Source: Salipiger profundus (GTDB taxonomy: Bacteria > Pseudomonadota > Alphaproteobacteria > Rhodobacterales > Rhodobacteraceae). Taken from it: a stretch of 64,000 bases of DNA. Under the pieces are notes generated by a model. It had not been told where the DNA came from, did no database searches, and saw only the letters and a program-made list of their open reading frames with translations. Made by a program: the position numbers and the translations under genes. The stretch spans positions 3,241,501 to 3,305,500 of the forward strand of contig NZ_CP014796.1 in NCBI RefSeq assembly GCF_001969385.1, given 5' to 3'. The number at the start of each line of letters is the position of its first letter. Positions within the stretch are counted from its first letter, which is position 1. Below, piece by piece: positions 1-64,000 of this stretch.

Positions 1-405
1 GGCCAGCAGGCGGAAGAGCGGTTTCTCCTCGATCTTGGCGATGGCATCCCAGACCGCCATGTCGATGGTGCCGACGGCGACCGAACGTTCGCCGTGGCCG
101 CCGGGCTTCTCGTTCTGCATCATCGCGGCCCAGATCCGGTGGCCGTCGAGATTGCTGCCGGCGTCGTTCAGCAGGCTGTCGGGGTCGACCTGCAGGATGC
201 GGTCGCGGAAGCGCTCGCGGATCAGCCCACCCTGTCCGTAGCGGCCGTTCGAGTTGAAGCCGTAGCCCACCACCGGGCGGCCGTCGCGGATGACGTCGGT
301 CACCACGGCAACAAGGCTCGCGGTCATCTTGCTGAAGTCGATGTAGGCGTTCCGGATCGGCGAGGAGATCGGCTTGGTGACCTCGCGGATGTCGACGATG
401 CGCAT
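1..405 (-). CDS. D-tartrate dehydratase-like enolase superfamily protein (N-terminal part)
   Basis: The first 135 residues are present; the gene runs off the left edge of the window. The start (MRIVDIREVTKPISSPIRNAY) has a good ribosome site, GGGAAAGGA, a few bases upstream. The segment with YGFNSNGRYGQGG, a PGGHGERSVAVGTIDMAVWDA stretch and KPLFRLLA closely matches, from memory, the capping domain of bacterial D(-)-tartrate dehydratase of the mandelate racemase/enolase superfamily, which removes water from D-tartrate to give oxaloacetate. The catalytic barrel with the Mg ligands lies outside the window and cannot be checked. A LysR regulator lies directly upstream on the same strand, 112 bases away, and may control it. 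Another acid-sugar dehydratase is possible. Confidence 0.8.
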   Translation of the reverse strand, partial: MRIVDIREVTKPISSPIRNAYIDFSKMTASLVAVVTDVIRDGRPVVGYGFNSNGRYGQGGLIRERFRDRILQVDPDSLLNDAGSNLDGHRIWAAMMQNEKPGGHGERSVAVGTIDMAVWDAIAKIEEKPLFRLLA

Positions 406-517
406 GGCGTGTCCTTTCCCTTGGAGCCGCGGGCGCGGCGTTGCGCGGAGATTACGCGCGGGAGGGGCTCGGAGGCCAATGCCGTCTGCGCCTCAATTGA
501 TGCTGAAAGTGTATAAG

Positions 518-1411
518 TCAGTTGCCGGTGACCATGTCCCAGAAGCGTTCGCAATGGGGGGTAAGCCGGGCGCGGGGGCGATGGATCACGACCTCGACGG
601 GGATGTCATGCGTCTCATCGGTGGCCCGGACGAGGCGCCCGAGCGCCAGCTCGTCCTCGGCCAGCGAAAGCGGCAGGTAGGCAACGCCCTGGCCTTCCTT
701 TGCCATCTCGAGGTTGGTGGCGGCGAGCATCGACTGCATCGCCCGCCGCAGCTTGGGGCGGCCGCGCGATGCCCAATGGGTCTCGAGGATCGTGTGCAGA
801 CCCGAGGCACTGCCGTAGGCGAGGAACGGCGCCCCGGGCTCCGTGCGGTCGAGCCGCCAGCGCGGCTGCCCGTCGGCATCGGGCGCACAGAGCGGCACCA
901 GTCGGTCGGCGCCCACCGGATGGGCGCGGAACTGCTTCTCGGGCAGGGCCGGCGCCGAGGTCATGCCCCTGTGGCAGATGAAGAAACTGGCCTCGCCGTC
1001 CTGCATCAGGCGCAGGCACTGGCGGTGGGAGTCCGAGACCATGTTGAGCGTGCCGACCTCGGACGGCCCTGCCACCCGTGTCAGCCAGCGCGGCACGAAG
1101 GTGTAGGAAAGCGCATGTGTCGCCGCGAGGGTCAGGCTGCGCTCGGCCCGGCCCGCGGCCTCGAGCACCGCGTGGCGCGCGTCGGCCAGCATCCGGACGA
1201 TGGCCTCGGCGCGCGGCTGGAAGGCGCGCCCGGCGGGGGTGAGCGCGATCTGCCGGGTGGTGCGGCTGACCAGCGGGGTGCCGAGCGCGTCCTCTAGGCT
1301 GCGGATGCGCCGGCTGAAGGCCGGTTGCGTCATGTTGCGCGTTTCGGCGGCGCGCGAGAAGTTCATCGCACGCGCGAGGGCGAGGAAATCTTCCAGAAGT
1401 GCCGTGTCCAT
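518..1411 (-). CDS. LysR-family transcriptional regulator
   Basis: A 297-residue protein of standard LysR length. The N-terminal winged helix-turn-helix (about residues 1-60; FLALARAMNFSRAAETRNMTQPAFSRRIRSLEDALG) is followed by the periplasmic-binding-like effector domain (about 90-295). It lies just upstream of the tartrate-dehydratase-like gene on the same strand, so local control of that gene by a hydroxy-acid effector is a reasonable inference. It follows another LysR gene by 64 bases on the same strand, so read-through is possible. No strong ribosome site is seen at this ATG. Confidence 0.93.
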   Translation of the reverse strand: MDTALLEDFLALARAMNFSRAAETRNMTQPAFSRRIRSLEDALGTPLVSRTTRQIALTPAGRAFQPRAEAIVRMLADARHAVLEAAGRAERSLTLAATHALSYTFVPRWLTRVAGPSEVGTLNMVSDSHRQCLRLMQDGEASFFICHRGMTSAPALPEKQFRAHPVGADRLVPLCAPDADGQPRWRLDRTEPGAPFLAYGSASGLHTILETHWASRGRPKLRRAMQSMLAATNLEMAKEGQGVAYLPLSLAEDELALGRLVRATDETHDIPVEVVIHRPRARLTPHCERFWDMVTGN

Positions 1412-1475
1412 CTGCGCGCCCCGTGCCGAAACCCATACCGCTTCTGCATGGGATAGCAGGCAGGGCCGGGCAGGG

Positions 1476-2471
1476 CTAGCGGTAGCGACCGTCGGCGATG
1501 CGGTCCGGCACCGGGGCGCTGCCCGCGCGGTCGCCGAGGCCTTCGAGGATGCTATCCACCATAAGCCGTTGCGCCGCGTGGCTGCGCCAGTTCTCGCGTA
1601 GCGCGATCTGGAAGCGGGCGCTGTAGGAAAACAGGTCGCGCCGCAGCGGGCGCAGCTTCACCCGTCGCGACAGGACATCGGCCATGTGCTCGGGCAGGTA
1701 GCCGAGGAAGGCACCGGACAGGATCAGATGCGCCTCGGCCTCCATGTCCGACACCGTGGCATGGGCCGAGGGGATGGCGAAGATGCGGGTGTCGCGCGCG
1801 CCCCAGTACGAGCGGGCAACGATGCGGTGATCTCGCACGGTGTCGATGCCGACCTCTGTTTCAGGCACGTCGAAAAGCGGGTGCGCCTCGCTGCAGTAGA
1901 AGTGGTGCGGCTCCTCGTAGAGGTCGATGTAGTCGAGCCCGAGAATGACCTTGGGAAAGCTGCCCACCACCATGTCGACCCGCCGGGCCAGCACCTCGGC
2001 CAGCAGCTCGTTCGGGGTAAGCGCCACCAGCCGCAGGTGAACCCCCGGCGCCTGCCGGGTGAACTGCCCGAGCGCGTGGCTCATCGGGCAGCGCGGGTCC
2101 GAGATCATGTTGTCGACCAGCCCGATGGTCAGGTTGCGCGGCATCTTGGCGTTGAGCGTGCCGACCCGCTGGCCGAACTGGTCGAGCGCCTTCAGCAGGC
2201 GGTCGCATTCCTCGTAGAACTGCTCGCCGGCCGTGGTCAGCTCGAAGCCCGAGCGACCGCGCTGGCAGAGCTTCATGCCGAAGCGTTTCTCGAGCGCCGA
2301 CACCTTTTCCGAGATCGTCGACAGCGCGAGGTTCAGCTCGAGCTGGGCGGCGGACAGCCCGCCGGCCTCGACCACGGCCATGAAGATACGAATGAGCCGG
2401 ATGTCGATGGTCTCGACCGAGAAGCCGACCTTGCGGTCCGAGGGGGCGGTGGCGGTCGGATCGGGGGGCAT
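1476..2471 (-). CDS. LysR-family transcriptional regulator of the ureohydrolase/polyamine-ABC cluster
   Basis: About 331 residues. After a short N-terminal tail of some 20 residues comes a LysR helix-turn-helix (IDIRLIRIFMAVVEAGGLSA then ALSTISEKVSALEKRFG) and then the effector domain. The open frame continues upstream across the divergent ureohydrolase gene, but that part is antisense to a conserved protein. I therefore start at the ATG at 2471; a TTG or GTG start nearby is possible. It is transcribed away from the ureohydrolase gene with 111 bases between them, the classic LysR divergent arrangement. Nested inverted repeats in that gap are candidate binding sites. The effector is probably the imported guanidino compound or its product. 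Confidence 0.9.
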   Translation of the reverse strand: MPPDPTATAPSDRKVGFSVETIDIRLIRIFMAVVEAGGLSAAQLELNLALSTISEKVSALEKRFGMKLCQRGRSGFELTTAGEQFYEECDRLLKALDQFGQRVGTLNAKMPRNLTIGLVDNMISDPRCPMSHALGQFTRQAPGVHLRLVALTPNELLAEVLARRVDMVVGSFPKVILGLDYIDLYEEPHHFYCSEAHPLFDVPETEVGIDTVRDHRIVARSYWGARDTRIFAIPSAHATVSDMEAEAHLILSGAFLGYLPEHMADVLSRRVKLRPLRRDLFSYSARFQIALRENWRSHAAQRLMVDSILEGLGDRAGSAPVPDRIADGRYR

Positions 2472-2491
2472 GGGCGTTCCGTGGTTCTTGG

Positions 2492-2538
2492 TTCGGAAAA
2501 GACCGAAGTGATTTTCGGTTTTTCCTGATTTTTCCGAA
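2492..2538. promoter_or_regulatory. Nested inverted repeats in the LysR/ureohydrolase divergent promoter
   Basis: A perfect 9-base inverted repeat (TTCGGAAAA at 2492-2500, TTTTCCGAA at 2530-2538) encloses a second perfect one (ACCGAA at 2502-2507, TTCGGT at 2514-2519, six bases between). The region is clearly more A/T-rich than its surroundings and lies between divergently transcribed genes. It is probably the LysR recognition and activation site; that is inference from position and symmetry. Confidence 0.6.
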
Positions 2539-2582
2539 GGCATGTCAACGGAAATCTGGGGCAAAGCGTTCGAGAGGATGAG

Positions 2583-3530
2583 ATGAAGGACTTCAACCAG
2601 CCGTTGGGCGGCAACGCGATGCCGCGCATGGGCGGCCCGGCCACGATGATGCGCCTGCCCACGCAGGATACCGCCGAGGGGCTCGACGCCTGCTTCGTCG
2701 GCATCCCCATGGACATCGGCACCTCGAACCGGTCGGGCACGCGGCTGGGGCCGCGCCAGATCCGCGACGAAAGCCGGATGATCCGGCCCTACAACATGGC
2801 GACGCGGGCCGCGCCCTTCGACAGCCTGCAGGTGGCCGACATCGGCGACGTGCCGATCAACACTTTCGACCTCAAGAAGTCCGTCGGCATCATCGCCGAC
2901 ACCTACCGGGCGATCCTGTCGCACGGGGTGGTGCCGCTCACGCTCGGCGGAGATCACACGCTGACATGGCCGATCCTGCGGGCGATGGCCGAGCGTCACG
3001 GCCCCGTCGCGCTGATCCACGTCGATGCGCATTCGGACACCAACGCGCAGATGTTCGGAGAAGAGGCCGCGCACGGCTGCCCCTTCCGGCGCGCCCACGA
3101 AGAGGGGCTTCTGCAGAACGACAAGGTGTTCCAGATCGGCCTGCGCGGCTCGGGCTACGCGCCCGAGGATTTCGACTGGGGCCGCGACAAGGGCTGGACG
3201 GTGGTGCCCGCCGAGGCCTGCTGGCACAAGTCGCTCGCCCCGCTCATGGCCGAGATCCGCGAGACCATCGGCGACGCGCCGGTGTATCTCAGCTACGACA
3301 TCGACAGCCTCGATCCGGCCTTTGCGCCGGGCACGGGCACGGTCGAGGTGGGCGGGCTCACCACCATCCAGGGGCTCGAGATCATCCGCGGCTGCGCCGG
3401 GCTGAACCTCGTGGGCTGCGACCTCGTCGAGGTCTCGCCGCCCTACGATCCGGCGGGCAACACCGCCGTGATCGCCGCCAATTTCCTGTTCGAGATGCTC
3501 TGCGCCCTGCCGGGCGTGGCGCGCGACTGA
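2583..3530 (+). CDS. Agmatinase/ureohydrolase family protein
   Basis: A 315-residue arginase-superfamily enzyme that would hydrolyse a guanidino compound to urea and an amine. All six binuclear Mn ligands are visible: His125 (GGDHT), Asp148, His150 and Asp152 (DAHSD), Asp239 and Asp241 (YDIDSLDP). The N-terminal SNRSGTRLGPRQIR stretch is typical of agmatinase, guanidinobutyrase and guanidinopropionase. These cannot be separated by sequence alone here. It is first in an operon with a polyamine-type ABC transporter and has a LysR regulator divergent to it, so the substrate is probably the imported compound (agmatine, 4-guanidinobutyrate or 3-guanidinopropionate). A GAGAGGATGAG ribosome site precedes the ATG. 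No urease or other urea-using gene is in the window. Confidence 0.92.
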   Translation: MKDFNQPLGGNAMPRMGGPATMMRLPTQDTAEGLDACFVGIPMDIGTSNRSGTRLGPRQIRDESRMIRPYNMATRAAPFDSLQVADIGDVPINTFDLKKSVGIIADTYRAILSHGVVPLTLGGDHTLTWPILRAMAERHGPVALIHVDAHSDTNAQMFGEEAAHGCPFRRAHEEGLLQNDKVFQIGLRGSGYAPEDFDWGRDKGWTVVPAEACWHKSLAPLMAEIRETIGDAPVYLSYDIDSLDPAFAPGTGTVEVGGLTTIQGLEIIRGCAGLNLVGCDLVEVSPPYDPAGNTAVIAANFLFEMLCALPGVARD

Positions 3531-3615
3531 GCGACCCGACACCACTCACGACTGACCTTGAGACAGATCAAGACGACGGCCCCAAGGCCGCGACATCAAC
3601 CGGGAGACAACCAAG

Positions 3616-4671
3616 ATGACGAGATACGGCAAGACCGCTGTCAGCACGCTGGCCCTGACCCTCGCCGCGCAGGGCGCGCTGGCCGAGGGCGAACTGAACG
3701 CGCTGGTCTGGTGCGACCACACCGACCCGGCGCTCATCGAGCCCTTCGAGGAGGCGCATGACGTCAAGGTCAACCTGCGCGAATACGAGGGCACCGGCGC
3801 CGCGCTGGCGCTGCTCGACCAGTCCCGCCCCGGCGACTGGGACGTGCTGGTGATCGACGGCATCGACGTGTTCCGCGCCGTCGAGGCGGGCATTCTCGCG
3901 CCGCTGCCGGCGGATGAGCTGCCGACGGCCGACTTCTTCCCCGAAGTGGTGATGGAGGCCAACAACACGGTCGATGGCACCACCTACGCGGTGACCGAGA
4001 AATTCGGCTACAACACGATCTCCTACAATTCCGACAAGGTCGACGCGGCGGACATGGAGAGCCTCTCGACCGTCTGGTCCGAGAAATACGACGGCCGCAT
4101 CTCGATCTACGACTACTACCTGCCGGTGATGGGGCTTGCCGCCATCGCCGAGGGGATCCCCACCGCCGACATCGACGCCGAGGCGCTCGACACCATCGGG
4201 GGGACGCTCTCGACCATGCGGTCCCGGGCGGCCTCGGTCGCGGGCGTGGTCGCGGCGCAGACGGCGCTGGCCACCGGCGAGGTCGACATCGTCGTCGGCG
4301 GCGGCGAGTGGCTGACGGCGGGGCTCGCGGGCGAGCAGCCCGAGCTCACCTGGACCATCCCCGAGGAGGGCGCGGTGCTCTGGAGCCAGTCGATCGGCGT
4401 GCTCGAGGGCTCCGAGCAGCCGGACCTCGCGCTGGAGTTCGTCAAATACATCACCGGCCCCGAGGGGCAGGCGCGGCTGGCGACCTCCTCGTGCTTCTGG
4501 GGGATGCCCGCCAACGCCAAGGCCGGTGACGTGCTGAGCGACGACCAGAAGGCGCTGCTGCGCTGGGACCAGCAGCCGGACTACCTCGAGCGGACGCAGC
4601 TCTACCCGGCGCCGGACATGGATCTCGACATCGAGATGCAGGATCTCTGGCTGGAAACGCTGCAGCAATGA
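3616..4671 (+). CDS. Polyamine-type ABC transporter, periplasmic binding protein
   Basis: A 351-residue PotD/PotF-like extracellular binding protein. It starts with a Sec signal peptide (cleavage near residues 22-24, QGALAEG) and carries the usual features: LREYEGTGAALALLD near the start of the mature protein, DVLVIDG, and TEKFGYNTISYNSDKV before the hinge. It follows the ureohydrolase by 85 bases with a GGGAG ribosome site, and its stop overlaps the first permease start. It would capture a polyamine or guanidino compound in the periplasm. The exact ligand cannot be read from the sequence. Confidence 0.92.
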   Translation: MTRYGKTAVSTLALTLAAQGALAEGELNALVWCDHTDPALIEPFEEAHDVKVNLREYEGTGAALALLDQSRPGDWDVLVIDGIDVFRAVEAGILAPLPADELPTADFFPEVVMEANNTVDGTTYAVTEKFGYNTISYNSDKVDAADMESLSTVWSEKYDGRISIYDYYLPVMGLAAIAEGIPTADIDAEALDTIGGTLSTMRSRAASVAGVVAAQTALATGEVDIVVGGGEWLTAGLAGEQPELTWTIPEEGAVLWSQSIGVLEGSEQPDLALEFVKYITGPEGQARLATSSCFWGMPANAKAGDVLSDDQKALLRWDQQPDYLERTQLYPAPDMDLDIEMQDLWLETLQQ

Positions 4672-5516
4672 GCGACGGGACTGCCCGGAGGGGCTGGGGC
4701 TTCACCGCCCCGGCCCTGATCTGGACGCTTGCCTTCTTCGTGGTGCCCTTCGTCGTGATGGGCGCCATGAGCCTTGCGACCCTCGACGGCCGCACGCTGG
4801 TCTGGGACCTGTCGCTGGCCAACTACATCGAGCTCGGCCAGAAGGCCTATCTCGCCCGCGCCATCATGGTCTCGCTCGAGATCACGCTGACCGTCACGGC
4901 GGTCTCGGTGCTGCTGGCCTACCCGCTGGCCTGGATCATCGCCTTCCACGTGCCGCGCCGCTGGCAGCGGCTGGCGCTGCTGCTGGCGATCCTGCCGTTC
5001 TGGACCTCCTACGTGGTGCGCTCCTACGCGTGGCTGCTGGTGCTGGCGCGCGAGGGGGTGGTGAACAACACGCTGATGGCGCTGGGGGTCATCGCCGAGC
5101 CGGTGACGCTGGCGAACACGCGCTTCGCGACGGTGACCGGCTTCGTGCATTTCTTCGTCATGCTGCTGACGCTGACGATCTTCTCGAACCTCGTGCAGCT
5201 GTCGCCCAATTACCGCCGCGCGGCGATGGACCTTGGCGCCAACGCCTTCCAGACGTTTCGCCACGTGATCCTGCCGCTGACCCTGCCGGGAATCGTCACC
5301 GGTGCCTTCCTGACCTTCGTGCTATGCATCGGCGACTACGTGACGCCGCAGATCCTCGGCGGCAACACCGAGCTGACGGTGCCGCAGGTCATCATGGTGC
5401 AGCTCGGACGGCGCGCCGACTTCCCGCTCGCGGCGGCACTGGCCATCGTGCTCATGGGGATCGTGTCGCTGGCCTACCTCGCCTCGGCACGCTGGCTGAG
5501 GCTCGACCGGATATGA
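4668..5516 (+). CDS. Polyamine-type ABC transporter permease (PotB-like)
   Basis: A 282-residue inner-membrane protein with about six hydrophobic helices and the EAA loop (RRAAMDLGANAFQTFRHVILPLTLPGI, near residues 182-208) that docks the ATPase. The N-terminal end (ALIWTLAFFVVPFVVMGAMSL) is typical of the PotB family. It overlaps the binding-protein gene by four bases (ATGA) and overlaps the next permease, so the set is translationally coupled. Confidence 0.93.
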   Translation: MSDGTARRGWGFTAPALIWTLAFFVVPFVVMGAMSLATLDGRTLVWDLSLANYIELGQKAYLARAIMVSLEITLTVTAVSVLLAYPLAWIIAFHVPRRWQRLALLLAILPFWTSYVVRSYAWLLVLAREGVVNNTLMALGVIAEPVTLANTRFATVTGFVHFFVMLLTLTIFSNLVQLSPNYRRAAMDLGANAFQTFRHVILPLTLPGIVTGAFLTFVLCIGDYVTPQILGGNTELTVPQVIMVQLGRRADFPLAAALAIVLMGIVSLAYLASARWLRLDRI

Positions 5517-6283
5517 TGCGTCTCCTGCCCTGGGCCTACCTGCTGGCGGCCTTCGTCTTCATCTACCTGCCGGTCGGCACGCTGGTACTGTTCTCGTTCC
5601 AGGAGGGCGGGCTGCCGGTGCCGCCCTTCGAGGGCCCCTCGCTGCGCTGGTATGGCGACATCCTGAGCGACGGCGACCTGATGGGCGCGCTCGGCAATTC
5701 GCTGATGGTGGCCTTCGGCTCGTCGGCGGTGGCGGTCACGCTGGGCTTCTTCGCGGCCTACGGGCTGGCGCGGCACGTGCTGCCCGGCTCGGCGCTGCTG
5801 CGCGGGCTGCTGATCGCGCCGCTGACCGTGAGCTACCTGATCGTCGGGCTCGGCCTGCTGATCGTGCTGACCCGCACCGGCATCGGTCTGTCGCTGGTCA
5901 CTGCCGGCATCGGCCACGTCGTCATCAACCTGCCGCTCGCCTTCGCCATCATCTACGCCGCCATGGGCGCGCAGCAGCAGAACGCCGAACGCGCGGCGCG
6001 CGATCTTGGCGCGGGCGAGGCGCAGGTGATCGCGCTCGTCACCGTGCCGATGCTGCTGCCGGCGATCCTTGCCGCCTTCTTCCTGTCGGTGACGCTCAGC
6101 TGGGACGAGTTCATCATCTCCTTCCTGCTCACCCGCTTCGACGTGACCCTGCCGGTCGAGATCTGGTCGCTGCTGCGCTCGGGGCTCTCGCCGCGGCTGA
6201 ACGCCATCGGAAGCCTCGTCTTTCTCGTCTCGGTGGCCGTCGTCCTCCTGCTCGAAATCCTCGTTTTCCGGAAACGCCCATGA
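5513..6283 (+). CDS. Polyamine-type ABC transporter permease (PotC-like)
   Basis: A 256-residue inner-membrane permease starting at MMRLLPWAYLLAAFVFIYLPV. An upstream extension of the frame is antisense-like noise overlapping the previous gene and was discarded. About six helices are seen, with the EAA loop (ERAARDLGAGEAQVIALVTVPML). It starts inside the stop of the preceding permease (ATGATG over TGA; either ATG could be used) and overlaps the ATPase start by four bases. It pairs with the previous gene to form the membrane channel. Confidence 0.93.
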   Translation: MMRLLPWAYLLAAFVFIYLPVGTLVLFSFQEGGLPVPPFEGPSLRWYGDILSDGDLMGALGNSLMVAFGSSAVAVTLGFFAAYGLARHVLPGSALLRGLLIAPLTVSYLIVGLGLLIVLTRTGIGLSLVTAGIGHVVINLPLAFAIIYAAMGAQQQNAERAARDLGAGEAQVIALVTVPMLLPAILAAFFLSVTLSWDEFIISFLLTRFDVTLPVEIWSLLRSGLSPRLNAIGSLVFLVSVAVVLLLEILVFRKRP

Positions 6284-7320
6284 CCGCACCCGTGAGCCTT
6301 CAGGGGCTGAACCACTACTTCAACACCTTCCACGCGCTGAAGGACATCGCGCTCGAGATCGCGGCGGGCGAATACGTCACGCTGCTGGGGCCGTCGGGCT
6401 GCGGCAAGACCACGCTGCTGTCGGTGCTGGGCGGTTTCGTGCAGCCGACGCGGGGGCAGGTGCTGATCGGCGGGCGCGACATGACCCGGGTGGCGCCCGC
6501 GAAGCGCCCCACCACCACGATGTTCCAGGATTACGCGCTGTTCCCACACATGAGCCTGTGCGACAACGTCGGCTTCGGCCTGCGGATGGCGGGGCAGGGG
6601 CGCCGGGCGCGCGACGCGCGGGCGATGGAGATGCTCGACCTCGTGGGGCTCTCCGACGCGGCGGACAAGCGGCCGCACGCGCTTTCGGGCGGCCAGCGGC
6701 AGCGGGTGGCACTGGCGCGCGCGCTGGCGGTCGAGCCCGACGTGCTGCTGCTCGACGAACCGCTCGGGGCGCTCGACCTCAAGCTGCGGCGCGCGATGCA
6801 GGACGAGCTGAAGGAGATCCAGCGCAAGGTCGGCACCACCTTCGTGCATGTGACCCACGACCAGGAAGAGGCGATGGCCATCGCCGACCGCATCGTGGTG
6901 ATGAACGCCGGCCGGATCGAGGACGAGGGCACCCCGGCGCGGGTCTACCGCGCCCCGGCGACGCTCTTCGCCGCCGATTTCATGGGCGAGATGAACCACA
7001 TCCCCGCGCAGGTGACCGACGCGGGCGTCGAAACGGCCTTTGGCGCGCTGCCCTCGCAGGGCGTGCGCGCGGGCCGGGCGACCGCCTGCCTGCGCCCCGA
7101 GGCGATCACCACCGGCGACGCGGGCTTTGCCCTGGGGGCCGCCACCGTGCGGGATGCGGCCTTTTTCGGCACCCATTGCCGCGCGCATGTCATTCCCGAG
7201 GCGGCGCCCGAGCTGGTGCTGATCGCGCATCTGCCGCCCGGCGCCTTGCCCGAACCGGGGGCGCGGCTCATGCTGTCGACCGACCCCGCCGCCGTGAAGA
7301 TCTACCCGATGGAGGCCTGA
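6280..7320 (+). CDS. Polyamine-type ABC transporter ATP-binding protein (PotA-like)
   Basis: A 346-residue ATPase. Walker A is GPSGCGKTT (about residues 38-46), the Q-loop is in FQDYALFPHM, the ABC signature is LSGGQRQRV, Walker B is VLLLDEPLGALD, and the switch His is in VTHDQEEA. A C-terminal TOBE-like domain (about 240-346) is typical of the PotA/MalK group. It overlaps the second permease by four bases and energises this importer. Confidence 0.95.
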   Translation: MTAPVSLQGLNHYFNTFHALKDIALEIAAGEYVTLLGPSGCGKTTLLSVLGGFVQPTRGQVLIGGRDMTRVAPAKRPTTTMFQDYALFPHMSLCDNVGFGLRMAGQGRRARDARAMEMLDLVGLSDAADKRPHALSGGQRQRVALARALAVEPDVLLLDEPLGALDLKLRRAMQDELKEIQRKVGTTFVHVTHDQEEAMAIADRIVVMNAGRIEDEGTPARVYRAPATLFAADFMGEMNHIPAQVTDAGVETAFGALPSQGVRAGRATACLRPEAITTGDAGFALGAATVRDAAFFGTHCRAHVIPEAAPELVLIAHLPPGALPEPGARLMLSTDPAAVKIYPMEA

Positions 7321-7323
7321 GAC

Positions 7324-8049
7324 ATGCAGCGCGCCCGCGCCGAGGACTGGTATCGCACCCGCACCGTGGGGGACGACGTCACCCATATCGACGAGCCCTT
7401 CATCCACGAATTCTACCGCTGCAACATGTGGCACGTGCGCGGGCGCGACCGCGACATGCTGGTCGACAGCGGCATGGGCGTGGTGAGCCTGCGCGAATGG
7501 GTGCCGCTGGTGACAGAGCGCGGCCTGACCGCCGTGGCGAGCCATACGCATTTCGACCATGTCGGCTGTCACCACGAGTTCGACGACCGCGCGGTGCACC
7601 GGGCCGAGGCCGAGATCCTCGAGGCGCCGACGCGCCGCGCGACGCTCGCCGACCCCTACGTGACCGACGACATCTTCGACGTGCTGCCGCCCGAGCCCTA
7701 CGCCTCGGACAGCTACGCGGTGCGGCCCGCGCGGCCGACGCGGGTGCTCGACGACGGCGACATCATCGACCTCGGCGACCGGCATTTCGAGGTGATCCAC
7801 ACGCCCGGCCATTCGCCCGGCGGAATCGCCCTCTGGGAGCCGGCGCGGGGCATCCTGTTCTCGGGCGACATCGTCTACGATGGCCCGCTGATCGAGGACA
7901 CCTACCACGCCGATGCCGCCGACTACGTCCGCTCGATGGAGAGGATGTTGGAGCTGCCCGTGCGGGTGGTGCATGGCGGCCATTTCCCGAGCTACGGCGC
8001 AGAGCGCCACCGCGAGATCATCCGGAGCTGGCTCGACGGAAAGTCGTGA
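7324..8049 (+). CDS. MBL-fold metallo-hydrolase
   Basis: A 241-residue metallo-beta-lactamase-fold protein. The metal motif HTHFDH is at residues 74-79, with further ligands in TPGHSPGG, FSGDIVYDG and the late VHGGHF. There is no signal peptide, so it should act in the cytosol. It lies three bases after the ATPase stop and is the last gene of the ureohydrolase/polyamine-ABC operon, so it should act on the imported substrate or a derivative. Glyoxalase-II-like, lactonase or amide-hydrolase activity are all possible; the sequence does not decide. Confidence 0.85.
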   Translation: MQRARAEDWYRTRTVGDDVTHIDEPFIHEFYRCNMWHVRGRDRDMLVDSGMGVVSLREWVPLVTERGLTAVASHTHFDHVGCHHEFDDRAVHRAEAEILEAPTRRATLADPYVTDDIFDVLPPEPYASDSYAVRPARPTRVLDDGDIIDLGDRHFEVIHTPGHSPGGIALWEPARGILFSGDIVYDGPLIEDTYHADAADYVRSMERMLELPVRVVHGGHFPSYGAERHREIIRSWLDGKS

Positions 8050-8161
8050 GTCGCAGGCAGGCAGGGGCCGGCCAACAGGCTCGGTCCGAGCGGCTGCGTG
8101 GACTGCCGCCAAACTGTGCAACCGGCGCAGAGTTTCGGATTTCGCTCCGCACTCCAGAAAA

Positions 8162-8179
8162 AAACAGTCTTGACTGTTT
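8162..8179. promoter_or_regulatory. Perfect 18-bp palindrome (candidate operator) before the amidase/TRAP operon
   Basis: AAACAGTC-TT-GACTGTTT is a perfect palindrome with 8-base half-sites, 46 bases before the isochorismatase-family gene. Its centre contains TTGACT (8170-8175), which could serve as a -35 box; a matching -10 is weak (TTGGAT, 8194-8199). The TetR-family gene at the end of the same gene set is the best local candidate to bind it. The link to that regulator is inference. Confidence 0.65.
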
Positions 8180-8225
8180 GCTTTCCGATCCCGTTGGATG
8201 AGCGCTAACGACAAGGAGGACCACG

Positions 8226-8876
8226 ATGAGCGAAGACGACTACAAGAACCGCAGCTATGGCGAGATTCCCGTGGGCACCGGCTTCAAGCCCGGCATCGTC
8301 GTGGTCGACTTCCAGCTCGGCTTCACCGACCCGCAGTATCCGCTGGGTGGCGCGCCGCTGGTGATGCGGGCGCTCGAGAACACCGAGAAGCTGCTCGAAG
8401 TGGCGCGGCGCTACGGCGTGCCGGTTGCGAACTGCAACACCGCCTATATGAACGAGCGCGAGATGCCCTACTGGAAGATCACCGCCGTGCGCGAGACCTT
8501 CCGGCACGATCACCCGAGCGCGGCCATCGACCCGCGCATCTACGATCCGGCGTATGACCTCACGGTCTGCAAGAAGGCGCCCTCGATCTTCTTCAGCACC
8601 GATGTCGCGGATTTCTTCACCAAGGAGCGCGTCGACACGGTGATCATCACCGGCTGCAACACCAGCGGCTGCATCCGGGCAAGCTCGATCGACTCCTTCA
8701 GCCACAAGTATCGCACGCTGGTGCCCGAGGACTGCGTCGGCGACATCGAGGAGCAGCCGCACCGCGACAACCTGCGCGATCTCGGCCGCCGCTACGTCGA
8801 CGTGACCAACCTCGCGGACACGCTCGCCTATCTCGAACGGTGGCACGCGGCCGAAACGGCCAGCGAAACCGCCTGA
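8226..8876 (+). CDS. Isochorismatase-family cysteine amidohydrolase (N-carbamoylsarcosine amidase-like)
   Basis: A 216-residue cytosolic hydrolase. The catalytic triad of the family is visible: Asp28 (VVVDFQLGF), Lys117 (CKKAPSIFFST) and Cys149 (TGCNTSGCI). The N-terminal extension and the cis-peptide region resemble N-carbamoylsarcosine amidase, which releases CO2 and ammonia from a carbamoyl amine; other amide substrates are possible. An AAGGAGG ribosome site precedes the ATG. It is the first gene after the 18-bp palindrome and is followed 29 bases later by an amidohydrolase, so the two probably act in series on an imported cyclic or acyl amide. Confidence 0.88.
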   Translation: MSEDDYKNRSYGEIPVGTGFKPGIVVVDFQLGFTDPQYPLGGAPLVMRALENTEKLLEVARRYGVPVANCNTAYMNEREMPYWKITAVRETFRHDHPSAAIDPRIYDPAYDLTVCKKAPSIFFSTDVADFFTKERVDTVIITGCNTSGCIRASSIDSFSHKYRTLVPEDCVGDIEEQPHRDNLRDLGRRYVDVTNLADTLAYLERWHAAETASETA

Positions 8877-8905
8877 GCCCCTGTCGCACCTATTGGACTG
8901 ACCAG

Positions 8906-10141
8906 ATGACCCTGACCCTTCTCAAGAACGCGCAAATCGTCGACGGCACCACCCCGGAGCCCGCCGACCCGGTGAACATCGTCATCGAGGACGGCATCTT
9001 CAAAGAGGTCGCCGCCGGTGCCTCGGTCGATGCCGACGAGACGCTCGACCTCTCCGGCCTGACCGTCATGCCGGGGCTGATCGACTGCCACGTGCACGTC
9101 ATCGCCTCGACCGCGAACCTCGGGCTGAACGCGTCGCTGCCGTCGTCGCTGATCGCCGCCAAGAGCTCGCGGCTGATGAACAACATGCTGATGCGCGGTT
9201 TCACCACGGTGCGCGACCTCGGCGGTGCCGACGTCGGCCTCAAGCAGGCGGTGGACGAAGGCTACTTCACCGCGCCGCGGCTGGTGATCTGTGGCAAGGC
9301 GCTGTCGCAGACCGGTGGCCACACCGACTACCGCGGCCCCTACAGCAACCGTGATGCAAGCTGGTATCCGACGCAGCTCGGCGCCATGGGACGTATCTGC
9401 GACGGCATCCCCGAGGTGCAGCGCGCCGCCCGCGAAGAGCTCAAGAACGGTGCCCAGTTCGTCAAGGTCATGGCCGACGGCGGCGTGTCCTCGCCCTCGG
9501 ACCCGGTGGGCTATCTCGTCTATTCGGTCGACGAGCTGAAGGCGATCGTCGAGATCGCCAAGGGCTTTGGCACCTATGTCTCGGGGCACCTCTACTCGGA
9601 CGAGGCCATCGTCCGGGCGCTGGACTGCGGCTTCGAGTGCATCGAGCACGGCAACCTGATGTCGGACGACACCATCGCGCGGGTCGCGCGCGAGGGCATC
9701 CCGGTGGTGCCCACCAACATCACCTACGACCTGCTGGCCCGGAAGGGCGCCGAGTTCGGCCTGCCGCCGGAGTCGGTGGCCAAGGTCTCGGACGTGCGCG
9801 AGGCGGGTCTCGAGCGGCTCGGCAAGATGCACGAGGCGGGCGTGCTGATGGGCTACGGCTCCGACCTGCTGGGCGGCATGCAGACCGAGCAGTCGGGCGA
9901 GTTCCCGCTGCGCGGCCGCTACATGCCAGCCGATGCCGTGATCCGCGCCGCGACCGTCGATGCCGCCAAGGTGCTGCGCATGGAGGGCCAGATCGGCGCG
10001 ATCACCCCCGGCGCCTTTGCCGACGTGGTGGCGGTCGAGGGCAACCCGCTGAAGGACCTCGGTCTTCTGACCGGGCAGGGCGCGCATATGCCGCTCATCA
10101 TGAAAGACGGCGTCGCCGTGAAGAAAACCACCTCACTCTGA
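8906..10141 (+). CDS. Metal-dependent amidohydrolase (imidazolonepropionase/Xaa-Pro dipeptidase-like)
   Basis: A 411-residue TIM-barrel amidohydrolase. Metal ligands are seen as His62 and His64 (CHVHV), Lys187 (KVMADGG, probably carboxylated), His228 (SGHLYSD), His248 (IEHGN) and Asp320 (GYGSD). The start at ATG 8906 begins with the usual beta-sandwich (LLKNAQIVDGT) and is preferred over a longer frame that would overlap the previous gene. The subgroup contains aryl-dipeptide and cyclic-amide hydrolases. With the carbamoyl-amidase-like enzyme before it and a TRAP importer after it, it probably opens or deacylates an imported amide. Confidence 0.88.
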   Translation: MTLTLLKNAQIVDGTTPEPADPVNIVIEDGIFKEVAAGASVDADETLDLSGLTVMPGLIDCHVHVIASTANLGLNASLPSSLIAAKSSRLMNNMLMRGFTTVRDLGGADVGLKQAVDEGYFTAPRLVICGKALSQTGGHTDYRGPYSNRDASWYPTQLGAMGRICDGIPEVQRAAREELKNGAQFVKVMADGGVSSPSDPVGYLVYSVDELKAIVEIAKGFGTYVSGHLYSDEAIVRALDCGFECIEHGNLMSDDTIARVAREGIPVVPTNITYDLLARKGAEFGLPPESVAKVSDVREAGLERLGKMHEAGVLMGYGSDLLGGMQTEQSGEFPLRGRYMPADAVIRAATVDAAKVLRMEGQIGAITPGAFADVVAVEGNPLKDLGLLTGQGAHMPLIMKDGVAVKKTTSL

Positions 10142-10156
10142 TCCCGAAGGGACGTC

Positions 10157-10873
10157 ATGCTCAAAGACTACTCCGCCCTCAGCTTCGACATCTACGGCAC
10201 GGTCATCGACTGGGAAACCGGCATCCGCACCAACCTGCGGCCGCTGACCGACCGGCTGCCCGACGAGATGAGCGACGACGCGGTGCTTGAACTGCACGCG
10301 CGGATGGAAAGCTTCCACCAGGCGCAGACCCCGGGCCGGCCCTACTCGGAACTGCTGGCGACGGTCTACCGCCGCTGCGGCGAGGCGCTGGGGCTCGCGC
10401 CCGACTGGGAAGAATGCGAGACCTACGGCAACAGCGTCGGCAACTGGCCGGCCTTCGACGACAGCGCCGAGGCGCTGGCCTATCTCAAGCAGCACTACAA
10501 GATGATCGCGCTTTCGAACGTCGACAACCGCAGCTTCGCGGGCTCGGCGCAGAAGCTCGGCATCGCCTGGGACGCCACCTACCTCGCCGAGGACATCGGC
10601 TCCTACAAGCCGTCGCAGCGCAACTTCGACTACATGCTGAAGATGATCGGCGACCTTGGCGTCGAGAAGTCGAAACTGCTGCACACCGCCGAGAGCATGT
10701 TCCACGATCACGTGCCGGGGCGCGCGAACGGGCTGGACAACGCGTGGATTTACCGCCGTCATGCCAAGACGGGGTTCGGCGCGACGATGGACCCGGGCAA
10801 GCTGGCCGAGACGACCTACCGCTTCAACAGCCTCATCGAGATGGCCGAGGCACACGAGAAGGGCGACATCTGA
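10157..10873 (+). CDS. HAD superfamily hydrolase, haloacid dehalogenase type II-like
   Basis: A 238-residue HAD hydrolase. Motif I holds the nucleophile Asp11 (SFDIYGTVIDWE), motif II is the Ser in ALSNVDN, motif III the Lys in EDIGSYKPSQ, and the HTAESMFHDHVPG stretch supplies the acidic end. The overall pattern is that of the type II 2-haloacid dehalogenase group, but many members are phosphatases. Its place between the amidohydrolase and a TRAP transporter, 15 bases downstream, suggests a role in the same catabolic route. No substrate can be assigned. Confidence 0.85.
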   Translation: MLKDYSALSFDIYGTVIDWETGIRTNLRPLTDRLPDEMSDDAVLELHARMESFHQAQTPGRPYSELLATVYRRCGEALGLAPDWEECETYGNSVGNWPAFDDSAEALAYLKQHYKMIALSNVDNRSFAGSAQKLGIAWDATYLAEDIGSYKPSQRNFDYMLKMIGDLGVEKSKLLHTAESMFHDHVPGRANGLDNAWIYRRHAKTGFGATMDPGKLAETTYRFNSLIEMAEAHEKGDI

Positions 10874-10943
10874 CGCCACCCATCGGCGGAGCCGGCCCGC
10901 AAGAACCCGGCCCGCCATTCTTCGCACCCACAGGGAGACGACC

Positions 10944-12065
10944 ATGAAGAAACTCATCGCGACGACCGCGCTGGCGGCCATGACGGCCGTGCCGGCGGTG
11001 GCCCAGACCGAATTCATCGCCAACAGCTTCTACGACTCGGCGGTGCCGATGTCGCAGCAGGGCTACATCCAGTGGGCCGAGCTGGTCGAGGAGCTGTCGG
11101 ACGGCGACCTCGTGCCCGAGGTCTACACCGGCACCGTACTGCTCGCGCCGCGCGCCTCGCTGCAGGGCGTGCAGGACAACGTCGTGCAGGTCGCGCACCA
11201 CGCGGCGATCTACACGCCCTCCGAGCTGCCCGTCGCCAACGCGGTGCAGGAGCTGGGCTTCAACTACAGCGACCCGATGCCGACGATCTTCGCCGTCACC
11301 GAGTTCTCGATGACCAACCCGACCCAGCTGCAGGAGTGGAAGGACAAGAGCGTCGTCTACCTCGGCGCCTACACCACGCCGCCCTACATCCTGATGTGCT
11401 CGAGCCCCGTCCGCACGCTGGACGAGATGCAGGGCAAGCGCATCCGCACCGCCGGGTCGAGCGTCTCGGTCTGGGTCGAGGAAGCCGGCGGCATCCCCGT
11501 CAACGTGCCCTCGAGCGAGATGTATACCGGTCTCGAGCGCGGCACCCTCGACTGCGCGACCAACTCGGCGAGCGATCTCGTCGACCGTTCGCTGCTCGAG
11601 GTCGCCGAGCACACCACGCTGCTTTCGACCGGCATGTACTGGTCGGGCCCGCAGTGGGGCTTCAACCCGTCGTTCTGGGCCGGGCTCACGGCTGACCAGC
11701 GCAGCGTGCTGATGGAGGCCTCGGCGCGCTCGATGGCCCGCATGATCATCGCCTACACCGACAATGCCGAAGCCGGGCTTCAGGCCTCGCAGGACGCGGG
11801 CGGCAACGTCTACGAGCCCGCCGAGGACCTGCTTGCCTCGGTCACCGATTTCCGCGAGGCGGCGCTGACCAAGGTCTACACCACCGCCGAAGAGCAGTAC
11901 GGGCTCGAGAACGGCCAGGAGGTCATCGACGACTTCGTGGCCAAGATGGACAAGTGGAAAGAGCTTCTTGCCGACGTCGACACCGACGACGAGGATGCGC
12001 TGACCGAGCTTGCCATGCAGGAAATCTACAGCAAGATCGACCCCGCCACCTACGGCGTCGACTGA
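10944..12065 (+). CDS. TRAP transporter solute-binding protein (DctP type)
   Basis: A 373-residue periplasmic binding protein with a Sec signal peptide (MKKLIATTALAAMTAVPAVA, cleavage near residue 20). The conserved MQGKRIRTAG segment carries the Arg that holds substrate carboxylates in this family. The ATG at 10944 follows a GGGAG ribosome site; the longer frame lacks a signal peptide. It is followed by a strong hairpin and then the two TRAP membrane genes. The ligand is an organic acid or carboxylated amide, not defined further. Confidence 0.93.
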   Translation: MKKLIATTALAAMTAVPAVAQTEFIANSFYDSAVPMSQQGYIQWAELVEELSDGDLVPEVYTGTVLLAPRASLQGVQDNVVQVAHHAAIYTPSELPVANAVQELGFNYSDPMPTIFAVTEFSMTNPTQLQEWKDKSVVYLGAYTTPPYILMCSSPVRTLDEMQGKRIRTAGSSVSVWVEEAGGIPVNVPSSEMYTGLERGTLDCATNSASDLVDRSLLEVAEHTTLLSTGMYWSGPQWGFNPSFWAGLTADQRSVLMEASARSMARMIIAYTDNAEAGLQASQDAGGNVYEPAEDLLASVTDFREAALTKVYTTAEEQYGLENGQEVIDDFVAKMDKWKELLADVDTDDEDALTELAMQEIYSKIDPATYGVD

Positions 12066-12075
12066 TCGACACCGG

Positions 12076-12102
12076 TCGGGCCCGCCGCAGGCGCGGGCCC
12101 GA
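12076..12102 (+). other. Intercistronic hairpin after the TRAP binding-protein gene
   Basis: Perfect 10-bp stem: TCGGGCCCGC (12076-12085), loop of seven, GCGGGCCCGA (12093-12102). It has no U-run and sits between dctP-like and dctQ-like cistrons. It is more likely an mRNA 3'-end stabiliser or partial terminator that raises binding-protein output than a full terminator. Confidence 0.65.
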
Positions 12103-12133
12103 ACCCTCCCACACCGACCCGTGGAGACCGCCC

Positions 12134-12628
12134 ATGCAGCCGATCGTCAAGGCCATCCGCTGGATCAACATCGGCGCCGCGACGCTGGCGAGCGCGATGA
12201 TGGTGCTCATGATGCTGCACATCACGCTCGACGTCGCCGCCCGCTACTTCTTCAACGGCCAGATCGTCGGCACGCTCGAGGTCGTCTCGTTCTACTACAT
12301 GGTCGCGCTGGTCTTCCTCGCCTTCGGTTTCGTCGAGCTGAAGCACGAGAACATCCGCGTCGACCTTTTCGTCCAGATGATGCCGCGCCGGGTCCGCTTC
12401 GGGCTCTACGTCTTCGCCTGCCTGATGGGGCTCGTGTTCTTCGGGATGCTGTTCTGGCAGACCCTGTCCGACGCGATCCGCGCCACCGGAAGCGGCGAGG
12501 AGGCGATGAGCAACTTCCGCTTCATCATCTGGCCCTCGCGCTGGTCGCTGCCGGTGGGCTTTGCCGCCGCCTTCCTCGCGGTGGTGTCCAACCTGCTTAC
12601 CTCGCTGTCGCAGCGCACCGCCCTGTGA
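12134..12628 (+). CDS. TRAP transporter small permease (DctQ type)
   Basis: A 164-residue membrane protein with four predicted helices and the family pattern HITLDVAARYFFN near the first helix and AFGFVELKHENIRVDLF in the middle. It has normal DctQ length. It starts 68 bases after the binding protein and partners the large permease that begins 21 bases after its stop. Confidence 0.92.
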   Translation: MQPIVKAIRWINIGAATLASAMMVLMMLHITLDVAARYFFNGQIVGTLEVVSFYYMVALVFLAFGFVELKHENIRVDLFVQMMPRRVRFGLYVFACLMGLVFFGMLFWQTLSDAIRATGSGEEAMSNFRFIIWPSRWSLPVGFAAAFLAVVSNLLTSLSQRTAL

Positions 12629-12649
12629 CCCCGCCCAGGAGTATCCGAC

Positions 12650-13957
12650 ATGAGCAATCTTGACGTCGGGATCGCGGGCGTCGTCCTCGCGCTCGTCCTG
12701 ATCGCCCTTCGCGTGCCCGTGGGCATCGCGCTGGGGCTGGTATCCATCGGCGGCATCGCCGTGATGTTCAACATGAACGTGGCCTGGGGCATGATCTCGG
12801 CCACCCCCTTCGACTACGTCGGCCAGTGGGAGCTGTCGGCCGCGCCGATGTTCCTGCTCATGGGGTTCATCTGCTCCTCGACCGACATGACCCGAGGGTT
12901 GTTCCTCGCGCTCCGGATCTACCTGTCGCGGCTGCCCGGCGGGCTTGCCATCACCTCGGTCGGGGCCTGCGCCTTCTTCGCGGCGGCCTCGGGGTCGTCG
13001 GTCGCCACCGCCTCGGCGATGTCGCGCATGGCGGTGCCCGAGATGCTCAAGAACGGCTACGACCGGGGGCTCGCCACCGGCACCATCGCCGCGTCGGGCA
13101 CGCTCGGCTCGCTGATCCCGCCATCGGTCCTGCTGATCCTCTACGGCGTCTACGCACAGGTGTCGGTGGGGCAGCTCTTCATGGCGGGCTTCATCCCCGG
13201 CCTGCTGTCGGCGCTGATCTACATGGCGATGATCATCATCCGCGTGAAGCTCAAGCCCGAGCTCGCCGGCTCCGGCAAGGTCGTGGTCACCGACCAGGAG
13301 CGGCGCGAGGCGCTGCGCGACATCTGGCCGCTGCCCACCCTGATCCTCGTGGTGCTGGGCGGCATCTTCACCGGGGTCTTCTCGCCGACCGAGGCCGGCG
13401 CACTCGGTGCGTTTGCCGCGGCCGTGATCGCGCTGGCGCGGCGCAAGCTCACGTGGCGCACCTTCGTCGAGGCGGTGAGCCAGGCGATGATCTCGACCGC
13501 GTCGATCTTCATCATCCTGATCGGCTCGCTGTTCTTCACCCGCTTCCTCGCGCTGTCGGGCTTTCCGCGCGCCTTCAGCGACGCCATCCTGTCGGTCAGC
13601 GACCAGACCTGGTGGATCCTCTTCGCGGTGGCGGTGATCTACCTCGTGCTGGGTATGCTCATCGACAGCATCGGCCTGCTGCTTCTGACGCTGCCGATCC
13701 TCGTGCCGATGGTGGATGCCTCGGGCATCAACGCGGTGTGGTTCGGCATCATCGTCATCAAGCTGCTCGAGGTCGGGCTCATCACGCCGCCGATCGGGCT
13801 CAATGTCTACATGATAAACGGGGCCTTGAAGAACGCGGTGACATTGCCGGAGATCTTCAAGGGGATCACCTGGTTCCTGGCGATGGACATCCTGACGCTG
13901 ATCATCCTGATCGCCTTCCCCGTGCTTTCGCTCTGGTTGCCATCCATCGCATACTGA
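12650..13957 (+). CDS. TRAP transporter large permease (DctM type)
   Basis: A 435-residue inner-membrane protein of about 12 helices, the ion-coupled channel of the TRAP system. Family signatures include AAASGSSVATASAMSRMAVPEM, TIAASGTLGSLIPPSVLLILYG and LITPPIGLNVYMING. It follows DctQ with a ribosome site (CCAGGAG). Together with the two preceding genes it imports the substrate used by the upstream amidase, amidohydrolase and HAD hydrolase. Confidence 0.95.
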   Translation: MSNLDVGIAGVVLALVLIALRVPVGIALGLVSIGGIAVMFNMNVAWGMISATPFDYVGQWELSAAPMFLLMGFICSSTDMTRGLFLALRIYLSRLPGGLAITSVGACAFFAAASGSSVATASAMSRMAVPEMLKNGYDRGLATGTIAASGTLGSLIPPSVLLILYGVYAQVSVGQLFMAGFIPGLLSALIYMAMIIIRVKLKPELAGSGKVVVTDQERREALRDIWPLPTLILVVLGGIFTGVFSPTEAGALGAFAAAVIALARRKLTWRTFVEAVSQAMISTASIFIILIGSLFFTRFLALSGFPRAFSDAILSVSDQTWWILFAVAVIYLVLGMLIDSIGLLLLTLPILVPMVDASGINAVWFGIIVIKLLEVGLITPPIGLNVYMINGALKNAVTLPEIFKGITWFLAMDILTLIILIAFPVLSLWLPSIAY

Positions 13958-13973
13958 TCGCCGGATCGGCGCA

Positions 13974-13994
13974 GCGCCCCCGGCTCGGGGGCGC
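13974..13994 (+). terminator. Hairpin between TRAP permease and TetR gene
   Basis: Perfect 9-bp GC stem: GCGCCCCCG (13974-13982), loop GCT, CGGGGGCGC (13986-13994). No U-tract follows, so it may be only a partial terminator separating the transport operon from the regulator gene. Confidence 0.5.
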
Positions 13995-14037
13995 CCGCCC
14001 TAGGGAAACGCGACGCGGCAACTGGGAGGAGACCCGC

Positions 14038-14682
14038 TTGAAACAGGACAGGCCGCTTCAGGCCCGCAGCATCGCCACGCGCGAAAAGCTCATCCATGCC
14101 GCGCTCGACGTGATCTTCGACGTGGGCTACGAGAACGCTTCGACCACCGAGTTCTCGAAGCGGGCAGGGGTGTCGCGCGGTGCGCTGCTGCATCACTTTC
14201 CCGCCCGCTCCGACATCATGGTCGCGGCGATGGAGACGTTGCTGCGCGACGGCACCGCCGAGATCCGCGAGATGGCCGTGGCGGTGTCGCGCAACGAGAT
14301 GGGCCTCGACGCCTTCATCGAATGGCTGCAGCAGCTCTTCTCGGGGCGGTTCTTCTACCTGTCGGTGGAATTCATCAACGGCGCGCGCACCGACCCGGAT
14401 CTGCGCGCGCGGATGATCCCGGTGGTGCGCGAGTTCCACGAGGCGCTCGACGGGATCTGGAGCGAGTTCTGCGAGCCCACGGACCTGTCTGCGCAAGAGG
14501 CGGCGGTGGTTCTCAACATGACCCTGTGCCTTGTTCGCGGCATGGGGATCCAGACTGTCCTGCGCGAGGACCCGGCCTATTTCCACAGCCTACTCGAGGC
14601 GTGGAAGGCGGTTCTTCCACAATTGATGAAGGGGCCGCTGAAGGATCTCGTCTTCCCCCGGGGCGACGGCTCCAAGCCCTAG
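14038..14682 (+). CDS. TetR-family transcriptional regulator
   Basis: A 214-residue regulator. The helix-turn-helix is at about residues 12-58 (TREKLIHAALDVIFDVGYEN then TTEFSKRAGVSRGALLHHFP). The remainder is an effector-binding helical domain. A TTG start is chosen because a strong GGGAGGA site (14024-14030) lies seven bases before it; no ATG or GTG in this frame fits. It follows the TRAP operon on the same strand after a hairpin. It is the likely repressor of this operon through the palindrome at 8162-8179 (inference). Confidence 0.88.
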   Translation: MKQDRPLQARSIATREKLIHAALDVIFDVGYENASTTEFSKRAGVSRGALLHHFPARSDIMVAAMETLLRDGTAEIREMAVAVSRNEMGLDAFIEWLQQLFSGRFFYLSVEFINGARTDPDLRARMIPVVREFHEALDGIWSEFCEPTDLSAQEAAVVLNMTLCLVRGMGIQTVLREDPAYFHSLLEAWKAVLPQLMKGPLKDLVFPRGDGSKP

Positions 14683-15061
14683 GATATTTACGTTTTTATT
14701 GTTCAACCTCAGCGTGTTGCGCAGTGATCATGCGGTCATGCGCGAAGCTGCATGTCGCCGGCCTGCACGGGCGAGGCCTCAGGCATCCGAGCGTGTGCAG
14801 CACCCGGAACCGGTGCGGGGGACTTTCCCCGGAGCCTTCGGAACTATCCCCAAAATCTGTGGGTGAAGCTGTGGATGGCACGCGTCCAGGCCATGCGGGG
14901 CAAGGGTCCGGACGGGGTGCTTAAAATTTGAGCGGCCTCCCTCCACACGCGGCATCTCCTTGGCGCGGAGCCCGGCGGCAGGGACGAACCGACATCTCCG
15001 AGCGACTGGACTTCGTGCGCGATCTGCGACATGCATGGTTCCAGAGACAGTGAGAGGCGAT
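14683..15061. other. Intergenic stretch, no gene recognised
   Basis: About 380 bases between the TetR gene and the PagL-like gene. The first 25 bases (GGATATTTACGTTTTTATTG) are A/T-rich. The rest is ordinary high-GC sequence with short open frames in several phases and no recognised protein, RNA gene or long repeat. It should carry the promoter of the next gene, but no clear -35/-10 pair is visible. Confidence 0.5.
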
Positions 15062-15583
15062 ATGGCAGACGGAACCTTCGCAGCGTTGCTCCTGATCGCG
15101 GGGCTGACGGACATGGGCAGCAACTATTGCGGCACGGCGACCGGGTGTCTTGGCACCACCGAGTCGGTGCCGCGCGTGGCATTCTCCACCGGCACGACCC
15201 TCGAGCGCCGCGCCGAGGAAAGCCCCGAGATCTACCTGCGCTACGATTTCGGCCGTGACATCGGCCCGTTCGGCCAGGCGCTCGGGATCTCCTACGGCGA
15301 GGAAAGCGGATCGTGGCTCGGCTACGGCTTCACCTGGGACACCTTCATCGGAAAGAGCCCGTTCTACACCGAGCTGCACGCCATGCCGGGTCTCTACGCG
15401 GCGGGTGACGATTTCGATCTCGGCGGCCCCATCGAATTCCGCTCGGGCATCGAGTTCGGATACGAAAGCCGCGGCGGCTGGCGCTATGCGCTGAGCTATG
15501 ACCACCGCTCGAACGCGGGGATCTACGACGACAACCCGGGCGTCGAGACGGTGCAGTTCCGCGTGAGCATGCCGCTCAGGTAA
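15062..15583 (+). CDS. PagL-like acyloxyacyl hydrolase (lipid A 3-O-deacylase family)
   Basis: About 173 residues forming a small outer-membrane-barrel-like protein with alternating beta pattern (EIYLRYDFG, SWLGYGFTWDTF, IEFRSGIEFGYES). Near the C-terminus the YDHRSNAGI stretch matches the PagL catalytic His-x-Ser motif, followed by NPGVETVQFRVSMPL, typical of the last strand. PagL enzymes remove the 3-O acyl chain from lipid A in the outer membrane. The start is uncertain: ATG 15062 has a GAGAGG site four bases upstream but gives a weak signal peptide, while longer frames begin at 14960 or 15032. It appears to stand alone. Confidence 0.7.
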   Translation: MADGTFAALLLIAGLTDMGSNYCGTATGCLGTTESVPRVAFSTGTTLERRAEESPEIYLRYDFGRDIGPFGQALGISYGEESGSWLGYGFTWDTFIGKSPFYTELHAMPGLYAAGDDFDLGGPIEFRSGIEFGYESRGGWRYALSYDHRSNAGIYDDNPGVETVQFRVSMPLR

Positions 15584-15678
15584 GGCGGCTCCCTCCGGGG
15601 AGGTTCTGGCGACAGGCCCGTGGTTGACGTTAGGTCATAGGCTAAAATTCGCACACATTTGATTTGCCGCATGTTTCG

Positions 15679-15694
15679 GGGCGGTTTCCCGCCC
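15679..15694 (+). other. Leader hairpin upstream of the RTX protein gene
   Basis: Perfect 6-bp stem GGGCGG-TTTC-CCGCCC in the 172-base gap before the RTX gene. A TAAAAT -10-like box lies at 15643-15648, although the nearest TTGACG (15624-15629) is only 13 bases before it, too close for a normal promoter. The hairpin would be in the 5' leader. Confidence 0.35.
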
Positions 15695-15755
15695 TAGACT
15701 TCCTTTCCGTGCCCCGGTGGATCGTCCGCCGGGGACCTGACGGAGGAGCCTCATC

Positions 15756-17063
15756 ATGTCGACAAATGCATCCTACACCGAGACGACCGACGCCCCGGCC
15801 GACGCCAGCACGCCATACACCATCGCGAGCGGCGACACCTTCACCGGCACCATCGACAGTTTCGGAGACACAGACTGGGTCGCGATCTACCTCGATGCCG
15901 GCGTTGATTACACCTTTTCCCTGACCGGCGCCGACAGCGGAGACGGCACCCTCGCGGACCCCTACCTGTGGCTCTACGACGATTTCGAGGACGAGCTCGC
16001 CCAGGATGACGACGACGGCATCGGGCTCGATTCGGAGCTTACCTATACCGCGAGCTACAGCGGCTACTACTACATCGGCGCAAGCGCCTATGACGATGAT
16101 TACACCGGCACCTACGAGCTTTCGGTGACAGCCTCGGGTTTCCCCGGCCAGCATATCAACGGCACCAACGGCTTCGACATCCTGACCGGGACGGCCGGCG
16201 ATGACACCATCAACGGCATGGCGGCGAACGACTTCCTCGACGGTCTTGCCGGCGACGACGTGATCTACGGCGGCCAGGGCAACGACTCGCTCCTGGGACG
16301 CGAAGGTGACGACACGGTCTACGGTGGCAACAATCACGACAACATCGCGCTCGATGACGGCAACGACTATGCCGAAGGCGGCGTCGGTGACGACTCCATC
16401 GGTGGTGGCGCCGGCAACGACACGATCTACGGCGAGAACGGCAACGACGTGATCGGTGGCGGCACCGATGACGACTACATCGATGCTGGCGCCGATCAGG
16501 ATGCGGCCTCGGGCGGCTACGGAGCGGACACGGTGATCGGCGGCTCGGGCGACGACACGCTGGCCGGCAGCTTCGGCCATGACCTGGTCGACGGCGGTGT
16601 CGGTGACGACAACATGGGTGGCGGCCTCGGCAACGACACGATGCTCGGCCACGACGGCGACGACACGATGGGCGCCGGTGACGGCAACGACCTTGTCGAT
16701 GGCGAGACCGGCAACGACTTCCTTGCCGGCGGCAACGGCGATGACACCATCTACGGCGGCGAAGGCTATGACACCATCAACGCCGGCGATGGCGACGATA
16801 TCATGTACGGGGGCTACGAAGGCGGCGACGGCTTCAGCGACCTGTTCGTATTCAACGATTTCAACGCCGGCGAATACGACGAGATCTGGGACTTCGAGGA
16901 CGGCGTCGACCTGATCCGCGTCAGCGGCGTGGCACCGGCCCAGCTGAGCTTCACCAACACCGAGTACGGCGTCGAGGTCGAGGTCGGCGACAGTGGCCAC
17001 GTGATCTACGTCGAGGGCATGGACTCCTCGACCCTGACCACCGACGACTTCATGTTCGTCTGA
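15756..17063 (+). CDS. Secreted RTX calcium-binding repeat protein with N-terminal PPC-like domain
   Basis: A 435-residue very acidic protein. Residues about 15-125 look like a bacterial pre-peptidase C-terminal (PPC) domain (DTFTGTIDSFGDTDWVAIYL, then a YYYIGASAYDDDYTGTYELSV end). Residues about 137-355 are tandem glycine/aspartate nonapeptides of the GGxGxDxxx type (for example GGEGYDTIN, GGNGDDTIY), roughly two dozen, which bind Ca and fold after type I secretion. The C-terminal FVFNDFNAGEYDEIWDFEDGVDLIRV stretch resembles the type I export signal region of serralysin-like proteins. There is no N-terminal signal peptide and no catalytic domain. No type I secretion genes are in the window. 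An ACGGAGGAG ribosome site precedes the ATG. Confidence 0.88.
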   Translation: MSTNASYTETTDAPADASTPYTIASGDTFTGTIDSFGDTDWVAIYLDAGVDYTFSLTGADSGDGTLADPYLWLYDDFEDELAQDDDDGIGLDSELTYTASYSGYYYIGASAYDDDYTGTYELSVTASGFPGQHINGTNGFDILTGTAGDDTINGMAANDFLDGLAGDDVIYGGQGNDSLLGREGDDTVYGGNNHDNIALDDGNDYAEGGVGDDSIGGGAGNDTIYGENGNDVIGGGTDDDYIDAGADQDAASGGYGADTVIGGSGDDTLAGSFGHDLVDGGVGDDNMGGGLGNDTMLGHDGDDTMGAGDGNDLVDGETGNDFLAGGNGDDTIYGGEGYDTINAGDGDDIMYGGYEGGDGFSDLFVFNDFNAGEYDEIWDFEDGVDLIRVSGVAPAQLSFTNTEYGVEVEVGDSGHVIYVEGMDSSTLTTDDFMFV

Positions 17064-17122
17064 ACCGACGACACGGCCGGCGCTCTCCACAGGGGGTGCC
17101 GGTTCGCTGCCGCTTTCCCGCA

Positions 17123-17147
17123 CGGGGCCGCTCATCATGCGGCCCCG
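17123..17147 (+). terminator. Hairpin downstream of the RTX gene
   Basis: Perfect 9-bp stem CGGGGCCGC (17123-17131), 7-base loop, GCGGCCCCG (17139-17147), 60 bases after the stop codon. No U-run, so it is a probable but not certain terminator. Confidence 0.5.
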
Positions 17148-17527
17148 GCGCTTCTCACCGGTGGCCTCTCGCTCCGATGTCACGGTGCGTGCAGGGGTCG
17201 CACGCGCGAGGCTCCAGGCCTGACCGATCCCGCGCTCCGGGCCGAACGCTCTCTCCTTCTCCCAAATGTATCGCGATCTGGCCGCCAAGACGGCGACGTT
17301 CCGGGCTTGCAGTCGGCGTTTCTCTGTTCGCGGAGCGCGTCGGGGCGCCCGTCTGCGCCGCGACCGTTACCGCAATCGAATCCGATCTGTCCGACGCTTG
17401 AAAGTCGTCCATCGCAGCCGGCCAACCGGCGTGCGGCCCGGCGCATGTCGGCGAAGGACTGGCAGCCACCGGTTTGGAAAATATTTTAAACGTATGAAAA
17501 TAATAGGTAAATAAAGAGTTCCTGAAA

Positions 17528-17548
17528 ATGTCAGGTCCGTGTTGACAT
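17528..17548. promoter_or_regulatory. Operator palindrome copy 1 with -35 box
   Basis: ATGTCA-N9-TGACAT (half-sites 17528-17533 and 17543-17548). The right half overlaps a consensus -35 box TTGACA (17542-17547). With TACATT at 17566-17571 (18-base spacer) this forms a sigma-70-type promoter for the sugar ABC operon. An identical palindrome lies 48 bases downstream. Confidence 0.8.
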
Positions 17549-17575
17549 AAGTAAAGAGAGCGGCCTACATTTCAA

Positions 17576-17596
17576 ATGTCAGATTGAAGATGACAT
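17576..17596. promoter_or_regulatory. Operator palindrome copy 2, over the expected transcription start
   Basis: ATGTCA-N9-TGACAT (half-sites 17576-17581 and 17591-17596), identical half-sites and spacing to copy 1 but a different N9. It covers the expected +1 region of the TTGACA/TACATT promoter, a classic repressor position. The SorC-type regulator at the end of this gene set (24717-26774) is the likely ligand-responsive binder; that link is inference. Confidence 0.8.
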
Positions 17597-17629
17597 ATGT
17601 TCAGTCGACATGAGGAGAGGGAGGAAGAC

Positions 17630-19111
17630 ATGACCAAGCCGCTGCTCGAGGCGAAGGGCTTCAGGAAGTCCTTCGGCGGAGTGCCCGCCCTGAAGGACGG
17701 ACGCTTCACGCTGGAGCGCGGCTCCGTGCATGCCCTCTGCGGTGGCAACGGCGCGGGCAAATCGACCTTTCTCAAGATCATCATGGGCATCCATCACGCC
17801 GATGCGGGCACCCTGCTGCGCAACGGCTCCGAGATCAGCTTCGCCGACCCGGCCGAAGCGCTCGCGAACGGGATTTCCATCATCGAGCAGGAGCTCAGCC
17901 CTGTCCCCGCGATGTCGGTGGCCGAGAACATCTACCTCGGGCGCGAGCCGGTCGGTCTGTTCGGCCGGATCGACTTCCGCACGATGAACCGCAACGCGCA
18001 GGAGCTGCTCGACGGTTTCCGCTTCGGCATCCGTGCCGACACGATGATGATGGACCTCACGGTCGCCCAGACCCAGCTTGTCGAGATCGCCAAGGCGCTC
18101 AGCTACGATGCCGAGGTCATCATCATGGACGAGCCGACATCGGCGCTTGGCGAGGCAGAGGCCGACCAGCTGTTCGAGGCGGTCGAGACGCTGAAGGCGC
18201 GGGGCAAGGGGGTGATCTACGTCAGCCACCGACTGTCCGAGATCTTCACGATCTGCGACAGCTACACGGTTTTCCGCGACGGGTCCTTCGTCGAGGAGGG
18301 GGCGCTTGCCGACATCGACAAGGAACGGCTCATCAACCTGATCGTCGGTCGGCCGCTGACCGAGGAATTCGTCAAGGAGAACGCGCCCGGAACCGAAAGC
18401 ACCCTCTCGGTCAGCGGGCTTTCGGCCGCGCATGGCGTCCGCGACGTGACCTTCTCCGCACGGCGCGGCGAGATCCTCGCGCTCTACGGGCTCATGGGCT
18501 CGGGGCGCTCGGAGATTTTCGACCGGCTGTTCGGACTGTCGGACCAGACCGACGGGCAGATCGTCATCGAGGGCGCCGAGGCGCGGATCCGGACCCCGAA
18601 CGACGCGATTGCGGCGGGGCTCGCCTACGTGACCGAGGACCGCAAGCGCTCGGGCCTGGTGCTCACCGGTGACGTGCGGGACAACCTCTGCCTCGCGACC
18701 CTCGACCGGATGTCGGCGGGCCAGGTCATGAACGCCCGGGCCGAGGGCGATGCCGCCGCCCGGATGATCGACACGCTGAACATCAAGACCGCGTCGGACC
18801 GGCTCGGGGTGTCGAACCTGTCGGGCGGCAACCAGCAGAAGGTTGTTCTTGGGAAGTGGTTCCTGACCGAGCCCCGCATCCTGCTGCTCGACGAGCCGAC
18901 CCGTGGTGTCGACGTCGGCGCGAAACGTGAAATCTATCGCGTGATGTCCGATTTCACCCGTCAGGGCGGAACCGTCATCATGATCTCCTCCGAGACCGAC
19001 GAAGTGCTGGGGATGGCCGACCGGGCCATCGTGATGCGCGACGGGCGGGTCGCCGGGGAACTGGAACGGGCCGAGATGTCGGCCGAGAAACTGCTGCACC
19101 TGGCGGCCTGA
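17630..19111 (+). CDS. Sugar ABC transporter ATP-binding protein (RbsA/MglA type)
   Basis: A 493-residue protein with two ABC domains. The first has Walker A GGNGAGKST (residues 38-46) and Walker B VIIMDEPTSALG. The second has a degenerate P-loop (GLMGSGRSE), an intact signature LSGGNQQKV and LLLDEPTRGVD, as in RbsA, MglA and XylG. ATG 17630 is preferred over an in-frame ATG 33 bases upstream because GGGAGGAAG lies just before it. It is the first gene of the operon controlled by the twin-palindrome promoter and energises uptake of a monosaccharide or polyol. Confidence 0.94.
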   Translation: MTKPLLEAKGFRKSFGGVPALKDGRFTLERGSVHALCGGNGAGKSTFLKIIMGIHHADAGTLLRNGSEISFADPAEALANGISIIEQELSPVPAMSVAENIYLGREPVGLFGRIDFRTMNRNAQELLDGFRFGIRADTMMMDLTVAQTQLVEIAKALSYDAEVIIMDEPTSALGEAEADQLFEAVETLKARGKGVIYVSHRLSEIFTICDSYTVFRDGSFVEEGALADIDKERLINLIVGRPLTEEFVKENAPGTESTLSVSGLSAAHGVRDVTFSARRGEILALYGLMGSGRSEIFDRLFGLSDQTDGQIVIEGAEARIRTPNDAIAAGLAYVTEDRKRSGLVLTGDVRDNLCLATLDRMSAGQVMNARAEGDAAARMIDTLNIKTASDRLGVSNLSGGNQQKVVLGKWFLTEPRILLLDEPTRGVDVGAKREIYRVMSDFTRQGGTVIMISSETDEVLGMADRAIVMRDGRVAGELERAEMSAEKLLHLAA

Positions 19112-19179
19112 GCCGCCGCCGCGCGTGCATGGCGCCGGCCCCGCAACTCGTGGCGGGGCGCACCAATGGGAGGAACACC

Positions 19180-20205
19180 GTGAAAGAGCAAGTCAAAGCC
19201 GCAACACCAGCCGGCGCGGGGGCGGAGCAACGTCAGACGCTTTCGGAGCGGATCGGACCGGTGGCGCAGCGCTACGGCATCCTGATCGCGCTGATCGTCC
19301 TCTGCGTCGTGCTGTCGGTGGTGAACGAGAATTTCCTGAGCTCGCGCAACATCATCAACGTGCTGCGTCAGACCTCGATCAACGGCATCCTCGCCATCGG
19401 CATGACCTTCGTCATCCTGACCCGGGGCATCGACCTGTCGGTCGGTTCGGTGGTCGCGCTCGCCGGGGTGGTCTCCGCGAGCTTCGCCACGACCTCGGCG
19501 TCGGGCTTCATTCCCGGCGCGCCCTACTTCGCGCTGCTGCCGCTCGTCATCGGTCTCGTGACCGGGATCGCCATGGGCGCGCTCTCGGGGCTTGCCGTCG
19601 CGCGCTATGCGGTGCCGGCCTTCGTGGCAACGCTGGGGATGCTCTCGGCGGCGCGCGGGCTCACGCTGATCTATTCTGGCGGCCGTCCGATCCCGGCGCT
19701 CACCGATGGCTATCGCTGGATCGGGACCGGCGACATCGCCGGCATCCCGGTGCCGATCATTCTCTTCGCGCTGATCTTCGGGCTGTCCCACTTCGTGCTG
19801 ACCCGCACGCGGTTCGGTCGCCACGTCTACGCGGTCGGGGGCAACCCCCATGCCGCGAAGGTCTCGGGGCTCTCGGTCAACCGGATCCGCTTCGCGGTCT
19901 ACGCCATCTCGGGCGCGCTGGCGGGCATCGCCGGCATGATCCTGGCGGCGCGCACCGGGTCGGCCCTGCCGCAGGCCGGTGTCGCCTACGAGCTCGACGC
20001 CATCGCGGCCGTGGTCATCGGCGGCACCAGCCTGTCGGGCGGGATCGGCCGGGTCAGCGGCACGGTGATCGGCGCGCTGCTCATCGGCGTGATGAACAAC
20101 GGTCTCGATCTGCTCGGGGTCGAATCCTACTACCAGCAGGTCATCAAGGGCGCCCTCATCGTCGCCGCGGTGATGCTGGATCGGTCCCGCAAGACCGAGC
20201 TCTGA
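19180..20205 (+). CDS. Sugar ABC transporter permease (RbsC type)
   Basis: About 341 residues with some ten hydrophobic helices. The ribose-permease signatures NFLSSRNIINVLRQTSINGI and RGIDLSVGSVVALAGV are followed by GGNPHAAKVSGLSV and GGTSLSGGIGRVSGTVIGALLIGVMNNGL. A GTG start at 19180 is chosen for its GGGAGGA site; an upstream in-frame ATG at 19129 would add a 17-residue tail. It forms a homodimeric channel with the preceding ATPase. Confidence 0.94.
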   Translation: MKEQVKAATPAGAGAEQRQTLSERIGPVAQRYGILIALIVLCVVLSVVNENFLSSRNIINVLRQTSINGILAIGMTFVILTRGIDLSVGSVVALAGVVSASFATTSASGFIPGAPYFALLPLVIGLVTGIAMGALSGLAVARYAVPAFVATLGMLSAARGLTLIYSGGRPIPALTDGYRWIGTGDIAGIPVPIILFALIFGLSHFVLTRTRFGRHVYAVGGNPHAAKVSGLSVNRIRFAVYAISGALAGIAGMILAARTGSALPQAGVAYELDAIAAVVIGGTSLSGGIGRVSGTVIGALLIGVMNNGLDLLGVESYYQQVIKGALIVAAVMLDRSRKTEL

Positions 20206-20230
20206 GATCCGGCACGCCCGGTTTCCGGCA

Positions 20231-20255
20231 CGGGCTGCACACTGGGGGCAGCCCG
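20231..20255 (+). other. Intercistronic hairpin before the sugar binding-protein gene
   Basis: Perfect 8-bp stem CGGGCTGC (20231-20238), 9-base loop, GCAGCCCG (20248-20255), between permease and binding-protein cistrons. It could protect the downstream binding-protein message or reduce read-through. Confidence 0.5.
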
Positions 20256-20295
20256 GCGCCATCCACGAAAGACGTCACTTAGGGAGGAATACCAG

Positions 20296-21291
20296 ATGAC
20301 GATCAAGAAGCTCATCAGCACGGCGAGCGCGGCAGCGCTCGGCCTGACGCTCGCCACGACGGCGAGCGCGCAGGACAAGATCGAGATCGGCGCGGCCGTC
20401 TACGGCCTCAACGCGGAGTTCATGCAGCTCTGGGCCGACGCCGCCGAGAACCACCCCGCGGTGCAGTCGGGTCTCGTCGACCTGACGGTGTTCGACGGCC
20501 GTTACGACGCGCTCGTCCAGCAGGACCAGTTCGAGACGATGATCACGCAGGGCTTTGACGCCATCGTCTTCGTGCCGATCGACATCGACGCCGGCGCCAC
20601 CGCCGTCGAGCTTGCCAGCGAGGCGGGCATCCCGGTGGTCGGATCGAACACGCAGGTCAACAGCGACCTGCTGACCGCCTACGTCGGCTCGGACGACGTG
20701 CAGGCCGGCTACATGGAAGCCAAGTCGGTTCTGGACGAGATGAACTGCGAGGGCGACGTGGTCATCATCGAGGGCCCGATCGGCCAGTCGGCGCAGATCC
20801 AGCGTGGCGAGGGCAATGAAAAGGCCCTGTCCGAATGCCCGGACGTCGAGGTTCTCGAGCAGCAGACCGCCAACTGGTCGCGGGCCGAGGCGCAGAGCCT
20901 GATGGAGAACTGGCTGACCTCGCACGGCAGCGACATCAAGGGTGTGATCGCCCAGAACGACGAGATGGCGCTTGGCGCGATCGAGGCGATCAAGGCCGCG
21001 GGCATGGACGTCAACGACTTCGCGATCGCGGGTGTCGACGGTGTGACCGACGCGCTGCGCGCGGTGAAGGCCGGCGAGATGGCCTCGATCCTGCAGGACG
21101 GTGCGGCGCAGGCCCAGGGCGCGATCGACGTGGCGATCAAGGCCGTGAAGCCGGATTACGAGCCGATGTCGGAGATCTGGGAGCAGTATCCCGAGATGTC
21201 CTGGGAAGACGGGTCCAAGTCGCAGTACGACGTGCCGTGGACGCCGGTCACCAGCGACAACGTCGACGCGCTTCTCGAGCAGCGCCAGTGA
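20296..21291 (+). CDS. Sugar ABC transporter periplasmic binding protein (ribose-binding type)
   Basis: A 331-residue binding protein with a Sec signal peptide (cleavage after about residue 24, TTASA). The two-lobe type I fold is shown by IEIGAAVYGLNAEFMQLW, FDAIVFVPIDIDAGATAVELA, GIPVVGSNTQVNSDLLTAYVGSDD and AIAGVDGVTDALRAVKAGEM. A GGGAGG site lies 10 bases upstream. The ligand is probably a small sugar alcohol or ketose, in line with the SDR and DhaK-family kinases that follow. The exact sugar is not known. Confidence 0.93.
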   Translation: MTIKKLISTASAAALGLTLATTASAQDKIEIGAAVYGLNAEFMQLWADAAENHPAVQSGLVDLTVFDGRYDALVQQDQFETMITQGFDAIVFVPIDIDAGATAVELASEAGIPVVGSNTQVNSDLLTAYVGSDDVQAGYMEAKSVLDEMNCEGDVVIIEGPIGQSAQIQRGEGNEKALSECPDVEVLEQQTANWSRAEAQSLMENWLTSHGSDIKGVIAQNDEMALGAIEAIKAAGMDVNDFAIAGVDGVTDALRAVKAGEMASILQDGAAQAQGAIDVAIKAVKPDYEPMSEIWEQYPEMSWEDGSKSQYDVPWTPVTSDNVDALLEQRQ

Positions 21292-21319
21292 GGCGCGGCG
21301 CGACCACCACCTGAAAGAA

Positions 21320-21345
21320 CCCTCTCCGGCCGATGTCGGAGAGGG
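21320..21345 (+). other. Intercistronic hairpin after the sugar binding-protein gene
   Basis: Perfect 9-bp stem CCCTCTCCG (21320-21328), 8-base loop, CGGAGAGGG (21337-21345), 28 bases after the binding-protein stop. A second small stem (CCCGCAG-TCTC-CTGCGGG) follows near 21377-21394. They probably set higher message levels for the transporter part than for the enzymes. Confidence 0.6.
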
Positions 21346-21424
21346 CGGGCCCGACCGACCGGATCGCGGGCCCGACCCCCGCAGTCTCCTGCGGGCCGCT
21401 CACTCCACGCAGAAAGGACCGACC

Positions 21425-22183
21425 ATGGCTGCTCCTCTGGATTTCTCCCTGGCGGGCAAGACCGCCATCGTCACCGGTGCCGCCTCGGGCATCGGGGCGG
21501 CAATCGCCGAGGCTTTTTCCTCGAAGGGCGCCCGCGTCGCGCTGCTCGACATGAACCTCGAGGCGGCAACGTCGCGCGCCGGGACGCTTCCGGGCGAGGC
21601 TCGTGCATTTGCCTGCAACGTGACCGACGCCGAGAGCATCGCGCAGGCGGTCCAGGACGTGATCAGTGCCTTCGGCGGCATCGACATCCTCGTCAATTCC
21701 GCCGGCATCGTCGACCTCGCCCCGGCCGAGGACCTGTCGGCAGCCGCATGGTCCCGCACCATCGACGTCAACCTGACCGGCAGCTTCACCATGGCGCAGG
21801 CCGTGGGCCGCGAGATGATCAGGGCCGGCAAGGGCGGGCGGATCATCAACCTCGCCAGCCAGGCCGGCTCGGTGGCGATCGACGGGCACGTTGCCTATTC
21901 CGCCTCGAAGTTCGCGATCATCGGTGTCACCAAGTCGCTGGCGCTCGAATGGGGCAAGCATGACATCACGGTCAACTCGATCTCGCCGACCGTCGTTCTC
22001 ACCGAGCTCGGCCGCAAGGCCTGGGACGGCCCCAAGGGCGAGGCGATGAAGGCGCAGATCCCGTCCGGCCGCTTCGCAGAGCCGGAAGAGATTGCCGCGA
22101 CGGCGGTGTTCCTCGCGTCGGAGGCTGCGGCAATGATCAACGGGGCCGATCTTCTCGTCGACGGCGGCTACACGGTGAAATGA
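21425..22183 (+). CDS. Short-chain dehydrogenase/reductase, polyol dehydrogenase-like
   Basis: A 252-residue classical SDR. The NAD(P) motif is TGAASGIG (about residues 18-25), the structural motif is NSAGI, and the active site has Ser (NLASQAG) and Tyr-x-x-x-Lys (AYSASK). The SPTVVLTELGRKAW stretch and overall style recall sugar-alcohol dehydrogenases such as D-threitol dehydrogenase (from memory, not checked). It probably oxidises the imported polyol to a ketose that the next gene phosphorylates. Its stop overlaps the kinase start (ATGATG). Confidence 0.88.
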   Translation: MAAPLDFSLAGKTAIVTGAASGIGAAIAEAFSSKGARVALLDMNLEAATSRAGTLPGEARAFACNVTDAESIAQAVQDVISAFGGIDILVNSAGIVDLAPAEDLSAAAWSRTIDVNLTGSFTMAQAVGREMIRAGKGGRIINLASQAGSVAIDGHVAYSASKFAIIGVTKSLALEWGKHDITVNSISPTVVLTELGRKAWDGPKGEAMKAQIPSGRFAEPEEIAATAVFLASEAAAMINGADLLVDGGYTVK

Positions 22184-23964
22184 TGAAGGACGACGACGTA
22201 ACTCAAGCGAAGGGGGCTGCCATGCAGCGGTTCATCAATAATCCCGACGATCTCGTCGACGAGACGGTGGCGGGCTTCGTGAAGGCCCATGGGGCGCTGG
22301 TCCGGAAGGACCCGCTCAACGCACGCGTCGTGGTGTCGCGCTTCGCCCCGCAGGAGGGCAAGGTTGGGATCGTGACCGGTGGCGGCTCGGGCCACGAACC
22401 CGCGTTCATCGGCTACACCGGGCGCAATCTCGTCGATGCGGTGGCGGTGGGTGAGCTCTTCTCCTCGCCGACGGCGAAGAGCTTCGCCGATGCGATCCGT
22501 GCCGCCGACGGCGGCGCCGGGGTGGCGGTGCTCTACGGCAACTATGCCGGCGACAACATGAACGTGCGGATGGCATCGGAAATGGTGTCGCCTGAGGGCA
22601 TCGAGGTGGCGACCGTGGTCGCCAACGACGATGTCTGCTCGGCGCCGCTGTCCGAGCGCGAGAAGCGGCGCGGGGTCGCGGGCGAGATCTTCATGTGGAA
22701 GATCGGCGGCGCCAGGGCGGCGCAGGGCGGCTCGCTCGCCGAGGTGCAGGCCGCGGCGCAGAAGGCGGTCGACGCCTGCCGGTCCGTGGGCGTCGGTCTC
22801 GGCCCCTGCACGCTTCCCGCCGTCGGCCATCCGAACTTCGACATCGAACCCGGCACGATGGAGGTCGGGATCGGCCACCACGGGGAGCCGGGCACCCGGA
22901 TCGAGCCGCTCAAGACCGCCGACGAGGTGGCCGACGACATGCTCGAGATCGTGCTCGACGATCACCAGCTGCCCGAGGGAACCGAGGTTGCGGTGCTGGT
23001 CTCGGGCCTTGGCGCCACGCCTGTGAACGAGCTTTATGTCCTTTACGACCGCATCGAGGTCGGTCTCGAGAAGGCCGGTCTCAGGGTGCACCGCGCCTTC
23101 GTCGGGGATTACTTCACCTCGCTCGAGATGGTCGGTGCGACGCTCACGGTCATGGCGCTCGACGCGGAGCTCAAGGAACTGATCGACGTCGAGTGCGCGT
23201 CACCCGGGATGACGGTGATCGGCACCACGACGCAGCCCGTCGGAACCGTCGCCGCACCGCGCCAGCGTGCGGCCGCGGCCTCCGGCGCCACGCGCGACGT
23301 GCCGCGTGCGCCCGAGGCCGCCGAGGGTGCGCCTGCCGTGCAGCTCGCCGGGGCATCGCCGATCGTCGAGGAGCTTGCCGAGGTGGTCGTGGCGAACAAG
23401 GCGCGCCTGTCCGAGATCGACGGGCTGATCGGCGACGGCGACCACGGCATCAACATGGCCAAGGGCTTCGGACGGGCCGCCGAGCGCATCAAGGGGCAGT
23501 CGCTGTCGCTCGCCGAGGGCTTCTCCGTGCTGTCCGACGTGCTGATGTCGGAGATCGGCGGCTCGATGGGCCCGCTCTACGGCTTCATGTTCCAGAACAT
23601 GGCGCTGGCCGTGGAAGGGCGCAAGGCGATCGACGCCGACGGTTTCTCGGCGATGATCAACGCCGGGCTTGCCGGGGTGCGTTCGACCGGCTCGGCTGAG
23701 GTCGGGGACAAGACGTTGATCGACTGCTTCGTGCCCGCCGTCGAGGCCTTCGATGCCTCCCGGGAGCAGGGCTTTGCCGCGGCGCTCGACGCCATGGCGA
23801 AGGCTGCCGAAGAGGGCCGCGACAGCACCGTTGACCTCGTGGCGAAGCTCGGTCGGGCCAGCCGGCTGGGCGAACGCTCGCGCGGTGTTCTGGATGCCGG
23901 GGCCACGTCGTGCTGCCTCATCCTCACCGAGCTTGGCGCGGGTTTCGCGCGCCGGTTGCCCTGA
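22180..23964 (+). CDS. Fused dihydroxyacetone-type kinase (DhaK-DhaL), probable ketose kinase
   Basis: A 594-residue ATP-dependent kinase. The DhaK half (about residues 16-350) keeps the hemiaminal-forming His234 (GHHGEPG), the general-base His72 (GGGSGHEP) and Asp125 (NYAGDNMN). A Pro/Ala-rich linker (about 352-392) leads to the DhaL half (393-594), with Mg-binding acidic residues Asp414, Asp419 and Asp421 (IDGLIGDGDHG) and GSMGPLYG. This is the ATP-using form that needs no PTS partner. Relatives phosphorylate dihydroxyacetone, erythrulose or apulose. The start overlaps the SDR stop; an in-frame ATG at 22222 is the alternative. Confidence 0.92.
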   Translation: MMKDDDVTQAKGAAMQRFINNPDDLVDETVAGFVKAHGALVRKDPLNARVVVSRFAPQEGKVGIVTGGGSGHEPAFIGYTGRNLVDAVAVGELFSSPTAKSFADAIRAADGGAGVAVLYGNYAGDNMNVRMASEMVSPEGIEVATVVANDDVCSAPLSEREKRRGVAGEIFMWKIGGARAAQGGSLAEVQAAAQKAVDACRSVGVGLGPCTLPAVGHPNFDIEPGTMEVGIGHHGEPGTRIEPLKTADEVADDMLEIVLDDHQLPEGTEVAVLVSGLGATPVNELYVLYDRIEVGLEKAGLRVHRAFVGDYFTSLEMVGATLTVMALDAELKELIDVECASPGMTVIGTTTQPVGTVAAPRQRAAAASGATRDVPRAPEAAEGAPAVQLAGASPIVEELAEVVVANKARLSEIDGLIGDGDHGINMAKGFGRAAERIKGQSLSLAEGFSVLSDVLMSEIGGSMGPLYGFMFQNMALAVEGRKAIDADGFSAMINAGLAGVRSTGSAEVGDKTLIDCFVPAVEAFDASREQGFAAALDAMAKAAEEGRDSTVDLVAKLGRASRLGERSRGVLDAGATSCCLILTELGAGFARRLP

Positions 23965-23973
23965 ACGTGACAC

Positions 23974-24003
23974 CCGGTTGCGCCCCTCCGGGGGCGCGAC
24001 CGG
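23974..24003 (+). terminator. Strong hairpin between dhaKL and dhaL
   Basis: A 13-bp stem (23974-23986 with 23991-24003) with one U.G wobble and a TCCG loop, 10 bases after the kinase stop. No U-run follows. It may act as an attenuator that lowers expression of the DhaL and regulator-kinase genes relative to the transport and kinase genes. Confidence 0.6.
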
Positions 24004-24057
24004 CCCTCCGGGGCGGGCGACTTGAACTGTCCGCGAAAGTGGTGCCTAAGATCCGCC

Positions 24058-24717
24058 ATGCGTCCATTCACCTTCCATGACCTCACCGACCTGTTCCGCG
24101 CGTTCGCCGATCGCATGATCGCCGAGCGCGACATGCTCGCGGAACTCGACGGTGAGATCGGCGACGCGGATCACGGCGCCGCGATGGCCGTCGGTTTCGA
24201 TGCGGCGGCCCGCGCGCTGTTCGATGCTTCTCCCGAAAACCAGACACTTTCGCAGGGGTTCGGTCTTGCGGCGCGTTCGCTCCTGAACGCCGTCGGCGCG
24301 ACCACCGGACCGCTCTATGCCAGTGCCCTCCTGCGTGCCGGCCCGGTGTTCGGCAACCTGTCCGAAGCTCCGTTCGACCAGCTTCCCCGCATGGTCATCG
24401 CCATGTCCGAAGGGATCGAGGCGCGTGGCCACGGCAAGCCCGGTGACAAGACGATGGTCGACGCATGGGCGCCGGCGGCCCACGCCGCGCGCAAGGGGAT
24501 CGACGCCGGTCAGGACACTTGCGCCATCCTGCTGGCCTGCGCGCGGGCCGCGTCCGAGGGTGCCGAGTCGACGCGTGCGATGATGGCGGCCAAGGGCCGG
24601 GCGGCCCGGCTCGGGCCGCGCAGCATCGGGCACCTCGACCCGGGCGCGGTGTCGGCGGCGTCGCTCCTCGATGTCCTCGCCGACTGGGCCGGGCGCGCCG
24701 TCGAGAGGCGCGACTGA
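24058..24717 (+). CDS. Stand-alone DhaL-type kinase subunit
   Basis: A 219-residue DhaL-family protein, the nucleotide-binding half of dihydroxyacetone-type kinases. Mg-binding Asp31, Asp36 and Asp38 are present (LDGEIGDADHG), as are the nucleotide loop (GATTGPLYA) and KTMVDAWAPA. The ATG at 24058 gives normal family length; an upstream in-frame ATG at 24022 adds 12 unlikely residues. In PTS-linked systems DhaL is recharged by DhaM, but no DhaM or PTS gene is visible here. Its stop overlaps the start of the SorC-DhaK gene (TGATG), so the two are made together and DhaL is the obvious partner of that protein's DhaK domain. Confidence 0.88.
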   Translation: MRPFTFHDLTDLFRAFADRMIAERDMLAELDGEIGDADHGAAMAVGFDAAARALFDASPENQTLSQGFGLAARSLLNAVGATTGPLYASALLRAGPVFGNLSEAPFDQLPRMVIAMSEGIEARGHGKPGDKTMVDAWAPAAHAARKGIDAGQDTCAILLACARAASEGAESTRAMMAAKGRAARLGPRSIGHLDPGAVSAASLLDVLADWAGRAVERRD

Positions 24718-26774
24718 TGGCGCAGCGCACCTCAACCCGAGGCGCCGGGGCCAATTCCTCGGCAAGCGCGCCGCCGTTGCGGTTCGGAGACGATCCCCTG
24801 CTCTGGGCGGCCTGGCTCTACTACGAGGAAGGGCTGACGCAGGGCGAGATCGCGACCCGCATGGGGGTCTCGCGCCCCTCGGTGAACGCCTACCTCGCCG
24901 ACGCGAGGACGCGGGGCATCGTCTCCATCGAGATCGACCCCGAGAAATATCGGACCCTCAGTTTCGCGCGGGCGCTGCGCGACCACTTCGGTCTCGCCGA
25001 CTGTCTGGTGATCCCGTCGAGCGGCAGCGACAGCCCGCTCGTCGAACGGCTCGGCGCGGCGGCGGGGCAGGTGCTGAGCCGCCAGATCCAGTCCGGCGAC
25101 ACCATCGCCGTCACGTGGGGGCGCACGGTGCTTGCGGCTGCCAATCATATCGAGCGCCGTGGGCTGCGCGATCTGCGGGTGGTGCAGGCGACCGGTGGCA
25201 CCACCGCCAAGATCCCATGGACTCCCGAGGCCTGCGCCACCCGGCTCGCCGAGGCGCTCGGTGCGCGCTGCATCCCGCTGTCGTCCCCGGCCGTCGTCTC
25301 GTCACCCGAGGTGCGCGACCTGCTCGTGCACGAACCGGTGCTTGCCGAGCAGATGGACGTGCTGGCCGAGGCCAACCGGATCATCCTCGGGATTTCGTCG
25401 CTGCGGCCCGAGAGCACCATTCACACCAGCGGCTTCTTCGACGGCGTGGCGATGCACGAGCATTACCACGAGGCCGTCGGCAGCATCGCCGGGCGGTTGA
25501 TCTCGGCGCGTGGCGAGGCGGTGGAGGGGCCGCTCGAAGGCCGGACCATCGGCCTCGACCTCTCGGCGATCCGCCGCATTCCGCATCGCATCGGTGTCGC
25601 GGGCGGAATGGACAAGGTGCAGGCCATCCTCGCAGCGCTGCGCGGCGGCTACGTCAATGTCATGGTGACCGACGCCGACACGGCGCGCGCGATCCTGACC
25701 TCGGAAGGCTACGAGGACAAACCCGCACGGCGCGCGGAGGCCACGCCGGTCGCGCTGCCGGAGCGGCTTCAGGTCAAGAAATTCCTCAACCGTCCGCAGG
25801 ACGCGGTCGATGAAACCGTCGCCGGGGCGCTGCTTGCGCACGAGGGGCTGCTGTTGCCCGTCGAGAGCGCCCCCCGCGCCCTGCGAGCGGCGTGTGGCCC
25901 GCGCGAGGGCAAGGTCGGGCTGGTCATCGGGGGCGGGTCTGGCCACGAGCCGGGGTTCTTCGGCTACGTCGGGCAGGGGCTTGCCGACGCGGTTGCCATC
26001 GGCAATGTCTTCGCCGCGCCACCGCCCGATCCGATCCTCGCCGCGACGCTGGCGGCCGACGGTGGGGCCGGGGTGCTCCATATCTTCGGGAACTTCTCGG
26101 GCGACCTGATGAACTTCGAGATGGCCGCGGAAATGGCGCAGGCCCAGGACGTTCCGGTGCGCACGGTGGTGACCACCGACGACATCGCCTCTGCCCCCGT
26201 CGACGCGCGGTCGGCGCGCCGGGGCGTGGCGGGGAACGTCTTCGTCTTCAAGGTCGCCGGGGCGGCATGCGACCGGATGCTGCCGCTCGACGCCTGCGCC
26301 GCGGTGGCGCGGCGGGCCAGCCAGCGGTGCTTCACCATGGGGGTCGCGCTGGAGCCGGGGGCCTCGCTCGAGACGCGGCGGCCGAGTTTCCGGCTTGGTC
26401 CGGACGACATGGAAATCGGGGTCGGCGTGCACGGCGAGCCGGGCATCGCGCGCGCCAAGCTCGCGACTGCCGACGAGACCGCCGACCTGATCGTCGACCG
26501 CATCCTCGACGAGATGCGCCCCTCCGAGGGCGACCGGGTTGCGATCCTGGTGAATTCGCTGGGCGGCACGCCGCAGATGGAGCTCTACATCCTGAACCGC
26601 AGGCTCCGGCAGCGGTTGCAGGCGCGGGGGATCACCGTGCACCGCACCCTGATCGGGCACTACTACACGTCGCTCGACATGGCCGGCGTCTCGATCAGCA
26701 TGCTGCATCTCGATGACGAGCTCCGGGAACTGCTCGACCATCCCTGCAAGAGCCCCGCGCTGACGATCGGTTGA
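24717..26774 (+). CDS. SorC-type sugar-responsive regulator fused to a complete DhaK kinase domain
   Basis: A 685-residue two-part protein. Residues about 30-75 are a SorC/DeoR-type DNA-binding domain (YYEEGLTQGEIATRMGVSRP, then VNAYLADARTRGIVSIEI). Residues about 78-330 are the SorC sugar-binding domain (GDTIAVTWGRTVLAAANHI, VQATGG, GVAGGMDKVQAILAALRGGYVNVMVTD). After a short linker, residues about 346-685 are a full DhaK domain. It keeps His410 (GGGSGHEP), Asp463 (NFSGDLMNFEMA) and the substrate-binding His572 (VHGEPG), so it looks catalytically intact. It has no DhaL half; the preceding gene supplies one. The ORF can be read about 84 codons further upstream, but that part overlaps dhaL in another frame and is rejected. 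I infer a regulator that binds the twin palindromes and senses or phosphorylates the pathway ketose. Automated pipelines have, from memory, named such fusions, but I know of no characterised one. Confidence 0.9.
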   Translation: MAQRTSTRGAGANSSASAPPLRFGDDPLLWAAWLYYEEGLTQGEIATRMGVSRPSVNAYLADARTRGIVSIEIDPEKYRTLSFARALRDHFGLADCLVIPSSGSDSPLVERLGAAAGQVLSRQIQSGDTIAVTWGRTVLAAANHIERRGLRDLRVVQATGGTTAKIPWTPEACATRLAEALGARCIPLSSPAVVSSPEVRDLLVHEPVLAEQMDVLAEANRIILGISSLRPESTIHTSGFFDGVAMHEHYHEAVGSIAGRLISARGEAVEGPLEGRTIGLDLSAIRRIPHRIGVAGGMDKVQAILAALRGGYVNVMVTDADTARAILTSEGYEDKPARRAEATPVALPERLQVKKFLNRPQDAVDETVAGALLAHEGLLLPVESAPRALRAACGPREGKVGLVIGGGSGHEPGFFGYVGQGLADAVAIGNVFAAPPPDPILAATLAADGGAGVLHIFGNFSGDLMNFEMAAEMAQAQDVPVRTVVTTDDIASAPVDARSARRGVAGNVFVFKVAGAACDRMLPLDACAAVARRASQRCFTMGVALEPGASLETRRPSFRLGPDDMEIGVGVHGEPGIARAKLATADETADLIVDRILDEMRPSEGDRVAILVNSLGGTPQMELYILNRRLRQRLQARGITVHRTLIGHYYTSLDMAGVSISMLHLDDELRELLDHPCKSPALTIG

Positions 26775-26802
26775 ACCGGTCGCGCTTGCCAACGGCCGAA
26801 GG

Positions 26803-26828
26803 GCCCCGCCCGCTGGACCGGACGGGGC
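26803..26828 (-). terminator. Hairpin between convergent operons
   Basis: Ten-pair stem 26803-26812 with 26819-26828. Read on the minus strand all pairs form with one G.U wobble, whereas the plus-strand RNA would have an A/C mismatch, so it better fits the end of the minus-strand peptidase operon. No clear U-run. Confidence 0.5.
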
Positions 26829-26836
26829 TCTGCCTG

Positions 26837-28009
26837 TTACGGGCGCGGAGCCTGGTGACCGCCCGCGAGATCCTCTCCGGCGACGAGGATCCGCCGGGGC
26901 GTGCTGGTCAGGCGGCGGCAGCCCTCTGCCGTGATCTCGACCGTTTCCGAAAGCGCGAGCCCGCGTGCGGTCGTGTAGAGGTGGAAGACCTGACCCTCGC
27001 GGAAGCGCCACGTGGCCCCCGGATGCAGGCTCACCATCGTTTCCGAAGACCGCGGGGTCTTGGCGTAGATCCCCAGCTGGTAGCCGGTGATGTTGGGATA
27101 GCTTTCACGCAGCCCTTCCGCGCGCATCCCGTCACGCAGCACCGCGTCGGCCTCGCGTGCCTCGACGCCCGGGCGGATCGCGGCGAACTGCGCGTCCTGC
27201 AACGCGGCGATCCGGGCCATGACCTCGCGGTCCTCGAGCGAGGGCGCGCCGAGGCTGATCGACCGCATGAACCGCGAGGAGTAGAGGCGGACGCGCGGCA
27301 CCAGCTCGACGTGCAGGATGTCGCCCGACCCGAGCCGGTCCTCGGTGAAGGTCGCGTGAAGGAACCCCATGCCGTGGCCGTCGCGGCCCTGGGCGGCACG
27401 CCGTGCGATCGAGATCGGACCGACCCAGTAATCGTCCGCGCCGTTCACGAGGTAGTGGTTCGCGCCGATGGCCGAGGCGTCGCGCGCCCGCATGCCCGGC
27501 GCGATGCCTTGCGTGATCGCGGCCATGGCGCCGTCGCCGATGGCGGCGGCCTGCGCGATCAGGTCGATCTCGTGGCGGTCCTTGACGTCGCGGATCCGGT
27601 TCGAGATTTCATGCAGGTTGCGCCATTCGACGCCGGGCACGAGCTCGGTCAGGCGGTCCCGGGTGAAGGCGGTGAACCCGAACGAGGTGAAATCGGCCCC
27701 GATGCGGGTGACACCGAGCCCCTTCAGGACCTCGGCCATCGTGGCATGGGCATCCTCGTGGTCGGCATATGTGACCACCTCTCCGACCCAGGTGGCGGCG
27801 CGGCAGGGCACCTCGTCGATGGCGCGGAGCACCCAGACCGGGTCGCCCTCCAGGGGCAGGACGCAGCCGCGATAGAAGGTCTCCGAGATGGTGAAGCCCG
27901 TCAGCCAGTGCAGCATCTCCGCGTGGTCGCAGAGAAAGGCCTCGGCCCCGGCCGCCCGCATGGCGGCGCGGAGCGTTTCGACGCGGGTTGCGAAGGGAGC
28001 AGGGATCAT
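26837..28009 (-). CDS. M24 (creatinase/Xaa-Pro peptidase) family protein lacking metal ligands
   Basis: A 390-residue pita-bread-fold protein: N-terminal creatinase-type domain about residues 8-140, catalytic-fold domain about 150-380. The usual metal ligands are absent. The first Asp pair region reads HVELVPRVRLYSSRFMRS, the His region reads TGYQLGIYAKTP, and only the late Glu (SETVEIT) is kept. It should therefore be metal-independent like creatinase, or have a changed role. The ATG at 28009 overlaps the preceding M20 stop (ATGA); the longer frame is antisense-like overlap. It is the last gene of an oligopeptide-type ABC operon. Confidence 0.85.
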   Translation of the reverse strand: MIPAPFATRVETLRAAMRAAGAEAFLCDHAEMLHWLTGFTISETFYRGCVLPLEGDPVWVLRAIDEVPCRAATWVGEVVTYADHEDAHATMAEVLKGLGVTRIGADFTSFGFTAFTRDRLTELVPGVEWRNLHEISNRIRDVKDRHEIDLIAQAAAIGDGAMAAITQGIAPGMRARDASAIGANHYLVNGADDYWVGPISIARRAAQGRDGHGMGFLHATFTEDRLGSGDILHVELVPRVRLYSSRFMRSISLGAPSLEDREVMARIAALQDAQFAAIRPGVEAREADAVLRDGMRAEGLRESYPNITGYQLGIYAKTPRSSETMVSLHPGATWRFREGQVFHLYTTARGLALSETVEITAEGCRRLTSTPRRILVAGEDLAGGHQAPRP

Positions 28010-29232
28010 GCGACCGGTTCCAGCCCGCAGATCTCGGCGATGGTGAGAATGTAGATCTTCACGCAGTCGATGAACTGGCTCTTGCGCACGCGCTCGTCCG
28101 GCATGGTGTTGAACTCGCCGCCGGGTCCGCAGACGACGCCCTCGATGCCGGCGGCGGAGAGATGCGCCGCGTCGGTCCCGAAGAAGCAGGCCGGTGCAAT
28201 GGGGCCGGTCGGCTGGGGCAAGCCCCGGACGGTCTCGTAGGCCGCGTTCACCGCGCGGACGATGTCGGAGTCGCGCGGCACCTCGAACGGCGGCATCTGT
28301 GGCTTGTTCTTGCGCTGGTCGTAGCTGTCGATCTCCCACTTCAGGCCGGGGAACTCGAGCTCGAGCGCGCGGAGCATGGTCCGCATGTCCTCCATCACCG
28401 ACTCCACCGATTGCGACGGCGCGTAGCGGCAGGTGCCGAGGATCTTGGCGCGGTCCGCGACCTGCGGGGGGCGCCACTCGTGGAACTCGTCGCCGAGACC
28501 GGCGCGCACCACGCCGACATGGCCCCGGTTCACCGCCTTGTGGTCATCGGTGGCGGCACCGCTGAAGGTCATGTTGTTGATCCGCGGAACGAGCGCCGCC
28601 GCCGCCGCGAGCGCATCGCACGCCTCGCCGCGCTTCGAGACGTGGCGCGTGTCGCCGGTCAGCTCGATCTGGTAGGAGAACGCGCCCGAGTGCAGGCAGA
28701 GCGCCTGGATGTCGGTCGGCTCGGAGTTGACGAAGTAGTCCGCCGTGACGCCCTGCTCGATCATCCGGACCGTGCCGATGCCGCCCTGCAACTCGCCGAT
28801 CACGAACGACAGGATGACGTCGCCCTTCGGCTTCAGCCCGGCCTTGAGGATGGTTTCGACGGCGCAGAGATAGGCCGCGTCGCCGGATTTCATGTTCGAC
28901 ACGCCGATGCCGTAGATGAACTCGTCGTCGATCACGCCGCCCCAGGGATCGACGGTCCAGCCGGTGGTGACGGGGTTGGTGTCGAGGTGGCCGTTGAACA
29001 GCAGGCTCTTGCCGCCGCCGGTGCCGCGCAGAGTGCCGATGGCGTTCACCCGCTCGCCCTCGACCGGCTGCAGCATCGCCTCGAGCCCCAGCCCCTCGAG
29101 AATGCCGTGCATGTGCTCCGCGAGCTTCCGCTCGCCCTCGGTCTCGGAGTAGCTCTTGTGCTGCACCATGTCGGCCAGCCGGGCGAGGCAGGCCTCTTCG
29201 TCGACGGATGCAATGAGGTTTTCGGGGGTCAT
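28006..29232 (-). CDS. M20-fold peptidase/deacylase-like protein with altered metal site
   Basis: A 408-residue M20 (ArgE/DapE-like) protein. The first motif is intact (NGHLDTNP), but the bridging Asp motif reads GVSNMKSG (Asp to Asn), the DEE motif reads GELQGG (second Glu lost), and the late His position reads GGEFNTMPDERV (His to Asn). Three of the five usual ligand positions are thus changed. The start at 29232 overlaps the ATPase stop (ATGA), and its own stop overlaps the M24 start. It should act on the substrate imported by this operon, but normal zinc hydrolysis is doubtful. Confidence 0.85.
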   Translation of the reverse strand: MTPENLIASVDEEACLARLADMVQHKSYSETEGERKLAEHMHGILEGLGLEAMLQPVEGERVNAIGTLRGTGGGKSLLFNGHLDTNPVTTGWTVDPWGGVIDDEFIYGIGVSNMKSGDAAYLCAVETILKAGLKPKGDVILSFVIGELQGGIGTVRMIEQGVTADYFVNSEPTDIQALCLHSGAFSYQIELTGDTRHVSKRGEACDALAAAAALVPRINNMTFSGAATDDHKAVNRGHVGVVRAGLGDEFHEWRPPQVADRAKILGTCRYAPSQSVESVMEDMRTMLRALELEFPGLKWEIDSYDQRKNKPQMPPFEVPRDSDIVRAVNAAYETVRGLPQPTGPIAPACFFGTDAAHLSAAGIEGVVCGPGGEFNTMPDERVRKSQFIDCVKIYILTIAEICGLEPVA

Positions 29233-31283
29233 CGGGCGGTCTCCGTGGTCTTGGTGGTCTTGAACTGCCAGATCGGGGCGACGGCGCGGAGCGCCTCGGG
29301 CTCGATGTGGCAGAGGATGTCGTGGCCGGTTTCCGGCGTGCGGCGCGGCGGCCTTTGCCGGTCGCATTCCGGGCCGAGATGGCGCGGGCAGCGGCTGGCG
29401 AAGGGGCAGCCGGGCAGGTCCTCGGTGCGCTTCGGCAGAGACCCGGCGAGCCGCACGCGGCGGGTTTCGCTGTCGGGATCGACCGAGTGCGACGAGGACA
29501 GCAGCGCCTCGGTGTAGGGATGCCATGGCGCCGCATCGAGGGCGGAGGTCTCGCAGGTCTCGACCATCTCGCCGAGATACATGACCGCGACCCGGTCGGC
29601 GACGTGGCGCAGGATGCCGAGATCATGCGTGATGAACACCAGTGCCGCGCCGGTCTCCTTCTGGATCTCGCGCAGAAGCCGCACGATGGCAGCCTGCACA
29701 GCGGCATCGAGGCCCGAGGTGATCTCGTCGCAGATGATCACGTCGGGTTCGGCCGCGAGCGCGCGCGCGATCGCGACACGCTGCTTCTCCCCGCCGGACA
29801 GCTGGTGCGGGTAGCGCGTGGCGTAATCGGCGGGCAGGTGCACCCGTTCGAGAAGCTGGGCGATCTCGGCTGCGCGGGCCTTGCGGTCAAGGCCGGGCCG
29901 GAACAGGCGCAGTGGCCGCTCAAGGATCGTGGTGAGCGAATGCCGCGGGTTGAGCGAGCTGTCGGGGTTCTGGAAAATCGTCTGCACCCGCGACCGCCAC
30001 GCATCGCTGCGCGGGGCGACCGGGGCACCGTCGAGACGGGTTTCGCCGCTGAAATCCTGCAGACCCGAGAGCGCGCGGGCGAGCGAGGACTTGCCACAGC
30101 CGGATTCGCCGACCAGTGCCAGCGTCTCGCCGCGCCTGAGGCTGAAGGTCACGCCTTTCACCGCCCTGACCAGCGGGGTCTCGGCGCCGCGCAGGCGGTC
30201 GCGCAGCGTGGGGCGACCGTAGGTGACGCCGAGCGCGCCGACCTCGAGCAGCACGCTCTCCTGTCGCGGCGAGGCGACGACCGGCGGGGCCTCGGGGGCG
30301 GGCAGGTTCTCGCCACGGGCCACCCGTGCGCAGGCGATGTGACGGTCGCCGATGTCGCGCGGTCTGACCCGGTCGGCGTCGCAGATTTCGGGAGTGTGAT
30401 GCGGGCAGGAGGCGGCGAAGATGCAGGGCGGCATCTCGCCGCGCCGCGGCGCCGGCTTCGCGCCGCTGGTGGCAAGGCCGCGTCCGGTCCGGGCGTCGGA
30501 CGGGCGCGGCAGGCTGGCGAGCAGCGCCTGCGTATAGGGGTGCTTCGGGGCGCCGAAGACGGTCTCGACCGGGCCTTCCTCGACGATGCGGCCGCCGTAG
30601 ATGACCGCGACGCGATGCGCGATATCCGCCACCGTTCCAAGGTCATGGCTGATGAACAGGGCAGAGACGCCGGTCCGTGCCTGCAGTTCGCGGAAAAGGT
30701 CGAGCAGCGTGGCGGCGGTGGTGGCGTCGAGCGCCGAGGTCGGCTCGTCGAACAGGATCAGCTCGGGCTCGCAGGCGAAGGCCAGCGCGAGGACTACCCG
30801 CTGCTTCTCGCCGCCCGAGACCTCGTGCGGGTAGCGCGCCAGCATCGCGTCCGGGTCGGGCAGGCCGACCATCTCGATCAGTTCCACGGCCCGCGCGCGG
30901 CGCGCCTCGCGGCCCAGCGACGTGTGCCGCTCGAGCGTTTCGAGCAGGTGGTCGCCGAGGGTCTGCACCGGGTCGAGCGTGGTGGCGGCGTTCTGGAACA
31001 CCATGGCGATGCGCCGACCGCGCATGCCCACCATCCCGGCCTCGGACAGGGTCGTGATGTCATCGTCGCCGAGCCGGATGCTGCCGCGCTCCTCGGCCAC
31101 CTTGCCGGGCAGATCGCGGATGATCGCGTTCGCGAGCGAGGATTTCGCCGAGCCGCTTTCGCCGACGAGCCCGAGCACCTCGCCCCGGCCGATGTCGAGA
31201 AAGACGTCGTCGAGGATGCGCACCGGCCCGGTGGGGGTGTCGTAGTAGAGCGCGTAGTCACGGAGGGTGAGAGCGTTGGTCAT
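29229..31283 (-). CDS. Oligopeptide-type ABC transporter, fused double ATP-binding protein
   Basis: A 684-residue fusion of the two ATPases normally encoded as DppD and DppF. Domain one: Walker A GESGSAKSS (about 38-46; an Ala replaces the usual Gly before the Lys), signature VSGGEKQRV, Walker B LILFDEPTSALD. Domain two, from about residue 350: Walker A GESGCGKSS, signature LSGGEKQRV, Walker B VIICDEITSGLD. Both halves carry the C-terminal oligopeptide-transport tail with a Cys cluster (CIFAASCPHHTPEIC; CPFASRCPRHLGPEC), which may hold an Fe-S centre as in some Dpp/Opp ATPases. It overlaps the DppC-like start and the M20 start. Confidence 0.94.
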   Translation of the reverse strand: MTNALTLRDYALYYDTPTGPVRILDDVFLDIGRGEVLGLVGESGSAKSSLANAIIRDLPGKVAEERGSIRLGDDDITTLSEAGMVGMRGRRIAMVFQNAATTLDPVQTLGDHLLETLERHTSLGREARRARAVELIEMVGLPDPDAMLARYPHEVSGGEKQRVVLALAFACEPELILFDEPTSALDATTAATLLDLFRELQARTGVSALFISHDLGTVADIAHRVAVIYGGRIVEEGPVETVFGAPKHPYTQALLASLPRPSDARTGRGLATSGAKPAPRRGEMPPCIFAASCPHHTPEICDADRVRPRDIGDRHIACARVARGENLPAPEAPPVVASPRQESVLLEVGALGVTYGRPTLRDRLRGAETPLVRAVKGVTFSLRRGETLALVGESGCGKSSLARALSGLQDFSGETRLDGAPVAPRSDAWRSRVQTIFQNPDSSLNPRHSLTTILERPLRLFRPGLDRKARAAEIAQLLERVHLPADYATRYPHQLSGGEKQRVAIARALAAEPDVIICDEITSGLDAAVQAAIVRLLREIQKETGAALVFITHDLGILRHVADRVAVMYLGEMVETCETSALDAAPWHPYTEALLSSSHSVDPDSETRRVRLAGSLPKRTEDLPGCPFASRCPRHLGPECDRQRPPRRTPETGHDILCHIEPEALRAVAPIWQFKTTKTTETAR

Positions 31284-32113
31284 TAGGTCTCCGCCGTCTT
31301 GGGGTTCAGCACGTCACGCAGACCGTCGCCGAGCAGGTTGAACCCGATCGCGACGATGGCGATGGCGGCGCCGGGCACGGCCACGGGCCAGGGGCTGCGG
31401 AACAGGTGGTCGCGGGCTTCGGCGATCATCAGGCCCCACTCGGGGTCGGGCGGCTGCGCGCCGAGGCCGAGGAACGAGAGGGTGGCGAGCGTCATGATGG
31501 CAAAGGCCACGCGGATGGTGCCCTCGACGATCACCGGGGCGATGGTGTCGGGCAGGATTTCCGCCGCGACGATCCAGCCGAGGCTTTCGCCGCGTGCCTT
31601 GGCGGCGGCCACGTAGTCGAGGCTGCGCACCTGCAGCGTCACCGAGCGGGCGATGCGTGCCATGCCCGGGGCGAAGGCGATGCCGATCGCGAGCACGGCG
31701 TTGATCGAGGACGACCCGAGCACGGCGATGATCATCAGCGCGAAGAGCAGCGACGGGATCGCCATGATCGCGTCGGTGAGCCGCATCAGCGCTTCGTCGA
31801 CGATCCCGCCGAGGTAGCCCGAGAGCACTCCGATCACCGCCCCGGCGGCGGTGCCGATGAATGTGGCGAGCAGCGCGAGGAGCACCGTCGAGCGTGCGCC
31901 CACGAGGATGCGGCTCAGCAGGTCGCGGCCATACCAGTCGGCGCCGAGCGGGAACTCGAGCGAGGGCGCGGCGAAGCGCGCGTTGAAGTGGAAGGTCTCG
32001 GGGTCCTTCGGCGCGATCTCGGGGCCGAAGACGGCCGCGAACAGGACCAGCGAGCAGAGGATGAGCCCGAGGGCTCCCTGAGGATTGCGCAGCAGCGCCC
32101 GGAGCGTCTTCAT
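31283..32113 (-). CDS. Oligopeptide-type ABC transporter permease (DppC type)
   Basis: A 276-residue membrane protein with about six helices. The DppC signatures are GADWYGRDLLSRILVGARSTVLLAL, SLDYVAAAKARGESLGWIVAAEILPDTIAPVIVEGTIRVA (EAA loop) and TLSFLGLGAQPPDPEWGLMI. It overlaps both neighbours by one to four bases. Confidence 0.95.
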   Translation of the reverse strand: MKTLRALLRNPQGALGLILCSLVLFAAVFGPEIAPKDPETFHFNARFAAPSLEFPLGADWYGRDLLSRILVGARSTVLLALLATFIGTAAGAVIGVLSGYLGGIVDEALMRLTDAIMAIPSLLFALMIIAVLGSSSINAVLAIGIAFAPGMARIARSVTLQVRSLDYVAAAKARGESLGWIVAAEILPDTIAPVIVEGTIRVAFAIMTLATLSFLGLGAQPPDPEWGLMIAEARDHLFRSPWPVAVPGAAIAIVAIGFNLLGDGLRDVLNPKTAET

Positions 32114-33060
32114 TTGAACTGGATCCTCTTGTCGAGCGAAGCATAGGCAAGGTCTGCGGCGAGGTTCGCCAGCGCGTAGGTGAGCGCCATGATCAGCGCC
32201 CCGGCCTGCAGCATCGGCAGATCGCGGTTCTGGATGGCGAGGATCAGCTGCCGCCCGATGCCGGGAAAGGCGAAGACCTCCTCGACCACGATCACGCCGC
32301 CGATCAGGTAGCCGACGTCGAGCGCGATCACCGTGATCGCCGGCAGCATCGAGTTGCGCAGCGCGTGGTTGTAGATGACCTGCCGGCGGGACAGGCCGCG
32401 CAGCCGCGCCGCCCGGACGAAATCGCTCTGCATGGTGTCGACCATCTCGGAGCGCACCATCCGGCTGATGTGCGCGGTCAGGATGATCGCGAGCGTGATG
32501 ACCGGGAGTGCGATGTGGCGCAGCGCGTCCAGCGGATCTTCGGCAAAGGAGGTGTAGCCGGAGGCCGGGAACAGCCCGACCGAGGGTCCGGCAAGCCAGG
32601 CAAGCAGCAGCGTCGCCAGCACGAACTCGGGCAGCGACACGCCGAGGTAGCTTACCACCGACAGCCCGAGATCGGCGGGCCCGCCGCGCCGGGTGCCGGC
32701 GAGCACGCCGAGCGGAATGGCGATCACGCAGACCAGCAGGAGCGAGAGCGCGGCAAGGATGGCCGAGCGTCCGAAGGCGGCCATGATGGTCGGCCCCACC
32801 GGCTGGCTGGTGCGAAGCGACGTGCCGAAGTCGCCCTGGAAGGCGCTGGAGAGCCAGTGCCAGTACTGGACGAGGGCGGGCTGATCGAGCCCCAGCCGTT
32901 CGTTCAGTGCCGCGAGGGCCTCGGGCGTGGCGTATTCGCCGAGGATCATGGTTGCCGCGTTGGCGGGCAGAAGTTGCGTGACGCCGAAGACGATCAGCGA
33001 GACGAGGAAGGCCGTCAATGCCAGGTAGGCGAGACGGCGCAGCAGAAAGCTGGCCGACAT
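32110..33060 (-). CDS. Oligopeptide-type ABC transporter permease (DppB type)
   Basis: A 316-residue membrane protein of the DppB family (LLRRLAYLALTAFLVSLIVFGVTQLLP at the N-terminus; ARLRGLSRRQVIYNHALRNSMLPAITV as EAA loop; EEVFAFPGIGRQLILAI). The start at 33060 (MSASFLLRR) is chosen for an AGGAGA site; a longer frame adds a non-membrane tail. It is preceded on the message by a strong hairpin after the binding-protein gene. Confidence 0.94.
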   Translation of the reverse strand: MSASFLLRRLAYLALTAFLVSLIVFGVTQLLPANAATMILGEYATPEALAALNERLGLDQPALVQYWHWLSSAFQGDFGTSLRTSQPVGPTIMAAFGRSAILAALSLLLVCVIAIPLGVLAGTRRGGPADLGLSVVSYLGVSLPEFVLATLLLAWLAGPSVGLFPASGYTSFAEDPLDALRHIALPVITLAIILTAHISRMVRSEMVDTMQSDFVRAARLRGLSRRQVIYNHALRNSMLPAITVIALDVGYLIGGVIVVEEVFAFPGIGRQLILAIQNRDLPMLQAGALIMALTYALANLAADLAYASLDKRIQFK

Positions 33061-33113
33061 GGCAGGTCTCCTACGGATGCGCGACGTCTGGGCCGCGGCG
33101 ACATGGGACTGGT

Positions 33114-33138
33114 CCGGCGGCGCATGTGGCGCCGCCGG
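33114..33138 (-). other. Intercistronic hairpin after the peptide-binding-protein gene
   Basis: Perfect 10-bp stem CCGGCGGCGC (33114-33123), ATGTG loop, GCGCCGCCGG (33129-33138), in the 106-base gap between the binding protein and the DppB-type gene. Same placement as the hairpins at 12076, 38928, 44171 and 58291. Confidence 0.65.
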
Positions 33139-33166
33139 TCGTTGCATTTTCGGGTCGGGTGCGAGG

Positions 33167-34729
33167 TCAGCGCGTGGGCGCGTCGGCGGTCAGCCAGACC
33201 TTGTGCAGCGCGAAGTTGGCGCCGCGCGGGCTCTGCTCGTAGCCCTCGACATGGGTGCCGCGGGCGCCCAGAAGATCGAAGAAGCAGGGCACCAGCGCGG
33301 GGACCTCTTCGCGCATGAGCTCCTGCGCCTCGGCGTAAAGCTCGGCGCGGGTGTCCTCGTCGGTGGTGGCGTCTGCCTCGCTGACGAGCCGGTCGAACTC
33401 CTCGTTGTTCCAGCGCGTCTCGTTCCAGCTTGCCTCGGAGGTGAACAGCAGGTTGAAGATCGTCCCCTCGGTCGGCTGCATGTTGTAGTAGCCGACGTAG
33501 AAGTTGCCCTTCTTCCAGACCTGGTCGAGGTAGCTCGGGTGATCCATGGTCTGCACGGTGATGTCCCAGCCGCCCGGCTTGGCCATCTCGCGCAGCACCA
33601 CGGCCATCGCGGCGCGGTAGTCCGGCTTGACCGAGGCGACAAGCTCGATCTGGATGCCGTCGGGATAGCCCGCTTCCGCAAGCAGTTCCTTCGAGCGCTC
33701 CGGGTCGTAGCCCTTGATGGGTGCGTCGGCGTGATACTGGTAGGCCGAGTTGATGGGCGTGTCGTTGCCGGGGGTGCCGTAGCCTTCGGCGACGAGTTCG
33801 ACCATCGCCTCGCGGTCGACGCAGTAGGACAGCGCCTCGCGGACCTTGGGGTCGTTGAACGGCTCGACGGTGCAGTCCATCACCACGTCGAGGAAGCGCC
33901 CCGACGGGGTGCGCAGCCCCTCGACGCCATCGCCGGCCGAGATGCGCGCGAAGTCGGTCGGCTGGATGTCGTTGAGGATGTCGATCTCGCCGGCCAGCAT
34001 CGCCGCCGCGGCACCGGCGGCGTCCGGGAAGGTCCGCACGACGACGCGGTCGAGGTAGGGTTGATCCTCGATGTAGTAGTCGGGGTTCTTCTCGACCACG
34101 GCGCGGTCATCGGCCACGAACTCGACAAGCCGGAACGGGCCGGAGCCGACCGGCGTCTGGCCGAGGCTTTCGAAGTCGCTCTCGATGATCGAAGCGGGCA
34201 CCACCTTGGCGGTGGGATAGGTCAGCGCGACCGGAAGGTCGGCATAGGGGCTTTCGGTGCGGAAGATCACCGCGTGGTCGCCGTCGGCCACCACTTCGGC
34301 GATCGGGCCGAGGTTGCGGCTGCCGGGGGCGGCGGTCGCGGGGTCGAGCAGCTTGGTGAACGAGGCGACCACGTCCTTCGACGTCAGGCTGTCACCGTTC
34401 GAGAAGGTCACGCCCTCGCGCAGGACGAACCGCCATTCGGTGGCGTCGTCATTGGCGCTCCACTCGGTCGCGAGATCGGGCTCGGCGGTCATGTCCGGGG
34501 TGAGCATGGTCAGGCCCGAATAGAGCATCTCGGCAAGCAGGTACTCGGAGTTGAGCCGCAGCAGCATCGGGTTCAGCACCGACGGCGTGATGTTCAGCGC
34601 GACACGCAGGGTGCCGCCGGGCTGGATGTCCTGGGCCTGCGCCATCGACGCGAGGCCGGGCACCGTGACGAAGGCGCTGGTGGCAGCCGCCGTGCGCAGG
34701 AAGCCGCGACGATCGAGGGTCATGGTCAT
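33167..34729 (-). CDS. Oligopeptide-type ABC transporter substrate-binding protein (family 5)
   Basis: A 520-residue extracellular binding protein. The N-terminus has a twin-arginine-type signal (DRRGFLRTAAATSAFVTVPG) with a cut near the AQAQD site. The mature part has the SBP family 5 pattern (GGTLRVALNITPSVLNPML, EWRFVLREGVTFSNGDSLTSKDVVASF, PVGSGPFRLVEF, NPDYYIEDQPYLDRVVVRTFPD). It overlaps the upstream M20 stop (ATGA) and is separated from the permeases by a hairpin. It should deliver small peptides or peptide-like amides. Confidence 0.93.
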   Translation of the reverse strand: MTMTLDRRGFLRTAAATSAFVTVPGLASMAQAQDIQPGGTLRVALNITPSVLNPMLLRLNSEYLLAEMLYSGLTMLTPDMTAEPDLATEWSANDDATEWRFVLREGVTFSNGDSLTSKDVVASFTKLLDPATAAPGSRNLGPIAEVVADGDHAVIFRTESPYADLPVALTYPTAKVVPASIIESDFESLGQTPVGSGPFRLVEFVADDRAVVEKNPDYYIEDQPYLDRVVVRTFPDAAGAAAAMLAGEIDILNDIQPTDFARISAGDGVEGLRTPSGRFLDVVMDCTVEPFNDPKVREALSYCVDREAMVELVAEGYGTPGNDTPINSAYQYHADAPIKGYDPERSKELLAEAGYPDGIQIELVASVKPDYRAAMAVVLREMAKPGGWDITVQTMDHPSYLDQVWKKGNFYVGYYNMQPTEGTIFNLLFTSEASWNETRWNNEEFDRLVSEADATTDEDTRAELYAEAQELMREEVPALVPCFFDLLGARGTHVEGYEQSPRGANFALHKVWLTADAPTR

Positions 34730-36045
34730 TGGGGTGTTCCTTCTGTTGGAAAGCTGTCGGTTTGGTCGGCGCCGTCCGGCGCGCTGTCCGCGGCGAGGAA
34801 GTATGCGATCGCGTCCGACAAGCCGCGAAGGTCCTCGACCGTGGTGAATTCGTCGGCGGCGTGCACGTTGCGGTCGGGGCGGGCAAGCCCGCCGAGAAGC
34901 ATGTGCTTCAGCCCCGCCTTCTGCACCCAGCCGAAATCGGAGGAGGTGCCCGAGCCGTAGCGCAGGAAGTCGCTCTCGGGCAGACCGAAGGCCCGCGCCC
35001 GCGCAAGGGTCCAGCGACGGGTGGCGGGGCCATCCGGGTCAGACACCGGCGGCAGGTGCCCGGTCACGCGCAGATCCCAGTCGAGCGCGGCTGTGCCGTC
35101 CATTGCGCGCGCGACGGTCTCGCGGATCTCGGAGATGACCGTCTCGGCGTCTTCCTCGGCGATGTAGCGGCGGTTGACCGTCGTCTGGGCCTGACCGGGC
35201 AGGGCCGAGCCCTTGTCGCCGGAATGGATGGCGGTGATGTTGAGCCGCCCCTTGAGCGGACCGTCGGACCAGGGCGGCGCGGGCAGTGCCGTGGTGCGCG
35301 CCTCGACCTGCGGCTTGAGGGCGTTCAGGGCGATGAGCGCGGGCAGCAGGGCCTCGGCGGCGTTGATGCCTCGGTCGGGTTCGCCGGAGTGGGTGGCGCG
35401 CCCGGTGACGGTGAGCGTGAAGTCGAGCGAACCCAGGCAGCCGGCCCAGATACGGGGCTCGGCCGAACCGTTGAGATTCAGCAGCACCTCGGGCAGCGGT
35501 CCGTTTTCGGCAAGGTAGCGAATGCCGGGGTAACGGCCACCCTCCTCGTCGGAGCAGAACGCCAGCACCGGGCGGAAGGCCAGCGGCGCCTCGGCATCGG
35601 CGAGCCGCAGCAGCGCATCGCGAACGGCTGCGATCGTGCCCTTCATGTCCGCCGTGCCCCGCCCGAGCAGCTTGCCGTCGCGCTCGGTGAGGCTGAGGGG
35701 ATCCACCGTCCAGCCATCGCCGACGGGAGCGGTGTCGGTGTGGAAATAGATCATCGCCTCGGGGAGGTCCGCGTCGGCGCCGGGCATGTCCGGCCGCAGG
35801 ATGAGGTTCACCCGCTCACCGGACAGCCCCGGGCCGTCCCACAGCTCACGCGGAACGATCACCCGTTCGGACGTGCAGCCGAGATCGGCAAAGGACGCCT
35901 CCATCAGGCGGGCGAAATCCTCGTAGCCCTCACCGGGCGGCATCGACGTGGGGCAGGCGATCATCTCGGCGAGAGCCTGCACCATGGCCTCTGTGTCCGG
36001 CGGTGCGAGCGAACCTGTCGCGGGCTGGGAAGTCTGTTTTCTCAT
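34726..36045 (-). CDS. M20-family peptidase/acetylornithine deacetylase-like (canonical metal site)
   Basis: A 439-residue M20 enzyme with all usual motifs: YFHTDTAPVGDGW (His, Asp), GRGTADMKG (bridging Asp), CSDEEGG (Glu-Glu), HSGEPDRGIN (dimer-domain His) and VHAADEF (late His). It should hydrolyse an N-acyl or peptide bond of the imported compound in the cytosol. The ATG at 36045 lacks a visible ribosome site; a TTG at 36081 in the same frame is an alternative, and a leaderless message is possible. It is the first gene of the minus-strand peptide operon, divergent from a GntR regulator. Confidence 0.88.
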   Translation of the reverse strand: MRKQTSQPATGSLAPPDTEAMVQALAEMIACPTSMPPGEGYEDFARLMEASFADLGCTSERVIVPRELWDGPGLSGERVNLILRPDMPGADADLPEAMIYFHTDTAPVGDGWTVDPLSLTERDGKLLGRGTADMKGTIAAVRDALLRLADAEAPLAFRPVLAFCSDEEGGRYPGIRYLAENGPLPEVLLNLNGSAEPRIWAGCLGSLDFTLTVTGRATHSGEPDRGINAAEALLPALIALNALKPQVEARTTALPAPPWSDGPLKGRLNITAIHSGDKGSALPGQAQTTVNRRYIAEEDAETVISEIRETVARAMDGTAALDWDLRVTGHLPPVSDPDGPATRRWTLARARAFGLPESDFLRYGSGTSSDFGWVQKAGLKHMLLGGLARPDRNVHAADEFTTVEDLRGLSDAIAYFLAADSAPDGADQTDSFPTEGTPQ

Positions 36046-36046
36046 A

Positions 36047-36056
36047 TCTATATAGA
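36047..36056. promoter_or_regulatory. TCTATATAGA palindrome in the GntR/M20 divergent promoter
   Basis: A perfect 10-bp palindrome in the 84-base A/T-rich gap between the M20 gene and the GntR gene. It lies two bases before the M20 start codon, so a bound protein would block transcription or translation initiation. The adjacent GntR/UTRA protein is the likely binder (inference). Confidence 0.5.
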
Positions 36057-36129
36057 AATACAGATGGACGAGGGTTGGCAAGTGTGTTTTCTGTGGAAAT
36101 ATTCAGCAGGATGAGAACAGGAGTTGGTC

Positions 36130-36921
36130 ATGGTCGATGGGCATGAGCCGCCGATCACGGCGGAAACCGACGAGGACGAGGCCTTTGACACCGGGCTCAT
36201 GCGCAAGCCGCTGCACGAGCAGGTCAAGGAGCGCATCCTGCGCCGGATCATCCTGGGCACCTGGGGCGAAGGCTTCGTGCTGCCGCCCGAAACCGAACTC
36301 GCACGGCAGTTCGGGGTATCCTACGGCACGATCCGGCGGGCGATGACCGATCTCACGGCCTCGGGCGTCATCATGCGGCGGCGCAAGACCGGGACGGTCG
36401 TGACCGGCCGGACGCCGCACCACTCCATGTCGCAGTTCTACCAGTATTACCGGCTGCACACGATCGAGGGCCGCTTGGTCAGCAGCAACACGGTTCTCGT
36501 GGACGCCTGCCATCGCGGCGCCACGCTCGACGAGGCCGAGCGGCTGGAGCTGCCGGTGAACGCGCCCGTGGCCTACATGCTGCGCCTGAGGATCTACGAG
36601 GGACGCCCGGTGATGTTCGACCGGGTGACCGTGCCGCTCTCGCTGGCGCCGGATTTCCCGGTGACGATCGAGGAGATGCCCACGCTGGTCTACAAGTGGC
36701 TGCTCGAACGGCACGGGCTGCGCCTGGCCGCGGTGCGGGAGAAGCTGGTCGCGCGGCTGGCAACCGAGGAGGACCTCCGGTATCTCGACCTTCCGCTCGA
36801 TGTGCCGCGCGCGCTGCTGGATATCGACGAGGTCTCTTACGATTCGATGAACCGGCCCCTCGTCGCCATGCGGCACGCCGCCCTGACCGAAGATCACTGC
36901 TACATCACCGAGATCCGCTGA
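36130..36921 (+). CDS. GntR-family regulator, HutC/UTRA type
   Basis: About 263 residues. After an acidic N-terminal tail (residues 1-25) comes the GntR winged helix (LHEQVKERILRRIILGTWGE then LPPETELARQFGVSYGTIRRAMTDL), then a UTRA effector domain from about residue 95. ATG 36130 is preferred because AGGAG lies seven bases upstream; the frame opens at a TTG six bases earlier. It is divergent from the M20/peptide ABC operon and probably represses it until the substrate or product binds. Confidence 0.92.
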   Translation: MVDGHEPPITAETDEDEAFDTGLMRKPLHEQVKERILRRIILGTWGEGFVLPPETELARQFGVSYGTIRRAMTDLTASGVIMRRRKTGTVVTGRTPHHSMSQFYQYYRLHTIEGRLVSSNTVLVDACHRGATLDEAERLELPVNAPVAYMLRLRIYEGRPVMFDRVTVPLSLAPDFPVTIEEMPTLVYKWLLERHGLRLAAVREKLVARLATEEDLRYLDLPLDVPRALLDIDEVSYDSMNRPLVAMRHAALTEDHCYITEIR

Positions 36922-36940
36922 CGCATCCGGTTGCAGCGGT

Positions 36941-36965
36941 CCCGTCACCCGGTAGGGGCGACGGG
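36941..36965. terminator. Hairpin between convergent GntR and universal stress genes
   Basis: Stem CCCGTC (36941-36946) with GACGGG (36960-36965), extended inside by CCC/GGG across a small bulge, 20 bases after the GntR stop and 24 before the other gene's end. No U-run. Confidence 0.45.
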
Positions 36966-36988
36966 CGGGCTTCCTCGGGGGGGCAGAT

Positions 36989-37402
36989 TCAGGTGCGCAC
37001 CACGTAGACCGAGCACTTTGCATGGGTCACCACATGCGAGGCGTTGGTCCCGAGCAGGTAGTCCTTCACCTTCGGGTTCGCGGATTCCATCACGATCAGA
37101 TCCACCTTGCGCTCGGAGGCCAGCTTGACGATCTGCCGATGGACCGCGCCCTTGCGCACCACGGCTTCGACCTCGACCCCGGGCGCGGGATGGTCCTTGA
37201 GAAACTTCCTGAGTTGCTCGCCCCAGTAGGCATCGGAATCGCGGATGTTGAGGTTGCGCTCCATCTCGGGGGCGACGGTGGCGACGATCAGTTTCGCGCC
37301 GCGCCGCTCCGCCATTTCCACGGCTTCGGTGTAGGCGTTGTATTCGACTTTCGCGTGTCGGAGATTGACGGGGCACAGGATGAGCTTGGTTTCGAGGGAC
37401 AT
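36989..37402 (-). CDS. Universal stress protein (UspA family)
   Basis: A 137-residue cytosolic USP-fold protein. The C-terminal nucleotide-binding region follows the family pattern: VDLIVMESANPKVKDYLLGT, then ASHVVTHAKCSVYVVR. The first Gly of the usual G-2x-G-9x-G(S/T) motif is Ala or Ser-like here, so ATP binding is not certain. It stands alone between two regulated clusters. It may respond to general stress; nothing in the context is more specific. Confidence 0.88.
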   Translation of the reverse strand: MSLETKLILCPVNLRHAKVEYNAYTEAVEMAERRGAKLIVATVAPEMERNLNIRDSDAYWGEQLRKFLKDHPAPGVEVEAVVRKGAVHRQIVKLASERKVDLIVMESANPKVKDYLLGTNASHVVTHAKCSVYVVRT

Positions 37403-37941
37403 GTAACTTTCCGACCGTTGCGTGGGCCCCGCGACTCGTGTCGCGAGGTGCCATTAATTTAGGCAGTACGGCGCGCGCTGTCAGGACGTTTCCGAGCCGA
37501 ATTTTCTCGAAAATGGCCCCTGTCCGTGAGCCCTTCGTCTGGGGCTTCATCACGGTGGGAGGCAAGGGACAGCCCCCGGGGCGAGCCGGCAGTCCTCTTA
37601 CCGTGCCACTGGGGCCGGACCGTCACGCCAAATCTGCGCTCGCCGCGTCGGTGATTCCCGAGGACGGCCCGAAAATCTCTCCTTGCGATACGTCGATCCG
37701 GCCGCTGCGAAGACAGATGGCTTTACGAAACATGGATCCGCCCCCCCCCCCGAAACGTGTTCGTCGCGCGTGATCAATAAAAGGCGCAATCGTGTCAGGT
37801 TGTTATCCGCCGCACTGCACCTAGGGGGCATCCGAGAGCGGGCCCGTGGCGAATGCCTGTGTGCCCCTTCCATGAGGTCGATCACTTGACTTGGCCTCTA
37901 TCTCACGCTCTGATATATCGTGATATATCAAGGGAGGACAC
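37403..37941. other. Intergenic stretch with poly-C tract and TTT-operon promoter
   Basis: About 540 bases with the promoters of the divergent universal stress and TctC genes. It holds a run of 11 C (37741-37751) and at its right end TTGACT (37886-37891) followed by two GATATATC palindromes. Short open frames show no conserved character. Confidence 0.6.
37911..37930. promoter_or_regulatory. Tandem GATATATC palindromes before the TctCBA operon
   Basis: TGATATATCG directly followed by TGATATATCA: two 8-bp palindromes (37912-37919 and 37922-37929), exactly 10 bp or one helical turn apart. They lie just downstream of a TTGACT -35-like box and end two bases before an AAGGGAGG ribosome site. Operators of FCD-type GntR proteins often have such A/T-centred palindromes, and one such gene ends this operon (inference). 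Confidence 0.65.
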
Positions 37942-38904
37942 ATGTCTCGATATGCAATCTACGCCGCGGCCATGCTTGCCGCGGGCCTCGCCACGCCGCT
38001 CGCGGCGCAATCGGACTGGCCGGAACGTCCGGTCACCATCGTCGTGCCCTCGGGCGCCGGCGGCGGAACGGACCAGACCGCCCGGATGCTTGCCGAGCGG
38101 CTGCAGGAGAAGCTCGGCCAGCCGTTCAACGTGGTGAACCAGGGGCAGGGCGGTGGCGTCGTCGGCATCAGCTCGATCAAGGGCGCCGAGCCTGACGGCT
38201 ATACGCTTGGGGTGATCTTCAACTTCGCCCACTACGCGCCGATGGGGCAGGCCGACTTCAACGTCGAGGACTTCACGCCGATCGCGCAGTACAACTTCGA
38301 TCCCGCCGGCTTCAACGTCGCGGCGGACAGCGAGTGGTCCTCGATCACCGAAGCGCTCGACGCGTTCAAGGAAGCGCCCGGCGACTACGTCGTGGCTTGC
38401 GGCGGCGGCTGCGGCGGGTCCTGGCCGATGGCCGTGGCGACGATGATGGACGAGTATGGCGTCTACGTCGGGCAGGTGCGCTTCGTCTCGGGGCAGGGCG
38501 CCGCGGCCGCGCTTCAGGATCTCGCAGCCGGCGGTGTCGACGCGGTGCCGTCGTCGCTGCCCGAAGCCGGCCCGCTGATCGAGGCGGGACGCGTGCGTGG
38601 CCTCGTGGTGATGGCAGATGAGCCGCTCGAGGCCTTCCCCGACATCCCGGCGCTGTCCGATGTGACCGATCTCGACCTGACGCTCGGTGCCTGGCGCGGC
38701 CTGATCGCACCGGCGGACCTGCCCGACGAGATCGCCACGACGCTCGAAACCGCGATGGACGAGATCGTCCACGACGAGGAGTGGCGCGATGCCATGACCG
38801 AGCGCGGCTTCGGCATCCAGTGGCGCCCGTCGGCCGAGTTCGGGGACTTCATGTCCAGCGAACAGGAATCGGTCCGCAACGTGATCGGCACGCTCGGCCT
38901 GTAA
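37942..38904 (+). CDS. Tripartite tricarboxylate transporter substrate-binding protein (TctC/Bug family)
   Basis: A 320-residue periplasmic protein with a Sec signal peptide (cleavage near LAAQ-S, about residue 23). The Bug/TctC hallmarks are WPERPVTIVVPSGAGGGTDQTARMLAERLQEKLG, VVNQGQGGGVVGISSIKGAEPDGYTLG and a late EEWRDAMTERGF. It is the first gene after the GATATATC tandem. It should bind an organic acid, as in citrate, tartrate or other dicarboxylate systems. Confidence 0.94.
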   Translation: MSRYAIYAAAMLAAGLATPLAAQSDWPERPVTIVVPSGAGGGTDQTARMLAERLQEKLGQPFNVVNQGQGGGVVGISSIKGAEPDGYTLGVIFNFAHYAPMGQADFNVEDFTPIAQYNFDPAGFNVAADSEWSSITEALDAFKEAPGDYVVACGGGCGGSWPMAVATMMDEYGVYVGQVRFVSGQGAAAALQDLAAGGVDAVPSSLPEAGPLIEAGRVRGLVVMADEPLEAFPDIPALSDVTDLDLTLGAWRGLIAPADLPDEIATTLETAMDEIVHDEEWRDAMTERGFGIQWRPSAEFGDFMSSEQESVRNVIGTLGL

Positions 38905-38927
38905 GGTCGAGATGCTCATACTTTGAA

Positions 38928-38957
38928 GCGGCCGCGCCCGAGGACGGGCGCGGCCGC
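38928..38957 (+). other. Intercistronic hairpin after the TctC-type gene
   Basis: Perfect 13-bp stem GCGGCCGCGCCCG (38928-38940), loop AGGA, CGGGCGCGGCCGC (38945-38957), in the 76-base gap between TctC and TctB. No U-run. Probably limits expression of the membrane subunits or stabilises the tctC message. Confidence 0.7.
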
Positions 38958-38980
38958 ACTGTCAGCAAGGGGAGGAGCAA

Positions 38981-39466
38981 ATGAAACTCGACGACGCTGC
39001 GAACGGGCTGATCGCGGTCCTGCTCGGCGCACTCATGCTGTTTGGCGCCCAAGCGCTGCCGACACCGCAGTTCATCGCCTACGGGCCCGGCTTCTTTCCC
39101 TCCATCGTCGGAGGCCTGCTCATGGCGGCAGGGGCGACGATGATCGCCCGGCGCCTGCTGGCAGGGGGCTTCGGTCCGCTGGTCCGGTTCACGCGAGAGG
39201 GCTCGGCGGCGCGGGCCGCGCTGTCCTTCGGCGTGGTGGCTGCCGCACTTTTTTTCTACATCGCGACATCGAAATGGCTCGGGTTCCTGCCCGCGATGGT
39301 GGTGAGCCTCTCGGTCATGCTGCTGTGGTTCGACCGGCGTCCGCTGCTCGACATCGGGCTCGCGGTGGTGGGAACGCTCGTGCTCCACACCTTCTTCTAC
39401 CAGTTCATGCAGGTTCAGCTGCCCTGGGGGCTGCTGTCCGGATACGCGGGGACGCTGACATGGTGA
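38981..39466 (+). CDS. Tripartite tricarboxylate transporter small membrane subunit (TctB)
   Basis: A 161-residue protein with four predicted helices, typical TctB length and N-terminal pattern (GLIAVLLGALMLFGAQALPTP, YGPGFFPSIVGGLLMAAG). A GGGGAGGAG ribosome site precedes it. Its stop overlaps the TctA start. Confidence 0.9.
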   Translation: MKLDDAANGLIAVLLGALMLFGAQALPTPQFIAYGPGFFPSIVGGLLMAAGATMIARRLLAGGFGPLVRFTREGSAARAALSFGVVAAALFFYIATSKWLGFLPAMVVSLSVMLLWFDRRPLLDIGLAVVGTLVLHTFFYQFMQVQLPWGLLSGYAGTLTW

Positions 39467-40956
39467 TCTGGTCCGCCCTTCAACTGCTGCTGACCCCGCA
39501 GGTGCTGCTGGTCATGGCGGCATCGGCGCTCTACGGCCTCGTGGTCGGCGCGATCCCCGGGTTCTCGGCGGCGATGGCCGTCGCGCTGATGGTGCCGGTC
39601 ACCTATTTCCTCGAGCCGGTTCCGGCGCTCGCGGGGGTGGTCACGCTCTGCGCCATGGCGATCTTCTCCGGCGACATCCCCGGTGCCCTGCTGCGCATTC
39701 CCGGCACGCCGGCCTCGGCCGCCTATGCCGATGAAGCCTACAAGATGACCCAGAAGGGCCGCGCCGGCGAGGCGCTCGGCACCGGTCTGATCTGCTCGGC
39801 GATCGGAGGGATCTTCGGGGCGGTGGTGTTGCTGCTGGTGGCGCCGTCGCTCAGCGAACTGGCGCTGCTGTTCTCGACGCCCGAGTATTTCTGGCTGGCC
39901 GCGCTCGGCCTGACCGCGGCGATCGGGGTGAGCGCCAGCGCGCCGGCCAAGGGGGTGATCTCGCTCTGCCTCGGGCTGGGCGTGGCCTTCGTCGGCCTCG
40001 ACCCGGTGTCGGGCCAGCCGCGCTTCACCTTCGGACAGAGCGACCTTGCGGGCGGTATCGGCTTCATCCCGGTGCTGATCGGGCTCTTCGCGATGTCCGA
40101 GGTGTTCCGCTTCGCACTGGAGCCCGGCGGCGCCCGCGAGAGGACAGCGGTCGTGGTCGGCGGCCTCTTCGACGGCGTCGGCCGCAACCTGAAGCGTCAC
40201 TTCGGGCGCATCCTGCAGGGCTGCGGGCTCGGGACGGTCATCGGCGCGGTGCCCGGCGCCGGCGCCGACATCGCGGGCTACATGAGCTATGCGCTGGCCC
40301 GTCAGCAATCCAAGACCCCGGAGAAATTCGGCACCGGCGTGCCCGACGGCATCGCCGCCGCCTCGGCCGCCAACAACGCCTCGATGGGCGGCGCACTGGT
40401 TCCGGCCACGGTCTTCGGCATCCCCGGCGACAGCCTGACCGCCGTCATCATCGGCGTGCTCTACATGCAGGGGCTCACGCCCGGGCCGCAGGTGTTCCTG
40501 ATGCAGCCCGAGCTGATCACCTCGGTCTTCCTCGCGTTCCTGCTGGCCAACGTGATGATCGTGCCTTTCGGCTTTCTCGCCATCCGGATATTCCGCTATG
40601 TTCTTGCCGTTCCACGCTCGATCCTGATGCCGATGGTGGTCGCCGCCTGCATCGCGGGGGCCTTCGCAGTCGAGAACACCACCTTTGCGGTGGTCGTCAT
40701 GCTCGGGGCGGGTCTCGTGGGGTTCTGGATGGAGGAGAACGACATTCCGCTCGCACCTGCAATTCTGGGCGTCGTTCTGGCGCCGGTCCTCGAAGCGAAC
40801 TTCCTGAACACGCTGATCAAGTCGCAGGGGGACATGACGGCTTTCGTTAACCGCCCGCTGGCGGCGGTGCTCGCGACGGTCACGATCCTGATCTGGCTCT
40901 TTCCGCTGCTGCGCCGGGTGCTGCGCCTGCGCCGCAGGTCGGAGGCCCGGTCATGA
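39460..40956 (+). CDS. Tripartite tricarboxylate transporter large membrane subunit (TctA)
   Basis: A 498-residue protein of about 12 helices. TctA signatures include VGAIPGFSAAMAVALMVPVTY, GTPASAAYADEAYKMTQKGRAGEALG, GAVPGAGADIAGYMSYALAR and ANNASMGGALVPATVFGIPGD. The real start is ATG 39460 inside the TctB stop; the longer frame is overlap noise. It forms the ion-coupled channel for the TctC ligand. Confidence 0.94.
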   Translation: MVIWSALQLLLTPQVLLVMAASALYGLVVGAIPGFSAAMAVALMVPVTYFLEPVPALAGVVTLCAMAIFSGDIPGALLRIPGTPASAAYADEAYKMTQKGRAGEALGTGLICSAIGGIFGAVVLLLVAPSLSELALLFSTPEYFWLAALGLTAAIGVSASAPAKGVISLCLGLGVAFVGLDPVSGQPRFTFGQSDLAGGIGFIPVLIGLFAMSEVFRFALEPGGARERTAVVVGGLFDGVGRNLKRHFGRILQGCGLGTVIGAVPGAGADIAGYMSYALARQQSKTPEKFGTGVPDGIAAASAANNASMGGALVPATVFGIPGDSLTAVIIGVLYMQGLTPGPQVFLMQPELITSVFLAFLLANVMIVPFGFLAIRIFRYVLAVPRSILMPMVVAACIAGAFAVENTTFAVVVMLGAGLVGFWMEENDIPLAPAILGVVLAPVLEANFLNTLIKSQGDMTAFVNRPLAAVLATVTILIWLFPLLRRVLRLRRRSEARS

Positions 40957-41681
40957 GTCTCACGCCCACCGGGCGGCCGGCCGATCGCACCCAGGCCGGC
41001 GCCGCCTATGCCCGCATCGAGGAAATGATCGTGACCCTCGAACTCGCGCCGGGCGAGGTCGTCACCGAGACCCGCCTGCGCGAGCTGACGGGCATGGGGC
41101 GCACCCCGGTCCGCGAGGCGCTGCTGCAGCTCAAGCAGGATTTCCTGCTCAGCGTCATGCCGCGCGAAGGCATCCTGATCCGGCCGATCGAGGTCTCGGT
41201 GGCGCTTGACGCGCTCGAGGTGAGGGGCCGGATCGAGGGGCTTCTCATCGAGCACGCCGTGCGCAAGGCCACCTCGGCCGAGCGCGAGCGCTTCGCGGGC
41301 ATGGCCCTGCGCACCGAGGCCGTGATCGCCGCCGGCGACAGCGCCGGCTTCTCGAAGATCGACCAGGCGTTCAACGCGGCGGTCGCGGCGGCGGCCCGTC
41401 ACGAGGTCGCGGCCCGCGCCGTCATGCCGCTGCACGCCGTGTCGCGGCGCATCGGCTATTTCCTCGCGCGGTTCGGACACGTGAACCTCGAGGAAACGGC
41501 GCTGCCCCACGCCCGGATCATGCAGGCCATCGCGGACTCGGACCCGCGCGAAGCGCTCGCCGCGCTCGATACGCTGCTGATCCGAACCCGCGAACAGACA
41601 CTCGGGATCGAGCGGTCGGGCCTTCTGGACGAAGGCATGCCGCCGGTCGACCCCGCAAAGGAAAGGACGAGCACAGGATGA
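40953..41681 (+). CDS. GntR-family regulator, FCD type
   Basis: A 242-residue regulator: GntR winged helix about residues 15-80 (AYARIEEMIVTLELAPGEVV then TRLRELTGMGRTPVREALLQL), FCD effector domain about 90-220. The FCD metal site looks weakened: the DxxFH position reads DQAFN (His to Asn) and the last His is also missing, so metal-assisted carboxylate sensing may be lost or altered. It is ATGA-coupled to TctA and to the 2-hydroxyacid dehydrogenase, so it probably regulates its own operon through the GATATATC sites. Confidence 0.92.
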   Translation: MSLTPTGRPADRTQAGAAYARIEEMIVTLELAPGEVVTETRLRELTGMGRTPVREALLQLKQDFLLSVMPREGILIRPIEVSVALDALEVRGRIEGLLIEHAVRKATSAERERFAGMALRTEAVIAAGDSAGFSKIDQAFNAAVAAAARHEVAARAVMPLHAVSRRIGYFLARFGHVNLEETALPHARIMQAIADSDPREALAALDTLLIRTREQTLGIERSGLLDEGMPPVDPAKERTSTG

Positions 41682-42643
41682 GCAAACCCGCGATCATTGC
41701 CATCGGGCATTACGACGACATCTCCCGCGACAGGATGACCGATCGCTTCGAGGTCACATGGGTCGATGCACCGGCGGACCTCGGGGATCTGCCCGACGCG
41801 ACGCGCGCCGCTGCGCTGTCGCTCGCGTTCCACAGCCACGACCCGATGGGCGGGGATCTCATGGATCTCGTGCCGAATGTCGGTCTCATCGCGAACTTCG
41901 GCGTCGGATACGATGCCATCGACGTGGACGCTGCAGAGGCGCGCAACATTGTCGTCACAAACACGCCTGACGTGCTGAACGACGACGTGGCCGATCTTGG
42001 CGTCGGGCTCTACCTGGCGCTCCGGCGCGGCGTGATCGAGGGTGACCGCTGGGTGCGCAGCGGTGACTGGGCGCGCGAGGGCACGATGCCGCTGAAGACC
42101 AAGGCCAGTGGTCGCCGGGTCGGCATCCTCGGAATGGGGCGTGTGGGGCGTGAACTCGCCGACCGGCTCGCGGCCTTCAAGTGCGAGGTGCATTACCAGT
42201 CGCGCCGGCCGAAGGACACGCCGCCGGACTGGGTCTTCCACGCCGACGCGACATCGCTTGCCGCTGCCTGCGACGCGCTCTTCGTGACCGTGGTCGGCGG
42301 CCCGGAGACCGAGGGGATGGTCTCGGCCGAAGTGATCGAGGCGCTCGGAGCCGAGGGGGTTCTGATCAACATGGCGCGCGGCTCGGTGATCGACGAGGAG
42401 GCCCTGATCGACGCGCTTCAGGCGGGCACGATCGCAGGCGCCGCGCTCGACGTCTTCCTGCGCGAGCCGGATCCGGACCAGCGGTTCCTCGGTCTCGACA
42501 ACGTCATCCTTCAGCCGCACCAGGGCTCGGCCACGCAGGAGACACGGGCAGCCATGGCCCTCCTGCAGTTCCGCAACCTCGCCTGCTACGCGGACGGCGC
42601 GCCCTTGCCGACCTGCGTGACAAAGGTGTGCACGCCGGCGTAA
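41678..42643 (+). CDS. D-isomer 2-hydroxyacid dehydrogenase (glyoxylate/hydroxypyruvate reductase-like)
   Basis: A 321-residue NAD(P)-dependent dehydrogenase. The nucleotide site is GILGMGRVGRELADRL. Catalytic residues are visible as Arg in NMARGSVIDE, Glu in FLREPDPD and His in PHQGSAT. It would interconvert a 2-hydroxy acid and its 2-oxo acid. As the last gene of the TTT operon it probably acts on the imported hydroxy acid or a product such as hydroxypyruvate. Confidence 0.92.
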   Translation: MSKPAIIAIGHYDDISRDRMTDRFEVTWVDAPADLGDLPDATRAAALSLAFHSHDPMGGDLMDLVPNVGLIANFGVGYDAIDVDAAEARNIVVTNTPDVLNDDVADLGVGLYLALRRGVIEGDRWVRSGDWAREGTMPLKTKASGRRVGILGMGRVGRELADRLAAFKCEVHYQSRRPKDTPPDWVFHADATSLAAACDALFVTVVGGPETEGMVSAEVIEALGAEGVLINMARGSVIDEEALIDALQAGTIAGAALDVFLREPDPDQRFLGLDNVILQPHQGSATQETRAAMALLQFRNLACYADGAPLPTCVTKVCTPA

Positions 42644-43082
42644 CGGCCGGTCGTGGGACGCGTCCGGCCACGGCCCTTCGGTGCTCGGGGCGTGGTGGGC
42701 CAGGATGAACGAGGCGCCGCGACCCGGGCCGCTGCGTTCTCGGCTGCTCGATACGCGGAGCAAGCGGCGCCGCCGCGATAAGCGTGACTGTCAGAAGGAG
42801 GCGACGGCACATTGGGTGACGTGCCTCCCTCTCGCTTTCCCACGCTGGCGGCAGGGCTGTTGCTGCCCGCGTGGCGGCTGCAACTCTGGCGTGGCGTTTG
42901 AATCCTATAATGATGATTATGTAATAATAAGTTTCACTGTCGGAACGAGAAAGCGCCCGGCCCTCGTCGTCGAGCGGGCGTTCCACGACGGGCTCGACGG
43001 GATGCCTACCCGATGCGGTAGCGCCGCATCGGGTTTGCGAAGGTCAGTCCGAAGGTTTCCGGAACACGCAGGGTCTTTCGGG
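42644..43082. other. Intergenic stretch between convergent operons
   Basis: About 440 bases between two gene ends. An A/T-rich island (about 42898-42942, with TATAATGATGATTATG) stands out in GC-rich surroundings. A CGCCCG...CGGGCG stem lies at 42954-42980 and the hairpin at 43009-43033 follows. No gene recognised. Confidence 0.6.
43009..43033. terminator. Strong hairpin between convergent operons
   Basis: Perfect 10-bp stem CCCGATGCGG (43009-43018), loop TAGCG, CCGCATCGGG (43024-43033), followed by TTT on the plus strand. It would end the TTT operon and may also block read-through from the opposite operon. Confidence 0.6.
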
Positions 43083-44117
43083 TCAGAACTCGCGTTTCAG
43101 CGGACGGCGCGCGTTGTCGACGATGTTCTGCATCATGGTCAGGATCGCGGTCTGGGTCGCGGCCGAGGTGCCGTCGACACCCTTCATCTGTCGTCCGTTC
43201 AGGCCGTCGACCGCACCCGCACGGGCGCAGGCTGCCAGCATGTCCTCTTCGACATCGAGCGTGTGCAGCGCCTCGGGTCGGTTCGACGCGAGTGCCACAC
43301 CGGCGGCGATTGCATAGCCCGCCCAGTTGGAGATCGCGGCCACCACCAGCACGTCCGCGCCCACCACCGTGCCGATGCCTCCGCCGCAGCCGCAGGCACA
43401 GATCCGTCCGAACTCCTGGATCTCGGCGACGGCCTCGGGGATGCGGCCGAACCCGGCCTCGTTCCCGCCGTCCCCGATACCGAGCGTGGGAATGCCGGCA
43501 AGCCGCGCGGCTTCCTCGAGGGCATCCACGCTGGCCATGACCGAGCGGTCGCGACCCCGCCCGGTGATGGTGTGAAAGACGCCCTTGTCGTTCGGAGCGC
43601 CCTTCTCGACGAAGATCACCATCGAGGGTTGGTGCCGTGCGATCAGCTCACGCGCCTGCGCGGTCGTGTCGGCGGGCGCAAGAAGCAGTGCCTCGCACAT
43701 GGCGGCGGCGGGGCGGGCGTCGAACATCTCCTCCGGCAGGATCGAGAGACCGGCGGCCTCGGCCGTGGCGGCGATGGGGCCGAGGTTGCGATCCTCCGAA
43801 AGGAAGATCGGCTTCGCGCCCATACCGCGATCGAGTGCGTGGCCGATCGCCACCGCTCCGAGCGGGCCATCGGTCTCGCCCACCGGCAGGAACGGTGGTG
43901 CTCCGGCGCCGGTGACGATCAGGACCCGGTCACCGGGGGTCACAGCGGCCATGATCGCCTCTACCGCGAGCGTCGTGAGCGGTCGCCCCGCCTCGGCGCG
44001 GGCGGCGTCGTAGAGCCGGTGGATGATCCCGCGTGGCACGCCTGAGGCGTAGCGCATCTCCACGTTGATCAGCCGGTCGAGCGCTTCGCCGATGATATCG
44101 TCCAAATCCATCTCCAT
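43083..44117 (-). CDS. D-glutamate cyclase-like protein (DUF4392)
   Basis: A 344-residue cytosolic protein. Its features are VLIVTGAGAPPFLPVGETDG (about residues 65-84), GAVAIGHAL, IFVEKGAPNDKGVFHTITG (168-186) and IGDGGNEAGFG (214-224). These are, from memory, the marks of the DUF4392 family, whose mammalian member converts D-glutamate to 5-oxo-D-proline. It is last in an operon with a hydantoinase/oxoprolinase pair and peptidases, which suits a role in D-glutamate or 5-oxoproline turnover. The bacterial members are poorly studied, so the activity is inference. Confidence 0.75.
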   Translation of the reverse strand: MEMDLDDIIGEALDRLINVEMRYASGVPRGIIHRLYDAARAEAGRPLTTLAVEAIMAAVTPGDRVLIVTGAGAPPFLPVGETDGPLGAVAIGHALDRGMGAKPIFLSEDRNLGPIAATAEAAGLSILPEEMFDARPAAAMCEALLLAPADTTAQARELIARHQPSMVIFVEKGAPNDKGVFHTITGRGRDRSVMASVDALEEAARLAGIPTLGIGDGGNEAGFGRIPEAVAEIQEFGRICACGCGGGIGTVVGADVLVVAAISNWAGYAIAAGVALASNRPEALHTLDVEEDMLAACARAGAVDGLNGRQMKGVDGTSAATQTAILTMMQNIVDNARRPLKREF

Positions 44118-44170
44118 CGTCTTGTCGCGCCAGGCGGTCCCGGCCGGGTCGCGGTCGTGTGCGTGAAAGG

Positions 44171-44196
44171 CCCCGGCACCCTGGTGGGCGCCGGGG
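44171..44196 (-). other. Intercistronic hairpin after the TRAP binding-protein gene (minus strand)
   Basis: An 11-bp stem, 44171-44181 with 44186-44196 and a 4-base loop. In the minus-strand RNA all pairs form, with one G.U wobble; in plus-strand RNA there would be an A/C mismatch, so selection acts on this message. It lies 34 bases after the DctP-type stop, before the cyclase-like gene. Confidence 0.6.
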
Positions 44197-44229
44197 AAGG
44201 TGAGCCGCGAAGCGCGGCCCGGGGAAAGG

Positions 44230-45300
44230 TCATTCCTCGGCGGTGAGGCCGGTGATCGGTCCGAGGATCTCGTTGAATCTGACCGCGCAGTCGGAGCCGC
44301 AGCGTTCGGCCCAGGAGGGGATCACGGTTTCGACCAGCGCCGTCCTGAGTGTCGCGAGGTCCTCTTCCGAAGGTTCGGTGACAGTCATCTGTTCGTCGCC
44401 GGTGACCAGTTCGCCGATCTGGCAGTTCTCGGCGTCGCCGGTGTTGCAGGCGATCCCGTCCATGGTGCCCGCGGCTGCAAGGTCCCATTCCTCGGTCTGG
44501 ATCTTCGAGTAGAGCTCGGCGACGAAGCTCTGCACCTCGGGGTCGAGGCCATCCCACCACTGGGTGCTGACGTAGTACCCCCCGACGCCCCAGGACACGG
44601 GCACGTTGAGCATGGCGTCGGTCACCTCGAACCACTTGGCGGCGTTGCCCGAGAGCGCGGCGGTCACCGCGCAGTCGGTCACGCCGCGTTCGAGCGCGCC
44701 GTAGACTTCCGGAAAGCCGATGGAGACGGTCTGTCCGCCGAGGCTCTGCACGAGGTCGTTCTGCGACGGCGAAAAGGTGCGCACCTTGCGGCCTTCGAGT
44801 TCCGCGAGCGAGTTCACCTCGCCCTTGCAGAACATGACGTTCGCGGGAAACGGATAGGTGCCGATGATGCGGATGCCGTATTGCGAAAGCGTCTCGTTCG
44901 AAGCGTCGATCACCGCGTCCGAGATCGTTTTCGCGGTCTCGACGTCCAGCGAGAGCCCCGCGAGGTCGGCGATCTCGAGAAAGGGCACCTGTCCCGAGAC
45001 CTGCGCCAGCGGCGCGGCGGTCACGTCGACCTGGCCCTGGCGGACGAGATTGAGGATGTCGTTCGCCGTCACACCGTATTCGGCCCAGGTCGAGGGTTCG
45101 ATGGTGATGCGACCGTTCGACCAGTCCGGCACCTGGTCGTAGTTCGGCTTTTCGACCTTGGTGTACTGGGTGAGCGTCGGCAGGGTCTGGGTCACCGTCT
45201 TGATGGTGATCGTGTCGCCGTCGCCCGAGAGCGTGGGTTGCGCGAGCGCCGGGGCAGCGGCAAGGGCCAGCATCAGCGCCGAGGAGGAGAGGAGTCTCAT
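44230..45300 (-). CDS. TRAP transporter solute-binding protein (DctP type)
   Basis: A 356-residue binding protein with a Sec signal peptide (MRLLSSSALMLALAAAPALA, cleavage near residue 20). DctP features are LEGRKVRTFSPSQNDLVQSLGG with the ligand-binding Arg, and a mid-domain region similar to other carboxylate binders (FPEVYGALERGVTDCAV). Unusually, the TRAP membrane genes lie three to four genes upstream in the same operon rather than adjacent. The ligand is probably a carboxylated cyclic amide or N-acyl amino acid. Confidence 0.92.
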   Translation of the reverse strand: MRLLSSSALMLALAAAPALAQPTLSGDGDTITIKTVTQTLPTLTQYTKVEKPNYDQVPDWSNGRITIEPSTWAEYGVTANDILNLVRQGQVDVTAAPLAQVSGQVPFLEIADLAGLSLDVETAKTISDAVIDASNETLSQYGIRIIGTYPFPANVMFCKGEVNSLAELEGRKVRTFSPSQNDLVQSLGGQTVSIGFPEVYGALERGVTDCAVTAALSGNAAKWFEVTDAMLNVPVSWGVGGYYVSTQWWDGLDPEVQSFVAELYSKIQTEEWDLAAAGTMDGIACNTGDAENCQIGELVTGDEQMTVTEPSEEDLATLRTALVETVIPSWAERCGSDCAVRFNEILGPITGLTAEE

Positions 45301-45350
45301 TGTCTATTCCCTGTTGGTTCGAGGAGAGGATCAGTCGCGGTGGTTGCCGT

Positions 45351-46469
45351 TCATCGCGGCTCTAGCACCGGATTGCGGTCGAAGCCGGTCAGCTGCTCTG
45401 CTCCGGTTTCGGTCACGAGGTACGTGTCCTCGATGGCGAAGCCACCGTGGACGGGGTCGAGAAACAGCGTCTCGACGTTGATCATCATGTCGGCTTCAAG
45501 CACCGCTTCGCCGGTGCCGATCAGCGGCGGGCTTTCGTGGTGCTCGACGCCCAGGCCATGGCCCACGTGTTCCATCCGGAAGGTCGGCACACTGTCACGC
45601 GCCACGCGCACCGCGATGTCGTAGAGCTCGCGCACCGGGCGCCCGGCGCAGAGCAGTTCGGCTGCGGCACGCTGGCTGTCGAGCATCGCGCGATAGAGCA
45701 CCTCCTGCTCCGGGGTCATGTGCTTCCACATCCGCGTGACGGCGGTATCGGCGTGGTAGCCCTGGTAGCGGGCTCCTAGGTCGAAGCGGATGGCGTCGCC
45801 CGGCGCCAGTTCCCGCGGCCCGGGAATGGCGTGGCTCACCGCACCCCCGGGTCCGAACCCCAGCACGAAATTGGCGATGTTCTCGCAGCCGCGCGAAGAG
45901 ACCCCGGTGGCGTAGATCCGGCCCATTTCGGCTTCGGTGATGCCGTCACGGGCGGCCGCCAGCATGTCGTCGGCGGCCGCTTCCATTGCCGCCGTGGCGA
46001 TGCGCAGGCGCGAAATTTCCCCGGGCGTCTTCACCATGCGGATCTCGCGCACGACCGACTGGGCATCGACCAGCTCGAGGTCGGGGCGCAACTCGGCCAG
46101 GACATCGCGGATCCATTTCGGCAGGTAGCGCTCCTCGACGCCCAGGCGGCCCCGGACGGGCAGCCATCGGTCGAGCGCCACGCGCCAGGACGGCAACAGG
46201 TCGCCGTCCATGTCCGTGGCGAACTCGGTGTAGCCCGCGACGTCGCGCACCCAGGAGCGGGCGCGGAAGTCATCGTAGTCCCAGCTCGGGACGATGGCCT
46301 GCGTGGTATCCGGACTCACCAGCGCGAGAAACGGCCGGTCAAGGAAGGAAAAGGTCGAGGGCGCGGTGAAATCCGTCGCGTAGAGAAACGTGCGCGGATC
46401 GGCCAGCAACAGGAGGTCGAGGCCCGCGCGCTCCATGGCCGCGGTGGCGCGGGGGCGGTTGAACAGCAT
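45351..46469 (-). CDS. M24-family Xaa-Pro peptidase-like enzyme (intact metal site)
   Basis: A 372-residue M24 enzyme: N-terminal creatinase-type domain (about 1-130) and catalytic domain (about 140-370). The five metal ligands are all present: Asp in RFDLGA, Asp in YHADTAVTRMW, His in GHGLGVEHHE, Glu in MINVETL and Glu in GFAIEDTYLV. It should cleave an X-Pro dipeptide or a related amide in the cytosol. It starts three bases after the M19 gene stop. Confidence 0.92.
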   Translation of the reverse strand: MLFNRPRATAAMERAGLDLLLLADPRTFLYATDFTAPSTFSFLDRPFLALVSPDTTQAIVPSWDYDDFRARSWVRDVAGYTEFATDMDGDLLPSWRVALDRWLPVRGRLGVEERYLPKWIRDVLAELRPDLELVDAQSVVREIRMVKTPGEISRLRIATAAMEAAADDMLAAARDGITEAEMGRIYATGVSSRGCENIANFVLGFGPGGAVSHAIPGPRELAPGDAIRFDLGARYQGYHADTAVTRMWKHMTPEQEVLYRAMLDSQRAAAELLCAGRPVRELYDIAVRVARDSVPTFRMEHVGHGLGVEHHESPPLIGTGEAVLEADMMINVETLFLDPVHGGFAIEDTYLVTETGAEQLTGFDRNPVLEPR

Positions 46470-46472
46470 GGC

Positions 46473-47465
46473 TCAGGCTCCCCACGCGGCTTTCAGGACA
46501 CGCAGGCCGTTCAGCCCGCAGATCCCTTCGACCTCGGATGTCGAGAAGCCCGCCCGCTCGAGCGCGGCGGGCAGGTTCGGCAGGTCGGCGTGACCGGCAA
46601 GCCCCTCGGCGTAGAGCGTCTCGAACAGGAACGGACCGACCATCTCGGGATACATCCGCCGCGTGCCGTTTTCCCATTTCACCTTGGAGTGCGGGAAGAA
46701 GTCGGTGCCGATGGCCACGTGTTCCGGTCCGACGAGGTCGGACACGTACTTGAAGTGCGCCAGCACATCCTCAAGCGTGGGACGCTCGTCGAGGCTGCAG
46801 AACGGCGAGTAGGGAGAAATCCCGATCACCCCGCCCGTCGCCGCGAAGGCCTTGATCTGCGCGTCGCTCAGGTTGCGCGGGCTGTCGGTGATGGCGCGCG
46901 CGTTCGAATGGGTCGCGGCCACCGGTTTCTCGCTACGCTCTGCAATCTCGAGGCTGGTCCTCTCGCCGGCGTGGCTGACGTCGATGAGGACGCCGCACCG
47001 GTTGAGCTCGCGCACCGCCCGTACGCCGAGCAGGGTAAGCCCGTTGTCGACGGGGTCCATGCAGCCCGCGCCGAACTGTGTCGCCTCGTTGTAGGTCAGC
47101 GCCGCGACCCGCAGGCCCAGCGTCGACAGGATCTGGATGTAGGGGGTTTGCTCTTCGATGAAATGCAGGCCCTGGACCCCCTGGATGATCCCGAGCTTGC
47201 CCTCGGCGCGGGCAGTCAGGATGTCCTCGGTTGTCCGGACGTGCAGAAGGGTCTCGCCCGCGTCGGCGAAGAGGTTCTGCCAGTCGAAGAACTCGACCAG
47301 CACCGGCTTGATGTCACGGGCATAGAGCGCCATCGTCATGTTCACCGCCGACAGGCCTCCGTCGATCAGCTTGCGCCCGTAGTCCAGCGGGGTCGTGGGC
47401 GGCGGGGTCAGCAGGCCCACGGCACCACCAAGCATGTCGATCATCAGGGGGGTCTTGTCAGTCAT
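46473..47465 (-). CDS. M19 (renal dipeptidase) family protein with incomplete metal site
   Basis: A 330-residue TIM-barrel M19 protein. The second-site residues are kept: His in LIDVSHAGE, His in AATHSNARA, Arg in DSPRNLSD and Asp in AIGTDFFP. But the N-terminal His-x-Asp pair (normally DGHND) is replaced by MIDMLGGAVG, and the bridging Glu (IEGG) reads IIQGVQG. A normal binuclear zinc centre is therefore unlikely; a one-metal enzyme or changed substrate is possible. Classical M19 enzymes accept dipeptides with a D-residue at the C-terminus, which would fit a D-glutamate-linked operon. No signal peptide. Confidence 0.85.
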   Translation of the reverse strand: MTDKTPLMIDMLGGAVGLLTPPPTTPLDYGRKLIDGGLSAVNMTMALYARDIKPVLVEFFDWQNLFADAGETLLHVRTTEDILTARAEGKLGIIQGVQGLHFIEEQTPYIQILSTLGLRVAALTYNEATQFGAGCMDPVDNGLTLLGVRAVRELNRCGVLIDVSHAGERTSLEIAERSEKPVAATHSNARAITDSPRNLSDAQIKAFAATGGVIGISPYSPFCSLDERPTLEDVLAHFKYVSDLVGPEHVAIGTDFFPHSKVKWENGTRRMYPEMVGPFLFETLYAEGLAGHADLPNLPAALERAGFSTSEVEGICGLNGLRVLKAAWGA

Positions 47466-47495
47466 GGTCGGAATCCGTTTCGAAGAAAGGCGTCG

Positions 47496-48851
47496 TCACT
47501 CGAAGATCAGGGCGAGGCCGGGGAAGAGAAGCAGCAGCAGGACCGCCAGCATGTAGGCGCCCACGAAAGGGATCACGCCCTGGAAGATGTCGGTTATCGG
47601 ACCGTTTTTCCGCAGGCCCTGGAGCACGTACATCACGGTGCCGTCGGGGGGCGTGATCAGGGCGATCTCGACCAGCAGGGTGACCATCACGCCGAACCAG
47701 ATCGGGTCGTAGCCAAGCTGCATGACCACCGGGAAGATCACCGGAATGGTCGTGACCACCATGGAAAAGCCCTCCATGATCGTGCCCATCGCGACGTAGA
47801 GGAGGATAATCCCCGTCATGATCGCCCAGCCCGGCACCGGAAGCTCGCCGATCATCTGCGCCACCGACTGCGGCACCCGCAGGCTCGTGAGCACGTAGTT
47901 CAGAACGAAGGCACCGATGAGGATCAGCCCGACCATCGCCGTGTTGCGGGCCGCGGCCAGCGCGCTTTCGTTGATCGTCTTCAGCGTCAGCTTGCCCTCG
48001 ATCAGAGCGAAGGCGGCGGCGCCGACGACGCCGAAGGCGGCGGCCTCGGTTGGCGTGGCCAGCCCGCCGTAGATGGTGCCGAGCACCAGCGCGATCAGGA
48101 TCAGGGTCGGCACGATCCCAAGGCTGCCTTTCAGCTTGGCACGAAGCGGGATGCGGGTGGCCGCCTGCGGCAGCGGGTTCCTTGTCCCGTGGAGGAAGAT
48201 CACCCCCAGGCAGAGCGCCGTCACCAGCAGTGCCGGTAGCAGCGCCGCGGCATAGAGCCCGCCGACCGAGGTGTTGGTCAGCAGTGCATAGATGATCAGG
48301 ATCGTTCCCGGGGGGATCAGCGACCCGAGCGCCCCGCCCGCCGCGAGCGACCCCAGCACGACCTTCTTGTCGTAGGCCGTTCCCTCGAACTGCGGCAGTG
48401 CCACCGAGCCCATGGTGGCGGCCGTCGCGATCGAGGAGCCGGACATGGCCGAGAAGGTCGCGCAGGACAGGATATTGGTGTGCAGGAGCCCGCCCGGTAC
48501 GCGGTTCAGCCAGAGGTTCAGCGCCTTGTAGAGTTTCGCCGATACACCCGAGCGCAGCAGAAGCTCGCCCATCAGCAGGAACAGCGGCAGCGCGATCAGC
48601 ACGTAGTTGGACGATGTCGTCCAGGCGATCGAACCGAGGAAATTGTAGAACGGCCGGTCGGAGAAGACGAAGCCGGTCACCACGCCCAGAACGCCGAGGA
48701 TCGCGGCGATGTAGACGCCCGCGGCGAAACAGCCGGCGAAGAGCAGGCACAGCCCGAGGATCGGCCAGATGGAGACGTCCGGAGCGCTTCCCGACATCGA
48801 CAGCCAGGCGAAGGCGATCAGGAACAGGACGAAGACGACGATGGCAATCAC
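47496..48851 (-). CDS. TRAP transporter large permease (DctM type)
   Basis: A 451-residue protein of about 12 helices. Family signatures: SCATFSAMSGSSIATAATMGSVALPQ, GGALGSLIPPGTILIIYALLTNTSVGGLY and EIALITPPDGTVMYVLQG. It overlaps the DctQ stop by four bases and precedes the M19 gene by 30 bases. It forms the channel for the DctP-type protein encoded later in the operon. Confidence 0.94.
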   Translation of the reverse strand: MIAIVVFVLFLIAFAWLSMSGSAPDVSIWPILGLCLLFAGCFAAGVYIAAILGVLGVVTGFVFSDRPFYNFLGSIAWTTSSNYVLIALPLFLLMGELLLRSGVSAKLYKALNLWLNRVPGGLLHTNILSCATFSAMSGSSIATAATMGSVALPQFEGTAYDKKVVLGSLAAGGALGSLIPPGTILIIYALLTNTSVGGLYAAALLPALLVTALCLGVIFLHGTRNPLPQAATRIPLRAKLKGSLGIVPTLILIALVLGTIYGGLATPTEAAAFGVVGAAAFALIEGKLTLKTINESALAAARNTAMVGLILIGAFVLNYVLTSLRVPQSVAQMIGELPVPGWAIMTGIILLYVAMGTIMEGFSMVVTTIPVIFPVVMQLGYDPIWFGVMVTLLVEIALITPPDGTVMYVLQGLRKNGPITDIFQGVIPFVGAYMLAVLLLLLFPGLALIFE

Positions 48852-49471
48852 GGACGGTCCTCCGGGTCGGCATGGGGCGCTTCGTTGAGCGCGAGAATGG
48901 TCTCCTCGGTATCGTCATCGGCGCTGCGCGGCCGCATCATCGCGTCGATGTCGTCCGGACGCCGTGCTGCCAGAAGCAGCACGATCTCGAGGGTCAGCGC
49001 CGCGGCGAATACCGCCAGTGCGCCGAGCCCGAAGGCCCAGATCCCCTGCGGCCAGATCAGCGGGATGCGCAGCGCGGAGATGTCGCGCGCATTCCAAAGC
49101 AGGGTTTCCTCCAGCACGTTGACGGCCGACCAGCAGAGGATCGCGACCAGCGCGAGCAGCAGCAGCAGGGCCGCGAGATGCATCCAGACCCGCAGACCGA
49201 GCGGCATCTTCATGACCAGCAGGTCGATGCGGATATGCGCCCGCTCGGCGAGGGCATGGGCAAGGCTCCAGCTCAGGCCGAACGCCATCAGGTAGCCCGA
49301 GATCTCGGTGGTGGCACCGGACGAGAACCCGAGGAAGGCCCGGCAGACCACGTCGACGGAGATGAACACCGCGGTGGCGAGGAACGACCAGCCGGCGACG
49401 AGCGCCATCGCGCGGGCGATTGACTCGACGATGAGGCGGGCGCGATGTGCGAGGGAGAGCGCGGTGAGCAT
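48848..49471 (-). CDS. TRAP transporter small permease (DctQ type)
   Basis: A 207-residue membrane protein with four helices, slightly longer than usual because of a hydrophilic tail of about 35 residues (RRPDDIDAMMRPRSADDDTE onwards). DctQ pattern: FISVDVVCRAFLGF, then HALAERAHIRIDLLVMKMPL. It overlaps the HyuB stop by one base and DctM by four. Confidence 0.9.
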   Translation of the reverse strand: MLTALSLAHRARLIVESIARAMALVAGWSFLATAVFISVDVVCRAFLGFSSGATTEISGYLMAFGLSWSLAHALAERAHIRIDLLVMKMPLGLRVWMHLAALLLLLALVAILCWSAVNVLEETLLWNARDISALRIPLIWPQGIWAFGLGALAVFAAALTLEIVLLLAARRPDDIDAMMRPRSADDDTEETILALNEAPHADPEDRP

Positions 49472-51111
49472 CAGCGGCCCTCCTCCTCGCCGCCCCAGCC
49501 GCCTCCGCCGGGGGTTTCGATGATCAGGACGCTGTCGGGCCGTACCGTCACGCGGCTGATCTTCTCGGGGAGTTGTTCGGTCTCGCCGGTTGCGCCATCC
49601 ACGAGCAGGAAGCGGCCGGGCCGGCCCGGGGCGCCGCTCTCGAGCCCCCAGGGCGCGACGCGGAAGCGTTCGCCCGACCCGGAGAATTCGCAGCTGTGGC
49701 CGAGGGGCCGGATGGCCCGGGCAATCCCCTGCCCTCCGCGCGTGCGGCCGGCACCGCCCGAGCCTTCGATGAGGTTGTAGCCTTCGACCAGAAGCGGAAA
49801 CTCGAGCTCGATCGCTTCGACCGGCAGGTTCGAGGTATTGGTCAGTCCAGCCTGGACGCCGTCCTTGCCGTCGCGCGTCAGCCGTGCGCCGGAGCCGCCG
49901 CCGAGGGTTTCGAAATAGACGTATTCCCGTCCGGTCCGTGGGTCGTGCCCGTGGAACATCGCCGAGGTGTTCGACCCGTTCGAGGCGGCGGTCACGGCCT
50001 CCGGCAGCACCGGCGCGAGGGCGCCGAAGATCGCGTCGACCACCCGCATGCCCGTCTGGACCCGGTGCGCCACCGAGGCCGGAGCGACGGCGTTGACGAT
50101 GCTGCCCTCGGGCGCCTTGACGGTCACCGGCCTCAGAAGGCCGGAATTGTTCGGCGCGCGGGGATCCAGCAGGACCTTCAGTGCGAAACTGACCGTCGAC
50201 TGAAGGCCGTTGAAGACAAGGTTGATGTTGCCCGGAACCTGATCGCCGGTGCCTTCGAAATCCATCTCGATCTGGTCGCCGGCGACTGTGATGCGCACGG
50301 CGATCGGGATGTCGAACACCTCGATCCCGTCGCCGTCCATCACGTCGGTGAAGCTGTAGGTGCCGTCGGGGATCTGGCTCAGCGCGGTCCGCATCCGTTG
50401 CTCGGTGCCCTTCAGGATGCCATCGAAGGCCGAGAGCAGCGTCGCGGCGGGCGTGCTGCGCGCGAGTTCCTCCATACGCCGCAGGCCGAGGCGCGATGCG
50501 GCGAATTGCGCGTTGAAGTCGCCCAGCCGTTCCTCGCGCATGCGCATGTTGAGCAGGATGAGGTTCCAGATGTCGTCGATGCGCCTGCCTTCCGAGTAGA
50601 GCTTGACGAGGGGGATGCGAATTCCCTCCTGCCAGATCTCGGTGAGGCCCGAGGCCATCGAGCCGGCGCGCGCGCCGCCGATGTCGGAATGGTGCGCGAT
50701 GGTGCAGACGAAACAGACCAGTTCTCCGCCGAAGAAGACCGGCTCGGCGGTGTTGATGTCCGGCAGGTGGGACCCGCCGCCTTCGTGCGGATCGTTGGCG
50801 ATGAACATGTCGCCGGGCCGGATCGTCTCGAGCGGATGCGCGGCGCGGATCGCCCCGACCAGCCCGATCAACCCGGAGAGATGGATCGGCAGAGACTGCG
50901 AGGCCTGGGCGATGAGGTTGCCCGCCGTGTCGATGATGGCGGTGGAATGGTCCTGCCGCTCCTTGATGTTGCCGGAAAAGGCGGTGCGGGTCAGGGCCGC
51001 GAACATCTCGTCCGTGACCGAGGCCAGCGCGTTCTGCAGCAATTCCAGCCGGATCGGACTGAGGGGCGCGGTGGAGGGCATGGGCAGGGCCTTCGGGGAA
51101 TGGTCAGTCAT
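49471..51111 (-). CDS. Hydantoinase B/oxoprolinase family protein (HyuB)
   Basis: A 546-residue protein of the hydantoinase B family (RLELLQNALASVTDEMFAALTRTAFSGNIKERQDHSTAI at the N-terminus; FIANDPHEGGGSHLPDINTAEPVF; VETPGGGGWG-type glycine-rich end, here IIETPGGGGWGGE). With HyuA it forms ATP-dependent hydantoinases, 5-oxoprolinase and related lactamases that open five-membered cyclic amides. No carboxylase third subunit is present, which argues against acetone carboxylase. It overlaps HyuA by eight bases. Confidence 0.93.
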   Translation of the reverse strand: MTDHSPKALPMPSTAPLSPIRLELLQNALASVTDEMFAALTRTAFSGNIKERQDHSTAIIDTAGNLIAQASQSLPIHLSGLIGLVGAIRAAHPLETIRPGDMFIANDPHEGGGSHLPDINTAEPVFFGGELVCFVCTIAHHSDIGGARAGSMASGLTEIWQEGIRIPLVKLYSEGRRIDDIWNLILLNMRMREERLGDFNAQFAASRLGLRRMEELARSTPAATLLSAFDGILKGTEQRMRTALSQIPDGTYSFTDVMDGDGIEVFDIPIAVRITVAGDQIEMDFEGTGDQVPGNINLVFNGLQSTVSFALKVLLDPRAPNNSGLLRPVTVKAPEGSIVNAVAPASVAHRVQTGMRVVDAIFGALAPVLPEAVTAASNGSNTSAMFHGHDPRTGREYVYFETLGGGSGARLTRDGKDGVQAGLTNTSNLPVEAIELEFPLLVEGYNLIEGSGGAGRTRGGQGIARAIRPLGHSCEFSGSGERFRVAPWGLESGAPGRPGRFLLVDGATGETEQLPEKISRVTVRPDSVLIIETPGGGGWGGEEEGR

Positions 51112-53146
51112 GGGGTTGGACCTCGATCACGAGGTTGCCACGGGCATCGGCGGTGGCACGGTCCTCCGGTCCGAGGACGATGGTGCTGTCGGTCTGTTCG
51201 ATGATGGCGGGCCCTGTCACCGCCCGGCCGCAGCCGATGCTCTCACGGCGGTAGATGCTGGCCTCCCTTGGCCCGCGCGCGTCGTAGATCACGGGGCGCA
51301 CGCCGGTGACCTGCGGCAGGTGCCCAGGCGACAGCGCGGCTGGCTCGGACGCGCGGGGCAGCGCCACGGTCGCCTCGGCGCGCAGCGCGACCATCTCGAC
51401 CGGGGCCGCCTCGTCGGCGTGACCATACATCTCGCGGTGCAGGGTCACGAAGGCGGTGCGCAGGCTGTCCTGCGTCGAGGCGGAGTCGTAGGGCACACGC
51501 AGTTCGTAGTTCTGCCCGACGTAGCGCAGATCGGCGATCAGAGAGACCCGGCCCTCGCCGCGAGCGGCCTCCTGCGCGAACCAAAGGTCGGCCCGCTCGG
51601 TGAGGGCCGCCGCCCCGGTCCGCAGCCCGGCCATGCCGTCTGCGTCCAGTCGCAGCCCTAGCGGCAGCACGTAGTCCTCGCGCAGCGGCGCGTTCAGCAG
51701 GCCTTCGGCGCAAAGCAGCCCCGGGCGCGCCGGGATGATCACCCGGGCAATTCCGAGCGCGCGGGCCACCGCGACACCGTGCAGGGGGCCCGCCCCGCCG
51801 AAGGCCACGAGATCGAACCGCGTCGGGTCCAGACCCCGTTCGACCGAGATCTGTCGCACGGCGCGCACCATGGTCGCGTCGACGATCTCGATGATCCCCA
51901 GCGCGGTCTCTTCCGGCGTCAGGCCGAGAGCCCCGGCAAGATCCGCCACGACCCGGGACGCGGCCCCGGTGTCGAGGTGCATCTCGCCGTCCAGCAGCAC
52001 CGGTGACAGCCGGCCGAGGAACAGGTTCGCATCCGACACCGTCGCCACGGTCCCGCCCCGGGAGTAGCAGGCCGGCCCGGGCACGGCCCCGGCCGAATGC
52101 GGCCCGACCTTCATCAGCCCGTCGGTGTCGATCCAGGCGATGGAGCCGCCCCCTGCCCCGACCGCGTTGATGTCGACGGAAGAGAGCTTGACCGGGCGGC
52201 CCTCGATCTCGCGTTCGGTGGTGAAGGCGGGTTTCATGTCCCGCACCAGGCTCACGTCGGCCGAGGTGCCGCCCATGTCGAGGGTGATGAAATTGCCCGA
52301 CGAGCTGTCGCCCAGGGTTTCCAGCACCCCGACCATGCCCGCCGCCGGGCCCGAGAGCGCCGTTCGCACGGGGAAGTCCGTGGCGCGCCCGATGGGCACC
52401 AGGCCGCCCGACGACTGGTTGATCCCGATCCTGGCCTCAGAGCCGAGGCCGGCGAGCGCCTCTTCGAGACGCGAAAGGTAGCGCGCCATCTCGGGCTGGA
52501 CGAAGCCGTTGATCGCGGTGGTGGAAAACCGTTCGAATTCGCGGAATTCCGGATGGACCTTGTGGCTTAGAGAGAGAAAGATTCCGGGCAGCCGTTGTTT
52601 CAGCGCCGCGCCGATCCGCGCCTCGTGTTCCGGATTCCGGTAGGCATGGACAAGGCACACGGCGCAGGCGTCGGCCCCTGAGGCCGCGACCGCCCCGACC
52701 ACGCGGTCGATTTCCGCCTCGGTCAGCGGGACGTGGACGGAGCCGTCCGAGAGCAGGCGCTCGGTGACCTCGAAGCGCCGCTCCCGGGGCACCAGGGGCG
52801 CCGGGCTGTCGGTGTGGAAGTCGAACATGTGCGGACGGATCTGCCGGCCGATCTCGAGGACGTCGCGGAAGCCGCGTGTGGTGACGAGGGCCAGCCGCGC
52901 CCCGCGCTCCTGGATCAGCGCGTTGGTGGCGACCGTCGTCCCATGCGCGACACGGCCGAAGGCGGCAGGCGAGATTCCGAGGCGTTCGGCGAGCCGCGTC
53001 ACGCCCTCCATCATCGCGCGATCAGGTGCGTCGGGGGTCGAGGGCAGCTTCAGCACTTCCATGCGCCCGTCGCCGAGGTTTACCGCCGCGATATCGGTGA
53101 AGGTGCCGCCGACATCGATGCCCACGTTCCAGTTCGTTTCGGTCAT
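51104..53146 (-). CDS. Hydantoinase A/oxoprolinase family protein (HyuA)
   Basis: A 680-residue protein. The N-terminal nucleotide-binding motif VGIDVGGTFTDIAAV, ERGARLALVTTRGFRDVLEIGRQ, LDMGGTSADVSLV and AFGGAGPLHGVAVARALGI define the HyuA family, the ATP-using partner of HyuB. The pair probably hydrolyses a hydantoin, 5-oxoproline or similar lactam imported by the TRAP system. The start (MTETNWNVGIDVGG) is 11 bases after the GntR stop. Confidence 0.93.
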   Translation of the reverse strand: MTETNWNVGIDVGGTFTDIAAVNLGDGRMEVLKLPSTPDAPDRAMMEGVTRLAERLGISPAAFGRVAHGTTVATNALIQERGARLALVTTRGFRDVLEIGRQIRPHMFDFHTDSPAPLVPRERRFEVTERLLSDGSVHVPLTEAEIDRVVGAVAASGADACAVCLVHAYRNPEHEARIGAALKQRLPGIFLSLSHKVHPEFREFERFSTTAINGFVQPEMARYLSRLEEALAGLGSEARIGINQSSGGLVPIGRATDFPVRTALSGPAAGMVGVLETLGDSSSGNFITLDMGGTSADVSLVRDMKPAFTTEREIEGRPVKLSSVDINAVGAGGGSIAWIDTDGLMKVGPHSAGAVPGPACYSRGGTVATVSDANLFLGRLSPVLLDGEMHLDTGAASRVVADLAGALGLTPEETALGIIEIVDATMVRAVRQISVERGLDPTRFDLVAFGGAGPLHGVAVARALGIARVIIPARPGLLCAEGLLNAPLREDYVLPLGLRLDADGMAGLRTGAAALTERADLWFAQEAARGEGRVSLIADLRYVGQNYELRVPYDSASTQDSLRTAFVTLHREMYGHADEAAPVEMVALRAEATVALPRASEPAALSPGHLPQVTGVRPVIYDARGPREASIYRRESIGCGRAVTGPAIIEQTDSTIVLGPEDRATADARGNLVIEVQPHD

Positions 53147-53157
53147 GTCCCGGTCCT

Positions 53158-53841
53158 TCAGCGCATGTAGTCGGCGAAGCGGATCAGCCGTTCGCAGGCG
53201 TCCGCGAGATTGGCCCGCTTGATGCGCTCGGCCGCGTCTTCGTCGCGGGCGATCAGCGCCTCGATCAGGTCCCGGTGCATCCGCAGGCCGACATCCGTCC
53301 GGCCGGGCAGGAAGACCGAGCGCCGCGCCAGCACGGCCGACCGGTCCGCGAGAAGCGACATGGTCTCGTTCAGGACCGGGTTGGCGGCGTGCAGCATCAG
53401 GCCCTGATGGGTCTCGTCGAGCAGCTGGCTGTAGCCGTCGAAATCCGTTTCGGCGATCATCCGGTCTGCAGGCGCGCCGAACCTGTCGCGAAGACTGTTC
53501 CAGCAGCCCTCCGGCGCATTGCGGGCGGCGAGCCGTGCTGCGAGTCCCTCTACGACGCTGCGGACCTGGTAGACATGCTCGATCTCCTGCGCCCCGAGGC
53601 GCACCACGGTGACCCCGACATGGGGTTCGCGCTGCAAGAGCCGCCGCTCGAGAAGCACCGCGAAGGCATCGCGGACCTGGGCCCGGGACACGCCAAGTTC
53701 TCCGGCAAGCTGTCGCTCTCGAAGCCGCTGGCCCGCCACGTATTGCTCACGCACGATCCGGTCACGCAGAACGCCCGTGAGCTCGGAGGTCGTCAGGCGG
53801 GGGCCGTCGATGTCGGGGGAGGTCTGGTCGGAGGATGTCAT
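53158..53841 (-). CDS. GntR-family regulator, FCD type
   Basis: About 227 residues: GntR winged helix about residues 15-82 (LTTSELTGVLRDRIVREQYV, then LRERQLAGELGVSRAQVRDAFAVL) and FCD domain about 90-220, with His residues kept in DETHQGLML and LRMHRDLIEAL. The ATG at 53841 is preferred for its AGAGGG site; an in-frame start 60 bases upstream lies inside the operator. It is the first gene of the hydantoinase/TRAP operon and probably represses it through the palindrome just upstream. Confidence 0.91.
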   Translation of the reverse strand: MTSSDQTSPDIDGPRLTTSELTGVLRDRIVREQYVAGQRLRERQLAGELGVSRAQVRDAFAVLLERRLLQREPHVGVTVVRLGAQEIEHVYQVRSVVEGLAARLAARNAPEGCWNSLRDRFGAPADRMIAETDFDGYSQLLDETHQGLMLHAANPVLNETMSLLADRSAVLARRSVFLPGRTDVGLRMHRDLIEALIARDEDAAERIKRANLADACERLIRFADYMR

Positions 53842-54324
53842 GGCCCTCTGACTAGTTGCAGACAAAATGGTTGACCATTTGGACGGCAAAATGGACGGCA
53901 AAAATGTCGGCTCGGGCGGGGCTATTCCTAAAAGCTGTGCGGTTTCGGCGTCTGCCGCCGGAAATTTGGGCGAATGCTGGCTGCCCGACGCAGCCTTCCT
54001 GCGGAGAATCCCGGTCCGCAGCCTGTGCGCGGCTGCGTGTCCCGTGGCGTGGCAGGGATTTTCACACCGATGAACGGCATCTTTCCAAGCGATAGGGCTG
54101 AAGTGATCCGCACGGCGGCGTGCCGAGCCTTACAGCGTTCATCTTTCCCGGGGCTTGCTGGACCTCGGTGAGGCAGACTTCACCACGACAAAGGGGGCAG
54201 TCTGCCGTGAGCCCCGCATTCGTGCGTGAGGCGCACGGATCTCATGCGCACTGGATACTTTATCGCGCAGGGCGCAACTGAAAGCTTCCGGTCAACAAGC
54301 CTGACCACGAAGCGAGTACCGGAC
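53842..54324. other. Intergenic stretch between divergent GntR and molybdoenzyme operons
   Basis: About 480 bases. The left 70 bases contain the GntR-type palindrome and a short direct repeat (GGACGGCAAAA at 53881-53891 and 53893-53903). The rest holds only short open frames with no recognised protein and no clear promoter for the molybdoenzyme gene. Confidence 0.5.
53865..53880. promoter_or_regulatory. GntR/FCD-type operator palindrome AAATGGT-TG-ACCATTT
   Basis: A perfect 16-bp palindrome with 7-base half-sites, 24 bases before the GntR start. Its TGGT-NN-ACCA core is the common recognition form of FCD-type GntR regulators. It should mediate autoregulation of the hydantoinase/TRAP operon. 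Confidence 0.75.
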
Positions 54325-56676
54325 GTGCCGATCAGTTCAACACATTGGGGAACCTTCCACGCCGATGCTCCGGACGGGCAGACGTTGCGCGTCACGCCCT
54401 TTGAGCGCGACGAGAACCCCTCCGAGTTGATCTCCGCCCTGCCCGAGTATCGCACCCACGCGACGCGGGTAAGACGCCCGGCCGTCCGTCAAGGCTGGCT
54501 CGAGGGCCGCGCAGGAGACGTGGTGCCGGGGCGCGGGGCAGACCCTTTCGTCGAGGTCGACTGGGACATGGCGCTCGATCTCGTGGCGGCCGAGCTTGGC
54601 CGGGTGAAGCAGGATCACGGCAACGGCGCGATCTTCGCGGGATCTTACGGGTGGTCCAGCGCGGGCCGGTTTCACCACGCCAAGACGCAGCTCAAGCGCT
54701 TCATGAACGCCTTCGGCGGAGCGGTGGAGCAGCGCGACAACTACAGCTTCGGCGCGGGCATGGTGCTGCTGCCGCATGTCGTCGGCGACATCGAACTGCT
54801 CTACGGGCCGGCCACCGGCTGGGATGCCATTGCCGAGGGCGCCGATCTCTTCGTCAGCTTCGGCGGTCTGCCGGCGCGCAATGGCCAGATCGAAAGCGGC
54901 GGTGTCGGCGCGCATGTGCAACAGGGCTTTCGCGACGCGTTCCGCGCAAAGGGCGGCCGGTTCGTCAACGTCTCGCCCATGCGCAGCGATGCCGAGCCGG
55001 TGGACGACTGGATCGCGCTGCGTCCGGGAACGGACACCGCGATGATCCTCGCGCTCTGCCACGAACTCGATCGGCAGGGCCTTGCGGATCATGGCTTTCT
55101 CGCGCGCTACACCAGCGGGAGCGACAGGTTCCTCGACTACCTCCGCAACGGCAACGGTGGGCAGGCTTTCGATGCCGACTGGGCTGCGCGCATCTGCGAC
55201 ATCCCGGCCGAGCGCATCCGGTCGCTTGCCACCGAGATGGCCTCGAGTCGCTGTTTTCTCAACATGAACTGGTCCCTCCAACGCGCCGATTTCGGCGAGC
55301 AGTGCTTCTGGAGCTGTATCGCGCTCGCGGCGATGCTCGGCCGGATCGGCCTGCCGGGCCAGGGACTTGGCTTCGGGTTCGGGTCGATGAACGGCATGGG
55401 CAATCCCGTCAGCCGGCTGCCGAGCCCCGGCCTGCCGACCCTGTCCAACCCGCTGGGCGACTTCATCCCGGTCGCGCGGGTCACCGACTACCTGCTCGGC
55501 GAGGTCCGGGACATGGATTACAACGGTCAGCGCCTGACGCTGCCGGCCCCGCGCCTCGTCTACTGGGCGGGCGGCAATCCGTTCCACCATCATCAGGACA
55601 TCAACCGCCTGCTGCGGGGCTGGGCCCTGCCCGAGACCATCGTGGTGCACGAGCACGTCTGGACCGCGACGGCGCGGCACGCGGACATCGTGCTGCCCGC
55701 CACCATGGGCGTCGAGCGCGATGACATCTCGACCTCGTCGAACGATCGTTACCTCGTCGCGATGCGCAAGGCGGTCGCGCCGTTGGGCGAGGCACGGGAC
55801 GACTACGCGATCTTCAGCGCCCTCGCGGCGCGGCTCGGCATCGCCGAGACGTTCACCGAAGGGCGCGGCGCCGATGCGTGGATCGCCTTTCTCTACGAGC
55901 AGACCCGCGGCAAGGCGGCGGAGCGCGGTGTCGACATGCCCGATTTCGCGGCGTGGCGTGAGGCCGGCTTCTACGAGAAACCCGCGCCCGCCGAAAGCTA
56001 TACCTCGTTCGCCGCATTTCGCCGCGATCCCGATGCCTTTCCGCTGCGCACGCCTTCGGGCCGGATCGAGCTTTTTTCCGAGACCATCGCCGGCTTCGGC
56101 TACGACGATTGCCCGCCGCATCCGAGCTGGCTGCCCCCCCGCGAGGCGCTCTCCTCGCCACGTGTGCGCCGCTTTCCTCTGCACCTGCTCACCACGCAGC
56201 CCGCGCATCGCCTGCACGGCCAGCTCGACCCGGTGGGAACGAGCCGCGCGTCGAAGATCTTCGGGCGCGAGCCGCTGCACATCCATCCCGCGACCGCCGC
56301 GCAGCGGGGTCTGAAGGAAGGTGACATCGTGCGTGTCTGGAATGATCGCGGCGCCTGTCTCGCGGGGGTCCTCACCGACCCCGCCATGCGGCCCGACGTG
56401 GTCCGCATGGCGACCGGCGCCTGGTACGATCCGCTCCTTCCCGGGCAGCCCGGCTGCCTGGACCTTCACGGCAATCCCAACGTCCTGACCCACGACCGCC
56501 CGAGCTCGTCGCTCTCGCAGGGGCCTGCGGCCCAGAGCTGCCTTGTCGAGGTCGAGGCGTGGCGTTCGCAGGTTCCCCAGATCCGCGTCCATTCCGCACC
56601 GAACTTCGCGGTCGGCCGGGTGACGACCAAGCAGTCCCGCGACAAGCGGGCCGATCCCCTTCCCCAACAGGAGTAA
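54325..56676 (+). CDS. Molybdopterin-dependent oxidoreductase, BisC/DMSO-reductase type
   Basis: About 783 residues, normal for cytosolic BisC-type reductases. The THWGTF N-terminus, the YGWSSAGRFHHAKTQLKRF segment with the Mo-ligand Ser (about residue 112), GATGWDAI-like cofactor contacts and the C-terminal LTTQPAHRLHGQLD...GDIVRVWNDRGACLAGV domain place it in the DMSO-reductase family. There is no N-terminal 4Fe-4S Cys motif and no Tat signal. The start is uncertain: GTG 54325 is preferred for homology, but it has a weak ribosome site, and the frame is open from 54226. It should reduce an S- or N-oxide. It is the first gene of a peptide-type ABC operon; the binding protein starts four bases after its stop. 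Confidence 0.85.
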   Translation: MPISSTHWGTFHADAPDGQTLRVTPFERDENPSELISALPEYRTHATRVRRPAVRQGWLEGRAGDVVPGRGADPFVEVDWDMALDLVAAELGRVKQDHGNGAIFAGSYGWSSAGRFHHAKTQLKRFMNAFGGAVEQRDNYSFGAGMVLLPHVVGDIELLYGPATGWDAIAEGADLFVSFGGLPARNGQIESGGVGAHVQQGFRDAFRAKGGRFVNVSPMRSDAEPVDDWIALRPGTDTAMILALCHELDRQGLADHGFLARYTSGSDRFLDYLRNGNGGQAFDADWAARICDIPAERIRSLATEMASSRCFLNMNWSLQRADFGEQCFWSCIALAAMLGRIGLPGQGLGFGFGSMNGMGNPVSRLPSPGLPTLSNPLGDFIPVARVTDYLLGEVRDMDYNGQRLTLPAPRLVYWAGGNPFHHHQDINRLLRGWALPETIVVHEHVWTATARHADIVLPATMGVERDDISTSSNDRYLVAMRKAVAPLGEARDDYAIFSALAARLGIAETFTEGRGADAWIAFLYEQTRGKAAERGVDMPDFAAWREAGFYEKPAPAESYTSFAAFRRDPDAFPLRTPSGRIELFSETIAGFGYDDCPPHPSWLPPREALSSPRVRRFPLHLLTTQPAHRLHGQLDPVGTSRASKIFGREPLHIHPATAAQRGLKEGDIVRVWNDRGACLAGVLTDPAMRPDVVRMATGAWYDPLLPGQPGCLDLHGNPNVLTHDRPSSSLSQGPAAQSCLVEVEAWRSQVPQIRVHSAPNFAVGRVTTKQSRDKRADPLPQQE

Positions 56677-56680
56677 GACC

Positions 56681-58279
56681 ATGAACCTCACGCGCAGACA
56701 GATGCTGCTTTCCTCGCTGTCGGCCATCGCCGTGGCAAGCGTGGCCGGCCCGGTCGCGGCCATCGAGGCCCCGCAGAGCGAGGGCGGCACGCTGACCTTC
56801 GTGATCTCGCCGAGCCCGCAGATCCTGACCTCGGCGATGACCACCTCGGGCGCCGAACAGGTGGTGTCCGCGAAGATCTCGGACAGCCTTTTCACCTACG
56901 ATTTCGACATGAACATCCAGCCGCAGCTGGCCGAAAGCCACGAGGTCAGCGACGACGGGCTGCGGGTCACCTTCAACCTGCGCCAAGGCGTGAAGTGGCA
57001 TGACGGCACGCCGTTCACCTCGAAGGACGTGGCCTATACCTGCATGGAGGTCTGGAAGGTCCTGCATGGCCGTGGCCGCACGATCTTCAAGGACGTGACC
57101 GAGGTCGAGACCCCGGACGAGCACACCGCCGTCTTCGTGATGGCCTCGCCCTCGCCGGGCATGCTCAAGTCGCTGGCCGCGCAACAGACCCAGATCCTGC
57201 CCGCGCACCTCTACGAGGGCACGGACCCGATGACCAACCCCTACAACCTCGAGCCGGTCGGCACCGGCCCGTTCCGCTTCGTGTCCTTCGTCGCGGGCGA
57301 CAACCTCGTGCTCGAGAAGAACCCCGACTACTGGGACGAGAACAAGCCGCACATCGACACGCTGGTCTTCCGCTTCGTTTCGGACCCCGCCACGGTGACC
57401 GCCGGTCTCGAGTCCGGCGAGTTCGACCTTGTGAACCAGTCGCTGCTGCCCAAGCCCGACATCCCGCGCCTCGAGGAGAGCGGCAACTTCGACATCACCA
57501 CCCGGGGCTACGAGTTCCAGAACGAGGTGCAGATGATCGAGTTCAACCTCGATGATCCGGTGATGTCCGACCCCAGGGTCCGCCAGGCGCTGGCCTGTGC
57601 GATCGACAAGCAGTGGATCACCGACAACGTCTTCTTCGGCTACGGCAAGGCGGCCAACACGCCGCTGCACTACCAGCTGACCCAGCTCTACGACGAGACC
57701 GACGTGCCGGCCTACGACTATGATCCGATGCGCGCGGTCGAGCTGCTGGAAGAAGCCGGCTATCCGCGTGGCACGCTCGAGCTGACGATCGATCCGCTGC
57801 CCTACGGCGAATACCAGAACATGACCGCCAACTACCTGCGCGAGGCCTTCCGCGCCATCGGCGTGACCCTCACCGTGCGCAACGAGGACTTCGCGGGCTT
57901 CGTCAAGCGGGTCTACACCGACCGCGACTTCCAGTTCACCGTGAACCTGCTGACCGGCGGCTCGGACCCGACCATCGGCACCCACCGGACCTTCTGGTCC
58001 GAGAGCTTCCAGCAGGGCGTCGGCTTCTCGAACGGCTCGCACTACATGAGCGACGAGATGGACGCGATCCTCGAGGCCGCCTCGGCGGAGATGGACGAAG
58101 AGGCGCGCATCAAGCTCTACCACGACTTCCAGAAGCTCGCGATGACCGACCTGCCGGTGCTGCCGCTGGTGGCCGTGGAGTCGGTGACCGTCGCCAACAG
58201 GCGCGTGCACAACCACACCATCAACGCGCATGGCTCCTACGCGAACTTCGCCGACGTCTGGCTCGATCCCAAGGCCTGA
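56681..58279 (+). CDS. Oligopeptide-type ABC transporter substrate-binding protein (family 5)
   Basis: A 532-residue binding protein with a twin-arginine-like signal (NLTRRQMLLSSLSAIAVASV, cleavage near PVAA). Family 5 features: TFNLRQGVKWHDGTPFTSKDVAYT, NLEPVGTGPFRFVSFVAGDNLVLEKNPDYW and VRQALACAIDKQWI. The ribosome site CAGGAG overlaps the end of the molybdoenzyme gene. It should bind a peptide or a sulfoxide/N-oxide compound used by that enzyme; the substrate is not known. Confidence 0.93.
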   Translation: MNLTRRQMLLSSLSAIAVASVAGPVAAIEAPQSEGGTLTFVISPSPQILTSAMTTSGAEQVVSAKISDSLFTYDFDMNIQPQLAESHEVSDDGLRVTFNLRQGVKWHDGTPFTSKDVAYTCMEVWKVLHGRGRTIFKDVTEVETPDEHTAVFVMASPSPGMLKSLAAQQTQILPAHLYEGTDPMTNPYNLEPVGTGPFRFVSFVAGDNLVLEKNPDYWDENKPHIDTLVFRFVSDPATVTAGLESGEFDLVNQSLLPKPDIPRLEESGNFDITTRGYEFQNEVQMIEFNLDDPVMSDPRVRQALACAIDKQWITDNVFFGYGKAANTPLHYQLTQLYDETDVPAYDYDPMRAVELLEEAGYPRGTLELTIDPLPYGEYQNMTANYLREAFRAIGVTLTVRNEDFAGFVKRVYTDRDFQFTVNLLTGGSDPTIGTHRTFWSESFQQGVGFSNGSHYMSDEMDAILEAASAEMDEEARIKLYHDFQKLAMTDLPVLPLVAVESVTVANRRVHNHTINAHGSYANFADVWLDPKA

Positions 58280-58290
58280 TCACCGAACTG

Positions 58291-58318
58291 CCCGCGCGGG
58301 GGAAGACCCCCGCGCGGG
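58291..58318 (+). other. Intercistronic hairpin after the peptide-binding-protein gene
   Basis: Perfect 12-bp stem CCCGCGCGGGGG (58291-58302), loop AAGA, CCCCCGCGCGGG (58307-58318), 12 bases after the stop and 33 before the DppB-type start. No U-run. Likely sets binding protein above permease. Confidence 0.7.
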
Positions 58319-58351
58319 CCCCTGCCCTTCTGCCCCCGAGAGGCCAAACCC

Positions 58352-59323
58352 ATGGGATACTACCTGCGCAACAGGCTGATCCAATCCGCCGTGGTGATCC
58401 TGCTGATCATCGTCGGCAACTTCATCCTGCTCAACGCCGTGCCCGGGGACCTCGTCGACGTTCTCGCGGGCCGGGGCGGTGACATGGATGCCGAGCTGAT
58501 GGCGTCGCTGCGCAAGCGCTTCGGTCTCGACGACCCGCTGCTCGTGCGCCTGTTCGACTACGTCCGCAACGTGCTGACCGGCGATCTCGGCTACAGCTGG
58601 CCGCATTCGCAGCCGGTGCTCGACGTGGTGCTGCAGCGCCTGCCCGCGACGACGCTGCTGGTGCTGCTGTCGGTCATCCTGTCGGTGTTCGTCGGCACGC
58701 TGACCGGGGTGCTTGCCGCCCGCCACGCGCACCGGCCGGTCGACGTGATCCTGTCGATGATCGTGCTCGCCTGCTACGCCACGCCGATCTTCCTGACCGC
58801 GCTAGGGCTGATGCTCGTCTTCTCCGTGCAACTCGGTTGGTTCCCGCTGGCCGGGCTCACGACCGCCGGCGCGCAAGGCAACCTGATCGACACCGCGCTC
58901 GACATGGCCCGGCACCTGGTGCTGCCGGTGGTGTCGCTGTCGCTGTTCTACATCGCCATCTATGCCCGCCTCGCCCGCGCCTCGATGCTGCAGGTGATGA
59001 CGCAGGACTACGTGCGCACCGCCCGCGCCAAGGGGCTCTCCGAGGTGCGGGTCATTCTCGGTCACGCGCTGCGCAACGCCCTGCTGCCGGTGGTCACCAT
59101 GGCCGGCCTGCAGATCACGGAACTCTTCGGCGGGGCGATCCTCACCGAGACCATCTTCGGCCTGCCCGGCGTCGGACGGCTGGCCTACGACGCCGTCTTC
59201 GCCCGGAATTTCCCGCTGCTGCTGGGCATCCTGATCGTCTGCTCGTTCATCATCGTGATCGTGAACCTGCTGGTGGACCTCATCTACATGAAACTCGACC
59301 CGCGGGTGGAGCTGACCAAATGA
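58352..59323 (+). CDS. Oligopeptide-type ABC transporter permease (DppB type)
   Basis: A 323-residue membrane protein with six helices and DppB signatures (YYLRNRLIQSAVVILLIIVGNFILLNAVPGD; TARAKGLSEVRVILGHALRNALLPVVTMAGLQ; ETIFGLPGVGRLAYDA). A short insertion (RGGDMDAELMASLRKRFGLDDPL) matches the usual periplasmic loop. It overlaps the next permease by four bases. Confidence 0.95.
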   Translation: MGYYLRNRLIQSAVVILLIIVGNFILLNAVPGDLVDVLAGRGGDMDAELMASLRKRFGLDDPLLVRLFDYVRNVLTGDLGYSWPHSQPVLDVVLQRLPATTLLVLLSVILSVFVGTLTGVLAARHAHRPVDVILSMIVLACYATPIFLTALGLMLVFSVQLGWFPLAGLTTAGAQGNLIDTALDMARHLVLPVVSLSLFYIAIYARLARASMLQVMTQDYVRTARAKGLSEVRVILGHALRNALLPVVTMAGLQITELFGGAILTETIFGLPGVGRLAYDAVFARNFPLLLGILIVCSFIIVIVNLLVDLIYMKLDPRVELTK

Positions 59324-60228
59324 CCTCGACCGATACCATTTCCCCCAACACCGCCACCACCGCGCCCGCCGCCGAGACCGACACGACGAAGCCCGCCCGC
59401 TTCCCGCTCATGCGCCGTGTCCTGACCTCGCCCAAGGGGATCGCGGGGCTGATCCTGATGCTGGTGATCGTGGCCATGGCCGCGCTTGCGCCGATCCTCT
59501 TCCCGCTCGGCCCCTGGGCCATGGTGGGGCGGCCCTACATCTGGCCCGCCTCCGGCGCGACGCTGATGGGAACGGATGTTCTTGGCCGCGACATGACGGC
59601 GGCGATGTTCTGGGGCGCTCAGATCTCGCTGCTGGTGGGGCTGGTGTCGGCGGGCATCTCGCTCGTGATCGGCATCGCGGTCGGCTCGGCCGCCGGCTAC
59701 TACGGCGGTCGCGTCGACGCCATCCTCATGCGCTTCACCGACGCGGTTCAGACCGTGCCCTCGTTCCTCTTCACCATCGTGATCGTCGCCGTCGCCGCGC
59801 CCTCGATCCGGACCATCGTGCTGGCCATCGCGCTGGTGTCCTGGCCCGCCGTCGCCCAGCTGATGCGGGCCGAGGTGCTGAGCGTGAAGAAGCGCGAATT
59901 CGTGCAGTCCTGCCGGATCATCGGCATGACCGACCTGCGGATCATCCTGTCGCAGGTCATCCCCAATTCGCTCTCGCCGGTGATCGTGATCGCCTCGGTG
60001 CTCGTTGCGACGGCGATCATCACCGAGGCCGGGCTGGCCTTCCTCGGCCTTGGCGATCCGAACGTGATGAGCTGGGGCACGATGATCAACCTCGGGCGGC
60101 CCTCGATCCGCACCACCTGGTACATCGCCCTGATCCCCGGCGGCTTCGTGATCATGACCGTCCTTGCCCTCAACCTTCTTGGAGATGCGATCAATGACGC
60201 CTTCAACCCCCATCTCCGCAAGCGCTGA
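59320..60228 (+). CDS. Oligopeptide-type ABC transporter permease (DppC type)
   Basis: A 302-residue permease starting at ATG 59320 in the stop of the previous gene. A hydrophilic Thr/Ala-rich tail of about 30 residues comes before the first helix. DppC signatures: GTDVLGRDMTAAMFWGAQISLLVG, REFVQSCRIIGMTDLRIILSQVIPNSLSPVIVIASV and AGLAFLGLGDPNVMSWG. The end overlaps the next ATPase gene by 35 bases. Confidence 0.95.
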   Translation: MTSTDTISPNTATTAPAAETDTTKPARFPLMRRVLTSPKGIAGLILMLVIVAMAALAPILFPLGPWAMVGRPYIWPASGATLMGTDVLGRDMTAAMFWGAQISLLVGLVSAGISLVIGIAVGSAAGYYGGRVDAILMRFTDAVQTVPSFLFTIVIVAVAAPSIRTIVLAIALVSWPAVAQLMRAEVLSVKKREFVQSCRIIGMTDLRIILSQVIPNSLSPVIVIASVLVATAIITEAGLAFLGLGDPNVMSWGTMINLGRPSIRTTWYIALIPGGFVIMTVLALNLLGDAINDAFNPHLRKR

Positions 60229-61228
60229 GCCCGGCGCGCCGCTGCTGACGGTGCGCGATCTCCGGATCGAGACCCGCGACAGGAGCCCGGCCGCGCTGAT
60301 CGAGAACGTCAGCTTCGACATCCGCGCCGGCGAGACGCTCGCCCTCGTCGGCGAATCCGGCGCCGGCAAGTCGCTCTCGGCACTGGCGATCCTCGGGTTG
60401 CTGCCGCCCGACGCGATGCGGGTGACCGGAGGCGAGATCCGCCTTGGCGCGCAGTCGCTGTCGGACATCTCGCCCCGCCAGCTTCGCAAGGTGCGTGGCG
60501 GCAGGGTCGCGATGATCTTCCAGGACCCGCTCGGCTGTCTCAATCCCGTGCTGACGGTCGGCCGCCAGATCACCGAGGCGCTCCACCTGCACAAGGGCCT
60601 GCGCGGTGCCGCCGCACGCCGGCGTGCGGTCGAGCTTCTCGACCTCGTCCGCATCCCCGAGGCCGAGAAGCGGCTCGACGAGTATCCGCACCGGCTCTCG
60701 GGGGGCATGCGCCAGCGCGTGATGATCGCCATCGCCCTTGCCGGCGACCCGTCGCTGCTGCTCGCGGACGAGCCGACGACGGCGCTCGACGTCACCATCT
60801 CGACCCAGATCATCGAGCTGCTGCGCCAGCTTCAGAAGGACATCGGCCTGTCGATCCTGATGATCACCCATGATCTGCCGGCGGTCCGCATGATCGCCGA
60901 CCGGGTGGCGGTCATGTACTCCGGCCGGATCGTCGAGACCGGCGCGGCCGAGGACATCTTCGCGGCGCCCCGGCACCCCTACACGCGGGGGCTTCTGTCG
61001 GCGCGTCCGAGGGGCGCCATCGCAACCGGTGCCGAACGCCTGACCGAGATTCCCGGCACGGTTCCGCAACCCTCGCGGCGGCCCAGCGGCTGCGCCTTCC
61101 GGCCCCGCTGTCCGCGGGCCACGGCGCTCTGCGCCGCCGAGATCCCGGCGATCCGGCCCGCCGGCGGATCGCTCACCGCCTGTCACCATGCCGACGGCCT
61201 TACCGAAACACGCGCGAGGGCAAGCTGA
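60194..61228 (+). CDS. Oligopeptide-type ABC transporter ATP-binding protein (DppD type)
   Basis: A 344-residue ATPase with Walker A GESGAGKSL, Q-loop FQDPLGCLNP, signature LSGGMRQRV and Walker B LLLADEPTTALD. The C-terminal oligopeptide tail has a Cys cluster (CAFRPRCPRATALC). The ATG at 60194 follows a GGAG site; an earlier ATG at 60164 is less likely. Its stop overlaps the DppF-type start (TGATG). Confidence 0.94.
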   Translation: MTPSTPISASAEPGAPLLTVRDLRIETRDRSPAALIENVSFDIRAGETLALVGESGAGKSLSALAILGLLPPDAMRVTGGEIRLGAQSLSDISPRQLRKVRGGRVAMIFQDPLGCLNPVLTVGRQITEALHLHKGLRGAAARRRAVELLDLVRIPEAEKRLDEYPHRLSGGMRQRVMIAIALAGDPSLLLADEPTTALDVTISTQIIELLRQLQKDIGLSILMITHDLPAVRMIADRVAVMYSGRIVETGAAEDIFAAPRHPYTRGLLSARPRGAIATGAERLTEIPGTVPQPSRRPSGCAFRPRCPRATALCAAEIPAIRPAGGSLTACHHADGLTETRARAS

Positions 61229-62205
61229 TGCAGCGTTTCGAAATCAACGACCTCAGCGTCAGCTACCCCACGCGCGGCGGCATCGTTCACGCGGTGGACG
61301 GCGTCACGCTGCACATCCCAAAGGGCCGCACGCTCGGCCTCGTCGGAGAATCCGGCTGCGGCAAGTCGAGCCTCGCCCGCGCGGTCACCGGGCTCGAGCA
61401 GCCCTCTGACGGCAACCTGCGGATGGACGGGAACGCGGTGATGAGCCGTGGACAGGCGGCGCGGCTGGCCCGCGCGCGGCGCATCCAGATGGTGTTCCAG
61501 GACCCGATGGGGTCGCTCAACCCGCGCTCGACCATTCGCCAGCTCGTCGAGGAACCGCTGCATGTGCACAAGCTCGGCACCCGCGCCGAGCGCAGCGCCA
61601 AGGCGCGCGCCGTGCTCGACCGGGTGGGCCTGCCCGCCGCGTTCCTCGACCGGCTGCCGCACCAGCTGTCCGGCGGCCAGCGCCAGCGGGTCGGCATCGC
61701 CCGCGCTCTGGTGCTCGATCCCGAGCTGCTGATCTGCGACGAGCCGGTCTCGGCCCTCGACGTTTCGGTGCAGGCACAGGTGCTGAACCTGCTGGTCGAG
61801 CTGCAGGCCGAGCGCGGCCTGTCGATGCTCTTCGTGAGCCATGACCTCGACGTGATCCGCTACGTGAGCCACGACATCGCGGTGATGTATCTCGGGCGCA
61901 TCGTCGAGGCGGGCCCGGTCGACAAGCTCTGGAGCGCGCCGCAGCATCCCTACACCCGCGCGCTGATCTCGACCACGCTGTCGGGCCGCGAAGAGGGCAT
62001 GGTGCCGCTCATGCTCGAGGGCGAACTGCCGAGCCCGATGTCGCCGCCGAGCGGCTGCCGCTTCCGCACCCGCTGCCCCTTTGCCAGGGAGGACTGCGCA
62101 AGCACGAGCCCCGCCGAGGTCCACGGCGACGGGCGTCGCGTCGCGTGCCTTCGCAACGGGTTGTGGCAAGGCGAAATGTCCGAGGCGGAGATCCTTCATG
62201 CGTAG
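61228..62205 (+). CDS. Oligopeptide-type ABC transporter ATP-binding protein (DppF type)
   Basis: A 325-residue ATPase with Walker A GESGCGKSS, Q-loop FQDPMGSLNP, signature LSGGQRQRV and Walker B LLICDEPVSALD, plus a C-terminal Cys-rich tail (CRFRTRCPFAREDC). It pairs with the preceding ATPase. Unlike the other peptide operon in this window, where both ATPases are fused, they are separate here. Confidence 0.94.
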   Translation: MQRFEINDLSVSYPTRGGIVHAVDGVTLHIPKGRTLGLVGESGCGKSSLARAVTGLEQPSDGNLRMDGNAVMSRGQAARLARARRIQMVFQDPMGSLNPRSTIRQLVEEPLHVHKLGTRAERSAKARAVLDRVGLPAAFLDRLPHQLSGGQRQRVGIARALVLDPELLICDEPVSALDVSVQAQVLNLLVELQAERGLSMLFVSHDLDVIRYVSHDIAVMYLGRIVEAGPVDKLWSAPQHPYTRALISTTLSGREEGMVPLMLEGELPSPMSPPSGCRFRTRCPFAREDCASTSPAEVHGDGRRVACLRNGLWQGEMSEAEILHA

Positions 62206-63520
62206 GAGTGCCCCGCCCCGTGCCCACCGCAGCCGGCTGGCGGCCGCCGAACGGGCCCTGCCCTCGTCAATGTGGCATGCCACTGCCGGCCCATCGGTTG
62301 CCGCGTCGACCCTGACCGGGCCGGTCACCGCCGACGTGCTGGTGATCGGCGGCGGCTTCAACGGCATCTCGGCGGCGCTGCGGCTGGCGCAGAACGGTGC
62401 CGACGCGGTGCTGCTGGAAGCCGGCGAGATCGGCGAGGGCGCCTCGGGACGGAACGCCGGCATGGTCAACCCGGGCCAGTTCCTCGGACCGGCCGAGATC
62501 CGCGCCGTGCTGGGGGCCGGCCACGCCGAGACCTTCCTTGCCGAACTCGGGGGCGCGCCGGCGCTGGTCGGCGAACTGATCGAGGCCCACGGCATCGCGT
62601 GCCACGCCGACTTCCGCCCGGTGATCCGGGCCGCCCACGACAGCGCCTCGGCCAAGCTGCTGGAACGCCAGTGCGACGATTGGCAGGCGCTGGGGCAACC
62701 GGTGGAGATGGCCCGAGACGACGACCTCGCGGCCCTCACCGGCAGTACCCGCTGGGCCGCCGCGATGCTCGATCGGCGCGGCTTCACGATCCAGCCGCTC
62801 GCCTTTGTCCGGGGACTGGCGTGGGCGGCACAGGAGGCCGGGGCACGGCTCTACCAGGAAAGCCGCGTGACCGGGCTTGCGCGTGACGGCGCCGCGTGGT
62901 GCGCGACGACCGCCTCGGGTCACGAGGTCCGCGCGGGCAAGGTCATCCTGTCGACGAACGCCTACACCGGGGCGCTGCATCCGGCGTTCTCCGACCCGCT
63001 GGTGACCAGCGGCGCTTTCGGCGTCGCCAGCCGACCGCTGCCCGACGCCGCGCGCGAACGGATCCTCCCGCAGGGGCATTCGCTCTACGACACCCACCGC
63101 ATCCCGCTGTTCTTCCGCTTCGACCCGGACCGGCGGCTGATGGTCGGCTCGCTGGGGTTCCTCTCGGACGGGGCGCGCGCGCCGCAGGCCTGGGCGCAGC
63201 GCGTGATCGACCGGCTCTGGCCGGGGCTGCCGCCGCTCGACTGGAGCCATGTCTGGCAGGGCACGCTGGGGCTCACGTCGCATGGGATGCCGCGGCTGAT
63301 CTCGCCCGAGGAAGGCCTGATCGGCACCGTCGGATGCAATGGCCGGGGGATCGCGCCCAACTGCTACTTCGGGCGGATGCTGGCCGACATCGCGCTGGGT
63401 CGCGACTGCCCCATGCCGCTGCCGGTCGAGACCGGCGCCCCCTACCCGGCCCGCGCCCTGCGGCGCGATGCCATGGACGCGGCCATGCGCCTCTATCGCA
63501 ACACGTTTCTGCTAAACTGA
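62198..63520 (+). CDS. FAD-dependent oxidoreductase, DadA/PuuB-like
   Basis: A 440-residue flavoprotein. After a tail of about 40 residues with SSMWHATAG it has the FAD motif VLVIGGGFNGISAALRLAQNGADAVLLE and GEGASGRNAGMVNPGQ, as in gamma-glutamylputrescine oxidase and D-amino-acid dehydrogenase relatives. The C-terminal FAD contact region is GTVGCNGRGIAPNCYFG. It probably oxidises an amine or amino acid derived from the imported compound. The ATG at 62198 has a GGCGGAG site and overlaps the ATPase stop; the longer frame is rejected. Confidence 0.9.
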   Translation: MRRSAPPRAHRSRLAAAERALPSSMWHATAGPSVAASTLTGPVTADVLVIGGGFNGISAALRLAQNGADAVLLEAGEIGEGASGRNAGMVNPGQFLGPAEIRAVLGAGHAETFLAELGGAPALVGELIEAHGIACHADFRPVIRAAHDSASAKLLERQCDDWQALGQPVEMARDDDLAALTGSTRWAAAMLDRRGFTIQPLAFVRGLAWAAQEAGARLYQESRVTGLARDGAAWCATTASGHEVRAGKVILSTNAYTGALHPAFSDPLVTSGAFGVASRPLPDAARERILPQGHSLYDTHRIPLFFRFDPDRRLMVGSLGFLSDGARAPQAWAQRVIDRLWPGLPPLDWSHVWQGTLGLTSHGMPRLISPEEGLIGTVGCNGRGIAPNCYFGRMLADIALGRDCPMPLPVETGAPYPARALRRDAMDAAMRLYRNTFLLN

Positions 63521-63531
63521 AAGGAAAGAAG

Positions 63532-64000
63532 ATGGACTTCACTCTTACCGGCAAGGTCGCAGTGGTCACCGGCGCCGGCAAGGGCCTCGGGCGGGCCATC
63601 TCGCTCGCGTATGCCGAACAGGGCGCCAAGGTGGTGCTCGCGTCGCGCGGCCAGGCGGATCTCGACAGCCTCGCAAAGGAAATCACCGATGCCGGCGGAG
63701 AGGCGCTCGCGGTTTCGACCGACGTGACCTCGAAGGCCGCCGTCGAGGCGCTGGCCGATGCCGCGCTCGAAACCTTCGGCAAGGTCGACATCTGGGTGAA
63801 CAACGCCGGCGGCTTCATCGACGCGGCGATGACCGACTGGGCCGATGTCGACGCCGAGGCGCTCGACCAGATGTGGTCGCTCAACGTGACCTCCTATGTC
63901 TACGGCGCGCAGGCCGCGGCCCGCGCAATGAAGACGGGCGATGATGGTGGCAGCCTGATCTTCATGTCCTCGCTCGACGCGTTCAACGCCTGCCCCGGCG
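63532..64000 (+). CDS. Short-chain dehydrogenase/reductase (N-terminal part)
   Basis: The first 156 residues of a classical SDR; the gene runs off the right edge. The cofactor motif is TGAGKGLG (about residues 13-20), with NNAGG near residue 88 and the start of the catalytic Ser segment (LIFMSSLDAFN). The Tyr-Lys pair lies outside the window. It follows the flavoprotein by 11 bases with an AAAGGAAAG ribosome site, so it belongs to the same operon. Confidence 0.92.
   Translation, partial: MDFTLTGKVAVVTGAGKGLGRAISLAYAEQGAKVVLASRGQADLDSLAKEITDAGGEALAVSTDVTSKAAVEALADAALETFGKVDIWVNNAGGFIDAAMTDWADVDAEALDQMWSLNVTSYVYGAQAAARAMKTGDDGGSLIFMSSLDAFNACPG

Follow-up and report, generated by a model that had tools for sequence, protein, structure and literature searches.

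The operon and its gene content

The window, a stretch of 64,000 nucleotides from contig NZ_CP014796.1 of Salipiger profundus, contains an operon that runs through a sugar ABC transporter (ATPase, permease, and binding protein), a dehydrogenase of the GolD/DthD family, a kinase with DhaK and DhaL on one chain, a separate DhaL, and, last in order, a protein in which a SorC-type regulator continues into DhaK (Table 1). This fusion is the only regulator within the operon. The stop codon of the separate DhaL, a gene whose own start codon was assigned by eye, overlaps the start codon of the fusion in the sequence TGATG (24715 to 24719). For the transporter ATPase, inspection by eye favors the ATG at 17630, which lies behind GGAGGA, as a likelier start than the listed 17597.

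Table 1. Features of the operon, its upstream region, and the domains of the fusion protein
Feature	Position	Strand	Basis
Operator-like site 1	17523..17553	.	5/20 mismatches to GACAWWTGTC-N11-GACAWWTGTC; overlaps -35 box
Promoter match, TTGACA, 18-nt spacer, TACATT	17542..17571	+	Best of 4 hits, 10/12; others 9/12
Operator-like site 2	17571..17601	.	3/20 mismatches to GACAWWTGTC-N11-GACAWWTGTC; starts at end of -10 box
Sugar ABC transporter ATPase	17630..19111	+	PF00005; frame listed from 17597
Sugar ABC transporter permease	19129..20205	+	PF02653, E 7.5e-48
Sugar ABC transporter binding protein	20296..21291	+	PF13407, E 1.4e-51
Short-chain dehydrogenase, GolD/DthD family	21425..22183	+	NF005309, 376.7 bits vs cut-off 286
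Second kinase, DhaK-DhaL in one chain	22180..23964	+	NF011049, 597.3 bits vs cut-off 492
Separate DhaL, likely fusion partner	24058..24717	+	PF02734, E 7e-42; TIGR02365, 167.4 bits vs cut-off 138.3
SorC-DhaK fusion, 685 aa	24717..26774	+	Open frame; Pfam Sugar-bind and Dak1; 72 further full-length fusions
Helix-turn-helix DNA-binding part, residues 20-80	24774..24956	+	Conserved columns; aligns with HTH of LsrR, DeoR, SorC
Sugar-bind effector domain, residues 81-327	24957..25697	+	PF04198; structure matches DeoR, LsrR, SorC
Linker, residues 328-352	25698..25772	+	0/25 conserved columns, variable length, low pLDDT
DhaK domain, residues 353-684, with His410, Asp463, His572	25773..26768	+	PF02733; E. 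coli DhaK structures

By gene content, the operon of the window encodes two complete kinases, one being the DhaK-DhaL chain and the other the fusion together with the separate DhaL. The latter DhaL carries the Asp metal motif IGDADHG, and since the other DhaK is already linked to a DhaL in a single polypeptide, this separate DhaL likely serves the fusion. The initial annotation had proposed a survey of SorC-DhaK fusions and their neighbors. Of the 72 loci surveyed, 70 have a DhaL2-type gene adjacent to the fusion, as judged by the best BLAST label within 1.5 kb; both misses (L002 and L039) are on contigs ending close by. The Asp motif was found in 79 of the 84 genes labeled DhaL2, with a Val-for-Ile version in three and an Ala-for-Gly version in two. 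A second DhaK (at least 65% identity) was present in 66 of the 72 loci and missing in L002, L031, L043, L049, L056, and L057. L002 is a short contig, L031 and L043 have, in place of the second DhaK, a fusion-like DhaK that is unfused and lies near the fusion, and the genomes of L049 and L057 encode another DhaK elsewhere, though none second in the fetched locus. Judged by gene content, the usual unit is two complete kinases with the regulator on one of them.

The genome of the window gave no match to the DhaM model TIGR02364, to which 3 of 14 control genomes matched, making ATP rather than PTS phosphate the likely donor. The family of the dehydrogenase, taken with the transporter, suggests a polyol-to-ketose route, for which threitol/erythrulose and glycerol/dihydroxyacetone would be candidate pairs of polyol and ketose.

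Domains, conservation, and distribution of the fusion

Translation of the fusion frame yielded no inner stops over 685 residues. Pfam matched Sugar-bind to residues 81 to 327 (PF04198, E 2e-60) and Dak1 to residues 371 to 681 (PF02733, E 8.7e-112), bearing out the initial annotation, which had described a SorC regulator and a full DhaK on one chain. LsrR matched the fusion across the helix-turn-helix and the sugar-binding domain in a single match (residues 26 to 329, E 3.6e-37), and DeoR (E 8e-33) and SorC matched the N-terminal part over residues 30 to 327. By these sequence comparisons, the layout of a short helix-turn-helix followed by a Sugar-bind domain is that of the DeoR subfamily of the SorC family. 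The Schiff-base lysine of DeoR aligns with Thr159 of the fusion, so that DeoR is no guide to the pocket chemistry of the SorC half.

An AlphaFold2 model built from an alignment of 37 fusions, including that of the window, reached a mean pLDDT of 82.5 and a pTM of 0.70, with pLDDT below 50 at residues 1 to 24, 69 to 73, and 336 to 345. Foldseek retrieved E. coli DhaK (TMt 0.85 to 0.87), DhaQ, DeoR, SorC, and LsrR across the two halves. As modeled, the protein is made of two folded units with a loose linker between them. The linker spans 29 to 40 residues among the fusions and has no conserved column. Columns identical in at least 72 of the 73 fusions (that of the window and 72 others) amounted to 24 of 61 in the helix-turn-helix part, 43 of 247 in the Sugar-bind domain, and 97 of 332 in the DhaK domain.

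His410, Asp463, and His572 of the fusion align on His56, Asp109, and His218 of E. coli DhaK, which we take to be catalytic, His218 presumably by covalent binding of the substrate. Equivalents of all three are present in 73 of 73 fusions; they were rightly reported as kept in the window's protein, and a degenerate kinase is ruled out by them. Two other positions differ from the E. coli enzyme. Lys104 is replaced by glycine (Gly458) in all 73 fusions, and at the position of Thr79-Ser80, Ala-Ala is found in 16 fusions, including that of the window, and Ser-Ser in 57. The other DhaK of the operon likewise has glycine at the Lys104 position in 67 of 67 sequences, together with Ser-Ser. The replacements in the fusions hint at a substrate other than dihydroxyacetone. 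The DhaK domain of the fusion scored 356.9 bits against the NCBIfam equivalog model TIGR02363, below its cut-off of 406.25 bits, and on this score it is a relative, not certified as dihydroxyacetone specific. It was also below the cut-off of the DhaQ co-activator model TIGR02362 (209.9 versus 413.25 bits).

Scanning genome contigs with the fusion gave at least 80 loci. Among the 80 analyzed, 66 encode full-length fusions, 13 encode DhaK only, and one (L063, classed as "other" on the tree described below) is probably a fusion truncated where its contig stops. All six fetched plasmid loci encode a full-length fusion, giving a total of 72 besides that of the window, and both Sugar-bind and Dak1 were matched by 37 of 37 aligned members. 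A frameshift or an assembly error at the junction near residues 330 to 350, which the initial annotation had raised as a possible flaw, is ruled out by the 72 further full-length fusions.

In the window's family, 394 genomes were searched and 7 gave full-length matches (E of 1e-150 or less); the one other genome of the window's genus in this draw gave no such match. A second family had 37 genomes with matches among 297. Across the phylum, 5 of 398 genomes matched at this threshold, all from the same two families. A class-wide draw of 385 genomes, searched to 1e-60, gave a match to both halves only in the window's own genome. Plasmids gave 856 matching records, of which 102 align to 80% or more of the query at a single place; the best 60 rows were viewed. 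Among the matches listed, the named carriers are Alphaproteobacteria, including plant-associated Sinorhizobium and Rhizobium and marine Thalassospira and Roseibium.

The origin of the fused DhaK was addressed with a midpoint-rooted tree of 69 DhaK domains, thinned to 36 of 73 fused domains, 11 of 67 of the second kind, and 22 of 23 others, with one dropped. The fused domains formed a supported group (100/95) with three others, namely, the unfused copies of L031 and L043 and the probably truncated L063, and the second DhaK formed a group of its own (100/100). Derivation of the fusion from the operon's other DhaK is ruled out because the two fall in separate supported groups. The simplest reading of the tree would be one origin of the fused DhaK with later duplication or loss; two origins are also conceivable.

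A candidate operator of paired palindromes

Two copies of TGTCA-N9-TGACA, at 17529 to 17547 and at 17577 to 17595, form the cores of the two operator-like sites upstream of the transporter ATPase, so that the operator-like DNA noted earlier at 17528 to 17596 is indeed present. Since site 1 covers the TTGACA of the best promoter match and site 2 starts where the -10 box ends, their placing is repressor-like. The 5.42-Mb genome has three copies of this word, two in the window and a third inside mechanically listed open frames. The shorter TGTC-N11-GACA alone was found twice in the window versus 0.89 expected, which is not significant, as 24 of 100 shuffles reach this count. The case for an operator therefore rests on the place of the sites, the genome-wide count of the longer form, and the comparison across loci.

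Of 52 near-unique regions (of 53 in total) upstream of the transporter ATPase, 38 contain an exact copy of GACATTTGTC or of its complement; in random segments of the same loci, no 10-letter word occurred in more than 6 over 15 draws. The candidate operator pattern consists of two GACAWWTGTC palindromes separated by 11 bases and thus 21 bp apart from center to center. All 53 promoter regions carry this double palindrome within 5 of 20 mismatches (mean, 2.23), compared to 1 of 53 after single-base shuffling, done once per region or locus (mean, 8.28). Since these 53 regions had also served to derive the palindrome, the independent parts of this result are the comparison of spacers and 26 further loci. 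With other spacers from 3 to 21, the double palindrome fits 5 to 37 of the 53 regions, with means of 5.1 to 6.8. The 26 further loci, some of which had already been seen with the single palindrome, yielded 17 sites within 4 of 20 mismatches in 16 loci and none after shuffling.

Among the further loci with long flanks, 15 of 19 carry the double site within 4 of 20 mismatches. It was not found in the long-flank loci L008, L040, L054, and L061, in the short contig L002, or in five of the six short family loci. In L008 and L054, one palindrome by itself precedes the second DhaK. Elsewhere, the site lies before an inverted transporter operon (L042 and L044), before the second DhaK (L041 and L092, the latter from the laboratory strain Sinorhizobium meliloti 1021), or just before the fusion (L056), and it goes with the unit where the gene order differs. 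A scan of 25 family genomes allowing 3 mismatches gave a match in six of the seven with the fusion and in 9 of the 18 without it, and the match was at or near the operon of the fusion in only three of the seven (G000, G701, and G448, in the last case 6.8 kb upstream). A pattern applied this loosely does not discriminate by itself, and another operator may serve the other four genomes with the fusion.

As the only regulator in the window's operon, the fusion is the likely binder of the paired palindromes, an assignment that we infer from gene content; in some of the compared loci, there is a regulator nearby besides the fusion. Excerpts of PMC11229326 describe the SorC regulators DeoR and CggR as binding DNA as tetramers on two half-operators. 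Paired palindromic half-sites at a promoter, considered as sequence only, fit the SorC/DeoR subfamily.

Possible function and comparison with known systems

We consider it reasonably probable that the fusion represses the polyol/ketose operon that encodes it, that it doubles as the substrate-binding subunit of a ketose kinase using ATP, and that it senses the product. DNA binding, repression as opposed to activation, kinase activity, product sensing, and the substrate are all features that we infer from sequence. In the absence of sugar, a tetramer of the SorC type would bind two palindromes 21 bp apart and shut the promoter; the window offers two such sites, one covering the -35 box and the other near the transcription start. 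The transporter would import a polyol, the GolD/DthD-type dehydrogenase would form a ketose of the dihydroxyacetone or erythrulose class, the DhaK domain with its own DhaL would phosphorylate it, and the phosphorylated product would bind the SorC pocket and free the promoter. The initial annotation suggested that the ketose itself may occupy this pocket, which is less likely. According to excerpts of PMC11229326, the effector domains of the SorC family are phosphosugar binding, and dihydroxyacetone phosphate (DHAP) and fructose 1,6-bisphosphate relieve CggR, making the kinase product the better effector candidate. The invariant catalytic residues, the nearly constant DhaL2-type neighbor, the lack of a DhaM match, and the conserved double palindrome argue for the repressor-kinase. 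Against it, most of the kinase activity could come from the second kinase of the same operon, the score of the DhaK domain is under the dihydroxyacetone kinase equivalog cut-off, the Schiff-base lysine of DeoR is replaced by Thr159, the double site is missing from some loci and is not specific to fusion carriers at 3 mismatches, and the other regulators seen in compared loci could be the binder. The earlier interpretation of the fusion is partly supported.

How closely the two halves cooperate is a separate matter. In a self-contained switch, the kinase half would make the phosphosugar that is read by the joined repressor half, and induction would follow local flux on the DNA, with DhaL docking as an extra input; we regard this as doubtful. 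Loose tethering is suggested by the unconserved linker, and a benefit of being joined is suggested by the long retention of the fusion. The initial annotation had suggested that DNA binding may be linked to kinase flux; a linker of such variability speaks against a rigid link, and the halves may or may not signal to each other directly. The two domains may, on the other hand, be tethered and independent, sharing a chain for co-expression only and exchanging no signal beyond the metabolite pool. The flexible linker agrees with such an arrangement, which we regard as a possibility of some weight, as does the operon layout, which would yield the same co-expression; the halves are, however, joined in 72 fusions, though L031 and L043 also hold an unfused DhaK nearby. 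The likelihoods given here overlap, tethering and product sensing being compatible.

A trigger enzyme gated by its substrate or partner, in which occupancy of the DhaK domain by ketose or the docking of DhaL switches DNA binding, much as DhaK and DhaL act on DhaR in E. coli or proline acts on PutA, appears unlikely. The retained active site is in line with it, the titles of solved structures name DhaK-DhaR and DhaK-DhaL complexes, and in the absence of proline PutA is a repressor of its regulon (PMC8249747, in excerpt). The linker, variable in length, without a conserved column, and of low model confidence, argues against such gating, and the SorC half keeps an effector domain of its own. Still less probable is that the DhaK domain is a sensor like DhaQ that binds ketose and is not a kinase, leaving the DhaK-DhaL chain alone to make the product. 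Such a role would suit the second DhaK of most loci, the Ala-Ala variant to which the window's fusion belongs, and Lactococcus DhaQ, by its structure title a co-activator with the DhaK fold. It conflicts with the three catalytic residues, with the DhaL bearing the Asp metal motif that adjoins the window's fusion, and with the far higher score for the DhaK model than for the DhaQ model; the fetched loci of L049, L056, and L057 also lack a second DhaK, although further copies are encoded at other places in the L049 and L057 genomes.

If the repressor-kinase is real, a metabolite sensor, a DNA switch, and an enzyme that makes or uses the metabolite would form one polypeptide, as a natural case. 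Whether the enzyme flux sets transcription is testable with the 31-bp candidate operator, the neighboring DhaL, and candidate ligands.

RefSeq has the name "bifunctional sugar-binding transcriptional regulator/dihydroxyacetone kinase subunit DhaK" for the same architecture, with similar operons in five annotated records. The entry is a product name alone, without function, operator, or mechanism. This naming, like the second complete kinase of the operon, had been missed in the initial annotation. A published study of the function of a SorC-DhaK fusion was not found in the open-access literature, subscription journals being mostly outside this search, so the fusion is already named and, as far as searched, unstudied. 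As read from the sequence, what is new here is the two-kinase operon and the paired-palindrome candidate operator.

Among the known systems, DhaQ of Lactococcus lactis, acting with DhaS, resembles the fusion in that a DhaK fold takes part in gene control. DhaQ acts as a co-activator on a chain of its own and is not known to have kinase activity, whereas the fusion has catalytic residues and a neighboring DhaL. In E. coli, DhaK and DhaL control DhaR by protein contact. One system there unites the Dha kinase subunits with regulation of their operon, and the comparison made earlier with DhaK, DhaL, and DhaR is a fitting analogy. DhaR itself is a distinct protein to which the subunits bind, as structure titles also indicate; in the fusion, the DNA-binding SorC half is on the DhaK chain, and the genome gave no DhaM match. 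The fusion is in this sense a fused counterpart to the DhaK-DhaL-DhaR system, and a self-contained switch, if true, would differ from the E. coli arrangement, which divides sensor, kinase, and regulator among several proteins. The control of dhaKLM by E. coli DhaR is described in PMC6643234. DeoR of Bacillus subtilis, LsrR of E. coli, and SorC of Klebsiella share with the fusion the helix-turn-helix and the sugar-binding domain in one match (residues ~26 to 329) and, as a sequence pattern, paired half-operators, but their solved chains end after the effector domain, where the fusion continues with a kinase subunit. The trigger enzymes PutA, NadR, BirA, PepA, and PyrH unite metabolic catalysis with gene control in a single protein, as the fusion would, and none of these five E. 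coli proteins, as presented in excerpts of PMC8249747, consists of a SorC regulator fused to a ketose kinase.

DhaK domains without a regulator part

Two compared loci that each encode a full-length SorC-DhaK fusion, L031 and L043, also carry a second DhaK copy. In the tree as drawn, these SorC-less copies fall within the group of fused domains. They may have arisen by duplication, followed by loss of the regulator part. The S. profundus genome contains five DhaK-domain matches in total. At L083, a locus on its second contig, an unfused DhaK-DhaL chain adjoins a convergent SorC-type match containing one stop codon.

Start and surroundings of the operon

Taken at full length, the open frame of the transporter ATPase begins at 17597, within operator-like site 2. 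The ATG at 17630, which is preceded by GGAGGA, is the more likely start. Operator-like site 1 begins approximately 460 bases past the end of a frame that, by eye, is a candidate RTX-type calcium-binding protein. A gene set that, by eye, encodes a peptide-type ABC transporter along with peptidase-like proteins adjoins the operon on the opposite strand. In Thalassospira marina, a gene annotated as triose-phosphate isomerase is divergent from the corresponding operon, and its product could possibly catalyze the next step for the ketose phosphate.

Coordinates of flanking features and SorC-less DhaK copies
Feature	Location	Strand	Remark
435-aa frame	window 15756-17063	+	many GGxGxD-like repeats, by eye
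Peptide-type ABC transporter set and peptidase-like genes	window 26837-36081	-	by eye, from frame listing
Second DhaK copy	L031 7222-9204		close to fused domain
Second DhaK copy	L043 7696-8739		close to fused domain
Annotated triose-phosphate isomerase	L089 894-1661		T. marina
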